Positions 1 to 50,494 of a DNA stretch of 50,494 bases are shown here, one piece after another; the stretch's first letter is position 1, and each line of letters starts with the position of its first letter. The notes below the pieces were generated by a model that ran no database searches, was not told where the DNA came from, and saw only the letters and a program-made list of their open reading frames with translations. Source of the DNA: a virus; the IMG/VR virus record IMGVR_UViG_3300031718_000015, positions 1 through 50,494 of that record; one strand, 5' to 3'. The position numbers and the translations under genes are program-made.

Positions 1-127
1 AACAAGCCGAGCCTCATGTCGTAGCTTGGGACGCCAACGACACCCTTTATATTAATGCCCTAATGACCAATAAGAACGTCCACAAGATAACGGCCTGTAT
101 AGTATTTAAGGCTTGGGACGCTAGTCA
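1..127. repeat. Terminal overlap, copy 1 (circular closure)
   Basis: These 127 bases are identical to 50368-50494. Joining the two keeps the DNA polymerase reading frame intact across the junction, which shows that the sequence is a closed circle of about 50,367 bp. The length equals a common assembler k-mer, so it is probably not a biological terminal repeat. Confidence 0.95.
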
Positions 128-746
128 GGGCATCCCGCCCGACTCCCTACTAGATTCCATTCCTAAGCTCTGTGAGCGTTGCGCGGCAGCTGGCGAAGAC
201 GACTGCCCACACTCTCAATACTATCTCTCCAAGCGTTGTAAGAACGGTGTCGACAATGGCATGAAAGCCCCGCGCTTGCAACAATTACTCCGAGCTGACA
301 ACATCTTCATCACCAAAGACCAAGCCGAAACCATCGTCTCTCGAATGCTCACCCAACCCATTCGCGAGTGGCAAGATCGCACTAAAAAGGAGCTTGAGTC
401 ATCTCGTTGGCTCACCAGTATCTATGGCCAGAAAAAAGAATTCTACGGTCTCCTCGACGATAGAATGCTCGATGCAGCCCTTAGTTGGAAAAAACAGGTC
501 GTTGTTGCACATATCACTAGTCATGCCATGCGCTTTATACATGACCGAATCACAACAAGTGGAATTCCTGCAAGTCTTAAAACGCAGACTCATGACTCAT
601 GCACTATCAATCATAGACAGAGAGATCGTGCTGACATCGTGGCTCTTATCAAACAAGCCACCTATCTCCCCGTGATGGTTCATGGGCGGGAGCTGGTGAT
701 ACCGACAGAAATAACACATGGTCCATCTTGGGGAGAGCAACACTAA
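1..746 (+). CDS. DNA polymerase I (family A) with UDG-like domain, C-terminal part
   Basis: This is the C-terminal part of the polymerase that starts at 48696; the joined protein is 805 residues. The window opens in the second base of codon 558, inside motif A (DLKQAEPHVVAW, catalytic Asp near residue 556). Between motif A and motif B there is a Cys/His cluster (C-x2-C, then DDCPH) that could bind zinc. The motif B region (SKRCKNGVDNGM, about residues 634-645) keeps a Lys, but the upstream Arg expected in family A seems absent. Motif C reads THDS (754-757): the usual HDE has Ser in place of Glu. The fingers/palm order and spacing support a functional replicative polymerase. The gene ends with TAATG, overlapping the next start. 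It belongs to the plus-strand replication unit. Confidence 0.9.
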   Translation, partial: QAEPHVVAWDANDTLYINALMTNKNVHKITACIVFKAWDASQGIPPDSLLDSIPKLCERCAAAGEDDCPHSQYYLSKRCKNGVDNGMKAPRLQQLLRADNIFITKDQAETIVSRMLTQPIREWQDRTKKELESSRWLTSIYGQKKEFYGLLDDRMLDAALSWKKQVVVAHITSHAMRFIHDRITTSGIPASLKTQTHDSCTINHRQRDRADIVALIKQATYLPVMVHGRELVIPTEITHGPSWGEQH

Positions 747-889
747 TGGGTTTTATAACAACATTCGTTCAAATAGCTACGCTTGCTTTTGGTATAAGCA
801 CACTCGCTAAAGCGGCGCTACCTACACCCACGCCCTCTCAAAGTCCGACCTCGACACCTACTCCCGCTATCTATTCCAGCTTGCAATAG
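746..889 (+). CDS. 47-aa signal-peptide-bearing Thr/Pro-rich micropeptide
   Basis: The ATG overlaps the polymerase stop codon (TAATG), and the frame stops at TAG inside the first copy of the intercistronic dyad. The product is 47 residues: a hydrophobic N-terminal segment with a signal-peptide shape (about residues 3-22, ending AKAA), then a short Thr/Pro/Ser-rich tail (PTPTPSQSPTSTPTP). The tail resembles the linkers of the signal-peptide-bearing proteins on the opposite strand. It is probably membrane-anchored or exported. The function is unknown. The tight translational coupling supports a real gene, but the short length keeps confidence moderate. Confidence 0.5.
   Translation: MGFITTFVQIATLAFGISTLAKAALPTPTPSQSPTSTPTPAIYSSLQ
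871..889 (+). repeat. Intercistronic dyad copy 1
   Basis: The core is CTATTCCA-GCT-TGCAATAG, followed by CTAATG. It contains the TAG stop of the upstream micropeptide gene. A short ATG frame follows directly, but the real downstream gene starts at GTG 912. This is one of eight copies in the genome. Confidence 0.85.
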
Positions 890-911
890 CTAATGCCAAT
901 GGAGTCCCAAT

Positions 912-2141
912 GTGGGTTGGATAGATGACTACTTATCATACACCGCCAAACAAGAATCTCCTGAGATATTTCACTTTTGGAACGCCGTCACCACCATAAA
1001 CGCCGTAATGAACCGGAAGGTTTATCTTCCGAGAGTTAGTGATGGTATAGAACGCTATAGAATCTACCCTGGCCAGACCATGATTATCTTGGTGGCCGGC
1101 GCGGGTAGGTTACGCAAATCCACGTCCGTCAAACTGCCCAAGTCTCTAGTCGAGAGTGTGGGTGTAAAGGTGCTCGATGGCAAAACCAGTCCGGAAAAAC
1201 TCCTCACGATGCTCGGCGGCAGCGGCCAGCACAGTAAAGAAGGCATCATCAGTATTTTCGCCCCAGAACTCAGCGTATTTTTTAGTCGACAACAGTACGC
1301 AGAAAGCCTTATTGATATTATCACTGACCTGTCCGACGCTCCTGACCGAAAAGATTTTCCGACGCAAAAAGGAGGGGACATTTGGGTTCGCAATGCGTGT
1401 ATTACATTTTTCGGAGCGACTACCCCCTCGTCACTCGCAGAGGCCATTCCTCAACGCGCTCATCAACACGGGTTCATGTCGCGCTTTATTTTCGTGTACG
1501 CCAGTTCCACTAATCGAAAAGAATCGCTCAGTGAAACGCACCCCGACCCGCAAAAGATGAAGTGGGCGCTTGACCTAAAGACCAAACTAAGTTATGGTCT
1601 CGAGTGTATTAGTAAACTAAACGGCCCATTTGACTTCACCGATGAAGCGAGGTTATGGTATGACACTTGGTACGATCAATATGCTAACGTGGCGGATAGA
1701 GAAGGAGAAGGCTGGGTTAGTAGAGTCCCCGACCATCTTCTTAGAACTGCGATGGCCTTGCAAGTGTCGAAGGACCTTCGCATGGTCTTTGACAGAGATA
1801 CGCTTATTGAAAGTCTGGCCGCCCTTCGACTTGTTGAGGATTCCATGCCCGAAGCATTCGCACAAATCGGGATTCACTCAGGAGCAAGTGGGATAGATAG
1901 AATTATTGCACTGTTTAAGAAAAATGGTGGGAAAATAACCAACTTTGATCTATTCGACAAGACCCTACGTTATTTCCCTGATGCTGTAGCTCTCAAGCGG
2001 GCCGTGACCGGCTTACAAGCGGCGGGCTGGATCAAGCGGGTGAATTTTGACGCTTCAACGGGGACTGAACTATTTGAGCTTGTTCGTCCTGATCTTCGCA
2101 TGGGACGCACAAATGGTCGGCCTGGGAGTCAAGGCCCTTGA
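912..2141 (+). CDS. DUF3987-like P-loop ATPase (replicative helicase/primase-associated)
   Basis: This 409-residue protein has DUF3987-type features. A degenerate Walker A (VAGAGRLRKST, residues 61-71) follows the YPGQTMIIL strand. An acidic APELS segment could act as Walker B, and a FFGATTPSSL segment could be the sensor strand. Such proteins are found with phage replication genes and are thought to act as replicative helicase-like or DnaC/primase-like ATPases. The start is GTG 912, the only start after an in-frame stop at 891; GGAG lies at 901-904, seven bases upstream. It is the last gene of the plus-strand unit, directly after the polymerase and micropeptide, and converges with the late operon after 47 bases. 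The exact role is inferred from family and context. Confidence 0.7.
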   Translation: MGWIDDYLSYTAKQESPEIFHFWNAVTTINAVMNRKVYLPRVSDGIERYRIYPGQTMIILVAGAGRLRKSTSVKLPKSLVESVGVKVLDGKTSPEKLLTMLGGSGQHSKEGIISIFAPELSVFFSRQQYAESLIDIITDLSDAPDRKDFPTQKGGDIWVRNACITFFGATTPSSLAEAIPQRAHQHGFMSRFIFVYASSTNRKESLSETHPDPQKMKWALDLKTKLSYGLECISKLNGPFDFTDEARLWYDTWYDQYANVADREGEGWVSRVPDHLLRTAMALQVSKDLRMVFDRDTLIESLAALRLVEDSMPEAFAQIGIHSGASGIDRIIALFKKNGGKITNFDLFDKTLRYFPDAVALKRAVTGLQAAGWIKRVNFDASTGTELFELVRPDLRMGRTNGRPGSQGP

Positions 2142-2188
2142 CCTCATATTGCTTCTTACACCGTTCACAAAAGGCAATTAATATGCCA

Positions 2189-3556
2189 TCACCGTCCATT
2201 GGTTTTACCTCCTACCACATCTTCGATAGCATCCATCCGTCCGAACGCCCGTTTGGGTGGACCATAGACCCATTCTGTTGCAACGAGGTCATCATATATT
2301 TCCTGAAGCAAGTCGGGCAGGTCCGTCCGATATCTCATCATGGGGACTTTCAAGGATTTATCCGGCTCGCACTTGAGCATCGCCTCTTTGGGTGTCCCAC
2401 CGTCAGCACTCAAGACAAAAGCGCACCCGTTCGGGCCGGATATTTCGGGACAGCCGGAGCTATCAAGTCTAATCTCATCAGGACTAACCGATTTCATGAC
2501 GATCTCTGGATCAAACCCGAACACTGGTACCCCCTCCGCTCGTCCCTTTTCTTCTTCGGGGTATGGTGGTACATGGAGTCTAAGGGCACCAAAGAACCGG
2601 TCAGCCTTGAAGGCTCCTTGCCATCTACGACCCATAGCTATGTCCGCAAATAACCCTGCGAGGTCACTAGTGATACTATGCGCGAGCGCATAAATAGCAT
2701 CATACCCTAAACGTGGTGTGAACTCAAGGAAAATCGGCTCATTCGAGTCTTTCTCAATAATGGCATTCACATCTACCGGCCCATTATACTTCCCCTTAAA
2801 TACAGCTGCAAGCGGAGCCAGTAGCTTTCCATATAGAGGACAACTACTAATATCGTCATAAGCCCAAACCACATTCCCTGCGCAACCCGTTTTCTCCCCC
2901 AAGTCGTGGTTGAAGAACCTATTTCTCTCGACAGTGTTATTAGCCAGTACAAAGTCAGTCCCATTAAACCATGCTTCTGTAGAAACCTCCACTCCCTCAA
3001 CCTTCGACGATAGAATGAAATCGGGGGTTTCACCTTCCTTAGCATAGAGACTTGCAATCCAATCGAGGAGCCTAACCATCTCATCCACGTTGCTTGCGAC
3101 GTAAGTGGCAGCCGTCTCTGAATCGCCATTATGCTTCCATACCCAGCCTTCATCTTCGTCACGCTCCCCTAAAAACTGTTTGGCTTTGTGCCAGGCGTTC
3201 GGGCCGGAAAAGCTCACAAACTCTGGAACCTCGATACCTGCCTTTCTCGCTGTATCAGCTGCAAGTATCCTTTCTTCCTCCAACTTGGCACTGAAATCAC
3301 CACTCCCGAACACTGCTTTACCGGACTTACGCAACCGCTCGGCCTCATTAGGTAACTCAAAATCATTCGAGTCAAACACCACCACATCGGCCCACCCAAC
3401 GCTGCCCGCAAAGTCCTTGGTTTTAGGTATAAGACCTTGCCCAACCGTTTGTGCTGTTGGTTCATAAATACAAAACCTCACTACATTACCTTCAGCTTCG
3501 ACACGTCGGGCGATTGCTAGGCTCTCACCCCAACCACTTCTAAACAAGAACTTCAT
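2189..3556 (-). CDS. PurD-like ATP-grasp enzyme
   Basis: This 455-residue protein has an ATP-grasp layout resembling phosphoribosylamine-glycine ligase: a Rossmann-like N-terminus, a nucleotide-binding middle (EGWVWKHNGDSETA), the signature VEGVEVSTEAWFNG, and metal/ATP ligands in DVNAIIEKDSNEPIFLEFTPRLGYDA. ATP-grasp enzymes join a carboxylate to an amine through an acyl phosphate. The ATG at 3556 overlaps the stop of the preceding gene (ATGA); a TTG two codons earlier is less likely. It is the last gene of the late operon. No other purine-biosynthesis gene is present, so the substrate could be glycine/phosphoribosylamine or something unrelated. I am confident of the fold, not of the reaction. 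Confidence 0.72.
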   Translation of the reverse strand: MKFLFRSGWGESLAIARRVEAEGNVVRFCIYEPTAQTVGQGLIPKTKDFAGSVGWADVVVFDSNDFELPNEAERLRKSGKAVFGSGDFSAKLEEERILAADTARKAGIEVPEFVSFSGPNAWHKAKQFLGERDEDEGWVWKHNGDSETAATYVASNVDEMVRLLDWIASLYAKEGETPDFILSSKVEGVEVSTEAWFNGTDFVLANNTVERNRFFNHDLGEKTGCAGNVVWAYDDISSCPLYGKLLAPLAAVFKGKYNGPVDVNAIIEKDSNEPIFLEFTPRLGYDAIYALAHSITSDLAGLFADIAMGRRWQGAFKADRFFGALRLHVPPYPEEEKGRAEGVPVFGFDPEIVMKSVSPDEIRLDSSGCPEISGPNGCAFVLSADGGTPKEAMLKCEPDKSLKVPMMRYRTDLPDLLQEIYDDLVATEWVYGPPKRAFGRMDAIEDVVGGKTNGR

Positions 3557-6500
3557 TGGCAAATCCAGTTGCTACCGTTGAATATCGTGAGCTTGTATTT
3601 AGAGCCAGCACAAGCACCAGCACCCACACAAGTACCTGGAGTGCCATTATAGTCACAGACACAACCAAGACTACCCACAGGTGCTCCCACTGGTAAGGCC
3701 GATGTCAGTGGGCACTTCAAAAGCGGGCCGGCTGAGCTAAACGAAGATGACATACCCCAGGCGCTACCAATATTAGTCCAAGTACAACTCGACGAGCCGC
3801 CTTCTGGCACGGGTAAGGCATTCACATAAACTGTCCCACCTGACCCCGCGCCCATGCCACTAGTCGTCACATTGTATTTAATCGCGGTGCCTATGTTATT
3901 TACGGCCGTGACAGGACATGGCACATCAACTGTGCAATTATAGCCACTAGGTGTCACGCCACTTACGACTACTGACTCTCCCACGCTCACTACATGTTTC
4001 ATGCCATCGAGTATGGGCATGGCAGTATTGAGTGTCACCGTCGTCCCACTCTCACTAGCACTAGAAACCGCTTGCGATCCACCTGGTTCGAGTGAATTCC
4101 ACCCAGGAACCTGGCCCGAACCTTGCCCACTGATACATCCACCCCCGCTGGTATTCCTAAACGCATCAATATAAACATTCCCTGTCTGATGTGGTATAAT
4201 AACCTCATCCGGCCCGTAATAGGTCATCGGTGCCCAATCATTACACGGATATAAACTCGGCTGAATATCCAATACTTGTGGACTAGTCACCGCCGCCGCC
4301 GCGATTCGCCAGCCGGTTATTCCAGTTCTAACCCCATCTGCCATCTCATAAATGGGCACTCCAACCTTAGTATATGTATCAATCGACGATCTAACCGCCA
4401 ACTGATTTAACCCCGTAGCGAGTGTTCTATCACTATTATTCCCCATTGTCTCGCCGGTTTCGGCCCCAACACCTTGTGGGCCATATTGCCACTCATTACC
4501 ATCACCCTGTGTAGCAACGGTAGAATTAAGTGTCTCCATCACCCAATTGCCGAGTGTGCTGGTAGCTCCAGTGCCCCAATTACCTATTGATACAACAACG
4601 CCATTCCCCCAATGCTCGATGTTGTTGTACCATGTGTTACCAATCATCGTGAGTAAGGGCACTAATTGACCACCTTGGGTGGCTAGATTGATAGGTGCCA
4701 ATGGTGATATGTAAACCGAATCCTTAACATGATTGCCCTCAGTATGGTTACTAATCAATGTAACCACCTGACCGGCCTCTTGATAGAACCCAATACCCCC
4801 AAACCCTTGCCCACACGCTCCACCATATTGACTATTGGTAATCAAGATGGGCGAGTTGACTGCCGTCATATAGAAACCATAACACTCTCCATTTCCGAGT
4901 GTTACCGTAGCATCTACATAATCTAAAAAGCCTCCATTACCACTAAACAACCCTATTCCATAGGCACTCGCGCCAGGGCTATCGTTGTAAATGTGGTCGT
5001 TCATTATTTGGAGTTCGCTAGTGTCAGTCAGTGGTGACTCATTAGCGATGGTTAGGTTAGTCCCACTAACAATTCCAAATTCGGCATTATAAATCGAGTC
5101 ATTCTCGATTCTTAGCTTATCACTAGAGATTTGCTGGCCCGTGACGCCATCAGCGCCCTGAATTATACCCTGCATTCCACGACTACGTGTGCTCGTGCCA
5201 TTTATGGTCGTGACGTCTAGCACGATATTACGTAGCGACTGCCACATGCCATTCCAAACCTGCACCATCCACATATGGTCCGGCCCGTGCCACACAAGGC
5301 GTGTACCATTGTTATAGCTATTAAGTGGTGGTATTGTCCCTCCTGACGGTGTAAACCCAGGATACTCAACCCCACCCTGACTATCAGCCACAAGCTGCAC
5401 TTCGTGTGGGATGTTGAGTATCTTAGAACAGCCATAGGTGCCATGTGGCACTAGTGTTTGACCCCCTGGCGGACTCATCGCCGTTAGGGCGTTCATCGCG
5501 GCCTGGATAGCACCACAGTTCTCAGGTGTGATAACCACCGTCCCTGTGACCTGAGGTGGATTGCTTAGTGTTACGCTGTTAGAGGTAACGGCCACCACAT
5601 TAGCATACAGCACCCCATTCTTAGCCACCGTAGGCAGGTCTGATTGAGCATTAACGAGCCCCATGTCAGGATAGCCAGGTAGCAACGACTGGGGCAGGCT
5701 GAACGGCGCAGACCTAACCTGACAAGCTGGGCTTGCTGTTGGGCCGGCGCTTGGGGTTACAGTAGGTGTCGCCGTGGCTGTATTAGAGAACACGCCTGTG
5801 GGCGTTACAGTGGCTGTAGCTGTGGCAGTTGCTGTGGCGGTTGCAGTTGCAGTTGCGGTAGCTGTAGCCGTGGCACTCGTAGCTGTCGCGGTAGCTGTTG
5901 GAGTGGGTGCCGGTGTAAATGACGCTGTAGCTGTCGCTGTTGCTGTTGGTGCAAACGTGGGTGTTGACGTCACGGTCGGTGGAAATGACGAGGGTGTGGC
6001 TGTAGGTGTAGCACTCGGTGATCCACTACAAATATACGGCACATAACCCAGTGCACTCGGCACCGGACTGGCCATTGCATTTTCGATGAAATTACCTGAT
6101 AGTTTCCAAGGCTCTGATGGTTGGGTGCTCCAAACTACACTTAAAGCACTCTCGCCCAAGGTATTTGGGTCTATTGTAGTAAAGCCATAAGCATATGCTT
6201 GGTTACCAAAGTTATGTGGTGCATTCAGGCCCGAATCGGGCTTGACGAAGTTGACTGCATAGATTGATGGTGGAGATAACGACGTAGTCGCCGCCGCTTG
6301 TGGTACCGCCACTGGATCGCCCACGAGTATACCGGCAGTGCTATTACAACTAGACAATAGTGGGTTACCACTAATTGCCTGACAGGTATATTCATAGTCA
6401 ATCGGCCTGGCACCAAATGCCAAGATCGAATTAGAGTTTTGTGGTGAGCAGTCCCACGTTCCTGCCCCCACTTGCCCTGGAATCGGGCCGGTCCAGATGC

Positions 6501-6768
6501 AAGCGAGTGGTGGATTATACGTGGTCGAGCTTTGCGCAGGTGACTTAGTGGGAGTGCAATCTCGGCACTTAATCATCGTGCCTGGCCCTGCGCCTGGGCC
6601 GGTCCAGCCTATAACACCGGTGCCTGGAAGTTGAGTGAATCTATAGGTATTCCACCCATAAGAGTCATTATCAGGATTGGTACCCGTGTGCACATCCTGC
6701 GGGGCTGCCCAGACAGGCTGTGTTACTAGCATAGCGGCCAATAGAAAGCGTGCTATTAGTCTCATCAT
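3553..6768 (-). CDS. Beta-helix spike/fibre-like protein with signal peptide and TA-repeat linker
   Basis: This 1071-residue protein starts with an apparent Sec signal peptide (MMRLIARFLLAAMLVTQPVWAAP). A Cys-containing N-terminal region leads to a long Thr-Ala/Pro linker at about residues 246-333, including an almost pure TA run. The rest looks like a right-handed beta-helix or pectate-lyase-like domain, with GAIQAAMNAL near its start and many short Asn/Gly-rich repeats, then a C-terminal tail-fibre-type ending (YKLTIFNGSNWICQ). It probably binds or degrades a surface polysaccharide. A signal peptide is unexpected for a virion protein. The start overlaps the upstream stop (ATGA). It is related in architecture to the protein at 27251-30154. 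Confidence 0.65.
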   Translation of the reverse strand: MMRLIARFLLAAMLVTQPVWAAPQDVHTGTNPDNDSYGWNTYRFTQLPGTGVIGWTGPGAGPGTMIKCRDCTPTKSPAQSSTTYNPPLACIWTGPIPGQVGAGTWDCSPQNSNSILAFGARPIDYEYTCQAISGNPLLSSCNSTAGILVGDPVAVPQAAATTSLSPPSIYAVNFVKPDSGLNAPHNFGNQAYAYGFTTIDPNTLGESALSVVWSTQPSEPWKLSGNFIENAMASPVPSALGYVPYICSGSPSATPTATPSSFPPTVTSTPTFAPTATATATASFTPAPTPTATATATSATATATATATATATATATATATVTPTGVFSNTATATPTVTPSAGPTASPACQVRSAPFSLPQSLLPGYPDMGLVNAQSDLPTVAKNGVLYANVVAVTSNSVTLSNPPQVTGTVVITPENCGAIQAAMNALTAMSPPGGQTLVPHGTYGCSKILNIPHEVQLVADSQGGVEYPGFTPSGGTIPPLNSYNNGTRLVWHGPDHMWMVQVWNGMWQSLRNIVLDVTTINGTSTRSRGMQGIIQGADGVTGQQISSDKLRIENDSIYNAEFGIVSGTNLTIANESPLTDTSELQIMNDHIYNDSPGASAYGIGLFSGNGGFLDYVDATVTLGNGECYGFYMTAVNSPILITNSQYGGACGQGFGGIGFYQEAGQVVTLISNHTEGNHVKDSVYISPLAPINLATQGGQLVPLLTMIGNTWYNNIEHWGNGVVVSIGNWGTGATSTLGNWVMETLNSTVATQGDGNEWQYGPQGVGAETGETMGNNSDRTLATGLNQLAVRSSIDTYTKVGVPIYEMADGVRTGITGWRIAAAAVTSPQVLDIQPSLYPCNDWAPMTYYGPDEVIIPHQTGNVYIDAFRNTSGGGCISGQGSGQVPGWNSLEPGGSQAVSSASESGTTVTLNTAMPILDGMKHVVSVGESVVVSGVTPSGYNCTVDVPCPVTAVNNIGTAIKYNVTTSGMGAGSGGTVYVNALPVPEGGSSSCTWTNIGSAWGMSSSFSSAGPLLKCPLTSALPVGAPVGSLGCVCDYNGTPGTCVGAGACAGSKYKLTIFNGSNWICQ
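5770..6030 (-). repeat. Degenerate (Thr-Ala)n-coding low-complexity tract
   Basis: On the plus strand the tract reads as repeated GTNGCN hexamers (for example GTAGCTGTGGCAGTTGC). It encodes the TA/TP linker. The third positions vary, so the repeat is kept as protein sequence and is not a pure DNA microsatellite. Confidence 0.85.
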
Positions 6769-7391
6769 GGTCCATAACTCACTACGCTAGTTGGACGCCA
6801 AAAGCCACTCGACGCGAATACCCACTCAGCTGGAAAGCCCTCGACGGGGGGTACTACAATGTATCGTGTCCCAATTGGTTGTGGCCCATTTGGGGGCGGA
6901 TTCGGGCCGAATAAATACAGTGGGTCTGGTGGAGGGAAACTCGATTGAATCGGCCAGACCTCAGATATAGGCGCGTCTGTAATCTCCGGTAGGAAGCTGA
7001 TCCAGCCCTGTTCGACAGTGTAGATATTGTTGGATGGTGAACATTGGATTTTGATGTCATAGTAGTAAAGTGGCCCCGCATCAAGATTAAGACTCGGTAT
7101 TGCCTGTAGGTTAAAAAGGCAAATCGGCCCGCCAACTGGTGGTGCTGGATTCTCAACAATCTGTCCAAACGCCGTCAGCGCCGTTGTAATCGGCACCTGT
7201 AAGCCACTAACATCTGGCTCGGCCGGACTACCCTTAATCGTCAGCCACGCATTAACCGGACTATCCGTGGGGAATATCCCCGTGATAATTCTCTGCCATT
7301 GTGAGTCGTTCCCACGAACAAACCCCACCTTATAACGATTAAGTGCCGGCTTAGAAGCACTCCGTGTAAACGGCCCATCAATAGCTGGCAT
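6765..7391 (-). CDS. Hypothetical virion-associated protein
   Basis: This 208-residue protein is rich in Pro, Gly and aromatic residues, with no transmembrane segment or recognisable motif. Its sequence looks beta-rich (YYYDIKIQCSP, GTRYIVVPPVEGF, WVFASSGFWRP). It lies between the small basic DUF6496-like gene and the beta-helix protein and overlaps the latter by four bases, so it is probably made with the tail or fibre proteins. A tail-fibre assembly or fibre-base role is possible but not shown. Confidence 0.45.
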   Translation of the reverse strand: MPAIDGPFTRSASKPALNRYKVGFVRGNDSQWQRIITGIFPTDSPVNAWLTIKGSPAEPDVSGLQVPITTALTAFGQIVENPAPPVGGPICLFNLQAIPSLNLDAGPLYYYDIKIQCSPSNNIYTVEQGWISFLPEITDAPISEVWPIQSSFPPPDPLYLFGPNPPPNGPQPIGTRYIVVPPVEGFPAEWVFASSGFWRPTSVVSYGP

Positions 7392-7394
7392 TTG

Positions 7395-7595
7395 CTACCC
7401 CTGGATTTTCTTCAACATCTGGTCATGCTTCCCACGGCCTTTGTGCTTGTATTTACCGCCGTGTTTATCTTCATTACGCTTCTCACTCATCATGATGGCG
7501 ACGGCTTGTTTGTGACTCTTAACCGTCTTACCCTTCTTCGAGCCACTCTTGAGCTTACCCTTCTTCCATTTGTGCATGACCTCTGAGCTAGGCAT
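7395..7595 (-). CDS. DUF6496-like small basic protein
   Basis: This 66-residue protein is very rich in Lys, His and Gly. It carries the pattern MHKWKKGKLKSG..KGKTVKSHKQAVAIMMSE typical of DUF6496 proteins, which are common in phages and bacteria and have no assigned function. The composition suggests nucleic-acid binding. It starts at ATG 7595 after GGGAG, directly downstream of dyad copy 2, and follows the 1658-residue gene. Confidence 0.7.
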   Translation of the reverse strand: MPSSEVMHKWKKGKLKSGSKKGKTVKSHKQAVAIMMSEKRNEDKHGGKYKHKGRGKHDQMLKKIQG

Positions 7596-7614
7596 AACAA
7601 TCCATCTCCCTTAG

Positions 7615-7633
7615 CTATTGCGCTTTGGAATAG
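7615..7633 (-). repeat. Intercistronic dyad copy 2
   Basis: In the coding (minus) direction the core is CTATTCCA-AAG-CGCAATAG. The upstream gene stops with TAA in the flank (CGCTAATAT). CTAAGGGAG then gives a Shine-Dalgarno for the gene starting at 7595. Confidence 0.85.
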
Positions 7634-7636
7634 ATA

Positions 7637-10600
7637 TTAGCGCATTTGTTGCATAAATGGTATGTGGGTTTTCTTGACATAGGACTTAGCCGTGGACCTA
7701 ATTTGTTTCATGTCTTTAGGACCGAATATAATCCCCTTCGCACGGGCCTGTTGTTGGAGTTTGAGAGCGGTGTCGGGATGACCATTTTCTAATGCTGTGA
7801 CGATGTCATTCCGATATTGATACCGCATGGTCTTGAGACTTGGTGACATATCCAAGCCGCGAATAATCACTGATGCTGTGGGGCGCTTACCCAACATCTG
7901 TCCAGTCGGACTCTTAACCCCTGCGTTCTTCCACTCCTCATAGGAGTCAATTCCGGCCCGAGCAGCTGGTGATATATCTCCAATTACATCCTTAGTCATT
8001 TTACCCCACTGACCCCAGTCATTGTGGATGTCGCGGCCAGCTTCATAGACTGTAGCTAATGCTGGGCCAGCTACCCACGTACCCACGGTCTCAAGCGATG
8101 GATCACGGGGTAGACCCAATGGGTCTCTCAACGACAACACATCCACATCCACTAAATCTCCCCAACCCATCATATTCGCCACCTGCTGAAAGCCAGTATC
8201 TCGTGGTAGAATGATGCCATGTTTAATTAGTTCGTTTCTAATCAGGTTATACATCATATCGCCACCCAACACCGCGGTAGGACCACCAACGAAACAGAGC
8301 ACCCCAAGTAGATAACTTCTCTGTTTCCATCCCTTAGCCCCTTCGGCACCCTTTAGAATATCTTTATAAAGTGTGCCATAATTGATAATCCAGGGCTTGA
8401 ACTGGGTCATGCTTCGTCTAACCTGTCCGCCCACAAACCCAGTGGGCTTGCCATGTGCCCTGAGATCGAACTGTGTTCTCGTGGTCATCGCATCAGCGTA
8501 GTCTTTAGATGCTTCAATCACACTCCGGCCTGGCACATCTTTAACAAATGTCTTAGCCAGATTCATGTCAGGCTTAAACCCTGGCTCTAGATACTGTAGC
8601 CGGAATGTCTGCCAAGCAAGTGCCTTTCTAAAATGGTCACTTACCTTGGGGAGCCACGACAACGCTTTGATTATGTTTGATTCCCCTCCCGCGGGTGTAA
8701 CCTTATCAAGTGCTGCAACGAACTCAGCGTCTTTTTCAATCAACCCGCGGGCCATGACTTGCTCTATCGAGCCTTTTGGGTCACGATAGAAGGCATTTAG
8801 ACCTCTAACAAATGTGCCCATATCACCTGCGGCAGGTAAAATGGTCATTAGTGGGTGAGTTAATTGAACTGCAGGAAACCTAACCGCCCCCGCTAAGAGC
8901 TTAAACACGGTCTGGAATTGTGTGGAGAACTCTCCGGCCCGCCTCACGTCGTTAATATTCCAGCGTTTTTCGCTCTTGGTGAGTTTAGCTACCTCATTTA
9001 GAAAGTTAGTGAGCTGCTGGTCCTCTTTAAACCCACGAAGCCCACGAAGATTATTAATATAATTAACGTTGTATTCACGCACCGAGCCAGGAAGTGTGGG
9101 GGAGACCTTCCTAAATTCATGCAGCACCTGATCAAAATAACGCTTCGTCACAATCCCATTGACATAACGGCCAACTACTTGGGGCAAGTGCTTATCAACC
9201 ACTACTTCGGCTGCCCCTGGATGGTCTTTGATAACTGCCGGCCCGAAAAAGTGATGTTTGGACACAACATCCGAGCGCGGCCCGCTCTTGATATATTGAC
9301 GAGCAAGTTCTAGCTCTATAGTCTCAAGGCGTTTAATCTTCTTTTGTCTCAACTCTTGTGAAGTCGCGTCAAACACCCCTGACATTCTAGCGAGTTCGTT
9401 AGCCTGTCTAATCTGATTAAGTAGTTCAACCCTCTCATTCTGAATAGGCTGTTGGGTCATATACCCATCAACATATTCCATTCTCAAATCGTTAGATTCA
9501 TCGAAATTCAGCATCCCCTTCATGCGTGTGGCAGCACTAAACTCATCCAACGAAGGGTCTTTGACCTTGCTTCTAAACCCTTCCTGAAGCATTTTAATAC
9601 GCCACCACTGCTTAGGAGTATCGGGTAGTTTTAGCTCTTTTAGTATCACAGGAGCCATCCGGTCAATACCCGTCACATATTCATAGGCAGCGTCAAATAT
9701 ATCATCTCTAAACTTACGTGCGTACTTATTAGTTATCTCATCTACATCTGGTAGAGTCTGAAACAAATGACCATCTGAAGCACGATTAAGTCCCTCCACT
9801 GCTCGCACGACTTTATCGTAGTTAACATCAGGATCACCCTTTGTGGCAGCCAAATAGTTCTTAATGATGGTCCCAGCATTCTCATTAAACAAAGCTTTCT
9901 GCACCTGCATTTCATGTGCGAGTCTAAATACTTGGGCATGAAAATATAAATGGTCAGGATTGTCACTCACATCCCACGAGTTACGCCACTTAGAGAACCA
10001 GCCGCCCCATTTCATGCCGAGTTGTTGGGCTTTGGTTAGAAATGATTTGACCTCAGGGCTAAAGTAGCTATCCGGTGCGACCTCACTATCTAATGGCCCA
10101 CTTCGTGAGATATTGTCAAAAGAGTCCATGTCAATGGGTGTGAAGTCGGGTGTTTTCTTACGGGCCAGGATGGCCATGTAGTTCTTGTTAGTGACTTGGT
10201 TATAACGCCGCATCACAATCGGCTTGAGCTTGACGCGTTCGTCTTGAACATGAGCACGTAAAATAGCCACTTTCACGTGTTCAGGAATAGCATTAACACG
10301 TTCAATTAGCTTCTTATGATTGTTAAAGAACTGTGTTAATGCTACATCACGTTGCTGTGCCTGTTTTTCAGCAAGATCATGTCTAGCTAGGGTGCCAGGT
10401 GTCTCCGGCTCTGTATCTTCAACCATCTGTGGAACACCAAAAGTCTTCCACAAACCACGAGAATCAGCCCAGAACTGCACTGCATGAGTTAGTTCATGCT
10501 CGATAGTAGTAGCAAGCCACTCTTTTTCCTCGCCCTTTTTATAGCCGAATGACTCAAGTGATTCCTGACCCGATTTTGTGTTAGGTAAGTGGGCAGAGTT

Positions 10601-12613
10601 GATGTCAATAACCACTCGACCATCAGTGCCAACGCGCGTTTGAGCTAACCAGTCGTCCTCAGGGGCATCGCGTACAATAAACTTAGATACAATACGTGTC
10701 ATCACACGCGGGAAACGATTAGTGACAGCTTGAATCGCGGCCCGCAAATCACCTAACGTCGTTGGCGGGACCTTGAGAGCTACTTTCAACCCACTTGCAT
10801 ACGTAACCGGTGGTGCTTCCTGTGCCTTAGCAGCATGTTGAAGCATCTCGAACGGGGTGTATTTGGATGCTCTAATATCTGTCGCCAATGCTTTGGCACT
10901 TGGCGAACCATATAACTTAGCAACCAAGTCTAAATGCTCGACTTTATTCAGGTCTAAACCTGTCTCTGGATATTTTATCGGCTCGGTCTTACCAAACACC
11001 GCCTCTTCAACATCTTTCATAGAGCGCGAAAACACCGTCCTCGGTGGCTCTTGGGTTCTCAAATCATACGAGATGCTTTTCATCTCCGTGGTGAACTGAG
11101 AGGGCACACGTTCAGACTTGAACTTAGAAAAGTCAATGATTATATCACGGGATGTATCAGGTGTTTTTAGAATAAACCCATCATACCCACGTTGCTTAGC
11201 GAACCGGCCTAGAAATTCACGGGCAACGCTATCCGGTTTCTCACTCTGGTCATAAACCGAGAGCATTTCTTTATTACTCGGATAGAGCTTAGTGAGAGCA
11301 TCACGATAGGGTGTGTCATGACCGACCATTAGAACAGCAGGATTCTTGAGCGAGACGGGCGTTGGAGTACCCAAATCTACTCCTGGATGGTCTGCATTCA
11401 CAAAAACCCGCCCGCGATCTTCTTGTAACAATACGGTCTTAGTCCCATTAAAGGGCTGGCCGGTTGTGGTGTAAGCTGTACCAACGTGAGCACCAGGCTC
11501 TAAAGGATGCTGAACTGGCTTCTTTGAGCTAGTACTCAATACCTCACGAACACCACCTAGATTCTCTGGTACTGGATTACTCGCACCCGCCTCAGCTAAT
11601 GCTCGATCACTAGTATCGCGTGCTTTGATTTTAGCTCGTTTAGAAATACGGTCCAAATCGGCCCGAATCTTAGCACGCATCTTAGCTTCGGACATTTCTG
11701 GCTTGTTGGGTGCTTTCTTAGGAAAGGCTGGGTTAACCTCACCACTAACACTCGTCGCGGGCTTGGGAATCGGGCCAGGTTCGACTGGAGGCTCAGTAGG
11801 AGTCGACTCCCGCATTGTAAACGCCGGCCCGCCTTCGGACCATTCACCCTTAGCCAGGTTAATAGGCATCGGGGGTTTCTCAGGACCAAATACACTCGAC
11901 GGGGCTGGTAGAGCTTTCTGTGGTTCTGGCACAGGCGCTTGCGTTTCGGGTTTAACTTTAGAGAACTCCGCGTCGATCGACGGTTCTTCCTCACGACCAA
12001 AATACTCACCTACCGCACTACCTACACTCCCTAAAATCTTACTCAACAAAAAGCTAGCCGGTGGTGCGATAGCTCCAATTTCAGCCCCAGTTTTAGCTCC
12101 TTCCCATGTGCGAGTGTCAGCGAAGCCTAACCCAGCGCCGGCCAGGCTCCCACGAATCATCGTAGGTATAGCACCTTTAGCTAACCAAGGGACCGCTTTA
12201 GCTAGTCCTGCCTCAGTTGCCTCCCACGGTGCTCCATAACCGGCCGCGCCACCAGCTAACTCAGCTGTGCCACCCACATACTTAGGTAGCGGCTCCACCT
12301 GAGATTGAATCTGTTTGAGAAACTCCTCACTACGAGGTTCTGGGCTTAAGTCCTTGCCATAACCGAGTGCGCTAATACCGCCACGAATGACGCTCTCTGG
12401 TAGTTCCGCAGCCCCGCGAACAACCTCAGCTGGTATTAACTCAGCAAATGACTTAACTCTTTCCTTCGTGAGTGCCGACCCAATATCACTAATCTTCCCA
12501 ATCTGCGGGTCATTATTATCATACGCCTCTTTCAGTCGCGCAACGGCCTGGCCACGATCAAGACCTTCGAGCTTTTGTATCTGACTAACCGCCGATTCAA
12601 AATCGAGAGGCAT
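7637..12613 (-). CDS. 1658-aa ejection-type virion protein with ART-like and zincin motifs
   Basis: This is the largest gene. The Gly/Ala-rich N-terminal 200 residues suggest a membrane-active segment. Residues of about 375-500 resemble the ADP-ribosyltransferase-like fold of large polyvalent phage proteins (HVGTAYTTTG ... RGYDGFILKTPD ... IIIDFSKFKSERV). A zinc-protease motif HELTH lies at about 706-710 in IEHELTHAVQFWAD. The remaining ~900 residues are mostly helical. Short-tailed phages often carry such polyvalent proteins inside the capsid and inject them with DNA. It would be made late and could modify host proteins on entry. The start overlaps the upstream stop (TAATG). The fold assignments are by motif only. 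Confidence 0.65.
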   Translation of the reverse strand: MPLDFESAVSQIQKLEGLDRGQAVARLKEAYDNNDPQIGKISDIGSALTKERVKSFAELIPAEVVRGAAELPESVIRGGISALGYGKDLSPEPRSEEFLKQIQSQVEPLPKYVGGTAELAGGAAGYGAPWEATEAGLAKAVPWLAKGAIPTMIRGSLAGAGLGFADTRTWEGAKTGAEIGAIAPPASFLLSKILGSVGSAVGEYFGREEEPSIDAEFSKVKPETQAPVPEPQKALPAPSSVFGPEKPPMPINLAKGEWSEGGPAFTMRESTPTEPPVEPGPIPKPATSVSGEVNPAFPKKAPNKPEMSEAKMRAKIRADLDRISKRAKIKARDTSDRALAEAGASNPVPENLGGVREVLSTSSKKPVQHPLEPGAHVGTAYTTTGQPFNGTKTVLLQEDRGRVFVNADHPGVDLGTPTPVSLKNPAVLMVGHDTPYRDALTKLYPSNKEMLSVYDQSEKPDSVAREFLGRFAKQRGYDGFILKTPDTSRDIIIDFSKFKSERVPSQFTTEMKSISYDLRTQEPPRTVFSRSMKDVEEAVFGKTEPIKYPETGLDLNKVEHLDLVAKLYGSPSAKALATDIRASKYTPFEMLQHAAKAQEAPPVTYASGLKVALKVPPTTLGDLRAAIQAVTNRFPRVMTRIVSKFIVRDAPEDDWLAQTRVGTDGRVVIDINSAHLPNTKSGQESLESFGYKKGEEKEWLATTIEHELTHAVQFWADSRGLWKTFGVPQMVEDTEPETPGTLARHDLAEKQAQQRDVALTQFFNNHKKLIERVNAIPEHVKVAILRAHVQDERVKLKPIVMRRYNQVTNKNYMAILARKKTPDFTPIDMDSFDNISRSGPLDSEVAPDSYFSPEVKSFLTKAQQLGMKWGGWFSKWRNSWDVSDNPDHLYFHAQVFRLAHEMQVQKALFNENAGTIIKNYLAATKGDPDVNYDKVVRAVEGLNRASDGHLFQTLPDVDEITNKYARKFRDDIFDAAYEYVTGIDRMAPVILKELKLPDTPKQWWRIKMLQEGFRSKVKDPSLDEFSAATRMKGMLNFDESNDLRMEYVDGYMTQQPIQNERVELLNQIRQANELARMSGVFDATSQELRQKKIKRLETIELELARQYIKSGPRSDVVSKHHFFGPAVIKDHPGAAEVVVDKHLPQVVGRYVNGIVTKRYFDQVLHEFRKVSPTLPGSVREYNVNYINNLRGLRGFKEDQQLTNFLNEVAKLTKSEKRWNINDVRRAGEFSTQFQTVFKLLAGAVRFPAVQLTHPLMTILPAAGDMGTFVRGLNAFYRDPKGSIEQVMARGLIEKDAEFVAALDKVTPAGGESNIIKALSWLPKVSDHFRKALAWQTFRLQYLEPGFKPDMNLAKTFVKDVPGRSVIEASKDYADAMTTRTQFDLRAHGKPTGFVGGQVRRSMTQFKPWIINYGTLYKDILKGAEGAKGWKQRSYLLGVLCFVGGPTAVLGGDMMYNLIRNELIKHGIILPRDTGFQQVANMMGWGDLVDVDVLSLRDPLGLPRDPSLETVGTWVAGPALATVYEAGRDIHNDWGQWGKMTKDVIGDISPAARAGIDSYEEWKNAGVKSPTGQMLGKRPTASVIIRGLDMSPSLKTMRYQYRNDIVTALENGHPDTALKLQQQARAKGIIFGPKDMKQIRSTAKSYVKKTHIPFMQQMR

Positions 12614-13527
12614 TAGTGTTCACTCAAAGCAGGTAAGGGTCTATAACTACTCGAACCAGCCTTAGCTGGAGGTTCTTCTTCGTAATAGTCCTTACCTAAC
12701 TCTTGCGGTGTCTTATATGTGCCTGCCTTCTCCAACATCTTTCGTTGGCGCTTCTCTAATTTATCTCGTTGGTCGAGTAAGCGTTGCTCTTGCACTGAAC
12801 CTTCGGTAGTATTAGCCAACTGTTGGTCTATCGACTGCAAGCGACGATTGAGCGACTCGTTGAGGTCATTGTACATCTTGTCAAGAGGCGCGTTTTTCTG
12901 CTTGGTCTCAGCGTCAGTCATGCGCTCTTTAGTATAACTAGCAAGTTGATTAGCTAAATCCAACCGTCCTTGTGAGACATAATCTCTAATCGCTGAGTTG
13001 GCTTCTTGCATACCGATGCGTTGCGTCTGAATGTCAAGTGAGTTCTGCATTGCCTGAATCTTGTTTATCCGGTCCTGCTCTCGCAACTCACCAATGCCTT
13101 TAACGCCACTAGGTAACTCCGCCCCTATTTCTGGCTCACCAAGGGTTCCAGCCAACTTGCGGGCCGGATCGGTGCCGAATTGGGTACCGAATTGTTGAAT
13201 GGACTGTAACTTATCCATCCTTTGTGAGTCACGTTCATTCTTAGCGACTTGTCCACCCGCCCACATTTGATCGCTTAGACCAGGTGAGACGGGTTTGAAC
13301 TTAGATTCTAAGCCCAATACCTGACCAAGTTTATCAATCGGTCCATAAGCCGGTGCAGGTGTAGCCACTGGGTCCTGCACATTCATCCCACCTTGAACTT
13401 GCGCCCGAATATGCTGTAGAATCGCACCCTCACGTGCCGCGCGGTCAGCTGCAAACGCCGTGGGATCGGGGTCGTAGCTTTCAGTGCCCTGTAATAGCTG
13501 ACTTAGTATATCCCCTGATTGTGGCAT
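12613..13527 (-). CDS. Helical internal virion protein candidate
   Basis: This 304-residue protein is charged and strongly helical, with a long coiled-coil-like stretch at about residues 150-275 (NKIQAMQNSLDIQTQRIGMQ, LNRRLQSIDQQLANT, LLDQRDKLEKRQRKML). No enzymatic motif is seen. It sits in a run of four TAATG- or adjacency-coupled genes before the 1658-residue ejection-type protein, the usual place for internal core or ejection proteins in short-tailed phages. The role is inferred from position and composition. Confidence 0.5.
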   Translation of the reverse strand: MPQSGDILSQLLQGTESYDPDPTAFAADRAAREGAILQHIRAQVQGGMNVQDPVATPAPAYGPIDKLGQVLGLESKFKPVSPGLSDQMWAGGQVAKNERDSQRMDKLQSIQQFGTQFGTDPARKLAGTLGEPEIGAELPSGVKGIGELREQDRINKIQAMQNSLDIQTQRIGMQEANSAIRDYVSQGRLDLANQLASYTKERMTDAETKQKNAPLDKMYNDLNESLNRRLQSIDQQLANTTEGSVQEQRLLDQRDKLEKRQRKMLEKAGTYKTPQELGKDYYEEEPPAKAGSSSYRPLPALSEH

Positions 13528-13982
13528 TAAGGTACTCCGCTAATAATCTTTGCCAGCAAGCCACCAGCACCTGTGGCACCTGTTGAAAACTGTGCTGGAA
13601 TACCCAAGCGTGTCATGAGCGGGCCAATTATTGATTGAAGGGTTTCTCGATATTGCTGACCCAAAACATCAGCCTCACTACCCAAGTTCGCGGCCCCGCC
13701 CGCCATGCCTGCGTAACCTATTTTCTCACCTCTTTGGGCCTGATAAAGTGGTAACTCAGCACTCGGCATCTCCTCACGTGTTAACTGACTCGCCACCCCT
13801 TGGTCAACCGTCCCACCACCAGGCAAAACCTGCTCGGGTGGATTACCAAGCGCCCCAAAAGTGCCTTGCATAGCTTTAAGGCCACTAGGCTTACGTTGAT
13901 TGAGCTTATTAGTCGCCACGCTCCCAACCGAATTCATCAGGTTGGTGAGCATATTAAAGCCACTTGGGTCTGAGATAGCCAC
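13527..13982 (-). CDS. Small Gly/Ala-rich virion protein candidate
   Basis: This 151-residue protein starts at GTG 13982, immediately after the TAG of the upstream gene. It is rich in Gly, Ala, Leu and Gln, with amphipathic stretches (ETLQSIIGPLMTRLGIPAQF) and no catalytic motif. With its two neighbours it forms a group resembling internal or ejection proteins. I do not recognise a family. Confidence 0.45.
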   Translation of the reverse strand: MAISDPSGFNMLTNLMNSVGSVATNKLNQRKPSGLKAMQGTFGALGNPPEQVLPGGGTVDQGVASQLTREEMPSAELPLYQAQRGEKIGYAGMAGGAANLGSEADVLGQQYRETLQSIIGPLMTRLGIPAQFSTGATGAGGLLAKIISGVP

Positions 13983-14495
13983 CTAAATTAGCCTCTGTAT
14001 TTGTGAGAGTAAGCTACCCTGACCGCTAAATAGGCCAGCACTCAGTAAGCCTCTACCAGAACCAGGCGCGCCGGTGACATAATTCGGGGCGGTGGGAGTG
14101 CCAAAGAGACCTGACAACACATCACCTGCCCCACTCACGTCCTCGGCTGTGCTACCTATGTTTGCTCTCACAGCGTTAGCTGCATCACCACCAAGTCCTA
14201 GCAGTGAGTTCAGAATCTGAAGTCTTTGCTGTTGGGTTTGCGCCGATCCTTGTGCATTAACTTGGGCCGCACCTTGATTATACTGGGACCGTAGTCCCTG
14301 ATACATCGTGGGAGCTGCTCCCGTGGTAGTAAGTCCTCGACTCGCAATATCCGAGATTCCTTGTTCTTCTGCACCGGCGTAGCCCTCACTTAGTTGGTCA
14401 AAGCCTGCGGTGTTGACACCAGGAATGGGGCTATAGAGTAACTTGTCAAGTGCCCCACTACCGGTATTGAGATATGAACTCGGCGAACCTGGCAT
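13983..14495 (-). CDS. Gly/Ser/Gln-rich virion protein candidate
   Basis: This 170-residue protein has low-complexity Gly/Ala/Gln/Ser segments (SRGLTTTGAAPTMYQGLRSQ, AQTQQQRLQILNSLLGLGG) and no recognised motif. It overlaps the next upstream gene (TAATG), so it is translationally coupled to the tail protein at 14495-16399. It is probably a minor virion or ejection protein, judging only by its place in the late operon. Confidence 0.45.
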   Translation of the reverse strand: MPGSPSSYLNTGSGALDKLLYSPIPGVNTAGFDQLSEGYAGAEEQGISDIASRGLTTTGAAPTMYQGLRSQYNQGAAQVNAQGSAQTQQQRLQILNSLLGLGGDAANAVRANIGSTAEDVSGAGDVLSGLFGTPTAPNYVTGAPGSGRGLLSAGLFSGQGSLLSQIQRLI

Positions 14496-16399
14496 TATTG
14501 TGCTCCCATTTTGAGTTCGCTCTTGATCTTAGCTCGACTCAAGAGAGCTGCCACGCCATTATTGACACTATGAGATAGCTGAATCACAATCTCTTTGCCA
14601 CTCAAACCAATCGGCACTTTCGTGAATAGTGGCACCGGTGTGCTAAACGTCTGGCCACCATCAACAGAAAACGCGATCCGCCAATTCATTAAATCTGTCC
14701 CACTCGGCACATAATGCTGCCAAGTTTTCCACAAATCGACATTGTCCATCGGTAGCTGCTGATGTGTCGCTACCGCCACAAGCGAGCCATTTCCACCAGC
14801 ATTATCATACAAACGATAGACATTCCCATCAGCCCCACTGAACACGATATCAGTAGAACCATCGGCAAATTCAAGTTCTCGAATTGTAATAACCTCAGTG
14901 GGCAGTCCTTTAACAACGCTAAAAGGTGACTCCCGACCAAGGTCTGCAAGAATAATCTGATCGTTGTATTGTTTAGCATTTATGTTGACCGCGAGATATA
15001 GTATACTGCGATCGGTGTCGATGTCACCATTAACACCCGTTTGAAAACTACTCTTTTGAATCGAGTCGGTGAGGGGTTTGATTTGGTCACCGATAAATGG
15101 CGGGCCGGCCTCGGCAAATGACAATCGGGCGAGTGATTGACTAGTAAGGACGTAGACTTTATCCCCGTCTGTAATAGCGGCCCTTCGCCCGACAGCTCCG
15201 CGTCTAGCATCGACTGGTACCTCCACGAAACTTGTGAAATCTGTGCCTGTGATTTGCCTAGCTGTGTTCTTACCATTCACAATCAATCTATCAGACAGAG
15301 CCACTACCGCTGTGATCTGATCTAGTATTGTATTAGGAAACTTAAAGAAGTTATAAATCCCAAACGACTGAAAGTCCCCGATATTAGAGAACCATATAGT
15401 ATTCAGATTCGGGTCTACTAACCAATATCTCGACTGATACACGGCGCCCCAGACGGCACCAACGGGGGGAGGATTATTGGCACCGATAGCTGGGGCACCT
15501 TGTGGAGGGTTGACCAACAAGTTGTCATCGGTCGGCCCGATATTACCAGCGGCGTAGCCATCATAAATGGTGGTTGTTGCACCCTGGATTAAAATCGAAT
15601 CGTTAGAGTCAGATAGATTATTACCTGCTCCGTCATACAACATCGGGGGCAGGAAGAATGTTGCACCACCATCTCGTGTTCTATAGACCCGAATTCGGGT
15701 ATAACCACTCCCAATCGGTGGAGCAGGCGTAGGAATAACTAGCTTGACTTGTGTGATATAGGGAGTAGCTAGGGGTGGAGTATTCACTGTCGTCGTTATA
15801 ATCGACGAGTTCTCCACTGGTGATGGTGACGATTCGTGAAGGGTCTGTGGGTTGAAATAGGTCCATTCGTACTGTATCCCAACCTGCATGAAGTAGGTAT
15901 TGACATTTGATGCCGAAAATGAAGCTGTTAGCGATAACTGAGTCGCGGGTGGGCTAACACCTATTTGTGTAATCACCACTCCATCATATTTAACCGGTGG
16001 AAGTCCTGGCAGCGTGGACAATAGATAGTTAATTGCTTCGTTAGTCGGTAAGCCAGTACCTGGAAATATACACACAAAAGGCTGACCTGGATTCGCACCA
16101 AGATTGGCCAGTGGTAGATTAGCGATAAGGTCATAAATGACACCGTCCTGGCCGATGCCAAGGTCATAGAATGGTGTTGAAGGTTGCTGACGCCACGCGA
16201 TCATCTCGACAATTGGTGCGGCAAACGGGCCGCTGATCTTAAGTGGGCCAACTATCTTACGTATCGACCCAGGCACAAACATATCACAATTCTCTAAACG
16301 CTGCCATGAGTCATACGGACGCATCAGCACATCGGGCTGAATATTTAAGCCTTTAAAGCCCAGAAATTCGAGTGGCGGATTGTCAACCTTAACGCGCAT
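14495..16399 (-). CDS. Large tail protein, beta-propeller-like (P22 gp10/T7 gp12-type role)
   Basis: This 634-residue protein opens with a pattern common in podovirus tail or DNA-stabilisation proteins (GFKGLNIQPDVLMRPYDSWQRLENCDMFVPGSIRK). Repeated beta-rich blades follow (DLGIGQDGVIYDL, QSRYWLVDPNLNTIWFSNIGDFQSF, ITDGDKVYVLTSQSLARLSF). I infer a tail-hub or tail-completion role next to the adaptor gene at 16421. The ATG at 16399 is joined to the upstream stop by dyad copy 3. The family match is by general pattern, not by a specific signature. Confidence 0.55.
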   Translation of the reverse strand: MRVKVDNPPLEFLGFKGLNIQPDVLMRPYDSWQRLENCDMFVPGSIRKIVGPLKISGPFAAPIVEMIAWRQQPSTPFYDLGIGQDGVIYDLIANLPLANLGANPGQPFVCIFPGTGLPTNEAINYLLSTLPGLPPVKYDGVVITQIGVSPPATQLSLTASFSASNVNTYFMQVGIQYEWTYFNPQTLHESSPSPVENSSIITTTVNTPPLATPYITQVKLVIPTPAPPIGSGYTRIRVYRTRDGGATFFLPPMLYDGAGNNLSDSNDSILIQGATTTIYDGYAAGNIGPTDDNLLVNPPQGAPAIGANNPPPVGAVWGAVYQSRYWLVDPNLNTIWFSNIGDFQSFGIYNFFKFPNTILDQITAVVALSDRLIVNGKNTARQITGTDFTSFVEVPVDARRGAVGRRAAITDGDKVYVLTSQSLARLSFAEAGPPFIGDQIKPLTDSIQKSSFQTGVNGDIDTDRSILYLAVNINAKQYNDQIILADLGRESPFSVVKGLPTEVITIRELEFADGSTDIVFSGADGNVYRLYDNAGGNGSLVAVATHQQLPMDNVDLWKTWQHYVPSGTDLMNWRIAFSVDGGQTFSTPVPLFTKVPIGLSGKEIVIQLSHSVNNGVAALLSRAKIKSELKMGAQ

Positions 16400-16401
16400 A
16401 T

Positions 16402-16420
16402 CTATTGCATTTTGAAATAG
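16402..16420 (-). repeat. Intercistronic dyad copy 3
   Basis: In the coding direction it reads TAG-CTATTTCA-AAA-TGCAATAG-ATATG: stop codon of one gene, dyad, start codon of the next, with no other bases. This is orientation B. Confidence 0.9.
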
Positions 16421-17200
16421 CTATCGCCGCCCACTAAACGTGAGATAGTGATATGTTGGTCCAATCAACCGAATCTCGGGTGGTCGATATGAATTACGTG
16501 CTTGAATCTCTAGTTGTTGGTTCCAATAAGCTAACGTCGTCGCCACCCCACTAGCATCAACCATCTCGTCTTGTGTCTTAATACAGTCCATCGTTGCGTC
16601 CCAGGCAACAACCTCTTGCACAATTTGTGCATAGGGCAACGAGATATAGTCATCATCATCGTTTAGGAAGCGTTCCCACCTAATATAGCGAACCCAGATA
16701 CCCTGAATGTTAATGGCAGGACTGAAATCTACTGGGTCTTGATTTAGTACTATTTGAGCACCAACCCGTCTCCATGTAGGTCTACCAACCTGACCGCTAA
16801 ATCCATGCGGCGCTTCGATCTCATCCTGATAACTCATCAGTCGGTAGGAATCTGGTGAAGCTGGAGCAGCTATTCCAGGGTTCTTCCACCACAAGCCTCG
16901 CAACTGACACATATCGGGCGGGAGAGCATATTGCACTTGCCCAGGTGCCGCGTCATAAAACACCTCTTTAGCATAGAGAGTTTCGTTCTCAGCATTTAAC
17001 AACAAGCTCGTCTTCGTGAGTGACGAGTTGATTCTTAGATTCAGGTCTTGGGCTGAGTATTGTGCATTCAGGCCCAGATAGGTGGTACCCGACTCCTGGC
17101 CGGAAATCGGGTCCACCACCTGAGCGCGCAACGACGCGAGGTTTCGCAGGACGTACGCCCGCAACTCGGCCAAGTTGTAGCGGTTGAATTCGTCCGGCAT
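16421..17200 (-). CDS. Head-tail adaptor/connector protein
   Basis: This 259-residue protein combines a helical N-terminus (NRYNLAELRAYVLRNLASLRAQVV) with a beta-rich centre. The C-terminal half resembles phage adaptor proteins (ISLPYAQIVQEVVAWDATMDCIKTQDEM, WNQQLEIQARNSYRPPEIRLIG). Such proteins bind below the portal and connect it to the tail. Its position between the capsid group and the large tail protein fits. The stop TAG is the first base group of dyad copy 3. Confidence 0.6.
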   Translation of the reverse strand: MPDEFNRYNLAELRAYVLRNLASLRAQVVDPISGQESGTTYLGLNAQYSAQDLNLRINSSLTKTSLLLNAENETLYAKEVFYDAAPGQVQYALPPDMCQLRGLWWKNPGIAAPASPDSYRLMSYQDEIEAPHGFSGQVGRPTWRRVGAQIVLNQDPVDFSPAINIQGIWVRYIRWERFLNDDDDYISLPYAQIVQEVVAWDATMDCIKTQDEMVDASGVATTLAYWNQQLEIQARNSYRPPEIRLIGPTYHYLTFSGRR

Positions 17201-17205
17201 TTTAT

Positions 17206-17493
17206 TTACCTACTTGTCGTCACGAACGCACTTGCAGGCCCGGCCTCAGCCGCGTCAGTTATCACCTGCACGTAATCAATCGGTTCATCGACCAATACCT
17301 GACCACCCCCAGGAGCGATGGTCCCGAGATTCAGCCACGGCCCTAATGGTGTGGGCGCTTTCAACACCGACATCGGGGCCGAATTACCGGTGCCATAAAC
17401 TACAAATGGCACCATTCTCGTACCCACGGAGCGGATGTCGAGGGCTTTAGAGGTGACACCCGCTCCAACACCATTGAGTAGTTGCAAGGCCAC
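17206..17493 (-). CDS. Small beta-rich virion protein
   Basis: This 95-residue protein has a pattern seen in small phage structural proteins: a short N-terminal strand region, a central GPWLNLGTIAPGGGQVLVD turn, and a C-terminal strand (YVQVITDA). It starts at GTG 17493, overlapping the previous stop (TAGTG). It may be a head or fibre decoration. No enzymatic motif is present. Confidence 0.45.
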   Translation of the reverse strand: MALQLLNGVGAGVTSKALDIRSVGTRMVPFVVYGTGNSAPMSVLKAPTPLGPWLNLGTIAPGGGQVLVDEPIDYVQVITDAAEAGPASAFVTTSR

Positions 17494-18143
17494 TAGAGGT
17501 CAATCTCCATACTCACAGCAATAACCGTTGCCGTGGGCGAGCCAGTGGGGGTAACACTATAAAATAGTATATCCCCTGGCCCGATGTATTGGATGTGAGT
17601 TTGATCCGAACAACTCGTCGCCGTCGCACCGCTGATAGTACAGGTCAACACCGTGGACGATAGTCCTGTTAACGCTGAGATATCGTTGAGTGCAATAGCA
17701 TAACTAGTTGCCGCCCCAGGCGCCGTGAGAGCACCACCAGTTGTCATGGAGTCCGCAAATAGATTTACGGCATCGCCGGCAATTGGTTGGATTTCCCACA
17801 CCTCACCCTCAACCGAGGCTGCCACAAATGTAATAACACCCGAAATCGGCATGAAGCTCGCGACACTGTTAGATACCGCAGTGTTCGACGAAGCATAGAC
17901 CGTCTCGCGATGTTCGCCACTGACATGTGGGATGGCACCAGGAGTGGGCAAGGCCGTGGGGGTTCCGGTCGCCGTTGCCGTAGAGGTGGCCGTAGCAGTA
18001 AAAGCCGCCGCCGGAAACGGACCCAATATGGGCGTATGTTTGGATGACATGGTGAGCAAACTGGTCGCTAAGACCAGATAAGCCACCAACAACACCCCGA
18101 CGTATTTCGCAATACGTCTGTTATTATTTCTATCGTCGTTCAC
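17493..18143 (-). CDS. Membrane-anchored TA-linker protein
   Basis: This 216-residue protein has a basic N-terminus (DDRNNNRRIAKY), one transmembrane helix at about residues 14-33 (VGVLLVAYLVLATSLLTM) and a Thr-Ala/Pro linker (TATATSTATATGTPTALPTP). A C-terminal beta-rich domain contains a single Cys pair (LTCTISGATATSCSD). The architecture is membrane anchor plus extended linker plus domain, resembling the beta-helix proteins. An N-terminal anchor is odd in a virion-gene cluster. The function is unknown. Confidence 0.5.
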   Translation of the reverse strand: MNDDRNNNRRIAKYVGVLLVAYLVLATSLLTMSSKHTPILGPFPAAAFTATATSTATATGTPTALPTPGAIPHVSGEHRETVYASSNTAVSNSVASFMPISGVITFVAASVEGEVWEIQPIAGDAVNLFADSMTTGGALTAPGAATSYAIALNDISALTGLSSTVLTCTISGATATSCSDQTHIQYIGPGDILFYSVTPTGSPTATVIAVSMEIDL

Positions 18144-18154
18144 ATTTTACCTCG

Positions 18155-18670
18155 CTAGGCTTGTGCAGAGATGACCTGCACTCCGTACGCGGGCCGCGCA
18201 GCCAAGACCCACGCGATGCGGCCGGTTCCACCGTCGGAGCCAGCACAGTTGATTTGAATAACACCCGCTTGCAAGCCGCCGGTCATATGGATTGGAGTCA
18301 CTTGTGCTATCGCAACTCCATTCGCATTCAACGTGGCAGCATTCGCAAGGGTGCCAGTGATAGAGAATATGGTCCCGACCGTTGCGGCATTAACATCAAC
18401 CGTTGCACATAGATCGACCGCGGCCAGCGCGTCCATGAGACCTTGCAGCTTTATGGCATTTGCGACAGCGCCGATAGCACTAGTCACAATCCCAAAGATG
18501 TCAACGATCTCGATAGCTGCATAGCCACCCGCACCATATGACCCAATTCCCGGCCCGATTGAGTTCTGGAATTGGAATATGGTTTTGGTCGTGGTCTGTG
18601 GTAACGGCAACGGTGCCGTACGGAACATCGTGACCTGGCCCGGAAAGGTATTTGGAGGAAAGTTAGGCAT
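18155..18670 (-). CDS. Hypothetical virion protein
   Basis: This 171-residue protein has few charged residues and many Ala, Gly, Ile and Thr. Hydrophobic stretches (IEIVDIFGIVTSAIGAVANAI) alternate with beta-prone segments. It lies directly after the capsid gene in the transcript and is probably a minor head protein. No motif is recognised; the start ATG is preceded by GGAGGA. Confidence 0.45.
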   Translation of the reverse strand: MPNFPPNTFPGQVTMFRTAPLPLPQTTTKTIFQFQNSIGPGIGSYGAGGYAAIEIVDIFGIVTSAIGAVANAIKLQGLMDALAAVDLCATVDVNAATVGTIFSITGTLANAATLNANGVAIAQVTPIHMTGGLQAGVIQINCAGSDGGTGRIAWVLAARPAYGVQVISAQA

Positions 18671-18685
18671 TTGACATGTCCTCCA

Positions 18686-19600
18686 TTAACCCAGTGGGTT
18701 AGTTCCCATCCAGCCCAGCCAGCCAGACCAGCCCATTGAAAACGCGAACGCCGCTTGTACCCAGTTGGTCTCCGAGTCCTTGTCCTCGTAGTTGCTGATA
18801 GCCAGCGTTCTACGATTGAAGACCTTCACTCGATTGTACTTTTGATCTGGTCCGATGAACCAGTGTACCACATCGGTGAGATAGTCATAGACAAAAGGCT
18901 CGAGCTTGTTGCGGATGACGTTCATAGCACGATTCGCGGTGTCTGAACGGTCTGGGGATTTCAGAATCTCCATTGCGTTCCATTCTTCTTCAGCAGGAAC
19001 CACTAGCATATGTGGATCAACCTGAATCCGACGGACACCCGTCTCGTCGAAATAACGTCGGTACTGGCTCAGGGCCTGTCTCAAGCTCAAGACCGAGAGC
19101 GTTGCCGGCGTTGGCACCAAACCACCCAACAGATTGCTCTGCACACTCGCGGGGTTCTTGGTATTGGGGTGCGCGGCTGAGAACAGCGGTACACCATCAT
19201 AACCATTGGTGGTGAAACCGTTATTCCAGATGTCCGCGATTAGAACCTCCATTGTTTGCCTGGCTGAGAACCCAAGGTCACGCCCACGATCTTGAGCCAG
19301 ATTCACCAACATATCGCGAATGGCCATTTCTGAGAAACCGATTCTCAGTTTGTAGTCATTTACGGTGTAGCGAATGCTCAGACCTGGCGTAAATTGGTCA
19401 TCAGAGGCCGGTATGAACTCTGGAGTCTGGACAAACAACCCCACGCCCGCGGCAGTGAAGTCTTCCTCAAACGCCTTCGACGATGATTCCACCTTTGCCA
19501 TTTTGGTGTACTGCATCATCTTTTCACTAAAGGCGTTCATGATGGCTTTGTCTATTCCTGGGAATAGAAGCCGTTGAAATTGTGCACGAGAATTAGCCAC
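18686..19600 (-). CDS. Major capsid protein (HK97-fold, Mu gpT-like)
   Basis: This 304-residue protein has the pattern of Mu gpT-type capsid proteins. It has a helical N-terminus, an E-loop-like region with FVQTPEFIPASDDQFTPGLSIRY, the motif DGVPLFSAAHPN, a spine-helix region, and a C-terminal A-domain (WFIGPDQKYNRVKVFNRRTLAISNYEDKD). It polymerises to the icosahedral shell. The start is GTG 19600, preceded by GGAG. It follows the scaffold and decoration genes in the transcript, the usual head-gene order. Confidence 0.85.
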   Translation of the reverse strand: MANSRAQFQRLLFPGIDKAIMNAFSEKMMQYTKMAKVESSSKAFEEDFTAAGVGLFVQTPEFIPASDDQFTPGLSIRYTVNDYKLRIGFSEMAIRDMLVNLAQDRGRDLGFSARQTMEVLIADIWNNGFTTNGYDGVPLFSAAHPNTKNPASVQSNLLGGLVPTPATLSVLSLRQALSQYRRYFDETGVRRIQVDPHMLVVPAEEEWNAMEILKSPDRSDTANRAMNVIRNKLEPFVYDYLTDVVHWFIGPDQKYNRVKVFNRRTLAISNYEDKDSETNWVQAAFAFSMGWSGWLGWMGTNPLG

Positions 19601-19612
19601 TTGGTTCTACTC

Positions 19613-20173
19613 CTAGGCCACTGCCTGGCTCAGACGCACGACTACCCGGGCGTAAGAACCATAAGCGTTGTCAGTTGGGCGGTTGACGATGTCGATGGCC
19701 CGGAATTGAACACCAGGTCCACCGGCAACACCCAACGATTGCTTGCTCTGACGGAAGAGAGTGTTAGATAGAGCATCAATCAGATTGAAAAGACCGTTTT
19801 TGTTGCCAGTTGCGAACGTGTCGGCCATGACCTCGAAATAAACGCTAGTGTCCTCGATGCCGATGATGGCACCGCTGTAGGCGGTGAGCATTTGGTCAAC
19901 GCTCACAGGACCCTGACCGTTCATTATCGTGGGGACAGCCTCAAGTTCGAGGGCAAGCACAATGCCGTAGACCACATCATTCGGGCCGGCATGAAGCGCG
20001 TTACCATTGGCGTCCAATGTGTACGCATCGCCGACACTTATGATGGTCTCCGTCGCACTTGCCGTGGCAACACGATTAGCGAGTACCGGCCGCCGTTGGG
20101 TCTTGGCGCTTTTTATAGCGTCACCCTGAATCGGGCGGAACCCGTTTGGAGAATTGGTATTAGCGTAAGACAT
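19613..20173 (-). CDS. Head decoration/stabilisation protein
   Basis: This 186-residue protein has the beta-rich small-domain pattern of head-decoration or DUF2190-type proteins (VATASATETIISVGDAYTLDANG, PNDVVYGIVLALELEAVP). It is encoded immediately before the major capsid gene in the transcript. It probably binds the outside of capsomers after expansion. The assignment comes from position, size and general pattern. Confidence 0.55.
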   Translation of the reverse strand: MSYANTNSPNGFRPIQGDAIKSAKTQRRPVLANRVATASATETIISVGDAYTLDANGNALHAGPNDVVYGIVLALELEAVPTIMNGQGPVSVDQMLTAYSGAIIGIEDTSVYFEVMADTFATGNKNGLFNLIDALSNTLFRQSKQSLGVAGGPGVQFRAIDIVNRPTDNAYGSYARVVVRLSQAVA

Positions 20174-20178
20174 AAGAT

Positions 20179-20781
20179 TTACTCGTTTTCTGGATACTCC
20201 TTGTAGCCAGGTTGTTTGGTCACGATAGGCTGACCTTTAACCTGCTCAGTCTTGCGTTGAGTAAATTCGACATCAGTCTCATCGACGGCCTTTCCCAGTT
20301 TCCGTCGAGTCTTGATGCCAGCGGTTGCCTCATCAGCACGCATTTTTTCTGCGCGCCGATAACGGGCTTCGATCCTCTTGGGGATCATGACTAAGTGCAT
20401 GTTCCCCACTTGGTGGTGACTGGTTGGCGCGGTGCCAATCGCAGGGGTCGCTAGAGAGCGGGCAGGAAGGCCCACGTCAGCTGGCTCCACCAAGGCGAAG
20501 TCTCTACCCAGATAATCACCTAATTGCTCGTCACGGATGTATTGATAGAAGAAATCGGGTTCGGGGTTAGGGAGCTTGAGTATGTTGCGTAAGCCACCCT
20601 CGTTGATGTCGACGTTGTCGTCGTCAGCGGGGACAGACCACACCCTGCCGGCCCGATTTTTGATCTGGACAATCTTAACCCCGCCGACCTCAAGCACTTC
20701 GGGGTTATGAATGGTATGACCATCAGTTTTGATGCCGTCGATGTCCATGAGCTTTTCTACTTCTTCACCAAGAGTACTCAT
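20179..20781 (-). CDS. Hypothetical head-module protein
   Basis: This 200-residue charged protein has an N-terminal region containing VGGVKIVQIKNRAGRVWSVPADD and a basic helical C-terminus (RIEARYRRAEKMRADEATAG). The C-terminal tail is very polar. It lies between scaffold and decoration genes with a four-base overlap with the scaffold gene. It has no recognised family. Confidence 0.5.
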   Translation of the reverse strand: MSTLGEEVEKLMDIDGIKTDGHTIHNPEVLEVGGVKIVQIKNRAGRVWSVPADDDNVDINEGGLRNILKLPNPEPDFFYQYIRDEQLGDYLGRDFALVEPADVGLPARSLATPAIGTAPTSHHQVGNMHLVMIPKRIEARYRRAEKMRADEATAGIKTRRKLGKAVDETDVEFTQRKTEQVKGQPIVTKQPGYKEYPENE

Positions 20782-21647
20782 TGTGCATTCCCCTTAAGCC
20801 AAGAATCAACCCATTCGGCTTCATTTTTGATGTCACCACGAGCTTTGAGACGACTTACAACACCACGTGCCGCAGCCTTCTCACTGTCGCTCATCGGCAG
20901 GTCGTTGATAGACTTGGCCTTTGAATAGTCATGGGTGTCAGCCTCGACAGGATTACGCGGGGCAACTGGCCGAACCTCACGCACACCATTCTTGCCTTTA
21001 GTCTTGGCGGCACGGGCCTTGTCGATTATCACCTTCGCTGAACTCGCTGCCAGGTGAAGTGAGTCAGGGATATAGCGACCGGCCGCTTTGTTGGTGTTTT
21101 GAAATAGCTCGGTCATGACCTTCACGAATTGTGGGTCTTCGAGATAACCGTCTTCGGAGAAGTCATTCAAGACATTCTGACGGTCGGTCTCTTTGAGACT
21201 ATTGATTTGCTGACTGGATGTGAGCAGACGGCCCGTCTCGTCACGCATTCCGGCGACTTTTTTATCCGCGATCTTCTCAGCCAACTCAATAATCTTCTTA
21301 GCTGAGACCTTTGGGTCTTTATCTACTAGAGCAGCAACCACCTCATCAAGATTAATCTCGTCACCCGACGCCTTAGTCGTGTCAGATTTCTCAGCCCGCT
21401 TGGATAACTCACCGCGAAGAAACGTGATTTCAGCATCACGCTCATCGAGCTTGGTTTCTAGCGAGTCCATACGAGCGATGAGCTCGGCAGGGTCGACACC
21501 ATCGTCGGCGGTATCATCGACCTTCTCATCGTCCTTCTTCTCATCGTCAGCTTTGACCTCCTCGTGTTCTTCGGCCCCCTCACGTTCAAGGTCTATTAGC
21601 CCCTGACTCTTTTCTTCTTCTTTCTGTTCAACTTTCTCGTCTTCCAT
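20778..21647 (-). CDS. Scaffolding protein
   Basis: This 289-residue, very acidic protein has a Lys/Glu/Asp-rich disordered N-terminus (about residues 1-55), a coiled-coil segment (LIARMDSLETKLDERDAEITFLRGELSKR) and a helical, basic C-terminus. The acidic/helical layout and its place between portal and capsid genes are typical of phage scaffolds, which bind capsid subunits through a basic C-terminal helix. The ATG at 21647 overlaps the upstream TGA (TGATG); a GTG one codon earlier is also possible. Confidence 0.75.
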   Translation of the reverse strand: MEDEKVEQKEEEKSQGLIDLEREGAEEHEEVKADDEKKDDEKVDDTADDGVDPAELIARMDSLETKLDERDAEITFLRGELSKRAEKSDTTKASGDEINLDEVVAALVDKDPKVSAKKIIELAEKIADKKVAGMRDETGRLLTSSQQINSLKETDRQNVLNDFSEDGYLEDPQFVKVMTELFQNTNKAAGRYIPDSLHLAASSAKVIIDKARAAKTKGKNGVREVRPVAPRNPVEADTHDYSKAKSINDLPMSDSEKAAARGVVSRLKARGDIKNEAEWVDSWLKGNAQ

Positions 21648-21913
21648 CACTCACTCTCCTTTGCTTTCTTGAAAAGCACAATATGTTCATCAAATGCAGC
21701 AATCATCTTAACCGCATGAGCTACTCCACTAGCCCACTTAACCTTAGCCATCATAGCACCTGGCCGGTCTTCTTCAGCACTCAGCGCTTCTTCTGCAACA
21801 GTGGCATACATTTCTTGCATATAACGCAAGATGTGTTGCCAAATATGCCCTTGCTTAAACAACTCAATTTCATCTTTGAGCTGAGATAACTCGCTATTTG
21901 TTGGCTCTGCCAT
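21647..21913 (-). CDS. Small helical protein between portal and scaffold
   Basis: This 88-residue protein is largely helical (SELSQLKDEIELFKQG, LSAEEDRPGAMMAKVKWASGVAHAVKM). Its ATG at 21913 is the end of dyad copy 4, so the dyad replaces any normal leader; GGA within the dyad arm could act as a weak Shine-Dalgarno. The function is unknown; the location suggests a head-assembly role. Confidence 0.55.
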   Translation of the reverse strand: MAEPTNSELSQLKDEIELFKQGHIWQHILRYMQEMYATVAEEALSAEEDRPGAMMAKVKWASGVAHAVKMIAAFDEHIVLFKKAKESE

Positions 21914-21915
21914 AT

Positions 21916-21934
21916 CTATTCCAAGATGCAATAG
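21916..21934 (-). repeat. Intercistronic dyad copy 4
   Basis: In the coding direction it reads TAG-CTATTGCA-TCT-TGGAATAG-ATATG. The TAG ends the homing-endonuclease gene and the ATG starts the next gene. Orientation B. Confidence 0.9.
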
Positions 21935-22363
21935 CTATTGTAATTGTGGTTTAATTGCTTGCACAGCAACCCGTAAACGATTGCGTTTGATCTCTTTTAG
22001 TTTGTCATGCGCCAACTGTCGTTGTGCCGGTACTATACTAGCGTCTAGTGAACGCAAAGATAAAACGATGTCTGCTTCTTCTCCTTTAACAATCAAGAAT
22101 GGACGGAGTTTGGTTAGTACATATTGAATAGCATTTAAGTCAAATATCGACCAAATAAATAAAGCTGACTTCCGTGCGGTAGCTGCATTTCTTCTTATTG
22201 AACCAACCTCAAATAAAGCCTGGAGTTCTAGTACCATTCTAGGATCAGTATTGGACACCGCCAGAGATGTTCTTAATTGTCCATGGCCACAATCATAAAC
22301 ACCTACTGTTCCTTCACCATCAAATATACCAGCAGCCCAAATATATAACTGTTCTTTATTCAT
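21935..22363 (-). CDS. LAGLIDADG homing endonuclease (free-standing)
   Basis: This 142-residue protein carries the LAGLIDADG motif YIWAAGIFDGEGTVGVYD at residues 7-24, with the catalytic acidic residue in FDGEG. One motif in a 142-residue protein fits a dimeric enzyme. These nucleases cut an allele lacking them and spread by repair. No intron or intein is evident; the gene sits between portal and the 88-residue gene. It overlaps the portal stop (ATGA) and ends at dyad copy 4. Its AT-richer codons resemble its right neighbour more than the portal gene. Confidence 0.85.
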   Translation of the reverse strand: MNKEQLYIWAAGIFDGEGTVGVYDCGHGQLRTSLAVSNTDPRMVLELQALFEVGSIRRNAATARKSALFIWSIFDLNAIQYVLTKLRPFLIVKGEEADIVLSLRSLDASIVPAQRQLAHDKLKEIKRNRLRVAVQAIKPQLQ

Positions 22364-24813
22364 GCAGCAATCGAACCTTCGACTCCTTCTTCTTTAGTGC
22401 CACCTTCGGCTTGGTCACCTGGATTTTGACCACCTGCTAGTCCAGGTCTAATACCCATCGCGGCCATTTGTTTGCCCATTGTGGCAGCCATGAGAGACTC
22501 TTGCTGTCTTAGAAAGGCCGCGATTTGTTGCATCTTTTGTGTTTTCTGAATATGGTCCATAAATATGGCATATGTTCGTTGATTCAAAACACGTTTAGCA
22601 TTTGGATCAACCAGCATAGCCATGTGAGCTTTTAGATGCTCGTCGAAGTTCTCATCTATGTGCGGTTCAACAATCTCACCGCGTTGCATCATTTTGTTCT
22701 CGATATTCGGGGCGGGTGATTGCTCGGGTAAGTCAGGCTTATAGAGTGGCACACCCTTATAGTTCATAGCCTTGGCAACGTGGGTAATGGCAGCATATAT
22801 AGTCTGCGGCCGCACAATACCAAGCTGTATTAAAATCTGATTCATCAAGAGCGAGAGCATATTTGTCGCAATGTCGCGTTGCAACTGGGGGTTGATTTGG
22901 TCCAGGTTCCCTGTAAGACGAAGGAGCAATTTTCCTTGAAGCCTATCCGTCTCAAAGTGTTTAACGAGCTTAACACCCTCCTCTCCGCCGACTTGAAAGA
23001 TTCGCGTCGGTGGCGCAAACTGTTGATATAAGCCAAGTATTCGATACAATAAACATCGCAACGCCCGCAGGAAACCATTGACAACATCTTCCGTACGAAG
23101 GTCAACCGCATTCGCGGTTCCGAGATATTCACTAGCAGATTGTCTTTTCGAGACAAAACTGCCTGTAGCCGCATCGTTGAGGCCGCTTTGGGCCATTCCA
23201 TACTTGTAGATGAGTCCTTCATCTTGAAAAGACCACTGAGGGTTAGCGTTGGTTTTGGGGAATGTGACACTAGCTGGATCAGCCGTGGGAAACATCTTGC
23301 CAGGTGCGATGTTATAAATGTCCTTTTGCATTCCCGCTAGTGGTTTATAAAAACCAAAAGGCATAACATTGAGAGTTCCACTATCGAGGCGCAGATTATG
23401 AATGCCATCCAGTTCCGCTTGAGTATGCCTAAGCCACTCAGGAACGCCAATAGGCAAAAACCTATTGTTCCGCTCAATAAAGCTAAACTTAACCATAGAG
23501 CGTTTGCCATCTTTGTTCAGTGCCTCCAAACGCTCGATTTTGATTAGCTCTTTAGCCTTAGGGACTATCCACGCGGCTACCTGTACGGCATCGGTGAGCG
23601 CCACCGCTGGGTCATAAACATCTGATTCCCGTCGCGGATGAATCCAACCTTCCCAGCGGTAGACCTCGATAAAGCGACGCTCATAGTTAACTGCTTGAGT
23701 ATCTCGCGAGTCAGAACCCTCCTCCTGGTCCTGAAGCTTAGTGTAGTCCATTGGGACCACTTCAGGAATCTTATTAGTGGCGGCTATTAAAATGCGTTCG
23801 TTGCGTTCACTACCAAGGTCTAGCCAAGTGCCATTCTTAAGTCCATCACGATATTCTTGAGTATCGACCCACAAGCGAAGACCATTAAAGGGTAGCTTCT
23901 CTATATCGGGATTGGTGTTGATGAAGACCAAATCCTCGCTATTGGGGATAGTGATTCTCACACCATGAAAGGTGGTTTCGCACTTGTCTGATTGAACACA
24001 CAAACGGCCATTGCGGATGCTGAATATTACTTTAGCCTTGTCAGGTTCTCCTTCATCGGGGTCTTTAACCATGACATTGAAAATGCCCTGGCCCGTTTGC
24101 GCCGCGACCTCGAAGTCCTGATTATCAAATAACAGCTCCAGCGCGGCCTGCATTTGACTCAAGATGGGCTTGCTAGTGTCGTACTCGTATTCTTTATACG
24201 TGAGTAGCTGACGTCGGTCTTTCTTCCACACAGGTATCGGGCAGCATAGACCACCAATGAGCGCCTGTTTAACAATGGCTTCCATCGCGGCTTTGAGACC
24301 GACCGCGTCATCGCGATATCTAACAATCTCGTCGAGTTCCCACTGATACCAGAGATTATTCTCCTCAAGTCCAGCGGGATTAACACTCTCGTCAAGTGCC
24401 TCAAAGCGCGCGTATAGCTCACCACCCAATAGGGCTTTAACTATCCTGGCCGCCCACTGCTGTGTCTGTACACTAGTAAATGGAACTCTTACGTTCGCGG
24501 CATCCTCATAAGGAAAGTGTTTAGGGCTGACAATAGATTCCCAATTCTTGACACACTCGACCTGATTAAGATACCACTCTCGCAGAGCAGTAGCACCATC
24601 ATAGAAGTCACGAATAATGCGCTCGACGAACCACGTAGTATCCTCATCACTCAGTGTGATACTCGCCTGCTCACGCTTGCCGCGAGCTAGAAGCGCGGCC
24701 AGTAGGGCATCGTCATTGACAGTCGTCGCTATCGAAGACTCATCCCCAGAATCTGGCCGCGCCTCATCACCGACGGCAGGGGCGCTCGAAACTATGTCAT
24801 TCTCGTCAGGCAC
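22360..24813 (-). CDS. Portal protein
   Basis: This 817-residue protein has the size and layout of podovirus portals: an acidic N-terminus, a mixed clip/stem region with many Trp/Tyr-containing segments (WVERIIRDFYDGATALREWYLNQV), a repeated-helix crown and a low-complexity C-terminus (GIRPGLAGGQNPGDQAEGG). It forms the 12-fold ring for DNA entry and tail attachment. The start is GTG 24813. Gene order portal, scaffold, capsid supports the call. Confidence 0.75.
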   Translation of the reverse strand: MPDENDIVSSAPAVGDEARPDSGDESSIATTVNDDALLAALLARGKREQASITLSDEDTTWFVERIIRDFYDGATALREWYLNQVECVKNWESIVSPKHFPYEDAANVRVPFTSVQTQQWAARIVKALLGGELYARFEALDESVNPAGLEENNLWYQWELDEIVRYRDDAVGLKAAMEAIVKQALIGGLCCPIPVWKKDRRQLLTYKEYEYDTSKPILSQMQAALELLFDNQDFEVAAQTGQGIFNVMVKDPDEGEPDKAKVIFSIRNGRLCVQSDKCETTFHGVRITIPNSEDLVFINTNPDIEKLPFNGLRLWVDTQEYRDGLKNGTWLDLGSERNERILIAATNKIPEVVPMDYTKLQDQEEGSDSRDTQAVNYERRFIEVYRWEGWIHPRRESDVYDPAVALTDAVQVAAWIVPKAKELIKIERLEALNKDGKRSMVKFSFIERNNRFLPIGVPEWLRHTQAELDGIHNLRLDSGTLNVMPFGFYKPLAGMQKDIYNIAPGKMFPTADPASVTFPKTNANPQWSFQDEGLIYKYGMAQSGLNDAATGSFVSKRQSASEYLGTANAVDLRTEDVVNGFLRALRCLLYRILGLYQQFAPPTRIFQVGGEEGVKLVKHFETDRLQGKLLLRLTGNLDQINPQLQRDIATNMLSLLMNQILIQLGIVRPQTIYAAITHVAKAMNYKGVPLYKPDLPEQSPAPNIENKMMQRGEIVEPHIDENFDEHLKAHMAMLVDPNAKRVLNQRTYAIFMDHIQKTQKMQQIAAFLRQQESLMAATMGKQMAAMGIRPGLAGGQNPGDQAEGGTKEEGVEGSIAA

Positions 24814-24824
24814 TTAACAACTCG

Positions 24825-25067
24825 TCATCGTGGGTCAAGCGTAATACCACTACTCGTATTGGTGTAACAAGGTGCCTTAGCTTCCATTGGCAAGGGCACC
24901 GACGGGTCGCAGGGGCGATCCACACATGGCCCATGTTTAGGAATCGCGGCGCGAGCAGCGGCCATTTTATTAGTCTGTACATAATCACCCTGTGTTGCCA
25001 GTGCATAGATAATGTACACCGCAGCCGCGAAGGGTGGTACAAAGAGTAAGTGTCGCCAACGACTCAT
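24825..25067 (-). CDS. Small membrane protein with Cys-rich tail
   Basis: This 80-residue protein has one transmembrane helix near the N-terminus (LLFVPPFAAAVYIIYAL, residues 7-23) and a tail with three Cys (GPCVDRPCDP, APCYTN). The ATG at 25067 overlaps the lipoprotein stop (ATGA). A membrane protein coupled to a lipoprotein could be a spanin-like pair, but the domain lengths are not typical, so this is only a possibility. Confidence 0.5.
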   Translation of the reverse strand: MSRWRHLLFVPPFAAAVYIIYALATQGDYVQTNKMAAARAAIPKHGPCVDRPCDPSVPLPMEAKAPCYTNTSSGITLDPR

Positions 25068-25423
25068 CGTATTACTGGGGGTCCTTGAGTGGGCATATTT
25101 ACCACACCACCCTGAGCATTGTTGATTGTAGTTGTAGGTGGTTGAATAGCACCACAACCCAGGCCGCCATTATCGGGACCAAAAATCGGCACGTAGCTAT
25201 AGTCTAGCGTTGAGCCTTGAGTGGTAGAGGCCGTAACTGTGTCACCCTGTTTTGCTCCCACGCCGCCCATACCAGCAGCTGCCGCCACACCTAATGCAAC
25301 CAGCTGATTGCCAACTGTGGAACCCGTGATAGCAAAGGTTTGTGGCAGACCGGATGAGCAATCAAGATGAATCTTGGCGCACCCAATCACCGCCACCGCG
25401 AGCAACAGATAAAGGTATCGCAT
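25064..25423 (-). CDS. Lipoprotein
   Basis: This 119-residue protein has a signal peptide with a lipobox (MRYLYLLLAVAVIGCAK, Cys at residue 15), so it is probably lipid-modified. The mature part is Gly/Thr/Asn-rich (GAKQGDTVTASTTQGSTLDY) and low in charge. ATG 25423 follows GGAGG, two bases after the cysteine-peptidase-like gene stop. It may be an outer-membrane or envelope protein tied to lysis or superinfection exclusion; this is inference. Confidence 0.6.
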   Translation of the reverse strand: MRYLYLLLAVAVIGCAKIHLDCSSGLPQTFAITGSTVGNQLVALGVAAAAGMGGVGAKQGDTVTASTTQGSTLDYSYVPIFGPDNGGLGCGAIQPPTTTINNAQGGVVNMPTQGPPVIR

Positions 25424-25424
25424 T

Positions 25425-26153
25425 TCAACCTCCTGAGATAGCCGCTGCATCAGCGTTGATGTCGTCTATCGCTAAGCCATTTGGTGCCTGCCCGTTCGCG
25501 AAAAATTGCGGATTGATGCACACGGTTAATTGTGTGGCATTACGTGCGAGGGAGTCCCACGGAATGAACCGGAACGTCCCTTCTCCCCACGTCTCGATGT
25601 AAATACCATTGGCACGGCTAGCCTTCATAACTGGTATCTCATGTCCACCAATATCATCACTCGACTCGATGGCCCATGTTTGAGCGTTCTCCCATTCTTG
25701 AAAGAACTTCATGCCGACCATGAGCGGGCCGCCGATATGCAGTGCGGCCATAACGAGGTCAATGCGGGTGGGTGCGATAGCCAAGGCCGGCCCGAACTTC
25801 TGGCCTTTGATACCTACGGTTTGTAGTAACTTAAACCCCGCCGTAGGCTCTGTGCCTTGGTCACTATTGGGGTCAGTAGGGTCAAACCCGGTGAGCTTAT
25901 ACCCTGCGAGCACATCATCTGTTGTGAACTCAAGCATGTCGCCCGCGTTGGCACTTTGAACCATTAGCACCTTAGCGGCTGCTGCCCAGAAGCAATCACC
26001 ATATGTATCGTTACCAAACATCGTGCCCTTAAGTGGGACACCAGTTGACCAGTCTATCTCGTCGGGAATCGGTGGCAATGCCTGCAAATCGACATAATCG
26101 CCGAAGTGCATCTTGAAATTTAGAGAGGGTTTAAGACCTAATTTATATTTCAT
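25425..26153 (-). CDS. Papain-like cysteine-peptidase-fold protein
   Basis: This 242-residue protein has the N-terminal motif GNDTYGDCFWAAAAKV (about residues 47-62) followed later by DDIGGHEIPVMKAS, a Cys...His layout like that of papain/C1 or C39-type peptidases. Proteins with the GNDxYGDC signature are found in phages and bacteria, usually unannotated. It lies beside holin-like and lipoprotein genes, so it may cut peptidoglycan cross-links or process a host protein. It has no signal peptide. The catalytic role is inferred from the Cys/His pair. Confidence 0.55.
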   Translation of the reverse strand: MKYKLGLKPSLNFKMHFGDYVDLQALPPIPDEIDWSTGVPLKGTMFGNDTYGDCFWAAAAKVLMVQSANAGDMLEFTTDDVLAGYKLTGFDPTDPNSDQGTEPTAGFKLLQTVGIKGQKFGPALAIAPTRIDLVMAALHIGGPLMVGMKFFQEWENAQTWAIESSDDIGGHEIPVMKASRANGIYIETWGEGTFRFIPWDSLARNATQLTVCINPQFFANGQAPNGLAIDDINADAAAISGG

Positions 26154-26389
26154 TGATCACCTACTATCCCAAATCCGACTTTGATAAAGGCCTGACGAGC
26201 TTCGTACCATTTCTCAGGCGTGGTTAATACTTCGATTGCGTCCTGGCCCATTGACGCACTCGCTGACCGCCAAGTCTCGCCGCTCTCGAACTCGACTAAA
26301 ATGCCCGACACAATCAAGTCCACGGCCAGAGCCGCTGCATACTCAATATCACTGGCTTCGCCAGCTATGATTGTCAACACACGAGTCAC
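26150..26389 (-). CDS. Hypothetical small protein in the lysis cluster
   Basis: This 79-residue protein begins with GTG 26389 and overlaps both neighbours by four bases. It has an Ala/Ile-rich segment (YAAALAVDLIVSGILVEF) too polar to be a clear membrane helix, and a Glu/Lys C-terminus. No family is recognised. Tight coupling with the holin-like gene and the peptidase-like gene suggests a shared lysis or host-interaction role. Confidence 0.5.
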   Translation of the reverse strand: MTRVLTIIAGEASDIEYAAALAVDLIVSGILVEFESGETWRSASASMGQDAIEVLTTPEKWYEARQAFIKVGFGIVGDQ

Positions 26390-26721
26390 GGCCGTTTATC
26401 CTTAGCAGTTGAACCACTCGATGAGCCGTAGTAATATTGATAGACCGAGCTCACATTAGTTCCTTGAGACCCCAAGATAGTACCTAGTAACGTGGCCACT
26501 ACGGATGAAATCTTGTCTGAGTGAAATATCAATAACCACACCACTAAGCCAATAAATACTCCATAAACGCTAACCGTCCCGAGTGCGAGCTTACCACGAA
26601 TGCTATCGTCCGCAGCCGCGGGCGGGGGTGGCAATTGTTGTGTTGCCGCCTCACCTGCTTTCGCGGTCTCGGTAGTAACCTTTTCTACTACGGTTGCGGC
26701 TTTCTGGTCAGTATCAGCCAT
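26386..26721 (-). CDS. Holin-like membrane protein
   Basis: This 111-residue protein has a polar N-terminus with a Pro/Ala linker, a transmembrane helix (TVSVYGVFIGLVVWLLIFH) and a second hydrophobic stretch (VVATLLGTILGSQG). The C-terminus (YQYYYGSSSGSTAKDKRP) resembles a phage holin-type pattern with FYFGSS-GS. It probably forms the lysis pore, or assists it. The ATG is the end of dyad copy 5. Confidence 0.55.
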   Translation of the reverse strand: MADTDQKAATVVEKVTTETAKAGEAATQQLPPPPAAADDSIRGKLALGTVSVYGVFIGLVVWLLIFHSDKISSVVATLLGTILGSQGTNVSSVYQYYYGSSSGSTAKDKRP

Positions 26722-26724
26722 TAG

Positions 26725-26743
26725 CTATTCCAAAGTGAAATAG
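26725..26743 (-). repeat. Intercistronic dyad copy 5
   Basis: In the coding direction the core is CTATTTCA-CTT-TGGAATAG, flanked by the upstream stop TAA and TAT on one side and by CTAATG (the next start) on the other. Orientation A. Confidence 0.9.
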
Positions 26744-26746
26744 ATA

Positions 26747-26917
26747 TTAGCGAAAGCGTAAGCCGCCGCCCATGACTAGATAAACCAAGACTACAACCAA
26801 CACAATCACCAACAACCCGCTGGGTCCATAGGTGCCATAGTTATATGGCCCATACCAACCACCCCAATAGCCGCCACCACCGAATAAAAGAATCAAAATG
26901 ATAATAAGTAACAACAT
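26747..26917 (-). CDS. 56-aa Gly/Tyr-rich double-helix membrane protein
   Basis: This 56-residue frame has two hydrophobic segments (MLLLIIILILLF and GLLVIVLVVVLVYLVM) joined by a Gly/Tyr/Trp-rich loop (GGGGYWGGWYGPYNYGTYG). Its ATG overlaps the TGA of the upstream holin-like gene, and it ends in dyad copy 5. Small Gly-rich membrane proteins of this layout are common beside phage holins. It may be a holin partner; the function is not known. Confidence 0.65.
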   Translation of the reverse strand: MLLLIIILILLFGGGGYWGGWYGPYNYGTYGPSGLLVIVLVVVLVYLVMGGGLRFR

Positions 26918-27216
26918 CACTTCTTCTCCTTTTCTTCTTGTCGCTGACGTTCCAAAGCAATACCTTCTCCCCGTCCTGCTTCACGAGTGCTAATAACTAA
27001 CTCGTCTTTCATGGCGTTCATTTCGTGTTTAACGGTACCTACATCTTTATGCACTCGTAAAGTAATTATGAGATTTATTACTGCCATGAGGCTCGGGATA
27101 GCCGTTAGTCCTGCTGTTATAAGCGTATCCCAATGAAAGACCTGTGTTGTAACAACAGGAACCGCGACGGTTGACGAAGCGATTAGAATTAGCTTGACTG
27201 CTAATGGATGTGTCAT
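26917..27216 (-). CDS. Holin-like two-helix membrane protein
   Basis: This 99-residue protein has two N-terminal hydrophobic segments (KLILIASSTVAVPVVTTQVF and LITAGLTAIPSLMAVINLIITL) and a charged cytoplasmic tail (REAGRGEGIALERQRQEEKEKK). This is a typical class II holin layout. It heads the membrane-protein cluster and is coupled to the next gene by ATGA. The exact holin activity is inferred. Confidence 0.6.
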   Translation of the reverse strand: MTHPLAVKLILIASSTVAVPVVTTQVFHWDTLITAGLTAIPSLMAVINLIITLRVHKDVGTVKHEMNAMKDELVISTREAGRGEGIALERQRQEEKEKK

Positions 27217-27250
27217 GGAAGTGTTGTCACCACGCCACTTGTTAAATAGT

Positions 27251-30154
27251 TCATAACGCTAAAGCACTCCCTGTGAATCCACCTGTGACCGTTGAACAAG
27301 TACCAGCACTCACCTCCCATGCAAGCCAGTGAGTTGCTGTCATTGCTGAACTATTGATCGTCATTGCGAGTGTGGTATTGGCCGCAGCGAGTTGTCCGGT
27401 CGCGAGCGTCGTCGGAGATGCACAAGTTGTCGGGATAGTCGTACCACAATCTTGTAGTTTTATCGTTGGGAAGGTTGTGCAAGTGAGAGTCGTACCCGCA
27501 AAATTGACCGTCGCATTTTGAATCGTACCTGAGTTAACGACCAATACAGGGTTATATAGCGAGGTCGTTGAAGGCAGGGCAGCTAACTGGCCGGTAGCTA
27601 AATAGAGCGCGCTCGGAAGTGCGATAGGATACTGCACGCCATTCTTGAAACTGTTCGTGCCGTTGTAGGTGCCGGTGCCTTCTGCGCCGCCTGTCGGAGC
27701 GCCGCTGACCACGCCGCCGAGAGGAAACGTAACGGCGTCAGTGGTCACGGCGACGTTTTCTGCCGCGACGCCGCCAACTTCATCAATGATCGAGAATGTC
27801 GCCTGCGCTGCTGCTGCTCCGACGGTTTCGCCAAACCCCCAATGAGTCGCGAGTGTGCCGGAACCGTTATCTGAACCCATCGCGAAAAGGGCGAGGCTCC
27901 CTGCGGGCGCGTTCAACTGCGATATTGCATTGCCGCCTTGCGAGTCCGCCTTCAATCGCGTTACACCTGAACCAAGCAAGGTCAGTGTGCCGGTCGTACC
28001 GGCACTCGCTCCCAACGTCGGTGTTGTGCTGTAGGCTGGCACCGTGCTTGTCCCTGCACTGGTCAGGACCGAGCCCGCCGCCACCGCCGCGAGAGAGCCA
28101 ATAGTATTTGCGCTAGTCGCTTCGAGTAGGTCGCCGGTTGTAGCAGCATTCGGCAGTACGAGCGTCGACCAGAGCGGTGCGGTCGTCACGCCGCCAGAAC
28201 GGAGATAGCTACCCGCCGCAACGTCAGCTAGCCGCGAAAGGGCCGTCGAGCTTGAGGCATACAACAGATCGCCGATTGCTGGTGTCAATGCTGCGCCCGT
28301 ACCACCGAGCGCCGTTGCAACCGGTGTCGTCATTCCACCGTTGCAGGTCCACGCGCCGTTCAGCCGCCACGCCTCAGTGCCGTTACCGCTGCCGGTACAG
28401 GTTGAAGTGCCATAAGTGCCATCGGAGACTAGAACGTGTGAGCCATTCGCGATGGTTGGCAGCGTCGCAACTGTGAACGAAGGGCCATCGAATAGAAGAA
28501 TGTTCGCGTTGAGTGTACTATAGTTCGTCGTGTTGCCAACAAAGGTATTAGGACTAATAGCCCCACTAGCACTAGCATTCGCTGTGATAGCGGTTGTGTT
28601 GTTAACAAAGATATTATTAGATAGTGTTACACTAGTTGTGGCACCACCCCAAGAGAAGCCAGTTGTTGCACTTGCAATATAACTATTGCCCGTAATACTA
28701 ACTTGCGCGATAGTACCTGTGCCAGTTGTTGTCGTCGCTATTCCAGCCGTGCCGCAATCTAGTTCGTTGCCAGTAATATTAATCGCACTCAGCGCCGCAC
28801 CGTTCGCGGTCGCTTCGATCTCAAGGCACGTGGTTGCACCTCCAACATTCTCAATACTATTGCCAGTAAAGAAGAAATCTGAAGTCACACCATTAACGGT
28901 CGCATCGTTTACTAGTGCGCCATAAGTAACCGTGCCGCCAAGAAGAATCTTGTTGCCGTAGAACTTTAGGCCGCCACCAGATAGCCACTCGACGGCTGCG
29001 GTGCCGGTTGAACTAACCCACGAATTACCGAACACCGCACCGTCACCTGCGTCGATATTGGGGTTGTTGATTAATAGGCCAATGTTTACCATGTTGAGAA
29101 ATGAGTTGCTTGAGACTTTCCAAACACTGGTAGCTAATTCACCTAGTTGGTTCCAACCAGAACTGAAGGTCACATCATGCACAACGCTCTGATAGGACTG
29201 ATTTCCACCAGAGGCAGTGATCTGTAAAAGTGTACCAGCCACCGCCGATGCACTACCAGTCAGCGAAAGGTCATGAACGTTTACCGTCCCAAAATTCGCG
29301 GTTGTCAGCGCGAAGATTCCGACAGTCGTACTCGTCGAAGTGATAGTAGTCGAACCTTGTCCCTGTCCTTTTATCGTCAAATTGACGATGCCAGTGGCAC
29401 TGGACAAACTATTCTGAACACAAGTACCAGCAGGGTAAATGAGGGTAGAGTTAGCAACTGCTGCTGCCGCAGTAAGCGCCGCTTGGGCGGCAGCAGAATC
29501 GTCGGTAACGCCGTCGCACTTAGCGCCATAGGCAAGTACGTAGAATACTGACCCATAGGCGTTGTTGAAAAGTGGTGTCGCTGTCGCTGTGGGTGTAGCG
29601 GTAGCAGTGGCGGTAGCTGTACTAGTGGCTGTCGCGGTAGCAGTGCTAGTGGCTGTAGCTGTAGAAGTGGGTGTTGCAGTATTAAAAGCTTGACAGGCTA
29701 CACCACCATTTACTCCATTACCATATTCATAATCACCTGGTGTTGGACAGAACTGCGATGTGGGGCTAGCTGTTGGTGTGGCCGTTGCAGTGGCTGTTGG
29801 AGTAGCTGTGCTAGTGACTGTGGGTGTGAGTGTTATTGTAGGAACGCCAACGCAACCACCGAGCTGCCCGCTATTATTACATAGTGCCTGACCTGAAATC
29901 GGGGCCTGTGCGCTAGTAGGAAGTAAGGCATTACCAAAGATTAGACCATTAGAGAAACCGTTTTGAGGCACGAGCATCCAACCAGATGGTGTACAGTAAA
30001 ACACCTGATGTCGTGTGGCATCGATACACATCTGGTAGATAGTACAGGAATCGTAGGGTACGTTAGAACAAGGGTTACCAAAGGCAATCTGCTGAGCACT
30101 CACAGAGCCATGCAGGAGAGCACACAAAACGAAAGCTAGAACCAGACGTCTCAT
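27251..30154 (-). CDS. Pectate-lyase-fold tailspike with signal peptide and TA linkers
   Basis: This 967-residue protein begins with a Sec signal peptide (LVLAFVLCALLHGSVSAQQ). A Cys-rich region contains CSNVPYDSC, followed by two Thr-Ala/Pro linkers at about residues 106-134 and 158-193. At about 203 it enters the pectate-lyase-3/tailspike signature FYVLAYGAKCDGVTDDSAAAQAAL. Beta-helix turns follow, and the C-terminal third is a Gly/Thr/Ala-rich fibre region. It probably recognises or cleaves a host surface glycan. The signal peptide is unexpected in a late virion protein. It is related in architecture to 3553-6768. Confidence 0.7.
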   Translation of the reverse strand: MRRLVLAFVLCALLHGSVSAQQIAFGNPCSNVPYDSCTIYQMCIDATRHQVFYCTPSGWMLVPQNGFSNGLIFGNALLPTSAQAPISGQALCNNSGQLGGCVGVPTITLTPTVTSTATPTATATATPTASPTSQFCPTPGDYEYGNGVNGGVACQAFNTATPTSTATATSTATATATSTATATATATPTATATPLFNNAYGSVFYVLAYGAKCDGVTDDSAAAQAALTAAAAVANSTLIYPAGTCVQNSLSSATGIVNLTIKGQGQGSTTITSTSTTVGIFALTTANFGTVNVHDLSLTGSASAVAGTLLQITASGGNQSYQSVVHDVTFSSGWNQLGELATSVWKVSSNSFLNMVNIGLLINNPNIDAGDGAVFGNSWVSSTGTAAVEWLSGGGLKFYGNKILLGGTVTYGALVNDATVNGVTSDFFFTGNSIENVGGATTCLEIEATANGAALSAINITGNELDCGTAGIATTTTGTGTIAQVSITGNSYIASATTGFSWGGATTSVTLSNNIFVNNTTAITANASASGAISPNTFVGNTTNYSTLNANILLFDGPSFTVATLPTIANGSHVLVSDGTYGTSTCTGSGNGTEAWRLNGAWTCNGGMTTPVATALGGTGAALTPAIGDLLYASSSTALSRLADVAAGSYLRSGGVTTAPLWSTLVLPNAATTGDLLEATSANTIGSLAAVAAGSVLTSAGTSTVPAYSTTPTLGASAGTTGTLTLLGSGVTRLKADSQGGNAISQLNAPAGSLALFAMGSDNGSGTLATHWGFGETVGAAAAQATFSIIDEVGGVAAENVAVTTDAVTFPLGGVVSGAPTGGAEGTGTYNGTNSFKNGVQYPIALPSALYLATGQLAALPSTTSLYNPVLVVNSGTIQNATVNFAGTTLTCTTFPTIKLQDCGTTIPTTCASPTTLATGQLAAANTTLAMTINSSAMTATHWLAWEVSAGTCSTVTGGFTGSALAL
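29575..29830 (-). repeat. Degenerate (Thr-Ala)n-coding tracts
   Basis: There are two blocks, around 29575-29680 and 29770-29830, of degenerate GTNGCN hexamers on the plus strand. They encode TA/TP/TS linkers like that in the gene at 3553-6768. Confidence 0.8.
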
Positions 30155-30582
30155 GGAATAGTTTCGGTGCTCATGAAGTTAGACGCTGCGTCACAACTCA
30201 TATCCCATTCAGCACAGATTGTTGGGTCACTTGGGTTGATATATTTATCGACCTTATAGGTGTAACTGGTATTGCCTGGGATATAAATACCAATCTTGGT
30301 TGTAGCATTCGGGGCAGGAGAAGCACTAGCACACGGACTAGCCGCCGAAGCGGGAGCGACATAACAATTAGCAGTGCCAATGCAATGAAAGGTTATAGAT
30401 TTGGTTCGACAGGTTGTAGAGGTCTGACAGGCTAAGAGCTTAGCTGCAGTTGACGCCGTGGGGCAGGCCACTGCGGTAGGACTGGCTGCACTACCTGGAG
30501 CCACTCCATTCATCTGGAAGCCAACAATGAAAGGGGTCCAGGCAAGACCAACTATTACCAAAGCCCAAAATTTCTTGTTCAT
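30151..30582 (-). CDS. Secreted Cys-rich small protein
   Basis: This 143-residue protein has an N-terminal hydrophobic segment (FWALVIVGLAWTPFIVGF) and a Ser/Ala/Pro/Thr-rich region with several Cys (ACPT, ACQTSTTCRT, HCIGTANCYV). A small beta-rich domain (IGIYIPGNTSYTYKVDKYI) follows. It overlaps TerL and the tailspike gene by four bases each. The exported, Cys-rich features match the adjacent tailspike's N-terminal region, so they may act together. The function is unknown. Confidence 0.5.
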   Translation of the reverse strand: MNKKFWALVIVGLAWTPFIVGFQMNGVAPGSAASPTAVACPTASTAAKLLACQTSTTCRTKSITFHCIGTANCYVAPASAASPCASASPAPNATTKIGIYIPGNTSYTYKVDKYINPSDPTICAEWDMSCDAASNFMSTETIP

Positions 30583-32105
30583 ACCCCTGCCCGAATACCA
30601 AAGCGGTTGTAGGTCTGTTTGAGATCAACGGTCTGAACTATCTTGGGACCATACTTGAGCTGGTCGAAGTCGAGTTCGGCGAGACAGAGATAGCGAATTA
30701 TATCGGGGAAGTCTTTGTTGATTTCAGCTGGGACTTCTTTCTTGTCCTTACCTTGGTTACCTTTATTACGTGCCCAATCAGCCCAGGCATAGCGGCCCAT
30801 TTGGTGAACCGGCCCGCCTTTGCCACGACACTTTTCGGTGAAGCGAAGGCGTGGTTTGGGCTTTGCGAGTAGATAGCTATGCACCATCGTGTGACCAATC
30901 TTGATATTGTCATCAGTGAAGGCCACAGGATAGCCATAGTTATTGTAAGCTTCTTCCCAAGACATCTCGTCGATTTGCTTTGCCTTGCCACGGTTGGGGT
31001 CCATGACACACAACACGGCTGGCATGGTGTGTCGTGAGTCAATGGCCATTAGCTCGGCCTGAATCTGTTCTAGTGAACCCTTGATCAAAGCCCAGTCAAA
31101 TATGATGATATCATTTTGTGGCGTTATCGTGGCCCACAGATGATAAACGGCCTTGCGCTCATGCGGGTCAACCCCCATTACAACCGGCCAGTCATATTGG
31201 AATTCCTGGTCGGGAATGATGAAGGGTGGCGCCTCGATAAATTCTTTATAAACACGTCCGACAAGAGAGACAGGGTTTCCAGTAACTCGCACTTCCCGTT
31301 CTTCTTCTGTAAGCGAATCAATAAAGTCCCGCTTTGCTTGTTCACTAATCCAAGGATTGTCGTCAATGGAGGACTTGAAGATTCGAACAAAGGATTTCTC
31401 CTCACCCTCGTCGAAGAGCCAGGTTTCCTTGAGGAGTGTGGCCGTGATGACGAATAAACCATTGAGGGTTACCAGGCCGCGAAGCACGGCGGTGTAAATA
31501 GTGCGGGGCGGGGGTTCGTCACACCATACAATGTCCCAGTCTTTACCTTCAGCCTTGTCGGCACCCTGATCATAAGTGCGGAAGAATAAGATTGAGCCGT
31601 TGGTATGCTCAATATGAACCACAGCCCCCGTGGGATTACGAACGACGTTCTTGATGAATTTCTTTGGACACCACGAGAGATAAGCGGGGAGGGTAACCTC
31701 TTTGTGAGAGTCAAAGTCCTCGGCGAAGACGCAGCCATAACAAGGGATTTTGAACTTCTTGGTGGGCCGGAAATCATGTCCCCACAAGATAGTGCCGGTC
31801 ATAAACTCGGCCATCTTGATAGCACCGGCAGTGGTCTTACCAGTCTTATTACCAGCAATAAATAGAAGCACCCTAACACTCGCATCATCGAGTGTCATGA
31901 AATCCCACTGCCCACCAGGATTGGGCATGTAGAATCTCACCGGATCAGCCTTGATGAGCTTGGCGTAGTCTTTGGTTTTCTTATCGAGTTCCCAGAGCTG
32001 GTGTGGAGTATAGGACTCGATTTCCTGTTTCGATGGCAAGAGGCGCGAGAGAGTACGCTCGATATATGTAGGCGGGATTTTGTCTACATAGAGTGGCTTG
32101 GCCAC
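30579..32105 (-). CDS. terL: Large terminase subunit
   Basis: This 508-residue protein has the terminase ATPase and nuclease layout: Walker A GNKTGKT at residues 85-91, Walker B DIVWCDEPP at about 191-199, and a coupling motif near TATLL (221). The C-terminal RNase H-like nuclease has a first Asp in MGVDPHERKA (D313), another acidic strand (IIIFDWAL) and CVMDPNRGK. It packages DNA through the portal. The start is GTG 32105, 14 bases after the 89-residue gene. The family is of the headful or podovirus type; I cannot assign the packaging mechanism from sequence alone. Confidence 0.9.
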   Translation of the reverse strand: MAKPLYVDKIPPTYIERTLSRLLPSKQEIESYTPHQLWELDKKTKDYAKLIKADPVRFYMPNPGGQWDFMTLDDASVRVLLFIAGNKTGKTTAGAIKMAEFMTGTILWGHDFRPTKKFKIPCYGCVFAEDFDSHKEVTLPAYLSWCPKKFIKNVVRNPTGAVVHIEHTNGSILFFRTYDQGADKAEGKDWDIVWCDEPPPRTIYTAVLRGLVTLNGLFVITATLLKETWLFDEGEEKSFVRIFKSSIDDNPWISEQAKRDFIDSLTEEEREVRVTGNPVSLVGRVYKEFIEAPPFIIPDQEFQYDWPVVMGVDPHERKAVYHLWATITPQNDIIIFDWALIKGSLEQIQAELMAIDSRHTMPAVLCVMDPNRGKAKQIDEMSWEEAYNNYGYPVAFTDDNIKIGHTMVHSYLLAKPKPRLRFTEKCRGKGGPVHQMGRYAWADWARNKGNQGKDKKEVPAEINKDFPDIIRYLCLAELDFDQLKYGPKIVQTVDLKQTYNRFGIRAGV

Positions 32106-32119
32106 AGCTCGAAGACTCG

Positions 32120-32389
32120 CTACGCGTGCTCGTGCTGCTCAGCACCTAAGTCGCGTGATTGAGCAGCCGGACCCGCGTGCTTCGCGTGTGCAGCGTCGTC
32201 GGCAGCCTTGTGAGCGGCACGGGATTTCTTACTGATAGGTCGGGCCGGTGGGACTGCCAACTCCTCATGATAAGCGGCGCGGAAGTGACGATGAATACGT
32301 CCGAGCTTCTTCGACTGATGAGCGTTGAGTGCGAGTAGCTCGTCCATTGCGGCGAGCATGAGACTGGTTTTGGGGTCTTTTTCTGCCAC
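32120..32389 (-). CDS. Small basic/His-rich protein between TerS and TerL
   Basis: This 89-residue protein is helical and rich in Ala, His and Lys (MLAAMDELLALNAHQSKKLGRIHRHF, RPISKKSRAAHKAADDAAHAKHAG). It starts at GTG just after the TerS stop. It could be a packaging accessory or DNA-binding protein, given its place between the terminase genes; no family is recognised. Confidence 0.55.
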   Translation of the reverse strand: MAEKDPKTSLMLAAMDELLALNAHQSKKLGRIHRHFRAAYHEELAVPPARPISKKSRAAHKAADDAAHAKHAGPAAQSRDLGAEQHEHA

Positions 32390-32390
32390 G

Positions 32391-32882
32391 TTAGTTCACC
32401 AATTTTCCGTCGGGGCCAACACCCTGAGAGGGGGTGGCGTCTTTCAGTTTGAGGAGCGCGGCTCTTAGCTGCTCAGGTGTTTGATTCTTGTAGGTCTCGA
32501 GAATCGGGTCTGGGCGCTCGATACTAACACGGTGGACTGGAGTGTGACCAGCAATAGCCAGGAGTTCGGTAGTATTGCGGGTTCGAATCTTCTCATCGTT
32601 TGAGTAAAGAGCGAGCTTGACCTTTTCATTGAACATCTCGACGCTCACAGCTTGAGCTAACGTGATAACCTCAAGCATCGAGTCGAAGGTGTGATCTTCG
32701 AGCTGCTTGAGTATCTCCTGGCCGTGATCGCTGTGAATGACCTTCGCGACGACATCAGCGCCACAGGCAAGTTGTTTGGCGATCTCGGCCTGCTCTAAGC
32801 CTTCCCAGTAGAGACGCACGATTTGGGTGTAGAAGGGCTTCCACCGCTTGGGGTTCCAGACCTTGGGATCGCCAAACAACAC
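32391..32882 (-). CDS. terS: Small terminase subunit candidate
   Basis: This 163-residue protein has a helix-turn-helix-like N-terminal part (IVRLYWEGLEQAEIAKQLACGADVVAKVIHS), a central helical oligomerisation segment (FDSMLEVITLAQAVSVEMFNEKV, TRNTTELLAIAGHTPVHRV) and a flexible C-terminus. This is the usual layout of phage small terminases, which form rings that recognise the genome. GTG 32882 follows AAGGAG. It lies two genes before TerL. Confidence 0.7.
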   Translation of the reverse strand: MLFGDPKVWNPKRWKPFYTQIVRLYWEGLEQAEIAKQLACGADVVAKVIHSDHGQEILKQLEDHTFDSMLEVITLAQAVSVEMFNEKVKLALYSNDEKIRTRNTTELLAIAGHTPVHRVSIERPDPILETYKNQTPEQLRAALLKLKDATPSQGVGPDGKLVN

Positions 32883-32894
32883 TTGTGTAACTCC

Positions 32895-33110
32895 TTACGG
32901 GGCGCCTGGGACCACAGCCTTGATCTGTGCAATGCCGGCGTTGACTGCCGTCACAGAGGCCTGAATCTGCGCCACCGCCGCTTCGACATCTGCATCAGAA
33001 GTCCCAGGGTTCGAGATAACTGCGAGAGCCGCTGTGATGTCAGCTGTTTCAGCTGTCACTGCGGTAGCCAGTGCCGCAATCGCGGCCTTGAGATCGTCAA
33101 TAGCTGCCAT
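32895..33110 (-). CDS. 71-aa Ala-rich helical protein, first late gene
   Basis: This is an Ala/Ile/Asp-rich coiled-coil-type protein (MAAIDDLKAAIAALATAVTAETADI, AAVAQIQASVTAVNAGIAQI). ATG 33110 follows GGAG at 33117-33120. The frame is open upstream to an ATG at 33197, exactly the predicted +1 of the late promoter, giving a 100-residue form (MGQVGPKAGFFWDDDRQLLK...). Both starts may be used. The function is unknown; small proteins of this pattern occur in many tailed phages near terminase genes. Confidence 0.6.
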   Translation of the reverse strand: MAAIDDLKAAIAALATAVTAETADITAALAVISNPGTSDADVEAAVAQIQASVTAVNAGIAQIKAVVPGAP

Positions 33111-33204
33111 GATTTTCTCCGTCTTGGTTAGTATCTGTTTAAGTAACTGCCTATCATCATCCCAGAAAAATCCAGCTTTCGGTCCGACCTGTCCCATGAG
33201 AAGC

Positions 33205-33233
33205 ATTGTAGCAAGCCCACAGGGCGATGTCAA
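33205..33233 (-). promoter_or_regulatory. Late promoter (sigma70-like, minus strand)
   Basis: On the minus strand this reads TTGACA-17 bp-TACAAT with TGC before the -10. Seven bases after the -10 is an in-frame ATG (33197). It is the only strong promoter I find for the minus-strand unit. GCTAATGG-type half-sites lie just upstream. Confidence 0.8.
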
Positions 33234-33287
33234 CTGCCGCTAATGGCAAAAATTGCTCAGGCGGGCAGGCGCTCCACAATCTGATAG

Positions 33288-33306
33288 CTATTCCAAATTG
33301 CAATAG
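33288..33306. repeat. Intercistronic dyad copy 6
   Basis: The core is CTATTCCA-AAT-TGCAATAG, flanked on both sides by AGCTA-type ends. This is the only copy not placed between two adjacent genes; it sits between the divergent promoters. Confidence 0.85.
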
Positions 33307-33359
33307 CTAAGCATTCTCCAGTTACTACAACCAGTCACATGATTTTTAGGGCGGAGAGA

Positions 33360-33410
33360 CAGTGTGGGTTCCCTGCAAGGGTGGTGCCAAGGGACTGGGA
33401 CCCCCCACTG
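33360..33410. other. Hairpin in the divergent control region
   Basis: CAGTGTGGGTTCCC pairs with GGGACCCCCCACTG (5+3+4 pairs with two single mismatches) around a loop of about 24 bases. There is no T-run, so it is not a standard terminator. It could be an RNA structure or a protein site. Confidence 0.4.
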
Positions 33411-33497
33411 ACATTAGCTACGCTAATAGGTGAGCCATTAGCTACCCTTATATCAGTTCAACTAATAGTCGCGGTCAGCTGAGCTAATAGACTTGAG

Positions 33498-33515
33498 ATT
33501 AGATTTATTCATGCT
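33498..33515 (+). repeat. 18-bp promoter-upstream box, copy 1
   Basis: ATTAGATTTATTCATGCT ends eight bases before the -35 of the promoter at 33524. Related boxes precede the promoters at 36606 and 42736. Confidence 0.7.
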
Positions 33516-33523
33516 GGCCGCTA

Positions 33524-33552
33524 TTGACAGCCGCTGCGACTGGCGCTATGCT
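33524..33552 (+). promoter_or_regulatory. Early promoter 1 (sigma70-like)
   Basis: TTGACA-17 bp-TATGCT. Six bases later is an ATG (33559), the predicted start of transcription. It heads the plus-strand unit. Confidence 0.75.
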
Positions 33553-33558
33553 CTTGTC

Positions 33559-33624
33559 ATGGCGGAGAGAAATCCAAGCCATAGCTCGAAGCGGGGTCTA
33601 AGCGGTTCCGGCCAGCGCCCTTAG
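33559..33624 (+). CDS. 21-aa possible leaderless leader peptide
   Basis: The frame begins with ATG at the predicted +1 of early promoter 1 and encodes 21 residues (MAERNPSHSSKRGLSGSGQR plus Pro), basic and Ser/Gly-rich. It ends with TAG followed by a second TAG. It may be a leaderless leader peptide or just chance. The next ~160 bases contain a bulged stem (GCGACGGGG with CCCCTCGC, about 33647-33692) and no gene. Confidence 0.3.
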   Translation: MAERNPSHSSKRGLSGSGQRP

Positions 33625-33787
33625 TAGAGTTGTCCAACATATCCTTGCGACGGGGAAGTATAGCACCGTAGGGTTAAAAGTAGCCCCTCGCATCGTGGGT
33701 GAATGGTAGAACCAGAATCCTGAGACAATAGTCGAGTTAGTGAGTTCCAACGTTTTTGCCTAGCCAAGCAATCTGGAGTTTATAAAC
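33625..33787 (+). other. Untranslated, possibly structured leader
   Basis: I see no gene here. A bulged 8-bp stem joins 33647-33655 to about 33685-33692, and a short GGTAGAACC/GGTTC-like stretch follows. It is transcribed from early promoter 1 if that promoter is active and may be a small RNA or a long leader. Confidence 0.35.
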
Positions 33788-33925
33788 ATGAAAGGTTGGC
33801 GTAACTTCTGGATTGATGTGAGCTATTGCATACTTGAGAAAAGGTTCGGGACGCGGCTAGATTGGTATGGAAAAGCTTGTGTGATAGCTGCTGTTTGCTA
33901 TCCTACCTTTTATCAGGAGCATTAG
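33788..33925 (+). CDS. 45-aa small protein
   Basis: This 45-residue frame begins ATG after GGAG (nine bases upstream). It is aromatic and Cys-containing (MKGWRNFWIDVSYCILEKRF, YGKACVIAAVCYPTFYQEH). It may be membrane-associated through its C-terminal half. Its stop codon TAG is part of the second 18-bp box. No family is recognised. Confidence 0.5.
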   Translation: MKGWRNFWIDVSYCILEKRFGTRLDWYGKACVIAAVCYPTFYQEH

Positions 33926-33938
33926 ATTATTTCATGCT
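33921..33938 (+). repeat. 18-bp promoter-upstream box, copy 2
   Basis: ATTAGATTATTTCATGCT contains the stop codon of the preceding gene. No good promoter follows at the expected distance (CGGGCA then no TATAAT-like hexamer at 17 bp), so here the box may act without a sigma70 site, or the promoter is degenerate. Confidence 0.6.
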
Positions 33939-33992
33939 CGACAGCGGGCAGGATAGCTTGCAATAGGGCGTAGAATTTGAGAGGATAAGCGC

Positions 33993-34139
33993 ATGGCAAA
34001 GAAAATCAGGAGTGAGATTGAAACGCTCGAAAGGCGCATAGAAAAAGAGAAACGGCGCGTGAGAGCCAAGAAAGGCAGTTTCACAGTATTGAATCGGCTT
34101 GAGTCAATACTAAAAGGCAAGCAATCGGGCTTGCCTTAA
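33993..34139 (+). CDS. 48-aa Lys/Arg-rich helical protein
   Basis: This 48-residue protein is strongly basic and helical (SEIETLERRIEKEKRRVRAK), probably binding nucleic acid or another protein. It is preceded by GAGAGGATAAGCGCATGGCA, almost the same leader as the next gene (GAGAGGATTTGAGCATGGCA), suggesting a duplicated ribosome-binding region. The function is unknown. Confidence 0.6.
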   Translation: MAKKIRSEIETLERRIEKEKRRVRAKKGSFTVLNRLESILKGKQSGLP

Positions 34140-34165
34140 TGGTAGGGATATGAGAGGATTTGAGC

Positions 34166-34339
34166 ATGGCAGAAAAGATTAGCAAGTTGGTGGCAATCAA
34201 GAAATTCATCGAAGGTGACTTCGGTGGGTTTGTGGGACGCAAGGTCGAGGCAAAAGAGCTCACGCAGCTCACGCCCGAAGACCGCGTCGAATTGGCGACC
34301 GAGGCCTGTGCGATCATGGGCTGTGAGTTGTTCAACTAA
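34166..34339 (+). CDS. 57-aa small protein
   Basis: This 57-residue protein has a Lys/Ile-rich N-terminus and an acidic helical C-terminus (LTPEDRVELATEACAIMGCELF). It carries the duplicated GAGAGGAT leader. It precedes the tagged 179-residue protein. No family is recognised. Confidence 0.6.
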   Translation: MAEKISKLVAIKKFIEGDFGGFVGRKVEAKELTQLTPEDRVELATEACAIMGCELFN

Positions 34340-34383
34340 ACATCCGATTAACAGCCGTGATAGACGGCAGGAGCTAGATCACG

Positions 34384-34923
34384 ATGGCAGACGGCAAAGC
34401 GTTGGAGTTGAAAGAGGGTGCGAGGATTGATGTGAGCGTTACGGTCTATGAGGATATCAAGACCAAGGACGCGAGCGGGCGGGTGACCGAGGGCAAGACC
34501 TTGCATGACGCGAATGGCCGGAAGGTTCAGACACGCGCCGAAGATGGCCAGCGGTTCGTGAGAAGGGTGCTCATGTACCCATTTCCAGCAGGGTTGATTG
34601 ATGATCCGCTGACGGGCAAGAAAGCGGCTGAGAATATGACCGCGCAGCAGATCGGCCATGCGCTGAATGAGTGGCTCAAGGAAGTCGAGGCGCTCAAGGC
34701 GAATGGTGGGCGGGTGAGCGTCAGCGATGGTAAGGATTCGGTTACGATGGAAGTGCCGATTGATGTCATTCCCACGCCGGCTGAAACCTTGGTCAAGGGT
34801 TTCAAGCTTGAGATTCAGGGACCGGTCAATCAGCAGCTAGTGAAGGACCACGTCACTGTCATCGGCGGCCAGGGCAAGGCAAAGAGCACACGAGGCCCGC
34901 TCAATCTCTCGTCACTCGGATAG
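34384..34923 (+). CDS. 179-aa early protein with C-terminal LNLSSLG tag
   Basis: This 179-residue protein is mixed alpha/beta and highly charged (EGARIDVSVTVYEDIKTKD, AAENMTAQQIGHALNEWLKEVEALK, TLVKGFKLEIQGPV). It ends in STRGPLNLSSLG, one of six copies of a shared C-terminal peptide. The gene is followed by a rho-independent terminator, so here the tag codons have no ribosome-binding role for a next gene. It is the largest protein in the first early segment and could be an abundant host-takeover or DNA-binding protein; there is no homology I can name. Confidence 0.6.
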   Translation: MADGKALELKEGARIDVSVTVYEDIKTKDASGRVTEGKTLHDANGRKVQTRAEDGQRFVRRVLMYPFPAGLIDDPLTGKKAAENMTAQQIGHALNEWLKEVEALKANGGRVSVSDGKDSVTMEVPIDVIPTPAETLVKGFKLEIQGPVNQQLVKDHVTVIGGQGKAKSTRGPLNLSSLG

Positions 34924-34937
34924 TCAACTCCAACAAG

Positions 34938-34967
34938 AACCCCGATCAGCAATGGTCGGGGTTTTTT
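34938..34967 (+). terminator. Rho-independent terminator
   Basis: The 8-bp stem AACCCCGA/TCGGGGTT around a 10-base loop is followed by six T. It ends the first early transcript. Confidence 0.9.
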
Positions 34968-35321
34968 CTTGCCTGCGGCATAGCTCGGTGATCTAAGGCA
35001 GCAACTTTTTCAATGAGTGTCAATATGACGCCCTGAGAGCTGCTTTGAGAGACTCTTAGATGGCATTCTCAAAGGCGTTATTGGAAACTATGGGCGCAAG
35101 CGAGAGTGGAGTAGTGTTTATATATATGTCTATATATATATTAACATATATACTCTAACACATTTGCTCTCACTCCTGCCCGCTGTTTCTATGTCAGTCT
35201 CTCTCAACCGCTCCTTTAGGGATAGTTTCCAATGGCCCCGCTGAGAGGCGATGACTAAGGGTCGCTGAAAGCGCCTTAGATGGCTATTGCTGCTAATAGC
35301 AAATTTTGCTCATCCAAGCAG
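34968..35321. other. AT-rich, inverted-repeat region; candidate replication origin
   Basis: No gene is seen. A 12-bp perfect inverted repeat, ATTGGAAACTAT (35080-35091) and ATAGTTTCCAAT (35222-35233), encloses an AT-rich core of TATA runs (about 35116-35156). That core is itself an imperfect palindrome (GTGTT...TATATGT against ACATATATA...AACAC). CTTAGATGGC occurs as a direct repeat at 35055 and 35275. A terminator lies on one side and a promoter on the other. This is the most origin-like segment of the genome. Confidence 0.5.
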
Positions 35322-35350
35322 TTGACAGCCCCATTGCCCAATGCTACTCT
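35322..35350 (+). promoter_or_regulatory. Early promoter 2 (sigma70-like)
   Basis: TTGACA-17 bp-TACTCT with TGC before the -10. GTG 35358, the start of an open frame, lies seven bases after the -10. GCTATT-GCTGCT-AATAGC, a 6-bp inverted repeat with GCTAATAG-type sites, lies about 20 bases upstream. Confidence 0.75.
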
Positions 35351-35357
35351 CTTAACC

Positions 35358-35687
35358 GTGGGCACCCGAATAATTCCAGTCTCGCTGCTAGAAAAGAGAT
35401 ATGTTAAAGAGTGCGCGGCCTGCTACGAAATGTGGTTTGGTGAATATTGTCGCGTGAAGCTAGCAGGAATTATTAGTGAGTATACACCAAAGAAACCGCT
35501 TCCAGCACACCAACAAAGTATGCAAGAACCCACCACTTCTCTAACTCTAAAAATAGCACATGAAACTTGGTCATATGTTAGAACAGAAGCGAAACGACAT
35601 AACCTAACACTCTCTCAATATTGTCGTATTATACTACTCGATCTGGAGTTGCCTAATGCCAATCAAAACATCGCCCAAGAAGATTAA
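35358..35687 (+). CDS. Ribbon-helix-helix-like protein 1
   Basis: This protein has about 109 residues when started at GTG 35358, the predicted +1 of early promoter 2, giving a leaderless start; the frame is open upstream but overlaps the promoter. It has a CAAC/Cys N-terminal part and a C-terminal RHH-like segment (TSLTLKIAHETWSYVRTEAKRHNLTLSQYCRIILLD): a beta strand, then two helices. RHH proteins bind DNA as dimers, often as regulators or accessory proteins. It overlaps the next RHH gene by 32 bases. Confidence 0.55.
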   Translation: MGTRIIPVSLLEKRYVKECAACYEMWFGEYCRVKLAGIISEYTPKKPLPAHQQSMQEPTTSLTLKIAHETWSYVRTEAKRHNLTLSQYCRIILLDLELPNANQNIAQED

Positions 35688-35925
35688 ACTCGTGACGTAT
35701 GTTACAAGTATCGAACATGCCCAAGCAATGGAGACTGCAAGGTTGCAACAATTGTCACTAAGCGAGTGGCTCAGAGCACTCATTATTGGTGCATTTGCTA
35801 AAGTGGTTGTTATTCCAGCCCAAGTCAATCAACCTTATGTAAAACTCCCTGATGCAACGCAACTCCGTAATGATTTAATATTCGGTGATGTCAATGAACC
35901 CCACAATGAATCTGGAGACGAGTGA
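35656..35925 (+). CDS. Ribbon-helix-helix-like protein 2
   Basis: This 89-residue protein has the RHH pattern IKLVTYVTSIEHAQAMETARLQQLSLSEWLRALIIGAF at about residues 10-47, and an acidic tail. It overlaps RHH protein 1 in another frame. Two adjacent RHH proteins may form a hetero-regulator acting on the GCTAAT-type sites nearby, but this is inference. Confidence 0.6.
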   Translation: MPIKTSPKKIKLVTYVTSIEHAQAMETARLQQLSLSEWLRALIIGAFAKVVVIPAQVNQPYVKLPDATQLRNDLIFGDVNEPHNESGDE

Positions 35926-35926
35926 C

Positions 35927-36307
35927 ATGTGGCCAGGGCATGAAGCGACGATGTTCATTGACGATATTATGTTACCATGTCAACTAAATGCCCGTTTAGA
36001 TAGAGACCCTCAGAGACAACTATTGGTTGCGGTGTTTATAGACGCACTCTCATGTGTTGTAGACCTACGAACCAACAGTAAGCATCGCCTGGCCGCGCTC
36101 GATTGGTTTGATGATGATACACCCCATGACGACTACTCACTAACCTTTCTCTATATCTGTGAGGTGCTAGGTTATAACCCAGCCCAGTGGCGCCACTTCG
36201 TGCACCAACCACCAATCGCGGGCCGGCAGTTTAGGCGAGCTTCGGTTTCGAGAATCAAACGCGAGCGAACACGTAATCACTCGCTCAATCTCAAACAGCT
36301 CGGCTAA
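35927..36307 (+). CDS. 126-aa conserved-type phage protein with C-terminal LNLKQLG tag
   Basis: This 126-residue protein has the pattern VFIDALSCVVDLRTN..HRLAALDWFDDDTPHDDYSLTFLYICEVLGY followed by a basic C-terminus. Many phages encode small proteins of this type beside early genes; none has a known function. It ends in RTRNHSLNLKQLG, a copy of the shared tag. The ATG at 35927 follows TGGAG and lies two bases after the previous stop. Its own TAA begins the flank of dyad copy 7, so the tag codons are not a ribosome-binding site. Confidence 0.6.
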   Translation: MWPGHEATMFIDDIMLPCQLNARLDRDPQRQLLVAVFIDALSCVVDLRTNSKHRLAALDWFDDDTPHDDYSLTFLYICEVLGYNPAQWRHFVHQPPIAGRQFRRASVSRIKRERTRNHSLNLKQLG

Positions 36308-36310
36308 TAT

Positions 36311-36329
36311 CTATTGCAATATGGAATAG
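36311..36329 (+). repeat. Intercistronic dyad copy 7
   Basis: The core CTATTGCA-ATA-TGGAATAG is flanked by GGCTAATAT (with the TAA stop of the upstream gene) and CTAATG (the downstream start). Orientation A. Confidence 0.95.
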
Positions 36330-36332
36330 CTA

Positions 36333-36548
36333 ATGCCTGATAAAACAATCGAAATCGAAGACTGCAACTGTCTTGGCGAAAGTGAGAAAGCCTGTCTAAT
36401 CGAGCTTGGCGACGATTGTCGTAAGGCTGGCGAGGCAGTGTGGATACCTAAGTCACAGATACATGACGATAGTGAAGTGTGGAAGAAAGGGCAGGTAGGA
36501 AAGCTCGTGATCACCGAATGGATCGCAGAGCAGAAGGGTTTGATTTAA
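36333..36548 (+). CDS. 71-aa small acidic protein
   Basis: This 71-residue protein has the pattern DCNCLGESEKACLIEL, AVWIPKSQIHDDSEVWKKGQVGKLVITEWIAEQ. It resembles small beta-rich phage proteins with AVWLPKSQ and no function. The ATG is the end of dyad copy 7. It may be a single-domain beta protein. Confidence 0.6.
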   Translation: MPDKTIEIEDCNCLGESEKACLIELGDDCRKAGEAVWIPKSQIHDDSEVWKKGQVGKLVITEWIAEQKGLI

Positions 36549-36580
36549 TGACACCAGCATTAGCGCCGCTAATGGCGATC

Positions 36581-36598
36581 ATTAGGCGAATTCATGCT
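36581..36598 (+). repeat. 18-bp promoter-upstream box, copy 3
   Basis: ATTAGGCGAATTCATGCT ends seven bases before the -35 of early promoter 3. It is the most diverged copy in its first half. Confidence 0.6.
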
Positions 36599-36605
36599 AT
36601 GATGC

Positions 36606-36634
36606 TTGATTGAGCAGCTCGCCTGTGCTATCCT
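36606..36634 (+). promoter_or_regulatory. Early promoter 3 (sigma70-like, extended -10)
   Basis: TTGATT-17 bp-TATCCT with TGTGC before the -10. An ATG lies seven bases after the -10 (36642), at the predicted +1. CCGCTAATGGC upstream is shared with the late promoter region. Confidence 0.75.
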
Positions 36635-36641
36635 ATTCATC

Positions 36642-36818
36642 ATGGAACGTGAGAATTACACCGAGCGAGAATGGAAAATGCTATTGCGAGGGGCTGTCAT
36701 TCTGGATGAAGCTTATGATACTCGCGCTAAATTCAAGCAGCTAATTTTAGGTAACGCATGGATAGAGTTAGGAAATAAACGGTGGACAGATAGAGAACCT
36801 TACGCAACTGGCCGATAG
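36642..36818 (+). CDS. 58-aa protein with leaderless start
   Basis: This 58-residue protein begins with ATG exactly at the predicted +1; no Shine-Dalgarno is possible on such an mRNA. The sequence is charged and helical (MERENYTEREWKMLLRGAVIL, AKFKQLILGNAWIELGNK). The function is unknown. The longer TTG frame upstream would begin in the -35 hexamer and is therefore not the start. Confidence 0.6.
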   Translation: MERENYTEREWKMLLRGAVILDEAYDTRAKFKQLILGNAWIELGNKRWTDREPYATGR

Positions 36819-36840
36819 GCCGCCGAAGGAGACCTGGGAA

Positions 36841-37044
36841 ATGTCAACGATGAAAACGGCTACGGGTTGTATCGAGCTGGGTGCGAATCATCCACTCGAA
36901 AGGGCGTTCGAGATTCCGAATGGTGAGCAGGATGGTGGGCCACGTAAATATATGGCTCGTGACCAAGTACGCATAGTACTCACTGGTCATTACGGCCGGC
37001 CCGCGCTATTCAACGTCATCGCATGGTGCGAGGCACAACGATGA
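36841..37044 (+). CDS. 67-aa hypothetical protein
   Basis: This 67-residue protein (TATGCIELGANHPLERAFEIP, YMARDQVRIVLTGHYGRPALF) looks like a small alpha/beta domain. It is preceded by AAGGAGACCTGGGAA, a leader nearly identical to the last codons of the tagged protein at 39427-39912. It overlaps the next gene by ATGA. Confidence 0.55.
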   Translation: MSTMKTATGCIELGANHPLERAFEIPNGEQDGGPRKYMARDQVRIVLTGHYGRPALFNVIAWCEAQR

Positions 37045-37391
37045 TACAGTGCTCTGCCTGTCAGAAGCCAGTTCTTGAGGTCTTTGAAGACCAATGCGAG
37101 CCATGCTACAAGAAGCTCAAGATCACTCCACTTGTCGATCTACGCAATCAAACTCTCAAAGAACTCTCTCGGATAGATGGGCTTTTAACGGCCAAGCTCG
37201 AAAAGCTCGCACGCTCAAGTCGTCACAATCTCAACATGAGCTTTACCTGTGAGTGTGGTGAGAAGCACAAGAGCGGGCTAGACCTAATCGCCCATCTCCC
37301 CGACTGCGCCGGCCCGAAACCCCAAACCCACCGGAATGGCTTTCACTCAAAGCTGATGAGACAGCCAATTTCGTTGAAGGACTTGGGCTAA
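37041..37391 (+). CDS. 116-aa zinc-finger protein with C-terminal ISLKDLG tag
   Basis: This 116-residue protein has two Cys pairs at the N-terminus (QCSACQKPV, DQCEPCYKK) and a second potential zinc site (FTCECGEKHKSGLDLIAHLPDC). It ends LMRQPISLKDLG, a copy of the shared tag. The ATG overlaps the previous stop (ATGA). Zinc fingers suggest nucleic-acid or protein binding. The tag codons include AAGGA, which can serve as the ribosome-binding site for the next gene. Confidence 0.6.
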   Translation: MIQCSACQKPVLEVFEDQCEPCYKKLKITPLVDLRNQTLKELSRIDGLLTAKLEKLARSSRHNLNMSFTCECGEKHKSGLDLIAHLPDCAGPKPQTHRNGFHSKLMRQPISLKDLG

Positions 37392-37392
37392 C

Positions 37393-37605
37393 ATGGGCCG
37401 CATACAAGACCGCCTTCACTCACAACTAATCGCTCACGACCCCAACAAGAACTGGGACCCCCAATGCGTAGGCTGTTCGATTGCCGCTCGCAAACTCGTC
37501 ATGATGTTCAATTGGCAATCGGGCCGAGGCTCCATCATACCGTGGGGTGATAGACCGGTCTGGGGTTACAATCAACAAAACATCAAACACAACGAGAGAG
37601 AATAA
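37393..37605 (+). CDS. 70-aa hypothetical protein
   Basis: This 70-residue protein has CVGC near the centre and a Trp/Gly-rich C-terminus (WQSGRGSIIPWGDRPVWGY). It starts one base after the preceding stop. No family is recognised. Confidence 0.5.
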   Translation: MGRIQDRLHSQLIAHDPNKNWDPQCVGCSIAARKLVMMFNWQSGRGSIIPWGDRPVWGYNQQNIKHNERE

Positions 37606-37889
37606 TGCAACTACAAGACGTTAGATGTTGCGATTTCTGTAACGACCCAAATGCTCCTTATGTTTGGGCATTTCGGGGGCAGACCATACCAGTTGGTACA
37701 CCAATGAAGATACTTCAAGAGCTTATTATCCACCCTGAATGGTTCGCTTGTGCTTACTGTCATCAAATGCTCCAGAACAGAAACGTCACGAGCCTACTCG
37801 ACCACAACAAAGACATCAAAACCCCAGAACAACGCAAGTATTTAGCTCGCTTTTACCAGTCGTTAATCGACAACCTACAAACCAACTAA
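37605..37889 (+). CDS. 94-aa zinc-finger-like protein
   Basis: This 94-residue protein has Cys pairs CCDFC and CAYCH with a short domain between. This could be a four-Cys zinc site. The C-terminus is helical. It overlaps the previous stop (TAATG). The function is unknown. Confidence 0.55.
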   Translation: MQLQDVRCCDFCNDPNAPYVWAFRGQTIPVGTPMKILQELIIHPEWFACAYCHQMLQNRNVTSLLDHNKDIKTPEQRKYLARFYQSLIDNLQTN

Positions 37890-37902
37890 AAGGAGAACGC
37901 CA

Positions 37903-38478
37903 ATGGCAAATGAACTAACCTACAAACAGCGCTACGACCTCACTCATAATATCAAAAAGGGTAAGACCACGCCACACAATGCTGACCTAATACTCGTCGA
38001 CCGCTCCGGCTCGATGGGCCTGACAGCTATCGGTGGCAAGACTCGCATTCAATGTGTACGAGAAGCACTGGCGCCCTTCAAAAATCGCGCGCATGTTCTA
38101 GCCTTCAATGAACGCTGCGACGAGGTTGACTGTGACGCAATTCCAGGCGCTTCAGGTGGCACCAACCTGGCCGGCGCCCTGCAAGTGGCTGAGACACTCG
38201 AACCCATTCATGTGCTCGTGATGTGTGATGGTGAACCAAACTCCAAACCACAAGCTCTCGAATGGGCCGCGAAGATTGCGACACAGTGTCTCATCGACGC
38301 TCTCTACATCGGGCCGGAATCGGACGGTGAGGCTATCGCGTTCATGAAAGAACTCGCAAGCGTCGGCCACGGTCGCTTCTCGATGTTCTCGCTGAATGAG
38401 CAATCGCCCTTGCTCTTGGGCCAGCGAGTTGCGACGCTATTGGCATTGCCCGACCCCTCGATGGTGGTGAAACTCTAA
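37903..38478 (+). CDS. Von Willebrand factor A (VWA) domain protein
   Basis: This 191-residue protein is a nearly single-domain VWA fold with an intact metal-ion-dependent adhesion site: DRSGSM (33-38), T87 in SGGTNL, and D109 in CDGEPN. Such domains bind protein partners through Mg2+. No MoxR-type AAA partner is encoded nearby. AAGGAG precedes the ATG. In phages, isolated VWA proteins are uncommon; a role in host interaction or as a regulated scaffold is possible. Confidence 0.8.
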   Translation: MANELTYKQRYDLTHNIKKGKTTPHNADLILVDRSGSMGLTAIGGKTRIQCVREALAPFKNRAHVLAFNERCDEVDCDAIPGASGGTNLAGALQVAETLEPIHVLVMCDGEPNSKPQALEWAAKIATQCLIDALYIGPESDGEAIAFMKELASVGHGRFSMFSLNEQSPLLLGQRVATLLALPDPSMVVKL

Positions 38479-38663
38479 TGTCAGCACCTTCACTTTGGAA
38501 ATTCGTTCTTAAAGTGCAACTCAAGAACGTCGTGAGCTATCATACGTTTCTCGCATCGAGTCGGGAGGCACTTTACGAAATACGTAACCAGTACCCAACC
38601 TGGGCCACAACTGAAGTGGTACAAGAATTAGAGTACTCAAAGGGCTTTCAGTTACTAGCATGA
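38478..38663 (+). CDS. 61-aa hypothetical protein
   Basis: This 61-residue alpha/beta protein (LWKFVLKVQLKNVVSYHTFL, SSREALYEIRNQYPTWATTEV) overlaps the previous stop (TAATG) and the next gene (ATGA). It looks like a small ferredoxin-like fold, but that is speculative. Confidence 0.5.
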   Translation: MSAPSLWKFVLKVQLKNVVSYHTFLASSREALYEIRNQYPTWATTEVVQELEYSKGFQLLA

Positions 38664-39004
38664 ACGGCAACGGCTTTGTTGGTCATCTAACAGACCCGCC
38701 CTGCAAGATGCGTCTCGCGGAGATGTTCTATGACTCGAATTGTCCCCGCTGCTGTATGATCAAGAAGGTTGTCTTACTCAGACGCAAACGTCAGGAGCTT
38801 GGTTGTAGTGAAGAAGAAGAAACCGCCGCACAAACCATCAGTGACCAGCTTGTTGCGAAGTATGGTCTCACACGAGGCGAAGTATATGACCGCTTGTACA
38901 CGCCCCCACCAACTGTACAAGAGTTCAAAGAGACCGTAGTCTGGGCTGTGAGAAAACAAAAGGCAAAGGGCGGGCCGCGACGCACGCTCTCGGAGTTAGG
39001 TTAA
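38660..39004 (+). CDS. 114-aa protein with C-terminal RTLSELG tag
   Basis: This 114-residue protein has a Cys cluster (CPRCC), a helical middle (SEEEETAAQTISDQLVAKYGL) and a basic tail ending KGGPRRTLSELG, a copy of the shared tag. The tag codons contain CGGAG, positioned as a ribosome-binding site for the next gene, which overlaps by TAATG. Confidence 0.55.
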   Translation: MNGNGFVGHLTDPPCKMRLAEMFYDSNCPRCCMIKKVVLLRRKRQELGCSEEEETAAQTISDQLVAKYGLTRGEVYDRLYTPPPTVQEFKETVVWAVRKQKAKGGPRRTLSELG

Positions 39005-39279
39005 TGTGGCAACAAGCACGTGTTATAAAAGGTCAGCACAAAGACCGTACACTGTGGGTCAAAACTGAACGACCACATAACTGCTCTTATGACAACACAC
39101 TCCACTTTCACTCCAACCTCAGTGACCCACCCCTTGGTGACGTGTGTGTTCGTTGTGACATGGTCGAATTACTGTCCATTTTTGAGGAAGTTATACCAAT
39201 TATCACTTCCTCCACGTGGGGCATCAAACCAGAAGAATGGGAACTAAAACCCACTATCGGACCAAAAGGAGCACCCTAA
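39004..39279 (+). CDS. 91-aa hypothetical protein
   Basis: This 91-residue protein contains HNCSYDN and CVRCD, a possible metal site, and a helical C-terminal half. It overlaps both neighbours by one base (TAATG). No family is recognised. Confidence 0.5.
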   Translation: MWQQARVIKGQHKDRTLWVKTERPHNCSYDNTLHFHSNLSDPPLGDVCVRCDMVELLSIFEEVIPIITSSTWGIKPEEWELKPTIGPKGAP

Positions 39280-39434
39280 TGGCAGATGTAAAACACGGTG
39301 GTTGTGCAAAATGTGGCTCGAAGACCGAACCCGAACTCACGAGTCGCCCCTTCGGTGATCACAGCGAGGCGCTCTGTAAAGAGTGTGCTGAGAAAATCGA
39401 CACCCAACGCGGCGAGATTCAGCAACGTGGGTGA
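39279..39434 (+). CDS. 51-aa zinc-ribbon-like protein
   Basis: This 51-residue protein has two Cys pairs, CAKCG and CKEC, about 20 residues apart, which fits a zinc ribbon. The ATG at 39279 overlaps the previous stop, and AAAGGAG lies upstream. It is probably a small DNA- or protein-binding factor. Confidence 0.6.
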   Translation: MADVKHGGCAKCGSKTEPELTSRPFGDHSEALCKECAEKIDTQRGEIQQRG

Positions 39435-39912
39435 GCACCACTGGCTCGCAGGCTCGCAACTTATAGATAAGGTCAAATCGAGCTACCTTATGGAAGAAAC
39501 TGTACGAGAAGCATGGCGCAAGCGAGCACTGCTTGGTATTAGTGATAGAGTGGCTAACGTCAGTGGCCCCTGCATCCACGATGGGTGTGGGGGTCAGGGC
39601 TTTGACCTAACCGACGAGTTGTGTTCAACTCACTTCGTAACCGACGTAATCGCCAACATGGAAGACGTCCTCCATGAAGCCAACATCAACTGGGCCGCGG
39701 CCTGCGTTGCCGAGAGTAACCAGAAAGAAATCTGGCGTTGCACCTGTGGTTTTCTTGGCACCTTTCAAGAACGTGAATTGCACTTTAATGCCCTTCATAG
39801 TGATGCAAGTGTCAGTCATGGTCCACCAGTGCGTAATCAGGTGGTTCGAACAACACAAACGCGTGCGCCGAGCACCCACAAACAAGCTATCAAGCTAGGA
39901 GACCTGGGATAA
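39427..39912 (+). CDS. 161-aa zinc-finger protein with C-terminal IKLGDLG tag
   Basis: The frame is open from 39298; GTG 39427, which overlaps the end of the preceding gene, is the likely start, and ATG 39490 is an alternative. The protein has a possible zinc site (PCIHDGCGG) and a clear finger-like motif (WRCTCGFLGTFQERELHFNALH). It ends STHKQAIKLGDLG. The last codons contain GGAGACCTGGGATAATG, so they also form the ribosome-binding site of the next gene. Confidence 0.55.
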   Translation: MGEHHWLAGSQLIDKVKSSYLMEETVREAWRKRALLGISDRVANVSGPCIHDGCGGQGFDLTDELCSTHFVTDVIANMEDVLHEANINWAAACVAESNQKEIWRCTCGFLGTFQERELHFNALHSDASVSHGPPVRNQVVRTTQTRAPSTHKQAIKLGDLG

Positions 39913-40100
39913 TGGAACTAACATTCACCAAAGCAAAGGAGACCAAGGGTACATGGCAGTTTCAAGAGACGGGTTTTCCAGTCGGGGCCAGACCCGTTGT
40001 CGGAACGCTCTATCTCACCAAAGACGCGCTTAAAGCTATGGGTTGGCCACAAGAACTCAAGGTCATCATCAATGGCACCAACGGTGGTCAAGTGTCATGA
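39912..40100 (+). CDS. 62-aa beta-type protein
   Basis: This 62-residue protein (TWQFQETGFPVGARPVVGTLYLTKDALKAMGWPQELKVIIN) resembles a small beta-barrel type common in phage early regions (GTLYLxKxAL). It overlaps both neighbours. The function is unknown. Confidence 0.55.
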   Translation: MELTFTKAKETKGTWQFQETGFPVGARPVVGTLYLTKDALKAMGWPQELKVIINGTNGGQVS

Positions 40101-40372
40101 GCGCCCCCTCGACCACACCCCGAATCGCCTTGAGCGATAATCTCTCTGCCCGAACCTATCGGGCAGTTGCCCGTATAGCCTATGAGATGGGCATTCAGCC
40201 TGACGACTTGAATGATTGTCGCTATTTATGTTGGCTCACAGAGCTACTCAAGCACGTCAAAGACACCCCCAATAACTTCCCTCGTGGGAAATACTCGACC
40301 ATCAAATTACTCAACGACCTAACCAGCGAGGCGGCCCGCGAAGTGGCGCGAATCTACTATGGCAACGTCTAA
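40097..40372 (+). CDS. 91-aa hypothetical protein
   Basis: This 91-residue helical protein has ARTYRAVARIAYEMGIQPDDL and a basic centre. The ATG at 40097 overlaps the upstream stop (ATGA). It could be a small DNA-binding protein; no clear helix-turn-helix is visible. Confidence 0.5.
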   Translation: MSAPSTTPRIALSDNLSARTYRAVARIAYEMGIQPDDLNDCRYLCWLTELLKHVKDTPNNFPRGKYSTIKLLNDLTSEAAREVARIYYGNV

Positions 40373-40556
40373 TTGGCAACACACAATCTGCGACATTTGT
40401 TGGATAAACAAGTTTCCAGACCGAGAAGCCTTTCGTCTACGTGACGCAAGACAAGAAACCTGTTGCTTCTGTGGTACACATACCAATAGTGGCATATATG
40501 TCCGACAAGACCCAGAAACCGTCGGTTGTGGAGGCGAACATGACACAGACGTTTGA
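40359..40556 (+). CDS. 65-aa zinc-finger-like protein
   Basis: This 65-residue protein has two Cys pairs (CDICW and CCFCG), fitting a zinc ribbon, and a polar tail. It overlaps the previous gene by 14 bases and the next by 17. The function is unknown. Confidence 0.5.
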   Translation: MATSNWQHTICDICWINKFPDREAFRLRDARQETCCFCGTHTNSGIYVRQDPETVGCGGEHDTDV

Positions 40557-40821
40557 ACCCTACTACACCTCCGATGGTCCTAGCCAACAACGTCTCTGGC
40601 GCTTTCAAAACGGTCTTGGAGCCAGTGTGGTCAAACGCAACGACGCACTAGAAATGGCGGTGATTAAACCCACCGGAGATAAGTCATTTTGGTTGCACTA
40701 TAAGACACCCTTCGGTCCGCCCAAGGCTGGTCTAACCGAAGACCAAGTCCAACAGTTTATATCCGAGATAGCAACTTATCCGAGTGAACTCGCAAAGGCG
40801 GGCCAGGAAGCGAAGTCATGA
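40540..40821 (+). CDS. 93-aa hypothetical protein
   Basis: This 93-residue protein starts at ATG 40540 after GGAGG. It is a mixed alpha/beta protein (RLWRFQNGLGASVVKRNDALEMAVIKP, KSFWLHYKTPFGPPKAG). No family is recognised. Overlapping starts indicate tight coupling in the early operon. Confidence 0.55.
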   Translation: MTQTFEPYYTSDGPSQQRLWRFQNGLGASVVKRNDALEMAVIKPTGDKSFWLHYKTPFGPPKAGLTEDQVQQFISEIATYPSELAKAGQEAKS

Positions 40822-41144
40822 ACGACTACGAATTACGGAAGTTGGCTGAGACAACACGAGATAATGATGAGAAGTGGCGTCACCATTTCAACTCAAATAT
40901 AACTCCACAGATTGTGCTGCGCCTGCTCGACGAGAATGCGGCGCTACGCAAGGAACTTGATGACCGCTTAAAACTGGATTTAGCTGTCGAGAACGCCGCG
41001 CTCAAGGAACAGATTGCAGCGCTGACAAGCGGCGGTGCGTGTCTCTGCTCATGCGGCGCGCCAATGGCGCATATCTGCGAGAATCAGGCTCATGTGACCG
41101 AAGCTCTCGCCTCAGACGACGCCGCAGCGAAGGAGAAGTCATGA
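40818..41144 (+). CDS. 108-aa coiled-coil protein with Cys motif
   Basis: This 108-residue protein has a helical N-terminus (LRKLAETTRDNDEKWRHHF), a coiled-coil-like centre (LLDENAALRKELDDRLKLDLAVENAALKEQI) and a Cys-rich segment (GGACLCSCGAPMAHICEN). It is Ea22-like in general style only. Its stop overlaps the XRE gene start. Confidence 0.5.
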   Translation: MNDYELRKLAETTRDNDEKWRHHFNSNITPQIVLRLLDENAALRKELDDRLKLDLAVENAALKEQIAALTSGGACLCSCGAPMAHICENQAHVTEALASDDAAAKEKS

Positions 41145-41386
41145 CTGATCAGCAACAAGCAACAGCGCGGCACGATGCGGCAGTTGGGCTACTACAAACG
41201 TATCATGACCTCAATCGTCGTTTCGGCTTCTGTCTAAAAGAACTGCGTCAGCGGGCGCAACTCTCGTTGAGGCAACTTGGCAAGCTCGTAGAGACAGACC
41301 ATGCCTATCTTCACCGCTTAGAACATGGAGTAAAGACAAACCCCTCAGAAGAACTCGTCAAACGGCTGCATAGGTGCTTGCGATGA
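41141..41386 (+). CDS. XRE-family helix-turn-helix protein
   Basis: This 81-residue protein is a single HTH_3/XRE domain (FGFCLKELRQRAQLSLRQLGKLVETDHAYLHRLEHGVKTNPS), which binds DNA as a dimer. AAGGAG precedes ATG 41141. It lacks the peptidase/oligomerisation domain of CI-type repressors, so it is more likely a Cro-like early regulator than a lysogeny repressor. Operators could be the GCTAAT sites or the intercistronic dyads. Confidence 0.75.
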   Translation: MTDQQQATARHDAAVGLLQTYHDLNRRFGFCLKELRQRAQLSLRQLGKLVETDHAYLHRLEHGVKTNPSEELVKRLHRCLR

Positions 41387-41715
41387 CCGACCTCGAACAA
41401 TGGCAAGCGGCGTGTGAGCGGGTGGGCTATGAACAACACAGTTGTTGTAGGAACGACCATCCTGACCATATTCATGATTGGAGAGGAAGATGTGCAACTC
41501 GTAACTATCCGCCCCTCGGCGACCCCGCAGCGGTGGTGAAGATGTTGGAGTGGCTAGTTAAAGCGAACGACCCGACCTATCTACGTGCAAGGGAAAAAGC
41601 TAATGCCGTTCGTGATTTATGGATGGAGATTTGGAATGCCACCCGATATCACGGCGAAACGCTACCCCTCGCCCTCGCCGCCGCCGTGAACGCACTTCCA
41701 ACGGAGAAAGCATAA
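41383..41715 (+). CDS. 110-aa Cys/His-containing protein
   Basis: This 110-residue protein has an N-terminal Cys/His cluster (YEQHSCCRNDHPDHIHDWRGRCATRN) that could bind metal, and a helical C-terminus. ATG 41383 overlaps the XRE stop. The function is unknown. Confidence 0.5.
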   Translation: MTDLEQWQAACERVGYEQHSCCRNDHPDHIHDWRGRCATRNYPPLGDPAAVVKMLEWLVKANDPTYLRAREKANAVRDLWMEIWNATRYHGETLPLALAAAVNALPTEKA

Positions 41716-41716
41716 A

Positions 41717-42367
41717 ATGGGCGTCGTGATTCAGTTCTGGGGTGATGCTATTCAACCTGGGGATAAACCCGTTTTTATATTTCCACTAATACAGGGTTAT
41801 CTAAAAGGGCAAACACGTGACCCCACTAACACGGCGAACAACTTAGTTAGTTCGTTAAGTGGGATCGTATTGACCGGTTCTGATAGTGCTGGCTCAGTCA
41901 ACCTTGACCAGGTTGGTAATGCCGCCAACACCGAAGCCGGCCTGATAGTCGGGCCGCCACATGAAGACCCTTCGACAGGACAGGTAGCCAACCTTACGGT
42001 TCAAACATCTAAGAATGGCAAGGCACTACAAAACGGTGTGGGCGTCCTCGCCGAGATCGGCGCAAGTGGTATCTATTCTTACACTCTCGATTCCACCGAA
42101 ACTCAAGAACCAGGCTCCCTTCTCGTTGCGGTCGAACCCATTAACCCCAAGGCCATCACCGACGTCTATATCTACCCCGCGTTTCTCAATTGTCGTATCA
42201 TGAAACCTGGTATACCTATCACTAAAGTTACGCGTGAGTCTATTCTCGAAGCCCTAACCGGCCCGAATAGCCCCTTTAGTAATCTCGAAAACTACATCAA
42301 CCAAGCCATTCGTGATCTACTCGGTAACCAAATGACCACCAAACCAACCTTTCGTAGGGATAGTTAA
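41717..42367 (+). CDS. 216-aa hypothetical beta-rich protein
   Basis: This 216-residue protein has an N-terminal half of alternating strands with few Cys (VVIQFWGDAIQPGDKPVFIFPLIQ, GIVLTGSDSAG) and a helical C-terminus (NLENYINQAIRDLLGN). The N-terminal half looks like an immunoglobulin-like or BppU-type fibre domain, odd in an early operon. It is directly coupled to the transglycosylase-like gene, so the two may act at the cell envelope. Confidence 0.5.
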   Translation: MGVVIQFWGDAIQPGDKPVFIFPLIQGYLKGQTRDPTNTANNLVSSLSGIVLTGSDSAGSVNLDQVGNAANTEAGLIVGPPHEDPSTGQVANLTVQTSKNGKALQNGVGVLAEIGASGIYSYTLDSTETQEPGSLLVAVEPINPKAITDVYIYPAFLNCRIMKPGIPITKVTRESILEALTGPNSPFSNLENYINQAIRDLLGNQMTTKPTFRRDS

Positions 42368-42715
42368 ATGGACCCCGACACCTTTGCAGAGATTCTCGGT
42401 CTCGTCGAATCCGATGGTAACCCCAACGCCAAACTAGGTGACGGTGGTCGCGCATTTGGTCGCTGGCAAGTCCACCCCGACTGGGTCTTTGAATGGGCCC
42501 TGCGTCTAAAGGTCACGCCCAAACTCAATGAGCTGTGGGACGACTTCATGCGTCGTCTAATCAAAGCCTTCTACAACTTTCCATTTCACCTGAAGCTTCA
42601 ACCCATAGAGGTCGCGATGACATTCCATATTGGCCACATCACACATGTCGGGCAACCCAATTGGGACGATGATTATGCAACGAGGTTCAAGTTCTACGCC
42701 GCGCAGCAGCATTAG
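42368..42715 (+). CDS. Lytic-transglycosylase-like small protein
   Basis: This 115-residue protein has a lysozyme-like pattern, FAEILGLVESDGNPNAKLGDGGRAFGRWQVHPDWV: an N-terminal acidic residue (E14 in LVESDGN) followed by the GxAFGxxQ signature of SLT-type transglycosylases. It is short for a full enzyme and has no signal peptide. It begins one base after the previous stop. It could be the endolysin although it lies in the early unit, or an early cell-wall enzyme. Its stop TAG is inside the 18-bp promoter box. Confidence 0.6.
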   Translation: MDPDTFAEILGLVESDGNPNAKLGDGGRAFGRWQVHPDWVFEWALRLKVTPKLNELWDDFMRRLIKAFYNFPFHLKLQPIEVAMTFHIGHITHVGQPNWDDDYATRFKFYAAQQH

Positions 42716-42728
42716 ATCATTTCATGCT
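42711..42728 (+). repeat. 18-bp promoter-upstream box, copy 4
   Basis: ATTAGATCATTTCATGCT contains the stop codon TAG of the transglycosylase-like gene and ends seven bases before the -35 of early promoter 4. Confidence 0.7.
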
Positions 42729-42735
42729 GCTATGC

Positions 42736-42764
42736 TTGATTGATCATAGGCATTCTGCTATAAT
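42736..42764 (+). promoter_or_regulatory. Early promoter 4 (consensus -10, extended)
   Basis: TTGATT-17 bp-TATAAT with TGC before the -10. The predicted +1 is near 42771; GGAGG and then ATG 42791 follow, so this promoter gives a conventional leader. Confidence 0.85.
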
Positions 42765-42790
42765 GCAGTCACAACGGAGGACCAATTTAG

Positions 42791-43006
42791 ATGGCAAGGC
42801 TTTCTAGCACTTCTACAGGAACCGATATCACGGTCGAACCCAAGCTCATCTCCAAACCGGTGAATGAGCTAACGGACGACGAGTTACTCGCGGAGATCGA
42901 ACGCCTACGTGGGGAGCGTGGGACAGCTGTCCAGGCTGCGCGTCGGGGTGGCGGACCGAGTGGACCAAGACCATCACAACCAATCAAATTGGGAGATCTG
43001 GGCTAG
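42791..43006 (+). CDS. 71-aa tagged protein ending IKLGDLG
   Basis: This 71-residue protein has a polar N-terminus, an acidic helix (NELTDDELLAEIERLRGERG) and a basic, Gly/Pro-rich C-terminus (AARRGGGPSGPRPSQ) ending PIKLGDLG. It is almost only a helix plus flexible tag carrier, which suggests it may be the free or competing form of the tag. It has its own promoter (42736-42764) and GGAGG. The tag codons contain GGGAG for the next gene's GTG start. Confidence 0.65.
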   Translation: MARLSSTSTGTDITVEPKLISKPVNELTDDELLAEIERLRGERGTAVQAARRGGGPSGPRPSQPIKLGDLG

Positions 43007-43194
43007 TGCGCATAAAAGTCTATGTGCTTAACATTGATGGATCTGTAACACTGCGTGAAGAGTTCGTGCCTGGGGAGGTTAAGAAAATTAGGTGTGAAGG
43101 CGAACAATTTAGTGTTGAGTTCACAGGACCATCCGCCTTAGGTCGAACATCAAGCACTCAAAATATCCAAGCTATTGAGGTCACTGATGACTAA
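43006..43194 (+). CDS. 62-aa hypothetical beta-type protein
   Basis: This 62-residue protein begins with GTG overlapping the previous TAG. It is mostly strand-forming (RIKVYVLNIDGSVTLREEFVPGEVKKIRCEG). No family is recognised. It overlaps the next gene by eight bases. Confidence 0.5.
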   Translation: MRIKVYVLNIDGSVTLREEFVPGEVKKIRCEGEQFSVEFTGPSALGRTSSTQNIQAIEVTDD

Positions 43195-43510
43195 GGAACA
43201 ACTCGACAAAATCGTCCAACAAAACATCGACGATGGGGCGGCATTCCCATATCTACTAACCCATTGTCCCCGCTCACTAGCTCTCCTCGACGAACTCCTC
43301 AAAAAGGGCCAGGACACCCACGAGCCAATGGACTGGATTGCACTCGGTCTCAATGGCAATCGTGACCATGCCATCGACCACCTTCGTAAAATGATGGGAC
43401 CACGCCTTATCGGCGATCACGACAATCACTGGCTCAACGCGGTGTGTCGCTTGATGTTCTGCCTAGAATTACTCGAGGCCGCGAAAGATGTTCAAACCCC
43501 TGGGACATAG
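43187..43510 (+). CDS. DUF5664-like (dATP/dGTP diphosphohydrolase N-terminal-like) protein
   Basis: This 107-residue helical protein has the pattern RDHAIDHLRKMMG...GDHDNHWLNAVCRLMFCLELLEA. It resembles the small phage family annotated as dATP/dGTP diphosphohydrolase N-terminal domain (HxxxA/HHL followed by HLxHAACxLLFLLEL). Known members hydrolyse dNTPs or have unproven activity. It is next to GroES, with a 23-base overlap. No PurZ-like gene is present, so a base-substituted genome is not implied. Confidence 0.5.
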   Translation: MTKEQLDKIVQQNIDDGAAFPYLLTHCPRSLALLDELLKKGQDTHEPMDWIALGLNGNRDHAIDHLRKMMGPRLIGDHDNHWLNAVCRLMFCLELLEAAKDVQTPGT

Positions 43511-43778
43511 AATACTCGTGAAACGCTGGCCCGAAGTCGAAGAACGTGAGAGTGGTCTAATCCTGCCAGCGGCGGCCCGTGAGCTACCACAAATCGGCCG
43601 TGTCATCGCGGTGAGCGGCCCCATTGACGTTGAGGTGGGAGATGACGTGATATTCGAGAAGTTTGTCAAAACCGACTATCGAATCTACATCAAAGACAAC
43701 GAGTACTTACTCTTACCTTATGACGCTCTCTACGCTGTGATTGTCGGTGGCGTGAGCGGGATAGCTATTGCAGGATGA
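43488..43778 (+). CDS. groES: GroES-like co-chaperonin
   Basis: This 96-residue protein matches Cpn10: MFKPLGHRILVKR at the N-terminus, a mobile-loop region with GLILP in place of GGIVL, then IGRVIAVSGP and VEVGDDVIFEKF. It probably replaces or supplements host GroES to fold the phage capsid protein with host GroEL, as T4 gp31 does. No GroEL is encoded. The C-terminal tail is longer than usual because it runs into dyad copy 8, which supplies its last residues and the TGA stop. Confidence 0.85.
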   Translation: MFKPLGHRILVKRWPEVEERESGLILPAAARELPQIGRVIAVSGPIDVEVGDDVIFEKFVKTDYRIYIKDNEYLLLPYDALYAVIVGGVSGIAIAG

Positions 43779-43783
43779 AATAG
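43765..43783 (+). repeat. Intercistronic dyad copy 8
   Basis: The core CTATTGCA-GGA-TGAAATAG is followed by ATATG, the start of the next gene. The upstream gene reads through the first arm as IAIAG and stops at the TGA in the second arm. Orientation B. Confidence 0.9.
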
Positions 43784-43785
43784 AT

Positions 43786-44805
43786 ATGCCTTTATCTGAC
43801 GTAATTCTCGACAAGGAATGGTACGATAACTCGCTGGTCGACCTAATGTTGGCTTGCAAACGCAAAGCCTTCATTGCCAGAATCTACAACGGTGGTCTTG
43901 AAGCCGGTGTGGGTTATGGTGCTCTCTTCGGCACCTGTATGCACGGCTTTAGAGCCACTTACTATAGCTGGTGGGGCAAAGAGAGCGAAGAACGTCGCCG
44001 GCTTCGTGGCATGCGTAAGTTTCTAGAGCTTCACGAAGAACTCTTCAAGGGTCCGATGTTAGATACCCTCGATAGCAAGCACACCAAAGAAGCCGGCCTG
44101 GGTATGATTGATCACTATTGTGATAGTTATCTCCAAGAGGATACGCTCCTAAAGCCCATAGCGGTAGAGCTATCCGGTGCCATCGAGATCAAGCCCCGCG
44201 ACGGCGACCCTTTCGACTTCGTGCCCTTCTGGTACGCCTTTAAGATTGACGGTATTCACCAACGCCTTTCTTATGGTGATTATTGGGTCGCTGAGATGAA
44301 AAACACTGGTGGTGGTGTCGCACGTGAACTCAAGAAGCTCCGCTTATCACGTCAACCGACTGGTTATGTCTATTGCGCTCGTCAGTTTCCTGGCCCGCCC
44401 GTCTCTGGTTGTATGCCCGACGTCAATGGCGTGATGGTCAAGACCCGTGAATGCCAACGCGATTTCTACCCCAAAACTCAACGAGACACCGACCAGTGGC
44501 GCCTGGAAACCATCAACATCGTCGAAGACTGGCGACGAATAGCTGATCTCATAGAGCACCGTAATGAAAGTGACAAAAGACTCACCTTCGAGCAAATCCT
44601 CTCACTCTACTATCAAAATACCGCCGAGTGCACTTCATACGGTCTGTGTGCTTTCTACGACATCTGTCGAGATGGATTCTCTCCCGCGACTCTTGCGGCG
44701 TTTCGGCGTAATAGTTGGAACCCGCTCGAAGATCAAACGCACCTTGAAAGGAAAGAAATCAAAACAGCCGAGGGGCTAATGGAAATTCACGAGGTGACAC
44801 CCTAA
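43786..44805 (+). CDS. Cas4/RecB-like PD-(D/E)xK nuclease with Fe-S cysteines
   Basis: This 339-residue protein has the Cas4-like layout: YGALFGTCMHGF near the N-terminus, catalytic D155 in FKIDGIHQRL and E170-M-K172 in WVAEMKNTGG. One N-terminal Cys (C24 in LACKRKAF) and three C-terminal Cys (C282, C288, C294 in ECTSYGLCAFYDIC) fit a 4Fe-4S cluster. Such nucleases resect DNA ends in phage recombination. It overlaps the Sak4-like gene by one base, suggesting a shared role in recombination-dependent replication. ATG 43786 is the end of dyad copy 8. Confidence 0.8.
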   Translation: MPLSDVILDKEWYDNSLVDLMLACKRKAFIARIYNGGLEAGVGYGALFGTCMHGFRATYYSWWGKESEERRRLRGMRKFLELHEELFKGPMLDTLDSKHTKEAGLGMIDHYCDSYLQEDTLLKPIAVELSGAIEIKPRDGDPFDFVPFWYAFKIDGIHQRLSYGDYWVAEMKNTGGGVARELKKLRLSRQPTGYVYCARQFPGPPVSGCMPDVNGVMVKTRECQRDFYPKTQRDTDQWRLETINIVEDWRRIADLIEHRNESDKRLTFEQILSLYYQNTAECTSYGLCAFYDICRDGFSPATLAAFRRNSWNPLEDQTHLERKEIKTAEGLMEIHEVTP

Positions 44806-45677
44806 TGCAATTCACGGTTGAGCAAATCGACAATCTACTCTACACCAACTTCCTAATAGTGGGTCCCTACAAAACCGGCAAGACCGAGAGCCTGGCCACG
44901 CTACATAAACTGCTAACTCGCAAGTGGGTCCAAGGCAAGAAGCTCCATGTTCATGACTTCGACGAGGGTATTCAACCCCTCATTCGAGTCGCTCGCCGCG
45001 AAGGTTGGATAAACGAGGTTGTTCCATTTCGTTACCCACGAGTTGGTGGTGAGAAAATCAAAGACGGCACAGGTATATTTCGAACCAAAGAACCCTACCT
45101 TGATTTTCTCATGTATGTCAACCGACTCTATGATCATGTCGATGCCACTGGTTCTCGTTGGAAAGACGACTTTGTTAACGACGCCCCTTATGCTATTGTG
45201 GTTGATAGTCTGACCGCGATTCAGGACGACATTATGGGCTTCACTCTTACCCTTCGTAACAAAGAACTTGGTGACGAACGAGTCGACGGTCGGGCCGAAT
45301 TTGGTCTGCAAATGGGTAAAATCGTCGAGACCATTCGCTCTCTACGTGCCTTACCTTGCTTCACCGTCTGGCTTGCCCACGAACAAACCAAGATGGGTAC
45401 TGTCAAGATGCCGAGTGCCCCAAAGGGTGCTCCACCCATTGCACCACGTGAGACCGGTATCATCAACAAGCTCCCACTAGTCACGGGCCAGCTTGCTGAG
45501 CGTATCGGGGCTGAGTTCGGGGCAGTGCTATTCACAATTGTGGAACCAGTATCATCCACACAATCCAATTACATGTGGATAACCCGCCCCGATGGTGAGA
45601 TTCGTGGCGCCGGCACACGGCTCAAAGAAGGGCTACCCCTTAAGATAGCCCAAGACTTCAACTTGGTAGTAGACTAA
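44805..45677 (+). CDS. Sak4-like RecA-fold ATPase (AAA_24)
   Basis: This 290-residue protein has Walker A GPYKTGKT (20-27), Walker B YAIVVDSLTA (D134) and a C-terminal region typical of AAA_24/Sak4 proteins, which bind single-stranded DNA and promote strand annealing or exchange. Its neighbours, a Cas4-like nuclease and an SSB-like protein, complete a phage recombination set. It overlaps both neighbours by one base (TAATG). Confidence 0.8.
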   Translation: MQFTVEQIDNLLYTNFLIVGPYKTGKTESLATLHKLLTRKWVQGKKLHVHDFDEGIQPLIRVARREGWINEVVPFRYPRVGGEKIKDGTGIFRTKEPYLDFLMYVNRLYDHVDATGSRWKDDFVNDAPYAIVVDSLTAIQDDIMGFTLTLRNKELGDERVDGRAEFGLQMGKIVETIRSLRALPCFTVWLAHEQTKMGTVKMPSAPKGAPPIAPRETGIINKLPLVTGQLAERIGAEFGAVLFTIVEPVSSTQSNYMWITRPDGEIRGAGTRLKEGLPLKIAQDFNLVVD

Positions 45678-46465
45678 TGTTCTGTCTCGACTGCGGCTCC
45701 GAATCAACATCCCCAATCTGTCCCATCTGTGAGGCTCGTTCTAAACATGACCATGACCAATACATGCGCACCACGTGGCCCGCCGTCTTTGCAATGGGTC
45801 CGGCTAAACCACTTTTATTCACGCGTAACATAATTCAATCAGGACGCACAAAACATGCTAACGATCTCTCAAATCCTGGCCGAACTACAACGCCGAGTGG
45901 CGGAAATCGATCGAGTGATCTCGGTCCTCAACACGCTCAAGGAGCAAAACTAATGGCCCGCATAACCAGTTCTGCTGAAAACACGGTCATCATGACAGCC
46001 TTCCCTGAATCAAAACTCATCTCGCACTTTAGTGCATATGAAGCCAAGGTGTCTGAGACACAAGAAGACGGCACCGGTGGCAATCCAATGCTCGTGTGTG
46101 AATTTATAGTCGACGAAGCCCCCTATAAAGATCGTCGCGTGGGCTTCTATAATGTCATGATCGGGGGCAAGACCAAGAAGGGACAACCCATGCCCATCCG
46201 GCAACTGCTCGAACTAATTGATGCTCTGGGGGTCGGCTGGACCACCAGTCCAGGCGGGCCACTCGTCGCGCGACCATTCAAAAAGGTCAAGGCTGATGAC
46301 GGATCATTCTTATTTGTTGATCCTGATACCAACCAGCGCATCGCGACCATTGAATACGACCCAGAGGACTTCAAGAACAAACAGTGTCGGGTGCAATACG
46401 GTATCCGCAAACAACAAGGCTCCGATCGGGCCTTCAACGAGGTGCGTTCGGTAGAACCTCTCTAA
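45677..46465 (+). CDS. Zinc-ribbon-headed frame reading through into the SSB-like gene (long form)
   Basis: Starting at ATG 45677, which overlaps the Sak4-like stop, the frame encodes a zinc ribbon (MFCLDCGSESTSPICPIC), a low-complexity stretch, and then enters the SSB-like protein in the same frame with no stop. A separate 32-residue gene lies in another frame inside this middle part. The region may be a real 262-residue fusion, or a small zinc-ribbon gene that has lost its stop. The low-complexity stretch reads like out-of-frame sequence. Confidence 0.4.
   Translation: MFCLDCGSESTSPICPICEARSKHDHDQYMRTTWPAVFAMGPAKPLLFTRNIIQSGRTKHANDLSNPGRTTTPSGGNRSSDLGPQHAQGAKLMARITSSAENTVIMTAFPESKLISHFSAYEAKVSETQEDGTGGNPMLVCEFIVDEAPYKDRRVGFYNVMIGGKTKKGQPMPIRQLLELIDALGVGWTTSPGGPLVARPFKKVKADDGSFLFVDPDTNQRIATIEYDPEDFKNKQCRVQYGIRKQQGSDRAFNEVRSVEPL
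45855..45953 (+). CDS. 32-aa coiled-coil micropeptide
   Basis: This 32-residue frame (MLTISQILAELQRRVAEIDR...) is a clean amphipathic helix. It ends AAGGAGCAAAACTAATG, so its last codons form the ribosome-binding site of the SSB-like gene and its stop overlaps the next start. It may be a real tiny protein or a translational-coupling leader. Confidence 0.45.
   Translation: MLTISQILAELQRRVAEIDRVISVLNTLKEQN
45953..46465 (+). CDS. SSB-like single-stranded DNA-binding protein
   Basis: This 170-residue protein has a beta-rich pattern of an OB-fold or DUF669-type SSB-like protein (SKLISHFSAYEAKVSETQ, MLVCEFIVDEAPYKDRRVGFYNVMIGGK, TIEYDPEDFKNKQCRVQYGI) after the Sak4-like gene. AAGGAG lies before ATG 45953. 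It probably coats single-stranded DNA in replication and recombination. It lacks the acidic tail of bacterial SSB. Confidence 0.6.
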   Translation: MARITSSAENTVIMTAFPESKLISHFSAYEAKVSETQEDGTGGNPMLVCEFIVDEAPYKDRRVGFYNVMIGGKTKKGQPMPIRQLLELIDALGVGWTTSPGGPLVARPFKKVKADDGSFLFVDPDTNQRIATIEYDPEDFKNKQCRVQYGIRKQQGSDRAFNEVRSVEPL

Positions 46466-46516
46466 ACATTGTGAGCTGGCCGTTTTAACCCTCCCAGGTC
46501 GGCGGCCACTTGCATA

Positions 46517-46559
46517 GGGGTGTGGGGAGAGTTTGGCCCCACCAATCGACCCACACCCC
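46517..46559 (+). terminator. Strong hairpin, possible terminator or attenuator
   Basis: A perfect 10-bp stem, GGGGTGTGGG with CCCACACCCC, encloses 23 bases that contain a competing GGGG/CCCC pair. It is followed by GCTTTAATATT, only a weak T-run. It lies in the 125-base gap after the SSB-like gene. Confidence 0.55.
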
Positions 46560-46591
46560 GCTTTAATATTAGGATGTTGAGGTGAATAGCG

Positions 46592-46840
46592 GTGAGATGT
46601 CCGAATCCAACATGTCGTAGTGCACGAATCTCGAACCTTAACACATGGCAACCAGATGACGCAGGGATTATAGCTGAACTTCGTGGGCTTAATATCACCC
46701 GTCGCCGCAAGAAATGTGGTGCCTGTAATGAAGTGTTCTTTACCGTCGAATGTGACGAGAAGGACTTTCTTCATCTACGCCGCAAAACGGGCCGGCTTGA
46801 AGTATCTCAACCTTCAGTCCGTCCAGGTATGACTAAATGA
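46592..46840 (+). CDS. NrdR-like zinc-ribbon protein
   Basis: This 82-residue protein has a zinc ribbon of NrdR type: CPNPTC at the start and CGACNEVFFTVE near residue 50, separated by an RRRKK-containing segment. NrdR's ribbon binds DNA and represses ribonucleotide-reductase genes, but the ATP-cone domain is missing here. It might titrate host NrdR boxes. The GTG start follows GAGG. It overlaps the methyltransferase gene. Confidence 0.65.
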   Translation: MRCPNPTCRSARISNLNTWQPDDAGIIAELRGLNITRRRKKCGACNEVFFTVECDEKDFLHLRRKTGRLEVSQPSVRPGMTK

Positions 46841-48207
46841 GTGCCAACTATCATGACGTCCCGCTCAAAAACATCATCATCGGCGAACGCTTCCGAATCG
46901 ACTACGGCGATATGGACGGACTTAAACGTTCTATTGAGAAATTTGGCCTTGCGTTTGAGCCAGTCCTCTTGGACCGTGCAAACAACCTCCTCGCTGGCGG
47001 TCGTCGTTTCAGAGCTTACAGCGAGCTTGGTCGTGGCACAATACCTGCTATCTACCTTGACGAAGTCGACGAGATTCTCAAACGTGAAATCGAACTCGAA
47101 GAAAACATCCAGCGCAAAGAACTCGACTGGCAAGAAGCGGTCAAACTAGCTGATGAAATTCACCGTCTCAAGACGGAAAAATACGCGGGTCAGATGGCGC
47201 CGGCCCGCGACGACCTTACCAGCGGTCCAGTCCTTTCTGATGAAGAACGCGAACGCGCGCATCGTTCTGTCCCCGCTTGGACCCAAAACAACACCGCCGA
47301 CCTACTTGACATCTCACCTGCGAACCTCACACGCAAACTTTACCTTGCTCGTGCAATGGAAGTCATGCCCGAACTCGCTAACGAAGACAGCGAAAGCGCG
47401 GCTCTTAAAAAGATTGACCGACGACTTGAAGACCTGGAACGCGAGTATAGTTATCGTAGACTCAAACTCGAAGGGAAACTAAATGAAGAAGGCCAAGTCT
47501 TACTAGGAGATTGTTGTGAGCTACTCGAAAAGCTCGATGACAAATCCATCGACTGTATTATTATCGATCCGCCGTACGGAGTCCTCGAAGCAGGAGGAAT
47601 TGGACGATACGAACAACACTTCGACGATGACCCTGTTACAGCTATGCGAACTCTATCAATCGCAGCCAAAGAGCTTCAAAGAGTAGCTAAGGATGACGCG
47701 CACATCTACATATTTTTCGGCATCAAAATGTGGGAACAAACGCGTGGTATATTTACTAGCCTTGGTTTTGACCCTGATCCTATTCCCCTCGTGTGGGTTA
47801 AGACCACCGGCTCGGTCGTGGATTGGGACTTCCGCTATGCAAACTACTGGGAACCAATTCTGTTCATTAGTAACCACTCTCGACGCCTCGCATTTAAGCG
47901 ACCAAATGTTTTCCAATACGATTCCGTCGCAAACAACCTGCGAGCTAACGTTGCCGAGAAGCCAGTCGAGCTTATCAGTGAATTGCTACGACTGTCTACA
48001 AATGAAGGAGATTTGGTCCTCGACTGCTTTGCAGGGAGCGGGGTTGTCGGAGTAGCGGCCAAGCAACTTAAACGGCGATTCATTCTCATGGAGAAAGACC
48101 AATCACAATGGAACGAGATACAAGTGCGCTTGGCCGCTGTCAGTGCATTAGCGAGCGAAGAATTGACGAGCCAGTCTGCGAACAATTCGTCCCCCAAGGA
48201 ACAATAA
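46837..48207 (+). CDS. ParB-domain/DNA methyltransferase fusion
   Basis: This 456-residue protein has an N-terminal ParB/Srx-like domain (GGRRFRAYSELG at 54-65, ELEENIQRKELDW at 86-98). A helix-turn-helix (NNTADLLDISPANLTRKLYLA, about 151-171) follows, then an N6-adenine/N4-cytosine methyltransferase with DPPY (244-247) and DCFAGSG (396-402). The motif order fits the beta group. Such fusions are frequent in phages and modify phage DNA to evade restriction; the target is not known. It overlaps the NrdR-like gene by four bases. Confidence 0.9.
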   Translation: MSANYHDVPLKNIIIGERFRIDYGDMDGLKRSIEKFGLAFEPVLLDRANNLLAGGRRFRAYSELGRGTIPAIYLDEVDEILKREIELEENIQRKELDWQEAVKLADEIHRLKTEKYAGQMAPARDDLTSGPVLSDEERERAHRSVPAWTQNNTADLLDISPANLTRKLYLARAMEVMPELANEDSESAALKKIDRRLEDLEREYSYRRLKLEGKLNEEGQVLLGDCCELLEKLDDKSIDCIIIDPPYGVLEAGGIGRYEQHFDDDPVTAMRTLSIAAKELQRVAKDDAHIYIFFGIKMWEQTRGIFTSLGFDPDPIPLVWVKTTGSVVDWDFRYANYWEPILFISNHSRRLAFKRPNVFQYDSVANNLRANVAEKPVELISELLRLSTNEGDLVLDCFAGSGVVGVAAKQLKRRFILMEKDQSQWNEIQVRLAAVSALASEELTSQSANNSSPKEQ

Positions 48208-48259
48208 GTCTATTCACCTTATTGTGTCTAACCTGCCGGCATTGGATATGGTGTCATAA

Positions 48260-48475
48260 ATGAGTGCCTTCACGATCGATAACATAAAACGTGCCCAAGA
48301 TAACTGGGAACGTCTCCACAAATACAACGACCAAACCTGGTGCACTAATTGGATACGTCAATATCTACGAGTGAATTGTGGATTTGTGGTTATTAGAACA
48401 CCCACAACAGCTGATAATTTAGAGTGGGACCTACGACAAATTTATGAAACGATTTGGAGACTACCATCCCGATGA
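48260..48475 (+). CDS. 71-aa hypothetical protein
   Basis: This 71-residue protein is charged and aromatic (NIKRAQDNWERLHKYNDQTWCTNWIRQYLRV). It is probably a helical small domain. It overlaps the next gene by ATGA. No family is recognised. Confidence 0.5.
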   Translation: MSAFTIDNIKRAQDNWERLHKYNDQTWCTNWIRQYLRVNCGFVVIRTPTTADNLEWDLRQIYETIWRLPSR

Positions 48476-48699
48476 AAATCTTTCTCTACGCTGACGAAGA
48501 TAACAACATGCGTTTCAATGCTGAAATCGCACGCGAATACATACTCGAAATCATAGGTGATGCCGAACCGCAACGCACACGTGTTATGAACATCAAAAAC
48601 TCCAAAGAACTCGCCAAGCACTTCTTCACGGCAGCTATTTTAGTTGCCCAAGATGAACGCGCAATCGAGATTTTCAAACACGGGAAGTTTTCAACATGA
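48472..48699 (+). CDS. 75-aa hypothetical protein
   Basis: This 75-residue alpha/beta protein (MKIFLYADEDNNMRFNAEIAR, SKELAKHFFTAAILVAQDERAIEIFKHG) starts at ATG 48472 inside the previous stop (ATGA) and overlaps the polymerase start in the same way. The coupling suggests a replication accessory; the function is unknown. Confidence 0.55.
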   Translation: MKIFLYADEDNNMRFNAEIAREYILEIIGDAEPQRTRVMNIKNSKELAKHFFTAAILVAQDERAIEIFKHGKFST

Positions 48700-50494
48700 G
48701 CCAATATTACGTCGGGCCGGAAGGTCCGTTAAATGCTAAGTTAGCCATCGTAGCCGAAAAACCCAGTTACGATGAAATCGCACAGAAGCGTCCACTCATC
48801 GGCCCAACCGGCCAGATGTTAATGCGAATGCTCAATCGTGTAGGGTTAAAACGAGAAGATGTCTACCTCTCTAATGCAGTCAAACGTTTTGATGCTGTTG
48901 GCAATCCAACAACTGAAGATATCGCGCGGGAACAACCCAGTTTATTCAGGGAACTTTCTACGTTACCCAACCTTAATTGTATTGTGGCGTTGGGTAATAG
49001 TGCTCTCGTCAGTCTCAGCAATTTTCATTACAATGACATTGGACACCGTCGCGGGAGTAAGATTCTTGCTTTCAATCGTAAGAAGATGATCCCGACATTT
49101 CATACCAGTTATGTCGTCCAAGGCAACTGGGAAATGGGGCCGGTTGTAGAGTTCGACCTCGCACGAGCCAAGAAAGAAAGTGAGTTTCCTGAGATTCGCC
49201 GGCCCGAACGCTACTACAACGTCCTACCCACATTCCGAGAGGCTTGTGATTGGTTAGAACACCTAGAACAAGATGGTGAGTGGCTCAGCTTTGACATAGA
49301 AACGCGCAAGGCCGGCCCGCACATGAACTGGTATCTCTCGACCATCGCATTCGCTAGTGACCCCCGTGAAGGCTTCTGTATTCCGTTTAGTCTACAAGAT
49401 CGCAAGTCTTACTGGCCCATTGAACAAGAAGCTATCTTATGGAAACGCATTCAACGTCTCTTAGCTCTCTCAGGTAAACGTTATGTCACGCAAAATGGAC
49501 TATTTGACTGTTGGCATCTCTACCGTCATGGTATTACAACTCCTTATATGGCGCGGGGCTTTGATACCATGTACGCTCACAGGTATCTTGCTGCTGATTT
49601 GCCTCACGCCTTGGATTTTCTCGTTTCGATTTATACCGAGGAAGAATACTACAAAGATGAAAGTGGCAAACACGAAAGTGAATTTCGAGTAAGTGACGAG
49701 CAATTCCAAGTCTACAACGCCAAAGACGCCGCGATAACACTTGAGGTAGCATTTGGTGAAATCGAAGATATGAAGGAGTTGGGCTTGTATGATTATTATA
49801 TGACCCATCTCCAAACTCAATTCGACGTCTTACACGCAATGAGGGTAAATGGCTTTCATGTCGACAAGAAAAAGAAAAGTGAACTCATCGATCGATTTGC
49901 AGCCGATATCCGTAATCGAGAGGCGAGCATTCAGCAAACTCTTGGATGGGTACCCAATACTAAGTCACCTATTGACTTGTCCAAAGTGTTTGAGAGATAC
50001 GGGATTACTCCTAAGAGAACGCCATCAACTAAGCAACCAGTCATTGACGAAGAGCACTTGCTTTCGTACGCCCAAAGGTGGCCAGCAGCAAGAGATATTC
50101 TAACCGAGTTTATTAGAATTAATCAACAACGCACCATGCTCTCGATGTATGCGTTGATGACGACTGACCCTAAGGACTTCTACCACGCGAGCTATGACCT
50201 AGCGAAGGCCCGAACGCTACGCCTTGCGAGTGAGGGACCATCCGAGGGCCATCTATTACCCAAGAAAAAGAACGCCGGCCCGCAAATGCAGAACCAACCG
50301 CATTCTATGCGGGCCATGTTTATTCCTGATAACCCTGAACTCGACGAATTAACCCAATTTGATCTCAAACAAGCCGAGCCTCATGTCGTAGCTTGGGACG
50401 CCAACGACACCCTTTATATTAATGCCCTAATGACCAATAAGAACGTCCACAAGATAACGGCCTGTATAGTATTTAAGGCTTGGGACGCTAGTCA
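48696..50494 (+). CDS. DNA polymerase I (family A) with UDG-like domain, N-terminal part
   Basis: The gene continues at position 1; the joined protein is 805 residues. Residues 1-170 resemble a family-4/5 uracil-DNA glycosylase domain: GPTGQML at 36-42 and HTSYV at 136-140 are kept, but the usual GEAPG loop reads AEKPS, so glycosylase activity may be lost. The 3'-5' exonuclease is complete: SFDIET (D200, E202), YVTQNGLFD (N267, D271) and VYNAKDA (Y340, D344). Polymerase palm and fingers follow from about 400. UDG-like heads on phage PolA are known, for example in SPO1. The enzyme probably replicates the genome and may sense uracil. ATG 48696 overlaps the previous stop. Confidence 0.9.
   Translation, partial: MSQYYVGPEGPLNAKLAIVAEKPSYDEIAQKRPLIGPTGQMLMRMLNRVGLKREDVYLSNAVKRFDAVGNPTTEDIAREQPSLFRELSTLPNLNCIVALGNSALVSLSNFHYNDIGHRRGSKILAFNRKKMIPTFHTSYVVQGNWEMGPVVEFDLARAKKESEFPEIRRPERYYNVLPTFREACDWLEHLEQDGEWLSFDIETRKAGPHMNWYLSTIAFASDPREGFCIPFSLQDRKSYWPIEQEAILWKRIQRLLALSGKRYVTQNGLFDCWHLYRHGITTPYMARGFDTMYAHRYLAADLPHALDFLVSIYTEEEYYKDESGKHESEFRVSDEQFQVYNAKDAAITLEVAFGEIEDMKELGLYDYYMTHLQTQFDVLHAMRVNGFHVDKKKKSELIDRFAADIRNREASIQQTLGWVPNTKSPIDLSKVFERYGITPKRTPSTKQPVIDEEHLLSYAQRWPAARDILTEFIRINQQRTMLSMYALMTTDPKDFYHASYDLAKARTLRLASEGPSEGHLLPKKKNAGPQMQNQPHSMRAMFIPDNPELDELTQFDLKQAEPHVVAWDANDTLYINALMTNKNVHKITACIVFKAWDAS
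50368..50494. repeat. Terminal overlap, copy 2 (circular closure)
   Basis: Identical to 1-127. See copy 1. Confidence 0.95.

Follow-up and report, generated by a model that had tools for sequence, protein, structure and literature searches.

A genome-specific C-terminal peptide common to several families of small phage proteins, and its putative role as a docking tag

Results

In an uncultured tailed phage, six small proteins end in a common short peptide, which is conserved as a peptide, is specific to the genome, occurs on several protein families and differs between related genomes in concert. The window analysed here (W) is the entire IMG/VR record IMGVR_UViG_3300031718_000015, of 50,494 bases, the minus strand carrying the structural genes (terminase, portal, capsid protein) and the plus strand the replication and small genes, among them Sak4-like, DUF669/SSB-like, ParB-methyltransferase, GroES and DUF3987 primase/helicase genes and the end of a family-A polymerase gene. 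The contig end truncates that polymerase to a C-terminal part (63-746); the closest relative has the complete gene, for 816 residues. Two large proteins of the late strand (3553-6768 and 27251-30154, both minus) contain long Thr-Ala-Thr-Pro repeat stretches and are probably tail fibres. No near match to the window was found among 50,697 phage records. The six open reading frames and their endings lie exactly where the initial annotation had placed them:

34384-34923, plus strand: family S protein, 179 aa, tag LNLSSLG (codons 34900-34920), terminator follows
35927-36307, plus strand: 126-aa protein, tag LNLKQLG (codons 36284-36304)
37041-37391, plus strand: family Zf protein (CxxC/CxxC and a C-terminal finger), tag ISLKDLG (codons 37368-37388)
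38660-39004, plus strand: DUF2786-like protein (weak Pfam match, E 0.037), tag RTLSELG (codons 38981-39001)
39427-39912, plus strand: second Zf-family protein, tag IKLGDLG (codons 39889-39909)
42791-43006, plus strand: family H protein, 71 aa, a short helix, flexible linker and tag IKLGDLG (codons 42983-43003)

The pattern first proposed for these endings, [LI]xLxxLG, describes five of the six, RTLSELG departing from it at the first position and fitting LxxLG only. The protein bodies, originally described as unrelated, fall into five families rather than six, since one zinc-finger family contributes two distant paralogues, the products of 37041-37391 and 39427-39912. Ahead of the tag lies a basic linker with few hydrophobic residues. 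Searches of Pfam and PHROGs with the six proteins returned nothing significant, a PDB search gave no match for the S protein, and the AF2 model of the latter is of low confidence (mean pLDDT 45). A further 71-residue protein of the region, encoded at 36333-36548, matches phrog_8389 (E 3e-12), and its last 14 residues, LVITEWIAEQKGLI, are identical in a distant relative (G7, below).

The ending is far more frequent than in other phages. LxxLG at the stop codon is found in 6 of 71 proteins of the window and in none of 1,122 proteins from 24 background phage records, so that the equal frequency in other phage proteomes named beforehand as a refutation is not what is seen; no further LxxLG ends were found in the window among all open reading frames of at least 30 residues. 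A flush comparison of the seven C-terminal residues, run over every pair of unrelated proteins within each of 20 genomes, singled out exactly the six as the best-connected group in the window (maximum degree 5), while controls with 40 internal windows per genome, over the same number of genomes, gave 4 links at most. The same comparison picked exactly the seven tagged proteins of the closest relative. A looser pair test of C-termini, with shifts allowed and the threshold set low, gave too much noise in the window (10 pairs against a control mean of 8.8) and the flush test was used in its place.

Four of the tags in the window are followed by the next start codon within 0-2 bases, and overlap with the Shine-Dalgarno sequence or start codon of the following gene might thus produce the ending as a side effect, as might recent copying of DNA from gene to gene. 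Some resemblance at the DNA level does exist: the tag-coding DNA at 39898-39913, before the start at 39912 (aggagacctgggataATG), has a nearly identical counterpart in the noncoding leader at 36824-36838 (aaggagacctgggaaATG). Either cause would force agreement between codons, and this is not observed: at positions with the same residue the tags share a codon in 17 of 58 cases in the window (14.8 expected under independent codon choice) and in 24 of 72 in the closest relative (27.7 expected). Codon agreement is therefore at chance level, the peptide is what is conserved, and neither Shine-Dalgarno sequences nor recent copying explains it. Tags are also present where no gene closely follows (34923 in the window, 14738 in the closest relative); of the two remaining tags in the window, the one ending at 34923 is followed by a terminator and by no called gene for about 500 bases, and the other by a start codon 26 bases on. 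The sharing moreover persists in relatives with other sequences. We consider an origin in start-codon overlap or copying highly improbable, and the earlier statement that the peptide itself is conserved holds.

Relatives were located in IMG/VR with terminase, nuclease, capsid and helicase profiles, and their records were read wholly or largely. They comprise IMGVR_UViG_3300005529_000056 (G1), which is closest to the window (terminase 68% identical), 3300010391_000098 (G2), the fragment 3300011436_000003 (G4), 3300044983_000151 (G5), 3300044981_000082 (G7), 3300009091_000003 (G8), 3300025326_000087 (G37) and the cultured Caulobacter phage Kuura; all but Kuura are metagenome contigs, with gene calls made in this analysis. 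No additional close relatives came up when the S protein or the H profile was used as query, and scans of genome collections, meant to find a host or prophage, yielded one doubtful capsid match and no relative bearing the nuclease-like gene.

Five of the six tagged proteins have tagged orthologues in G1, with other residues (KTLETIG, NEIEEIG, NDLDEIG, NKIEEIG and VNIDEIG), the ending type being [IL][DE]EIG. KTLETIG belongs to the S orthologue (44% identical), NDLDEIG to the DUF2786-like homologue, which in G7 ends in REEISI, and NKIEEIG to the orthologue of 39427-39912. Two further proteins of G1 are tagged, the methyltransferase (VIVEEIG) and a 63-residue protein (VEVDELG). The ParB-methyltransferase of the window is untagged, as is the G1 homologue of 35927-36307 (end SLFPEIDRYKIP), which indicates that proteins can gain or lose the tag; from the sequences compared, that of 35927-36307 would have been gained in W or lost in G1. 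The methyltransferase itself (46837-48207) fuses a ParB-like N-terminal domain to an N6/N4 DNA methylase, and is tagged in G1, G4 and G7, not in W or G5. The end NVITLG of the VWA-domain protein of G1 was considered as a tag and dropped, this C-terminus having a conserved LPxP..L signature of its own.

Across the closely related genomes that encode them, the Zf and H proteins carry the tag; the 179-residue protein, the DUF2786-like protein and the ParB-methyltransferase are tagged in part of the genomes. Zf is tagged in G1, G2 and G5, with looser tails in G4, G7 and G8, and H members in G1, G2, G4 and G5 each have the tail type of their own genome. In distant relatives the endings common to families are EFDF(D/E)N(V/I)G, VDLSRFxKTEE, QKAILD(D/E)LF and L(N/S)IDDL(L/F). 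The Zf and H tails read REFDFENVG and KEFDFDNIG in G5 and RVDLSRFHKTEEV and GVDLSRFSKTEEEL in G2, and are less uniform in G4 (RELVDEVAI and DFIDGEDIL) and G7 (..EASI and DDEISI). G37 has QKAILDDLFAD and QKAILDELFSD, with a third tail, AIEDELFSD, on the product of the gene directly upstream of the presumed large terminase, the usual place of a small terminase, and Kuura has ELNIDDLFSE and DLSIDDLLSTL. Within the tagged gene cluster of G7 there is also a RuvB-like AAA protein (L032/L031, positions 19734-20708 of that record, minus strand) whose C-terminus reads NSI.

Over all detected S, Zf and H members of seven genomes, tail similarity averages 24.4 within a genome across families and 11.0 between genomes, the value for orthologues of different genomes being 12.0; no shuffle of labels in 20,000 reached the observed similarity, and internal windows were flat. 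These figures should be read with the tags of distant genomes having been found partly by eye ahead of testing, and with S homology firm for W-G1 and G5-G8 only. Because tails were what first drew attention to the S members of G2, G5 and G8, the test was rerun with Zf and H alone: with five genomes, in which H homology is supported independently of the tail (weakly for G2), the true pairing was the best of 120, and with six genomes it ranked 2 of 720. Against 8,558 tails of open reading frames, the H tail found its best match in its own genome for W, G2, G5, Kuura and G37, the H homology of Kuura and G7 being drawn from position and from a profile that included them. The within-genome sets are strongest in W, G1, G2 and G5, and the tails of G4, G7 and G8 are looser. 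Tails thus match across families inside a genome and not across orthologues, showing that the tags are genome-specific and have changed in concert.

Three products encoded near the tagged genes were considered as partners of the tag:

37903-38478, plus strand: VWA-domain protein among the tagged genes (Pfam VWA_3, E 1e-4)
43488-43778, plus strand: GroES-like co-chaperonin, Cpn10 (PF00166, E 5e-16), candidate partner
43786-44805, plus strand: conserved protein with no Pfam or PHROG match, downstream of the H gene, present in every tagged genome

The VWA protein, put forward in the initial annotation, is an unlikely partner, since its gene was not found in the tagged genomes G4 (a fragment), Kuura and G37. 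All seven core genomes have the GroES-like gene; it was not detected in Kuura or G37, where two or three proteins each provide the evidence for a tag. Only three of the phage genes tested are common to all tagged genomes, Kuura and G37 among them: the polymerase, the primase/helicase and the gene at 43786-44805, whose product we read by resemblance as a putative nuclease. Sak4 was rejected as a receptor, as AF2 did not dock the tag in the sole natural read-through fusion, a weak test. Also rejected was an ATP-grasp ligase that would act on the C-terminal glycine, the tags of G2, G4, G7, G8, Kuura and G37 having no final glycine. The idea came from a 457-residue ATP-grasp protein of the window (2189-3562, minus strand), which resembles phosphoribosylglycinamide synthetase (PF01071, E 7e-6, just below cut-off) and is conserved in G1, G2, G5, G7 and G36.

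Discussion

To judge from these sequences, the ending probably serves as a C-terminal docking tag that brings small phage proteins to one common partner. The tag would be a short linear motif with a flexible, basic linker ahead of it; several proteins would bind the same site on one partner, and as that site drifts all the tags would follow. We infer that a single co-evolving receptor is the cause of the concerted change. Our guess would place this receptor in the phage replication or recombination machinery (family-A polymerase, DUF3987 primase/helicase or nuclease-like protein), as no other gene tested is common to all the tagged genomes; a host protein is no less possible. Of the earlier proposal of docking to a common partner, the docking peptide is strongly supported by codon-independent conservation, tagged orthologues and concerted change, while the partners then named find no support, the host polymerase, chaperonin and protease adaptor being candidates at most.

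Other functions have been weighed against docking. The tagged proteins are small and mostly encoded in the replication and small-gene region, and known degrons are likewise short unstructured C-termini, so a host protease or adaptor might clear these proteins after use. The tags, however, have acidic residues, match no LAA-type end and differ strongly between close lineages, whereas proteases such as ClpX are conserved, which makes a degron unlikely. About as doubtful is a packaging address, by which the proteins would be placed in the capsid at assembly for injection, in the manner of encapsulin cargo peptides: the LxLxxL hydrophobic spacing and flexible linker do recall encapsulin targeting peptides in outline, yet Kuura has tag-like tails and no detectable relative of the window's capsid protein, and most tagged genes sit with the replication genes, opposite to the structural ones. 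Slightly less probable again is mutual binding of the tags, through which proteins that share an ending would co-assemble. Concerted change within a genome could then be explained with no separate receptor, but the tails are very short and often charged, and structural support for self-association is lacking.

Docking to a common partner is accordingly the reading we retain, and it has practical consequences. The tag peptide could be used as bait for the putative common hub, the tag predicts which small phage proteins of unknown role work together, and lineage-specific tags could explain the specificity of phage complexes. Bench tests are possible in Kuura, a cultured phage with a candidate tag pair. 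A wider and more tentative proposal, which we regard as possible rather than probable, is a private address system in this podophage-like clade, in which each lineage puts its own C-terminal code word on conserved small proteins and sometimes recruits it to new ones (the methyltransferase, possibly the small terminase). A co-evolving hub in charge of takeover or replication would read the code word and would separate the proteins of co-infecting relatives.

C-terminal address tags as such are already known, from encapsulin cargo and the SSB tip. We know of no shared C-terminal tag for a set of early phage proteins, and the literature searched held no precedent for a tag common to such proteins and rewritten in concert between phages. 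The bacterial sliding-clamp motif and the PIP box are short motifs on many proteins that address one hub, and the tails of Kuura and G37 (NIDDLF, ILDDLF) are superficially PIP-like. Most phage tags nonetheless have neither the spacing nor the Gln of QLxLF; the tags of W and G1 lack both, in agreement with the initial annotation, and do not fit QL[SD]LF, and sequences so strongly phage-specific seem ill suited to a conserved host clamp. The peroxisomal PTS1 is a C-terminal address common to unrelated proteins, read by one receptor and conserved across eukaryotes; the phage tag is also C-terminal, on unrelated proteins and with a proposed single reader, but is rewritten from phage to phage and has no known organelle. 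Among encapsulin targeting peptides, cores such as LGI and GSL have been described (PMC7925596). Like the phage tag, these are short C-terminal hydrophobic motifs after a flexible linker, borne by different proteins of one organism, served by one reader and variable between systems. The LGI and GSL cores are absent from most phage tags, however, and an encapsulin shell seems to be absent. A capsid protein is present in W, G1, G2, G4, G7 and G8, and no relative of it was detected in Kuura, a phage that has tag-like tails too. The SSB C-terminus, finally, has a short acidic and hydrophobic tip after a disordered linker and belongs to DNA metabolism, as the tagged proteins may. It differs in its acidic stretch followed by Pro-Phe, no phage tag ending in PF, and in the direction of the traffic, one SSB tail being read by many partners, whereas in these phages many proteins carry the tail.
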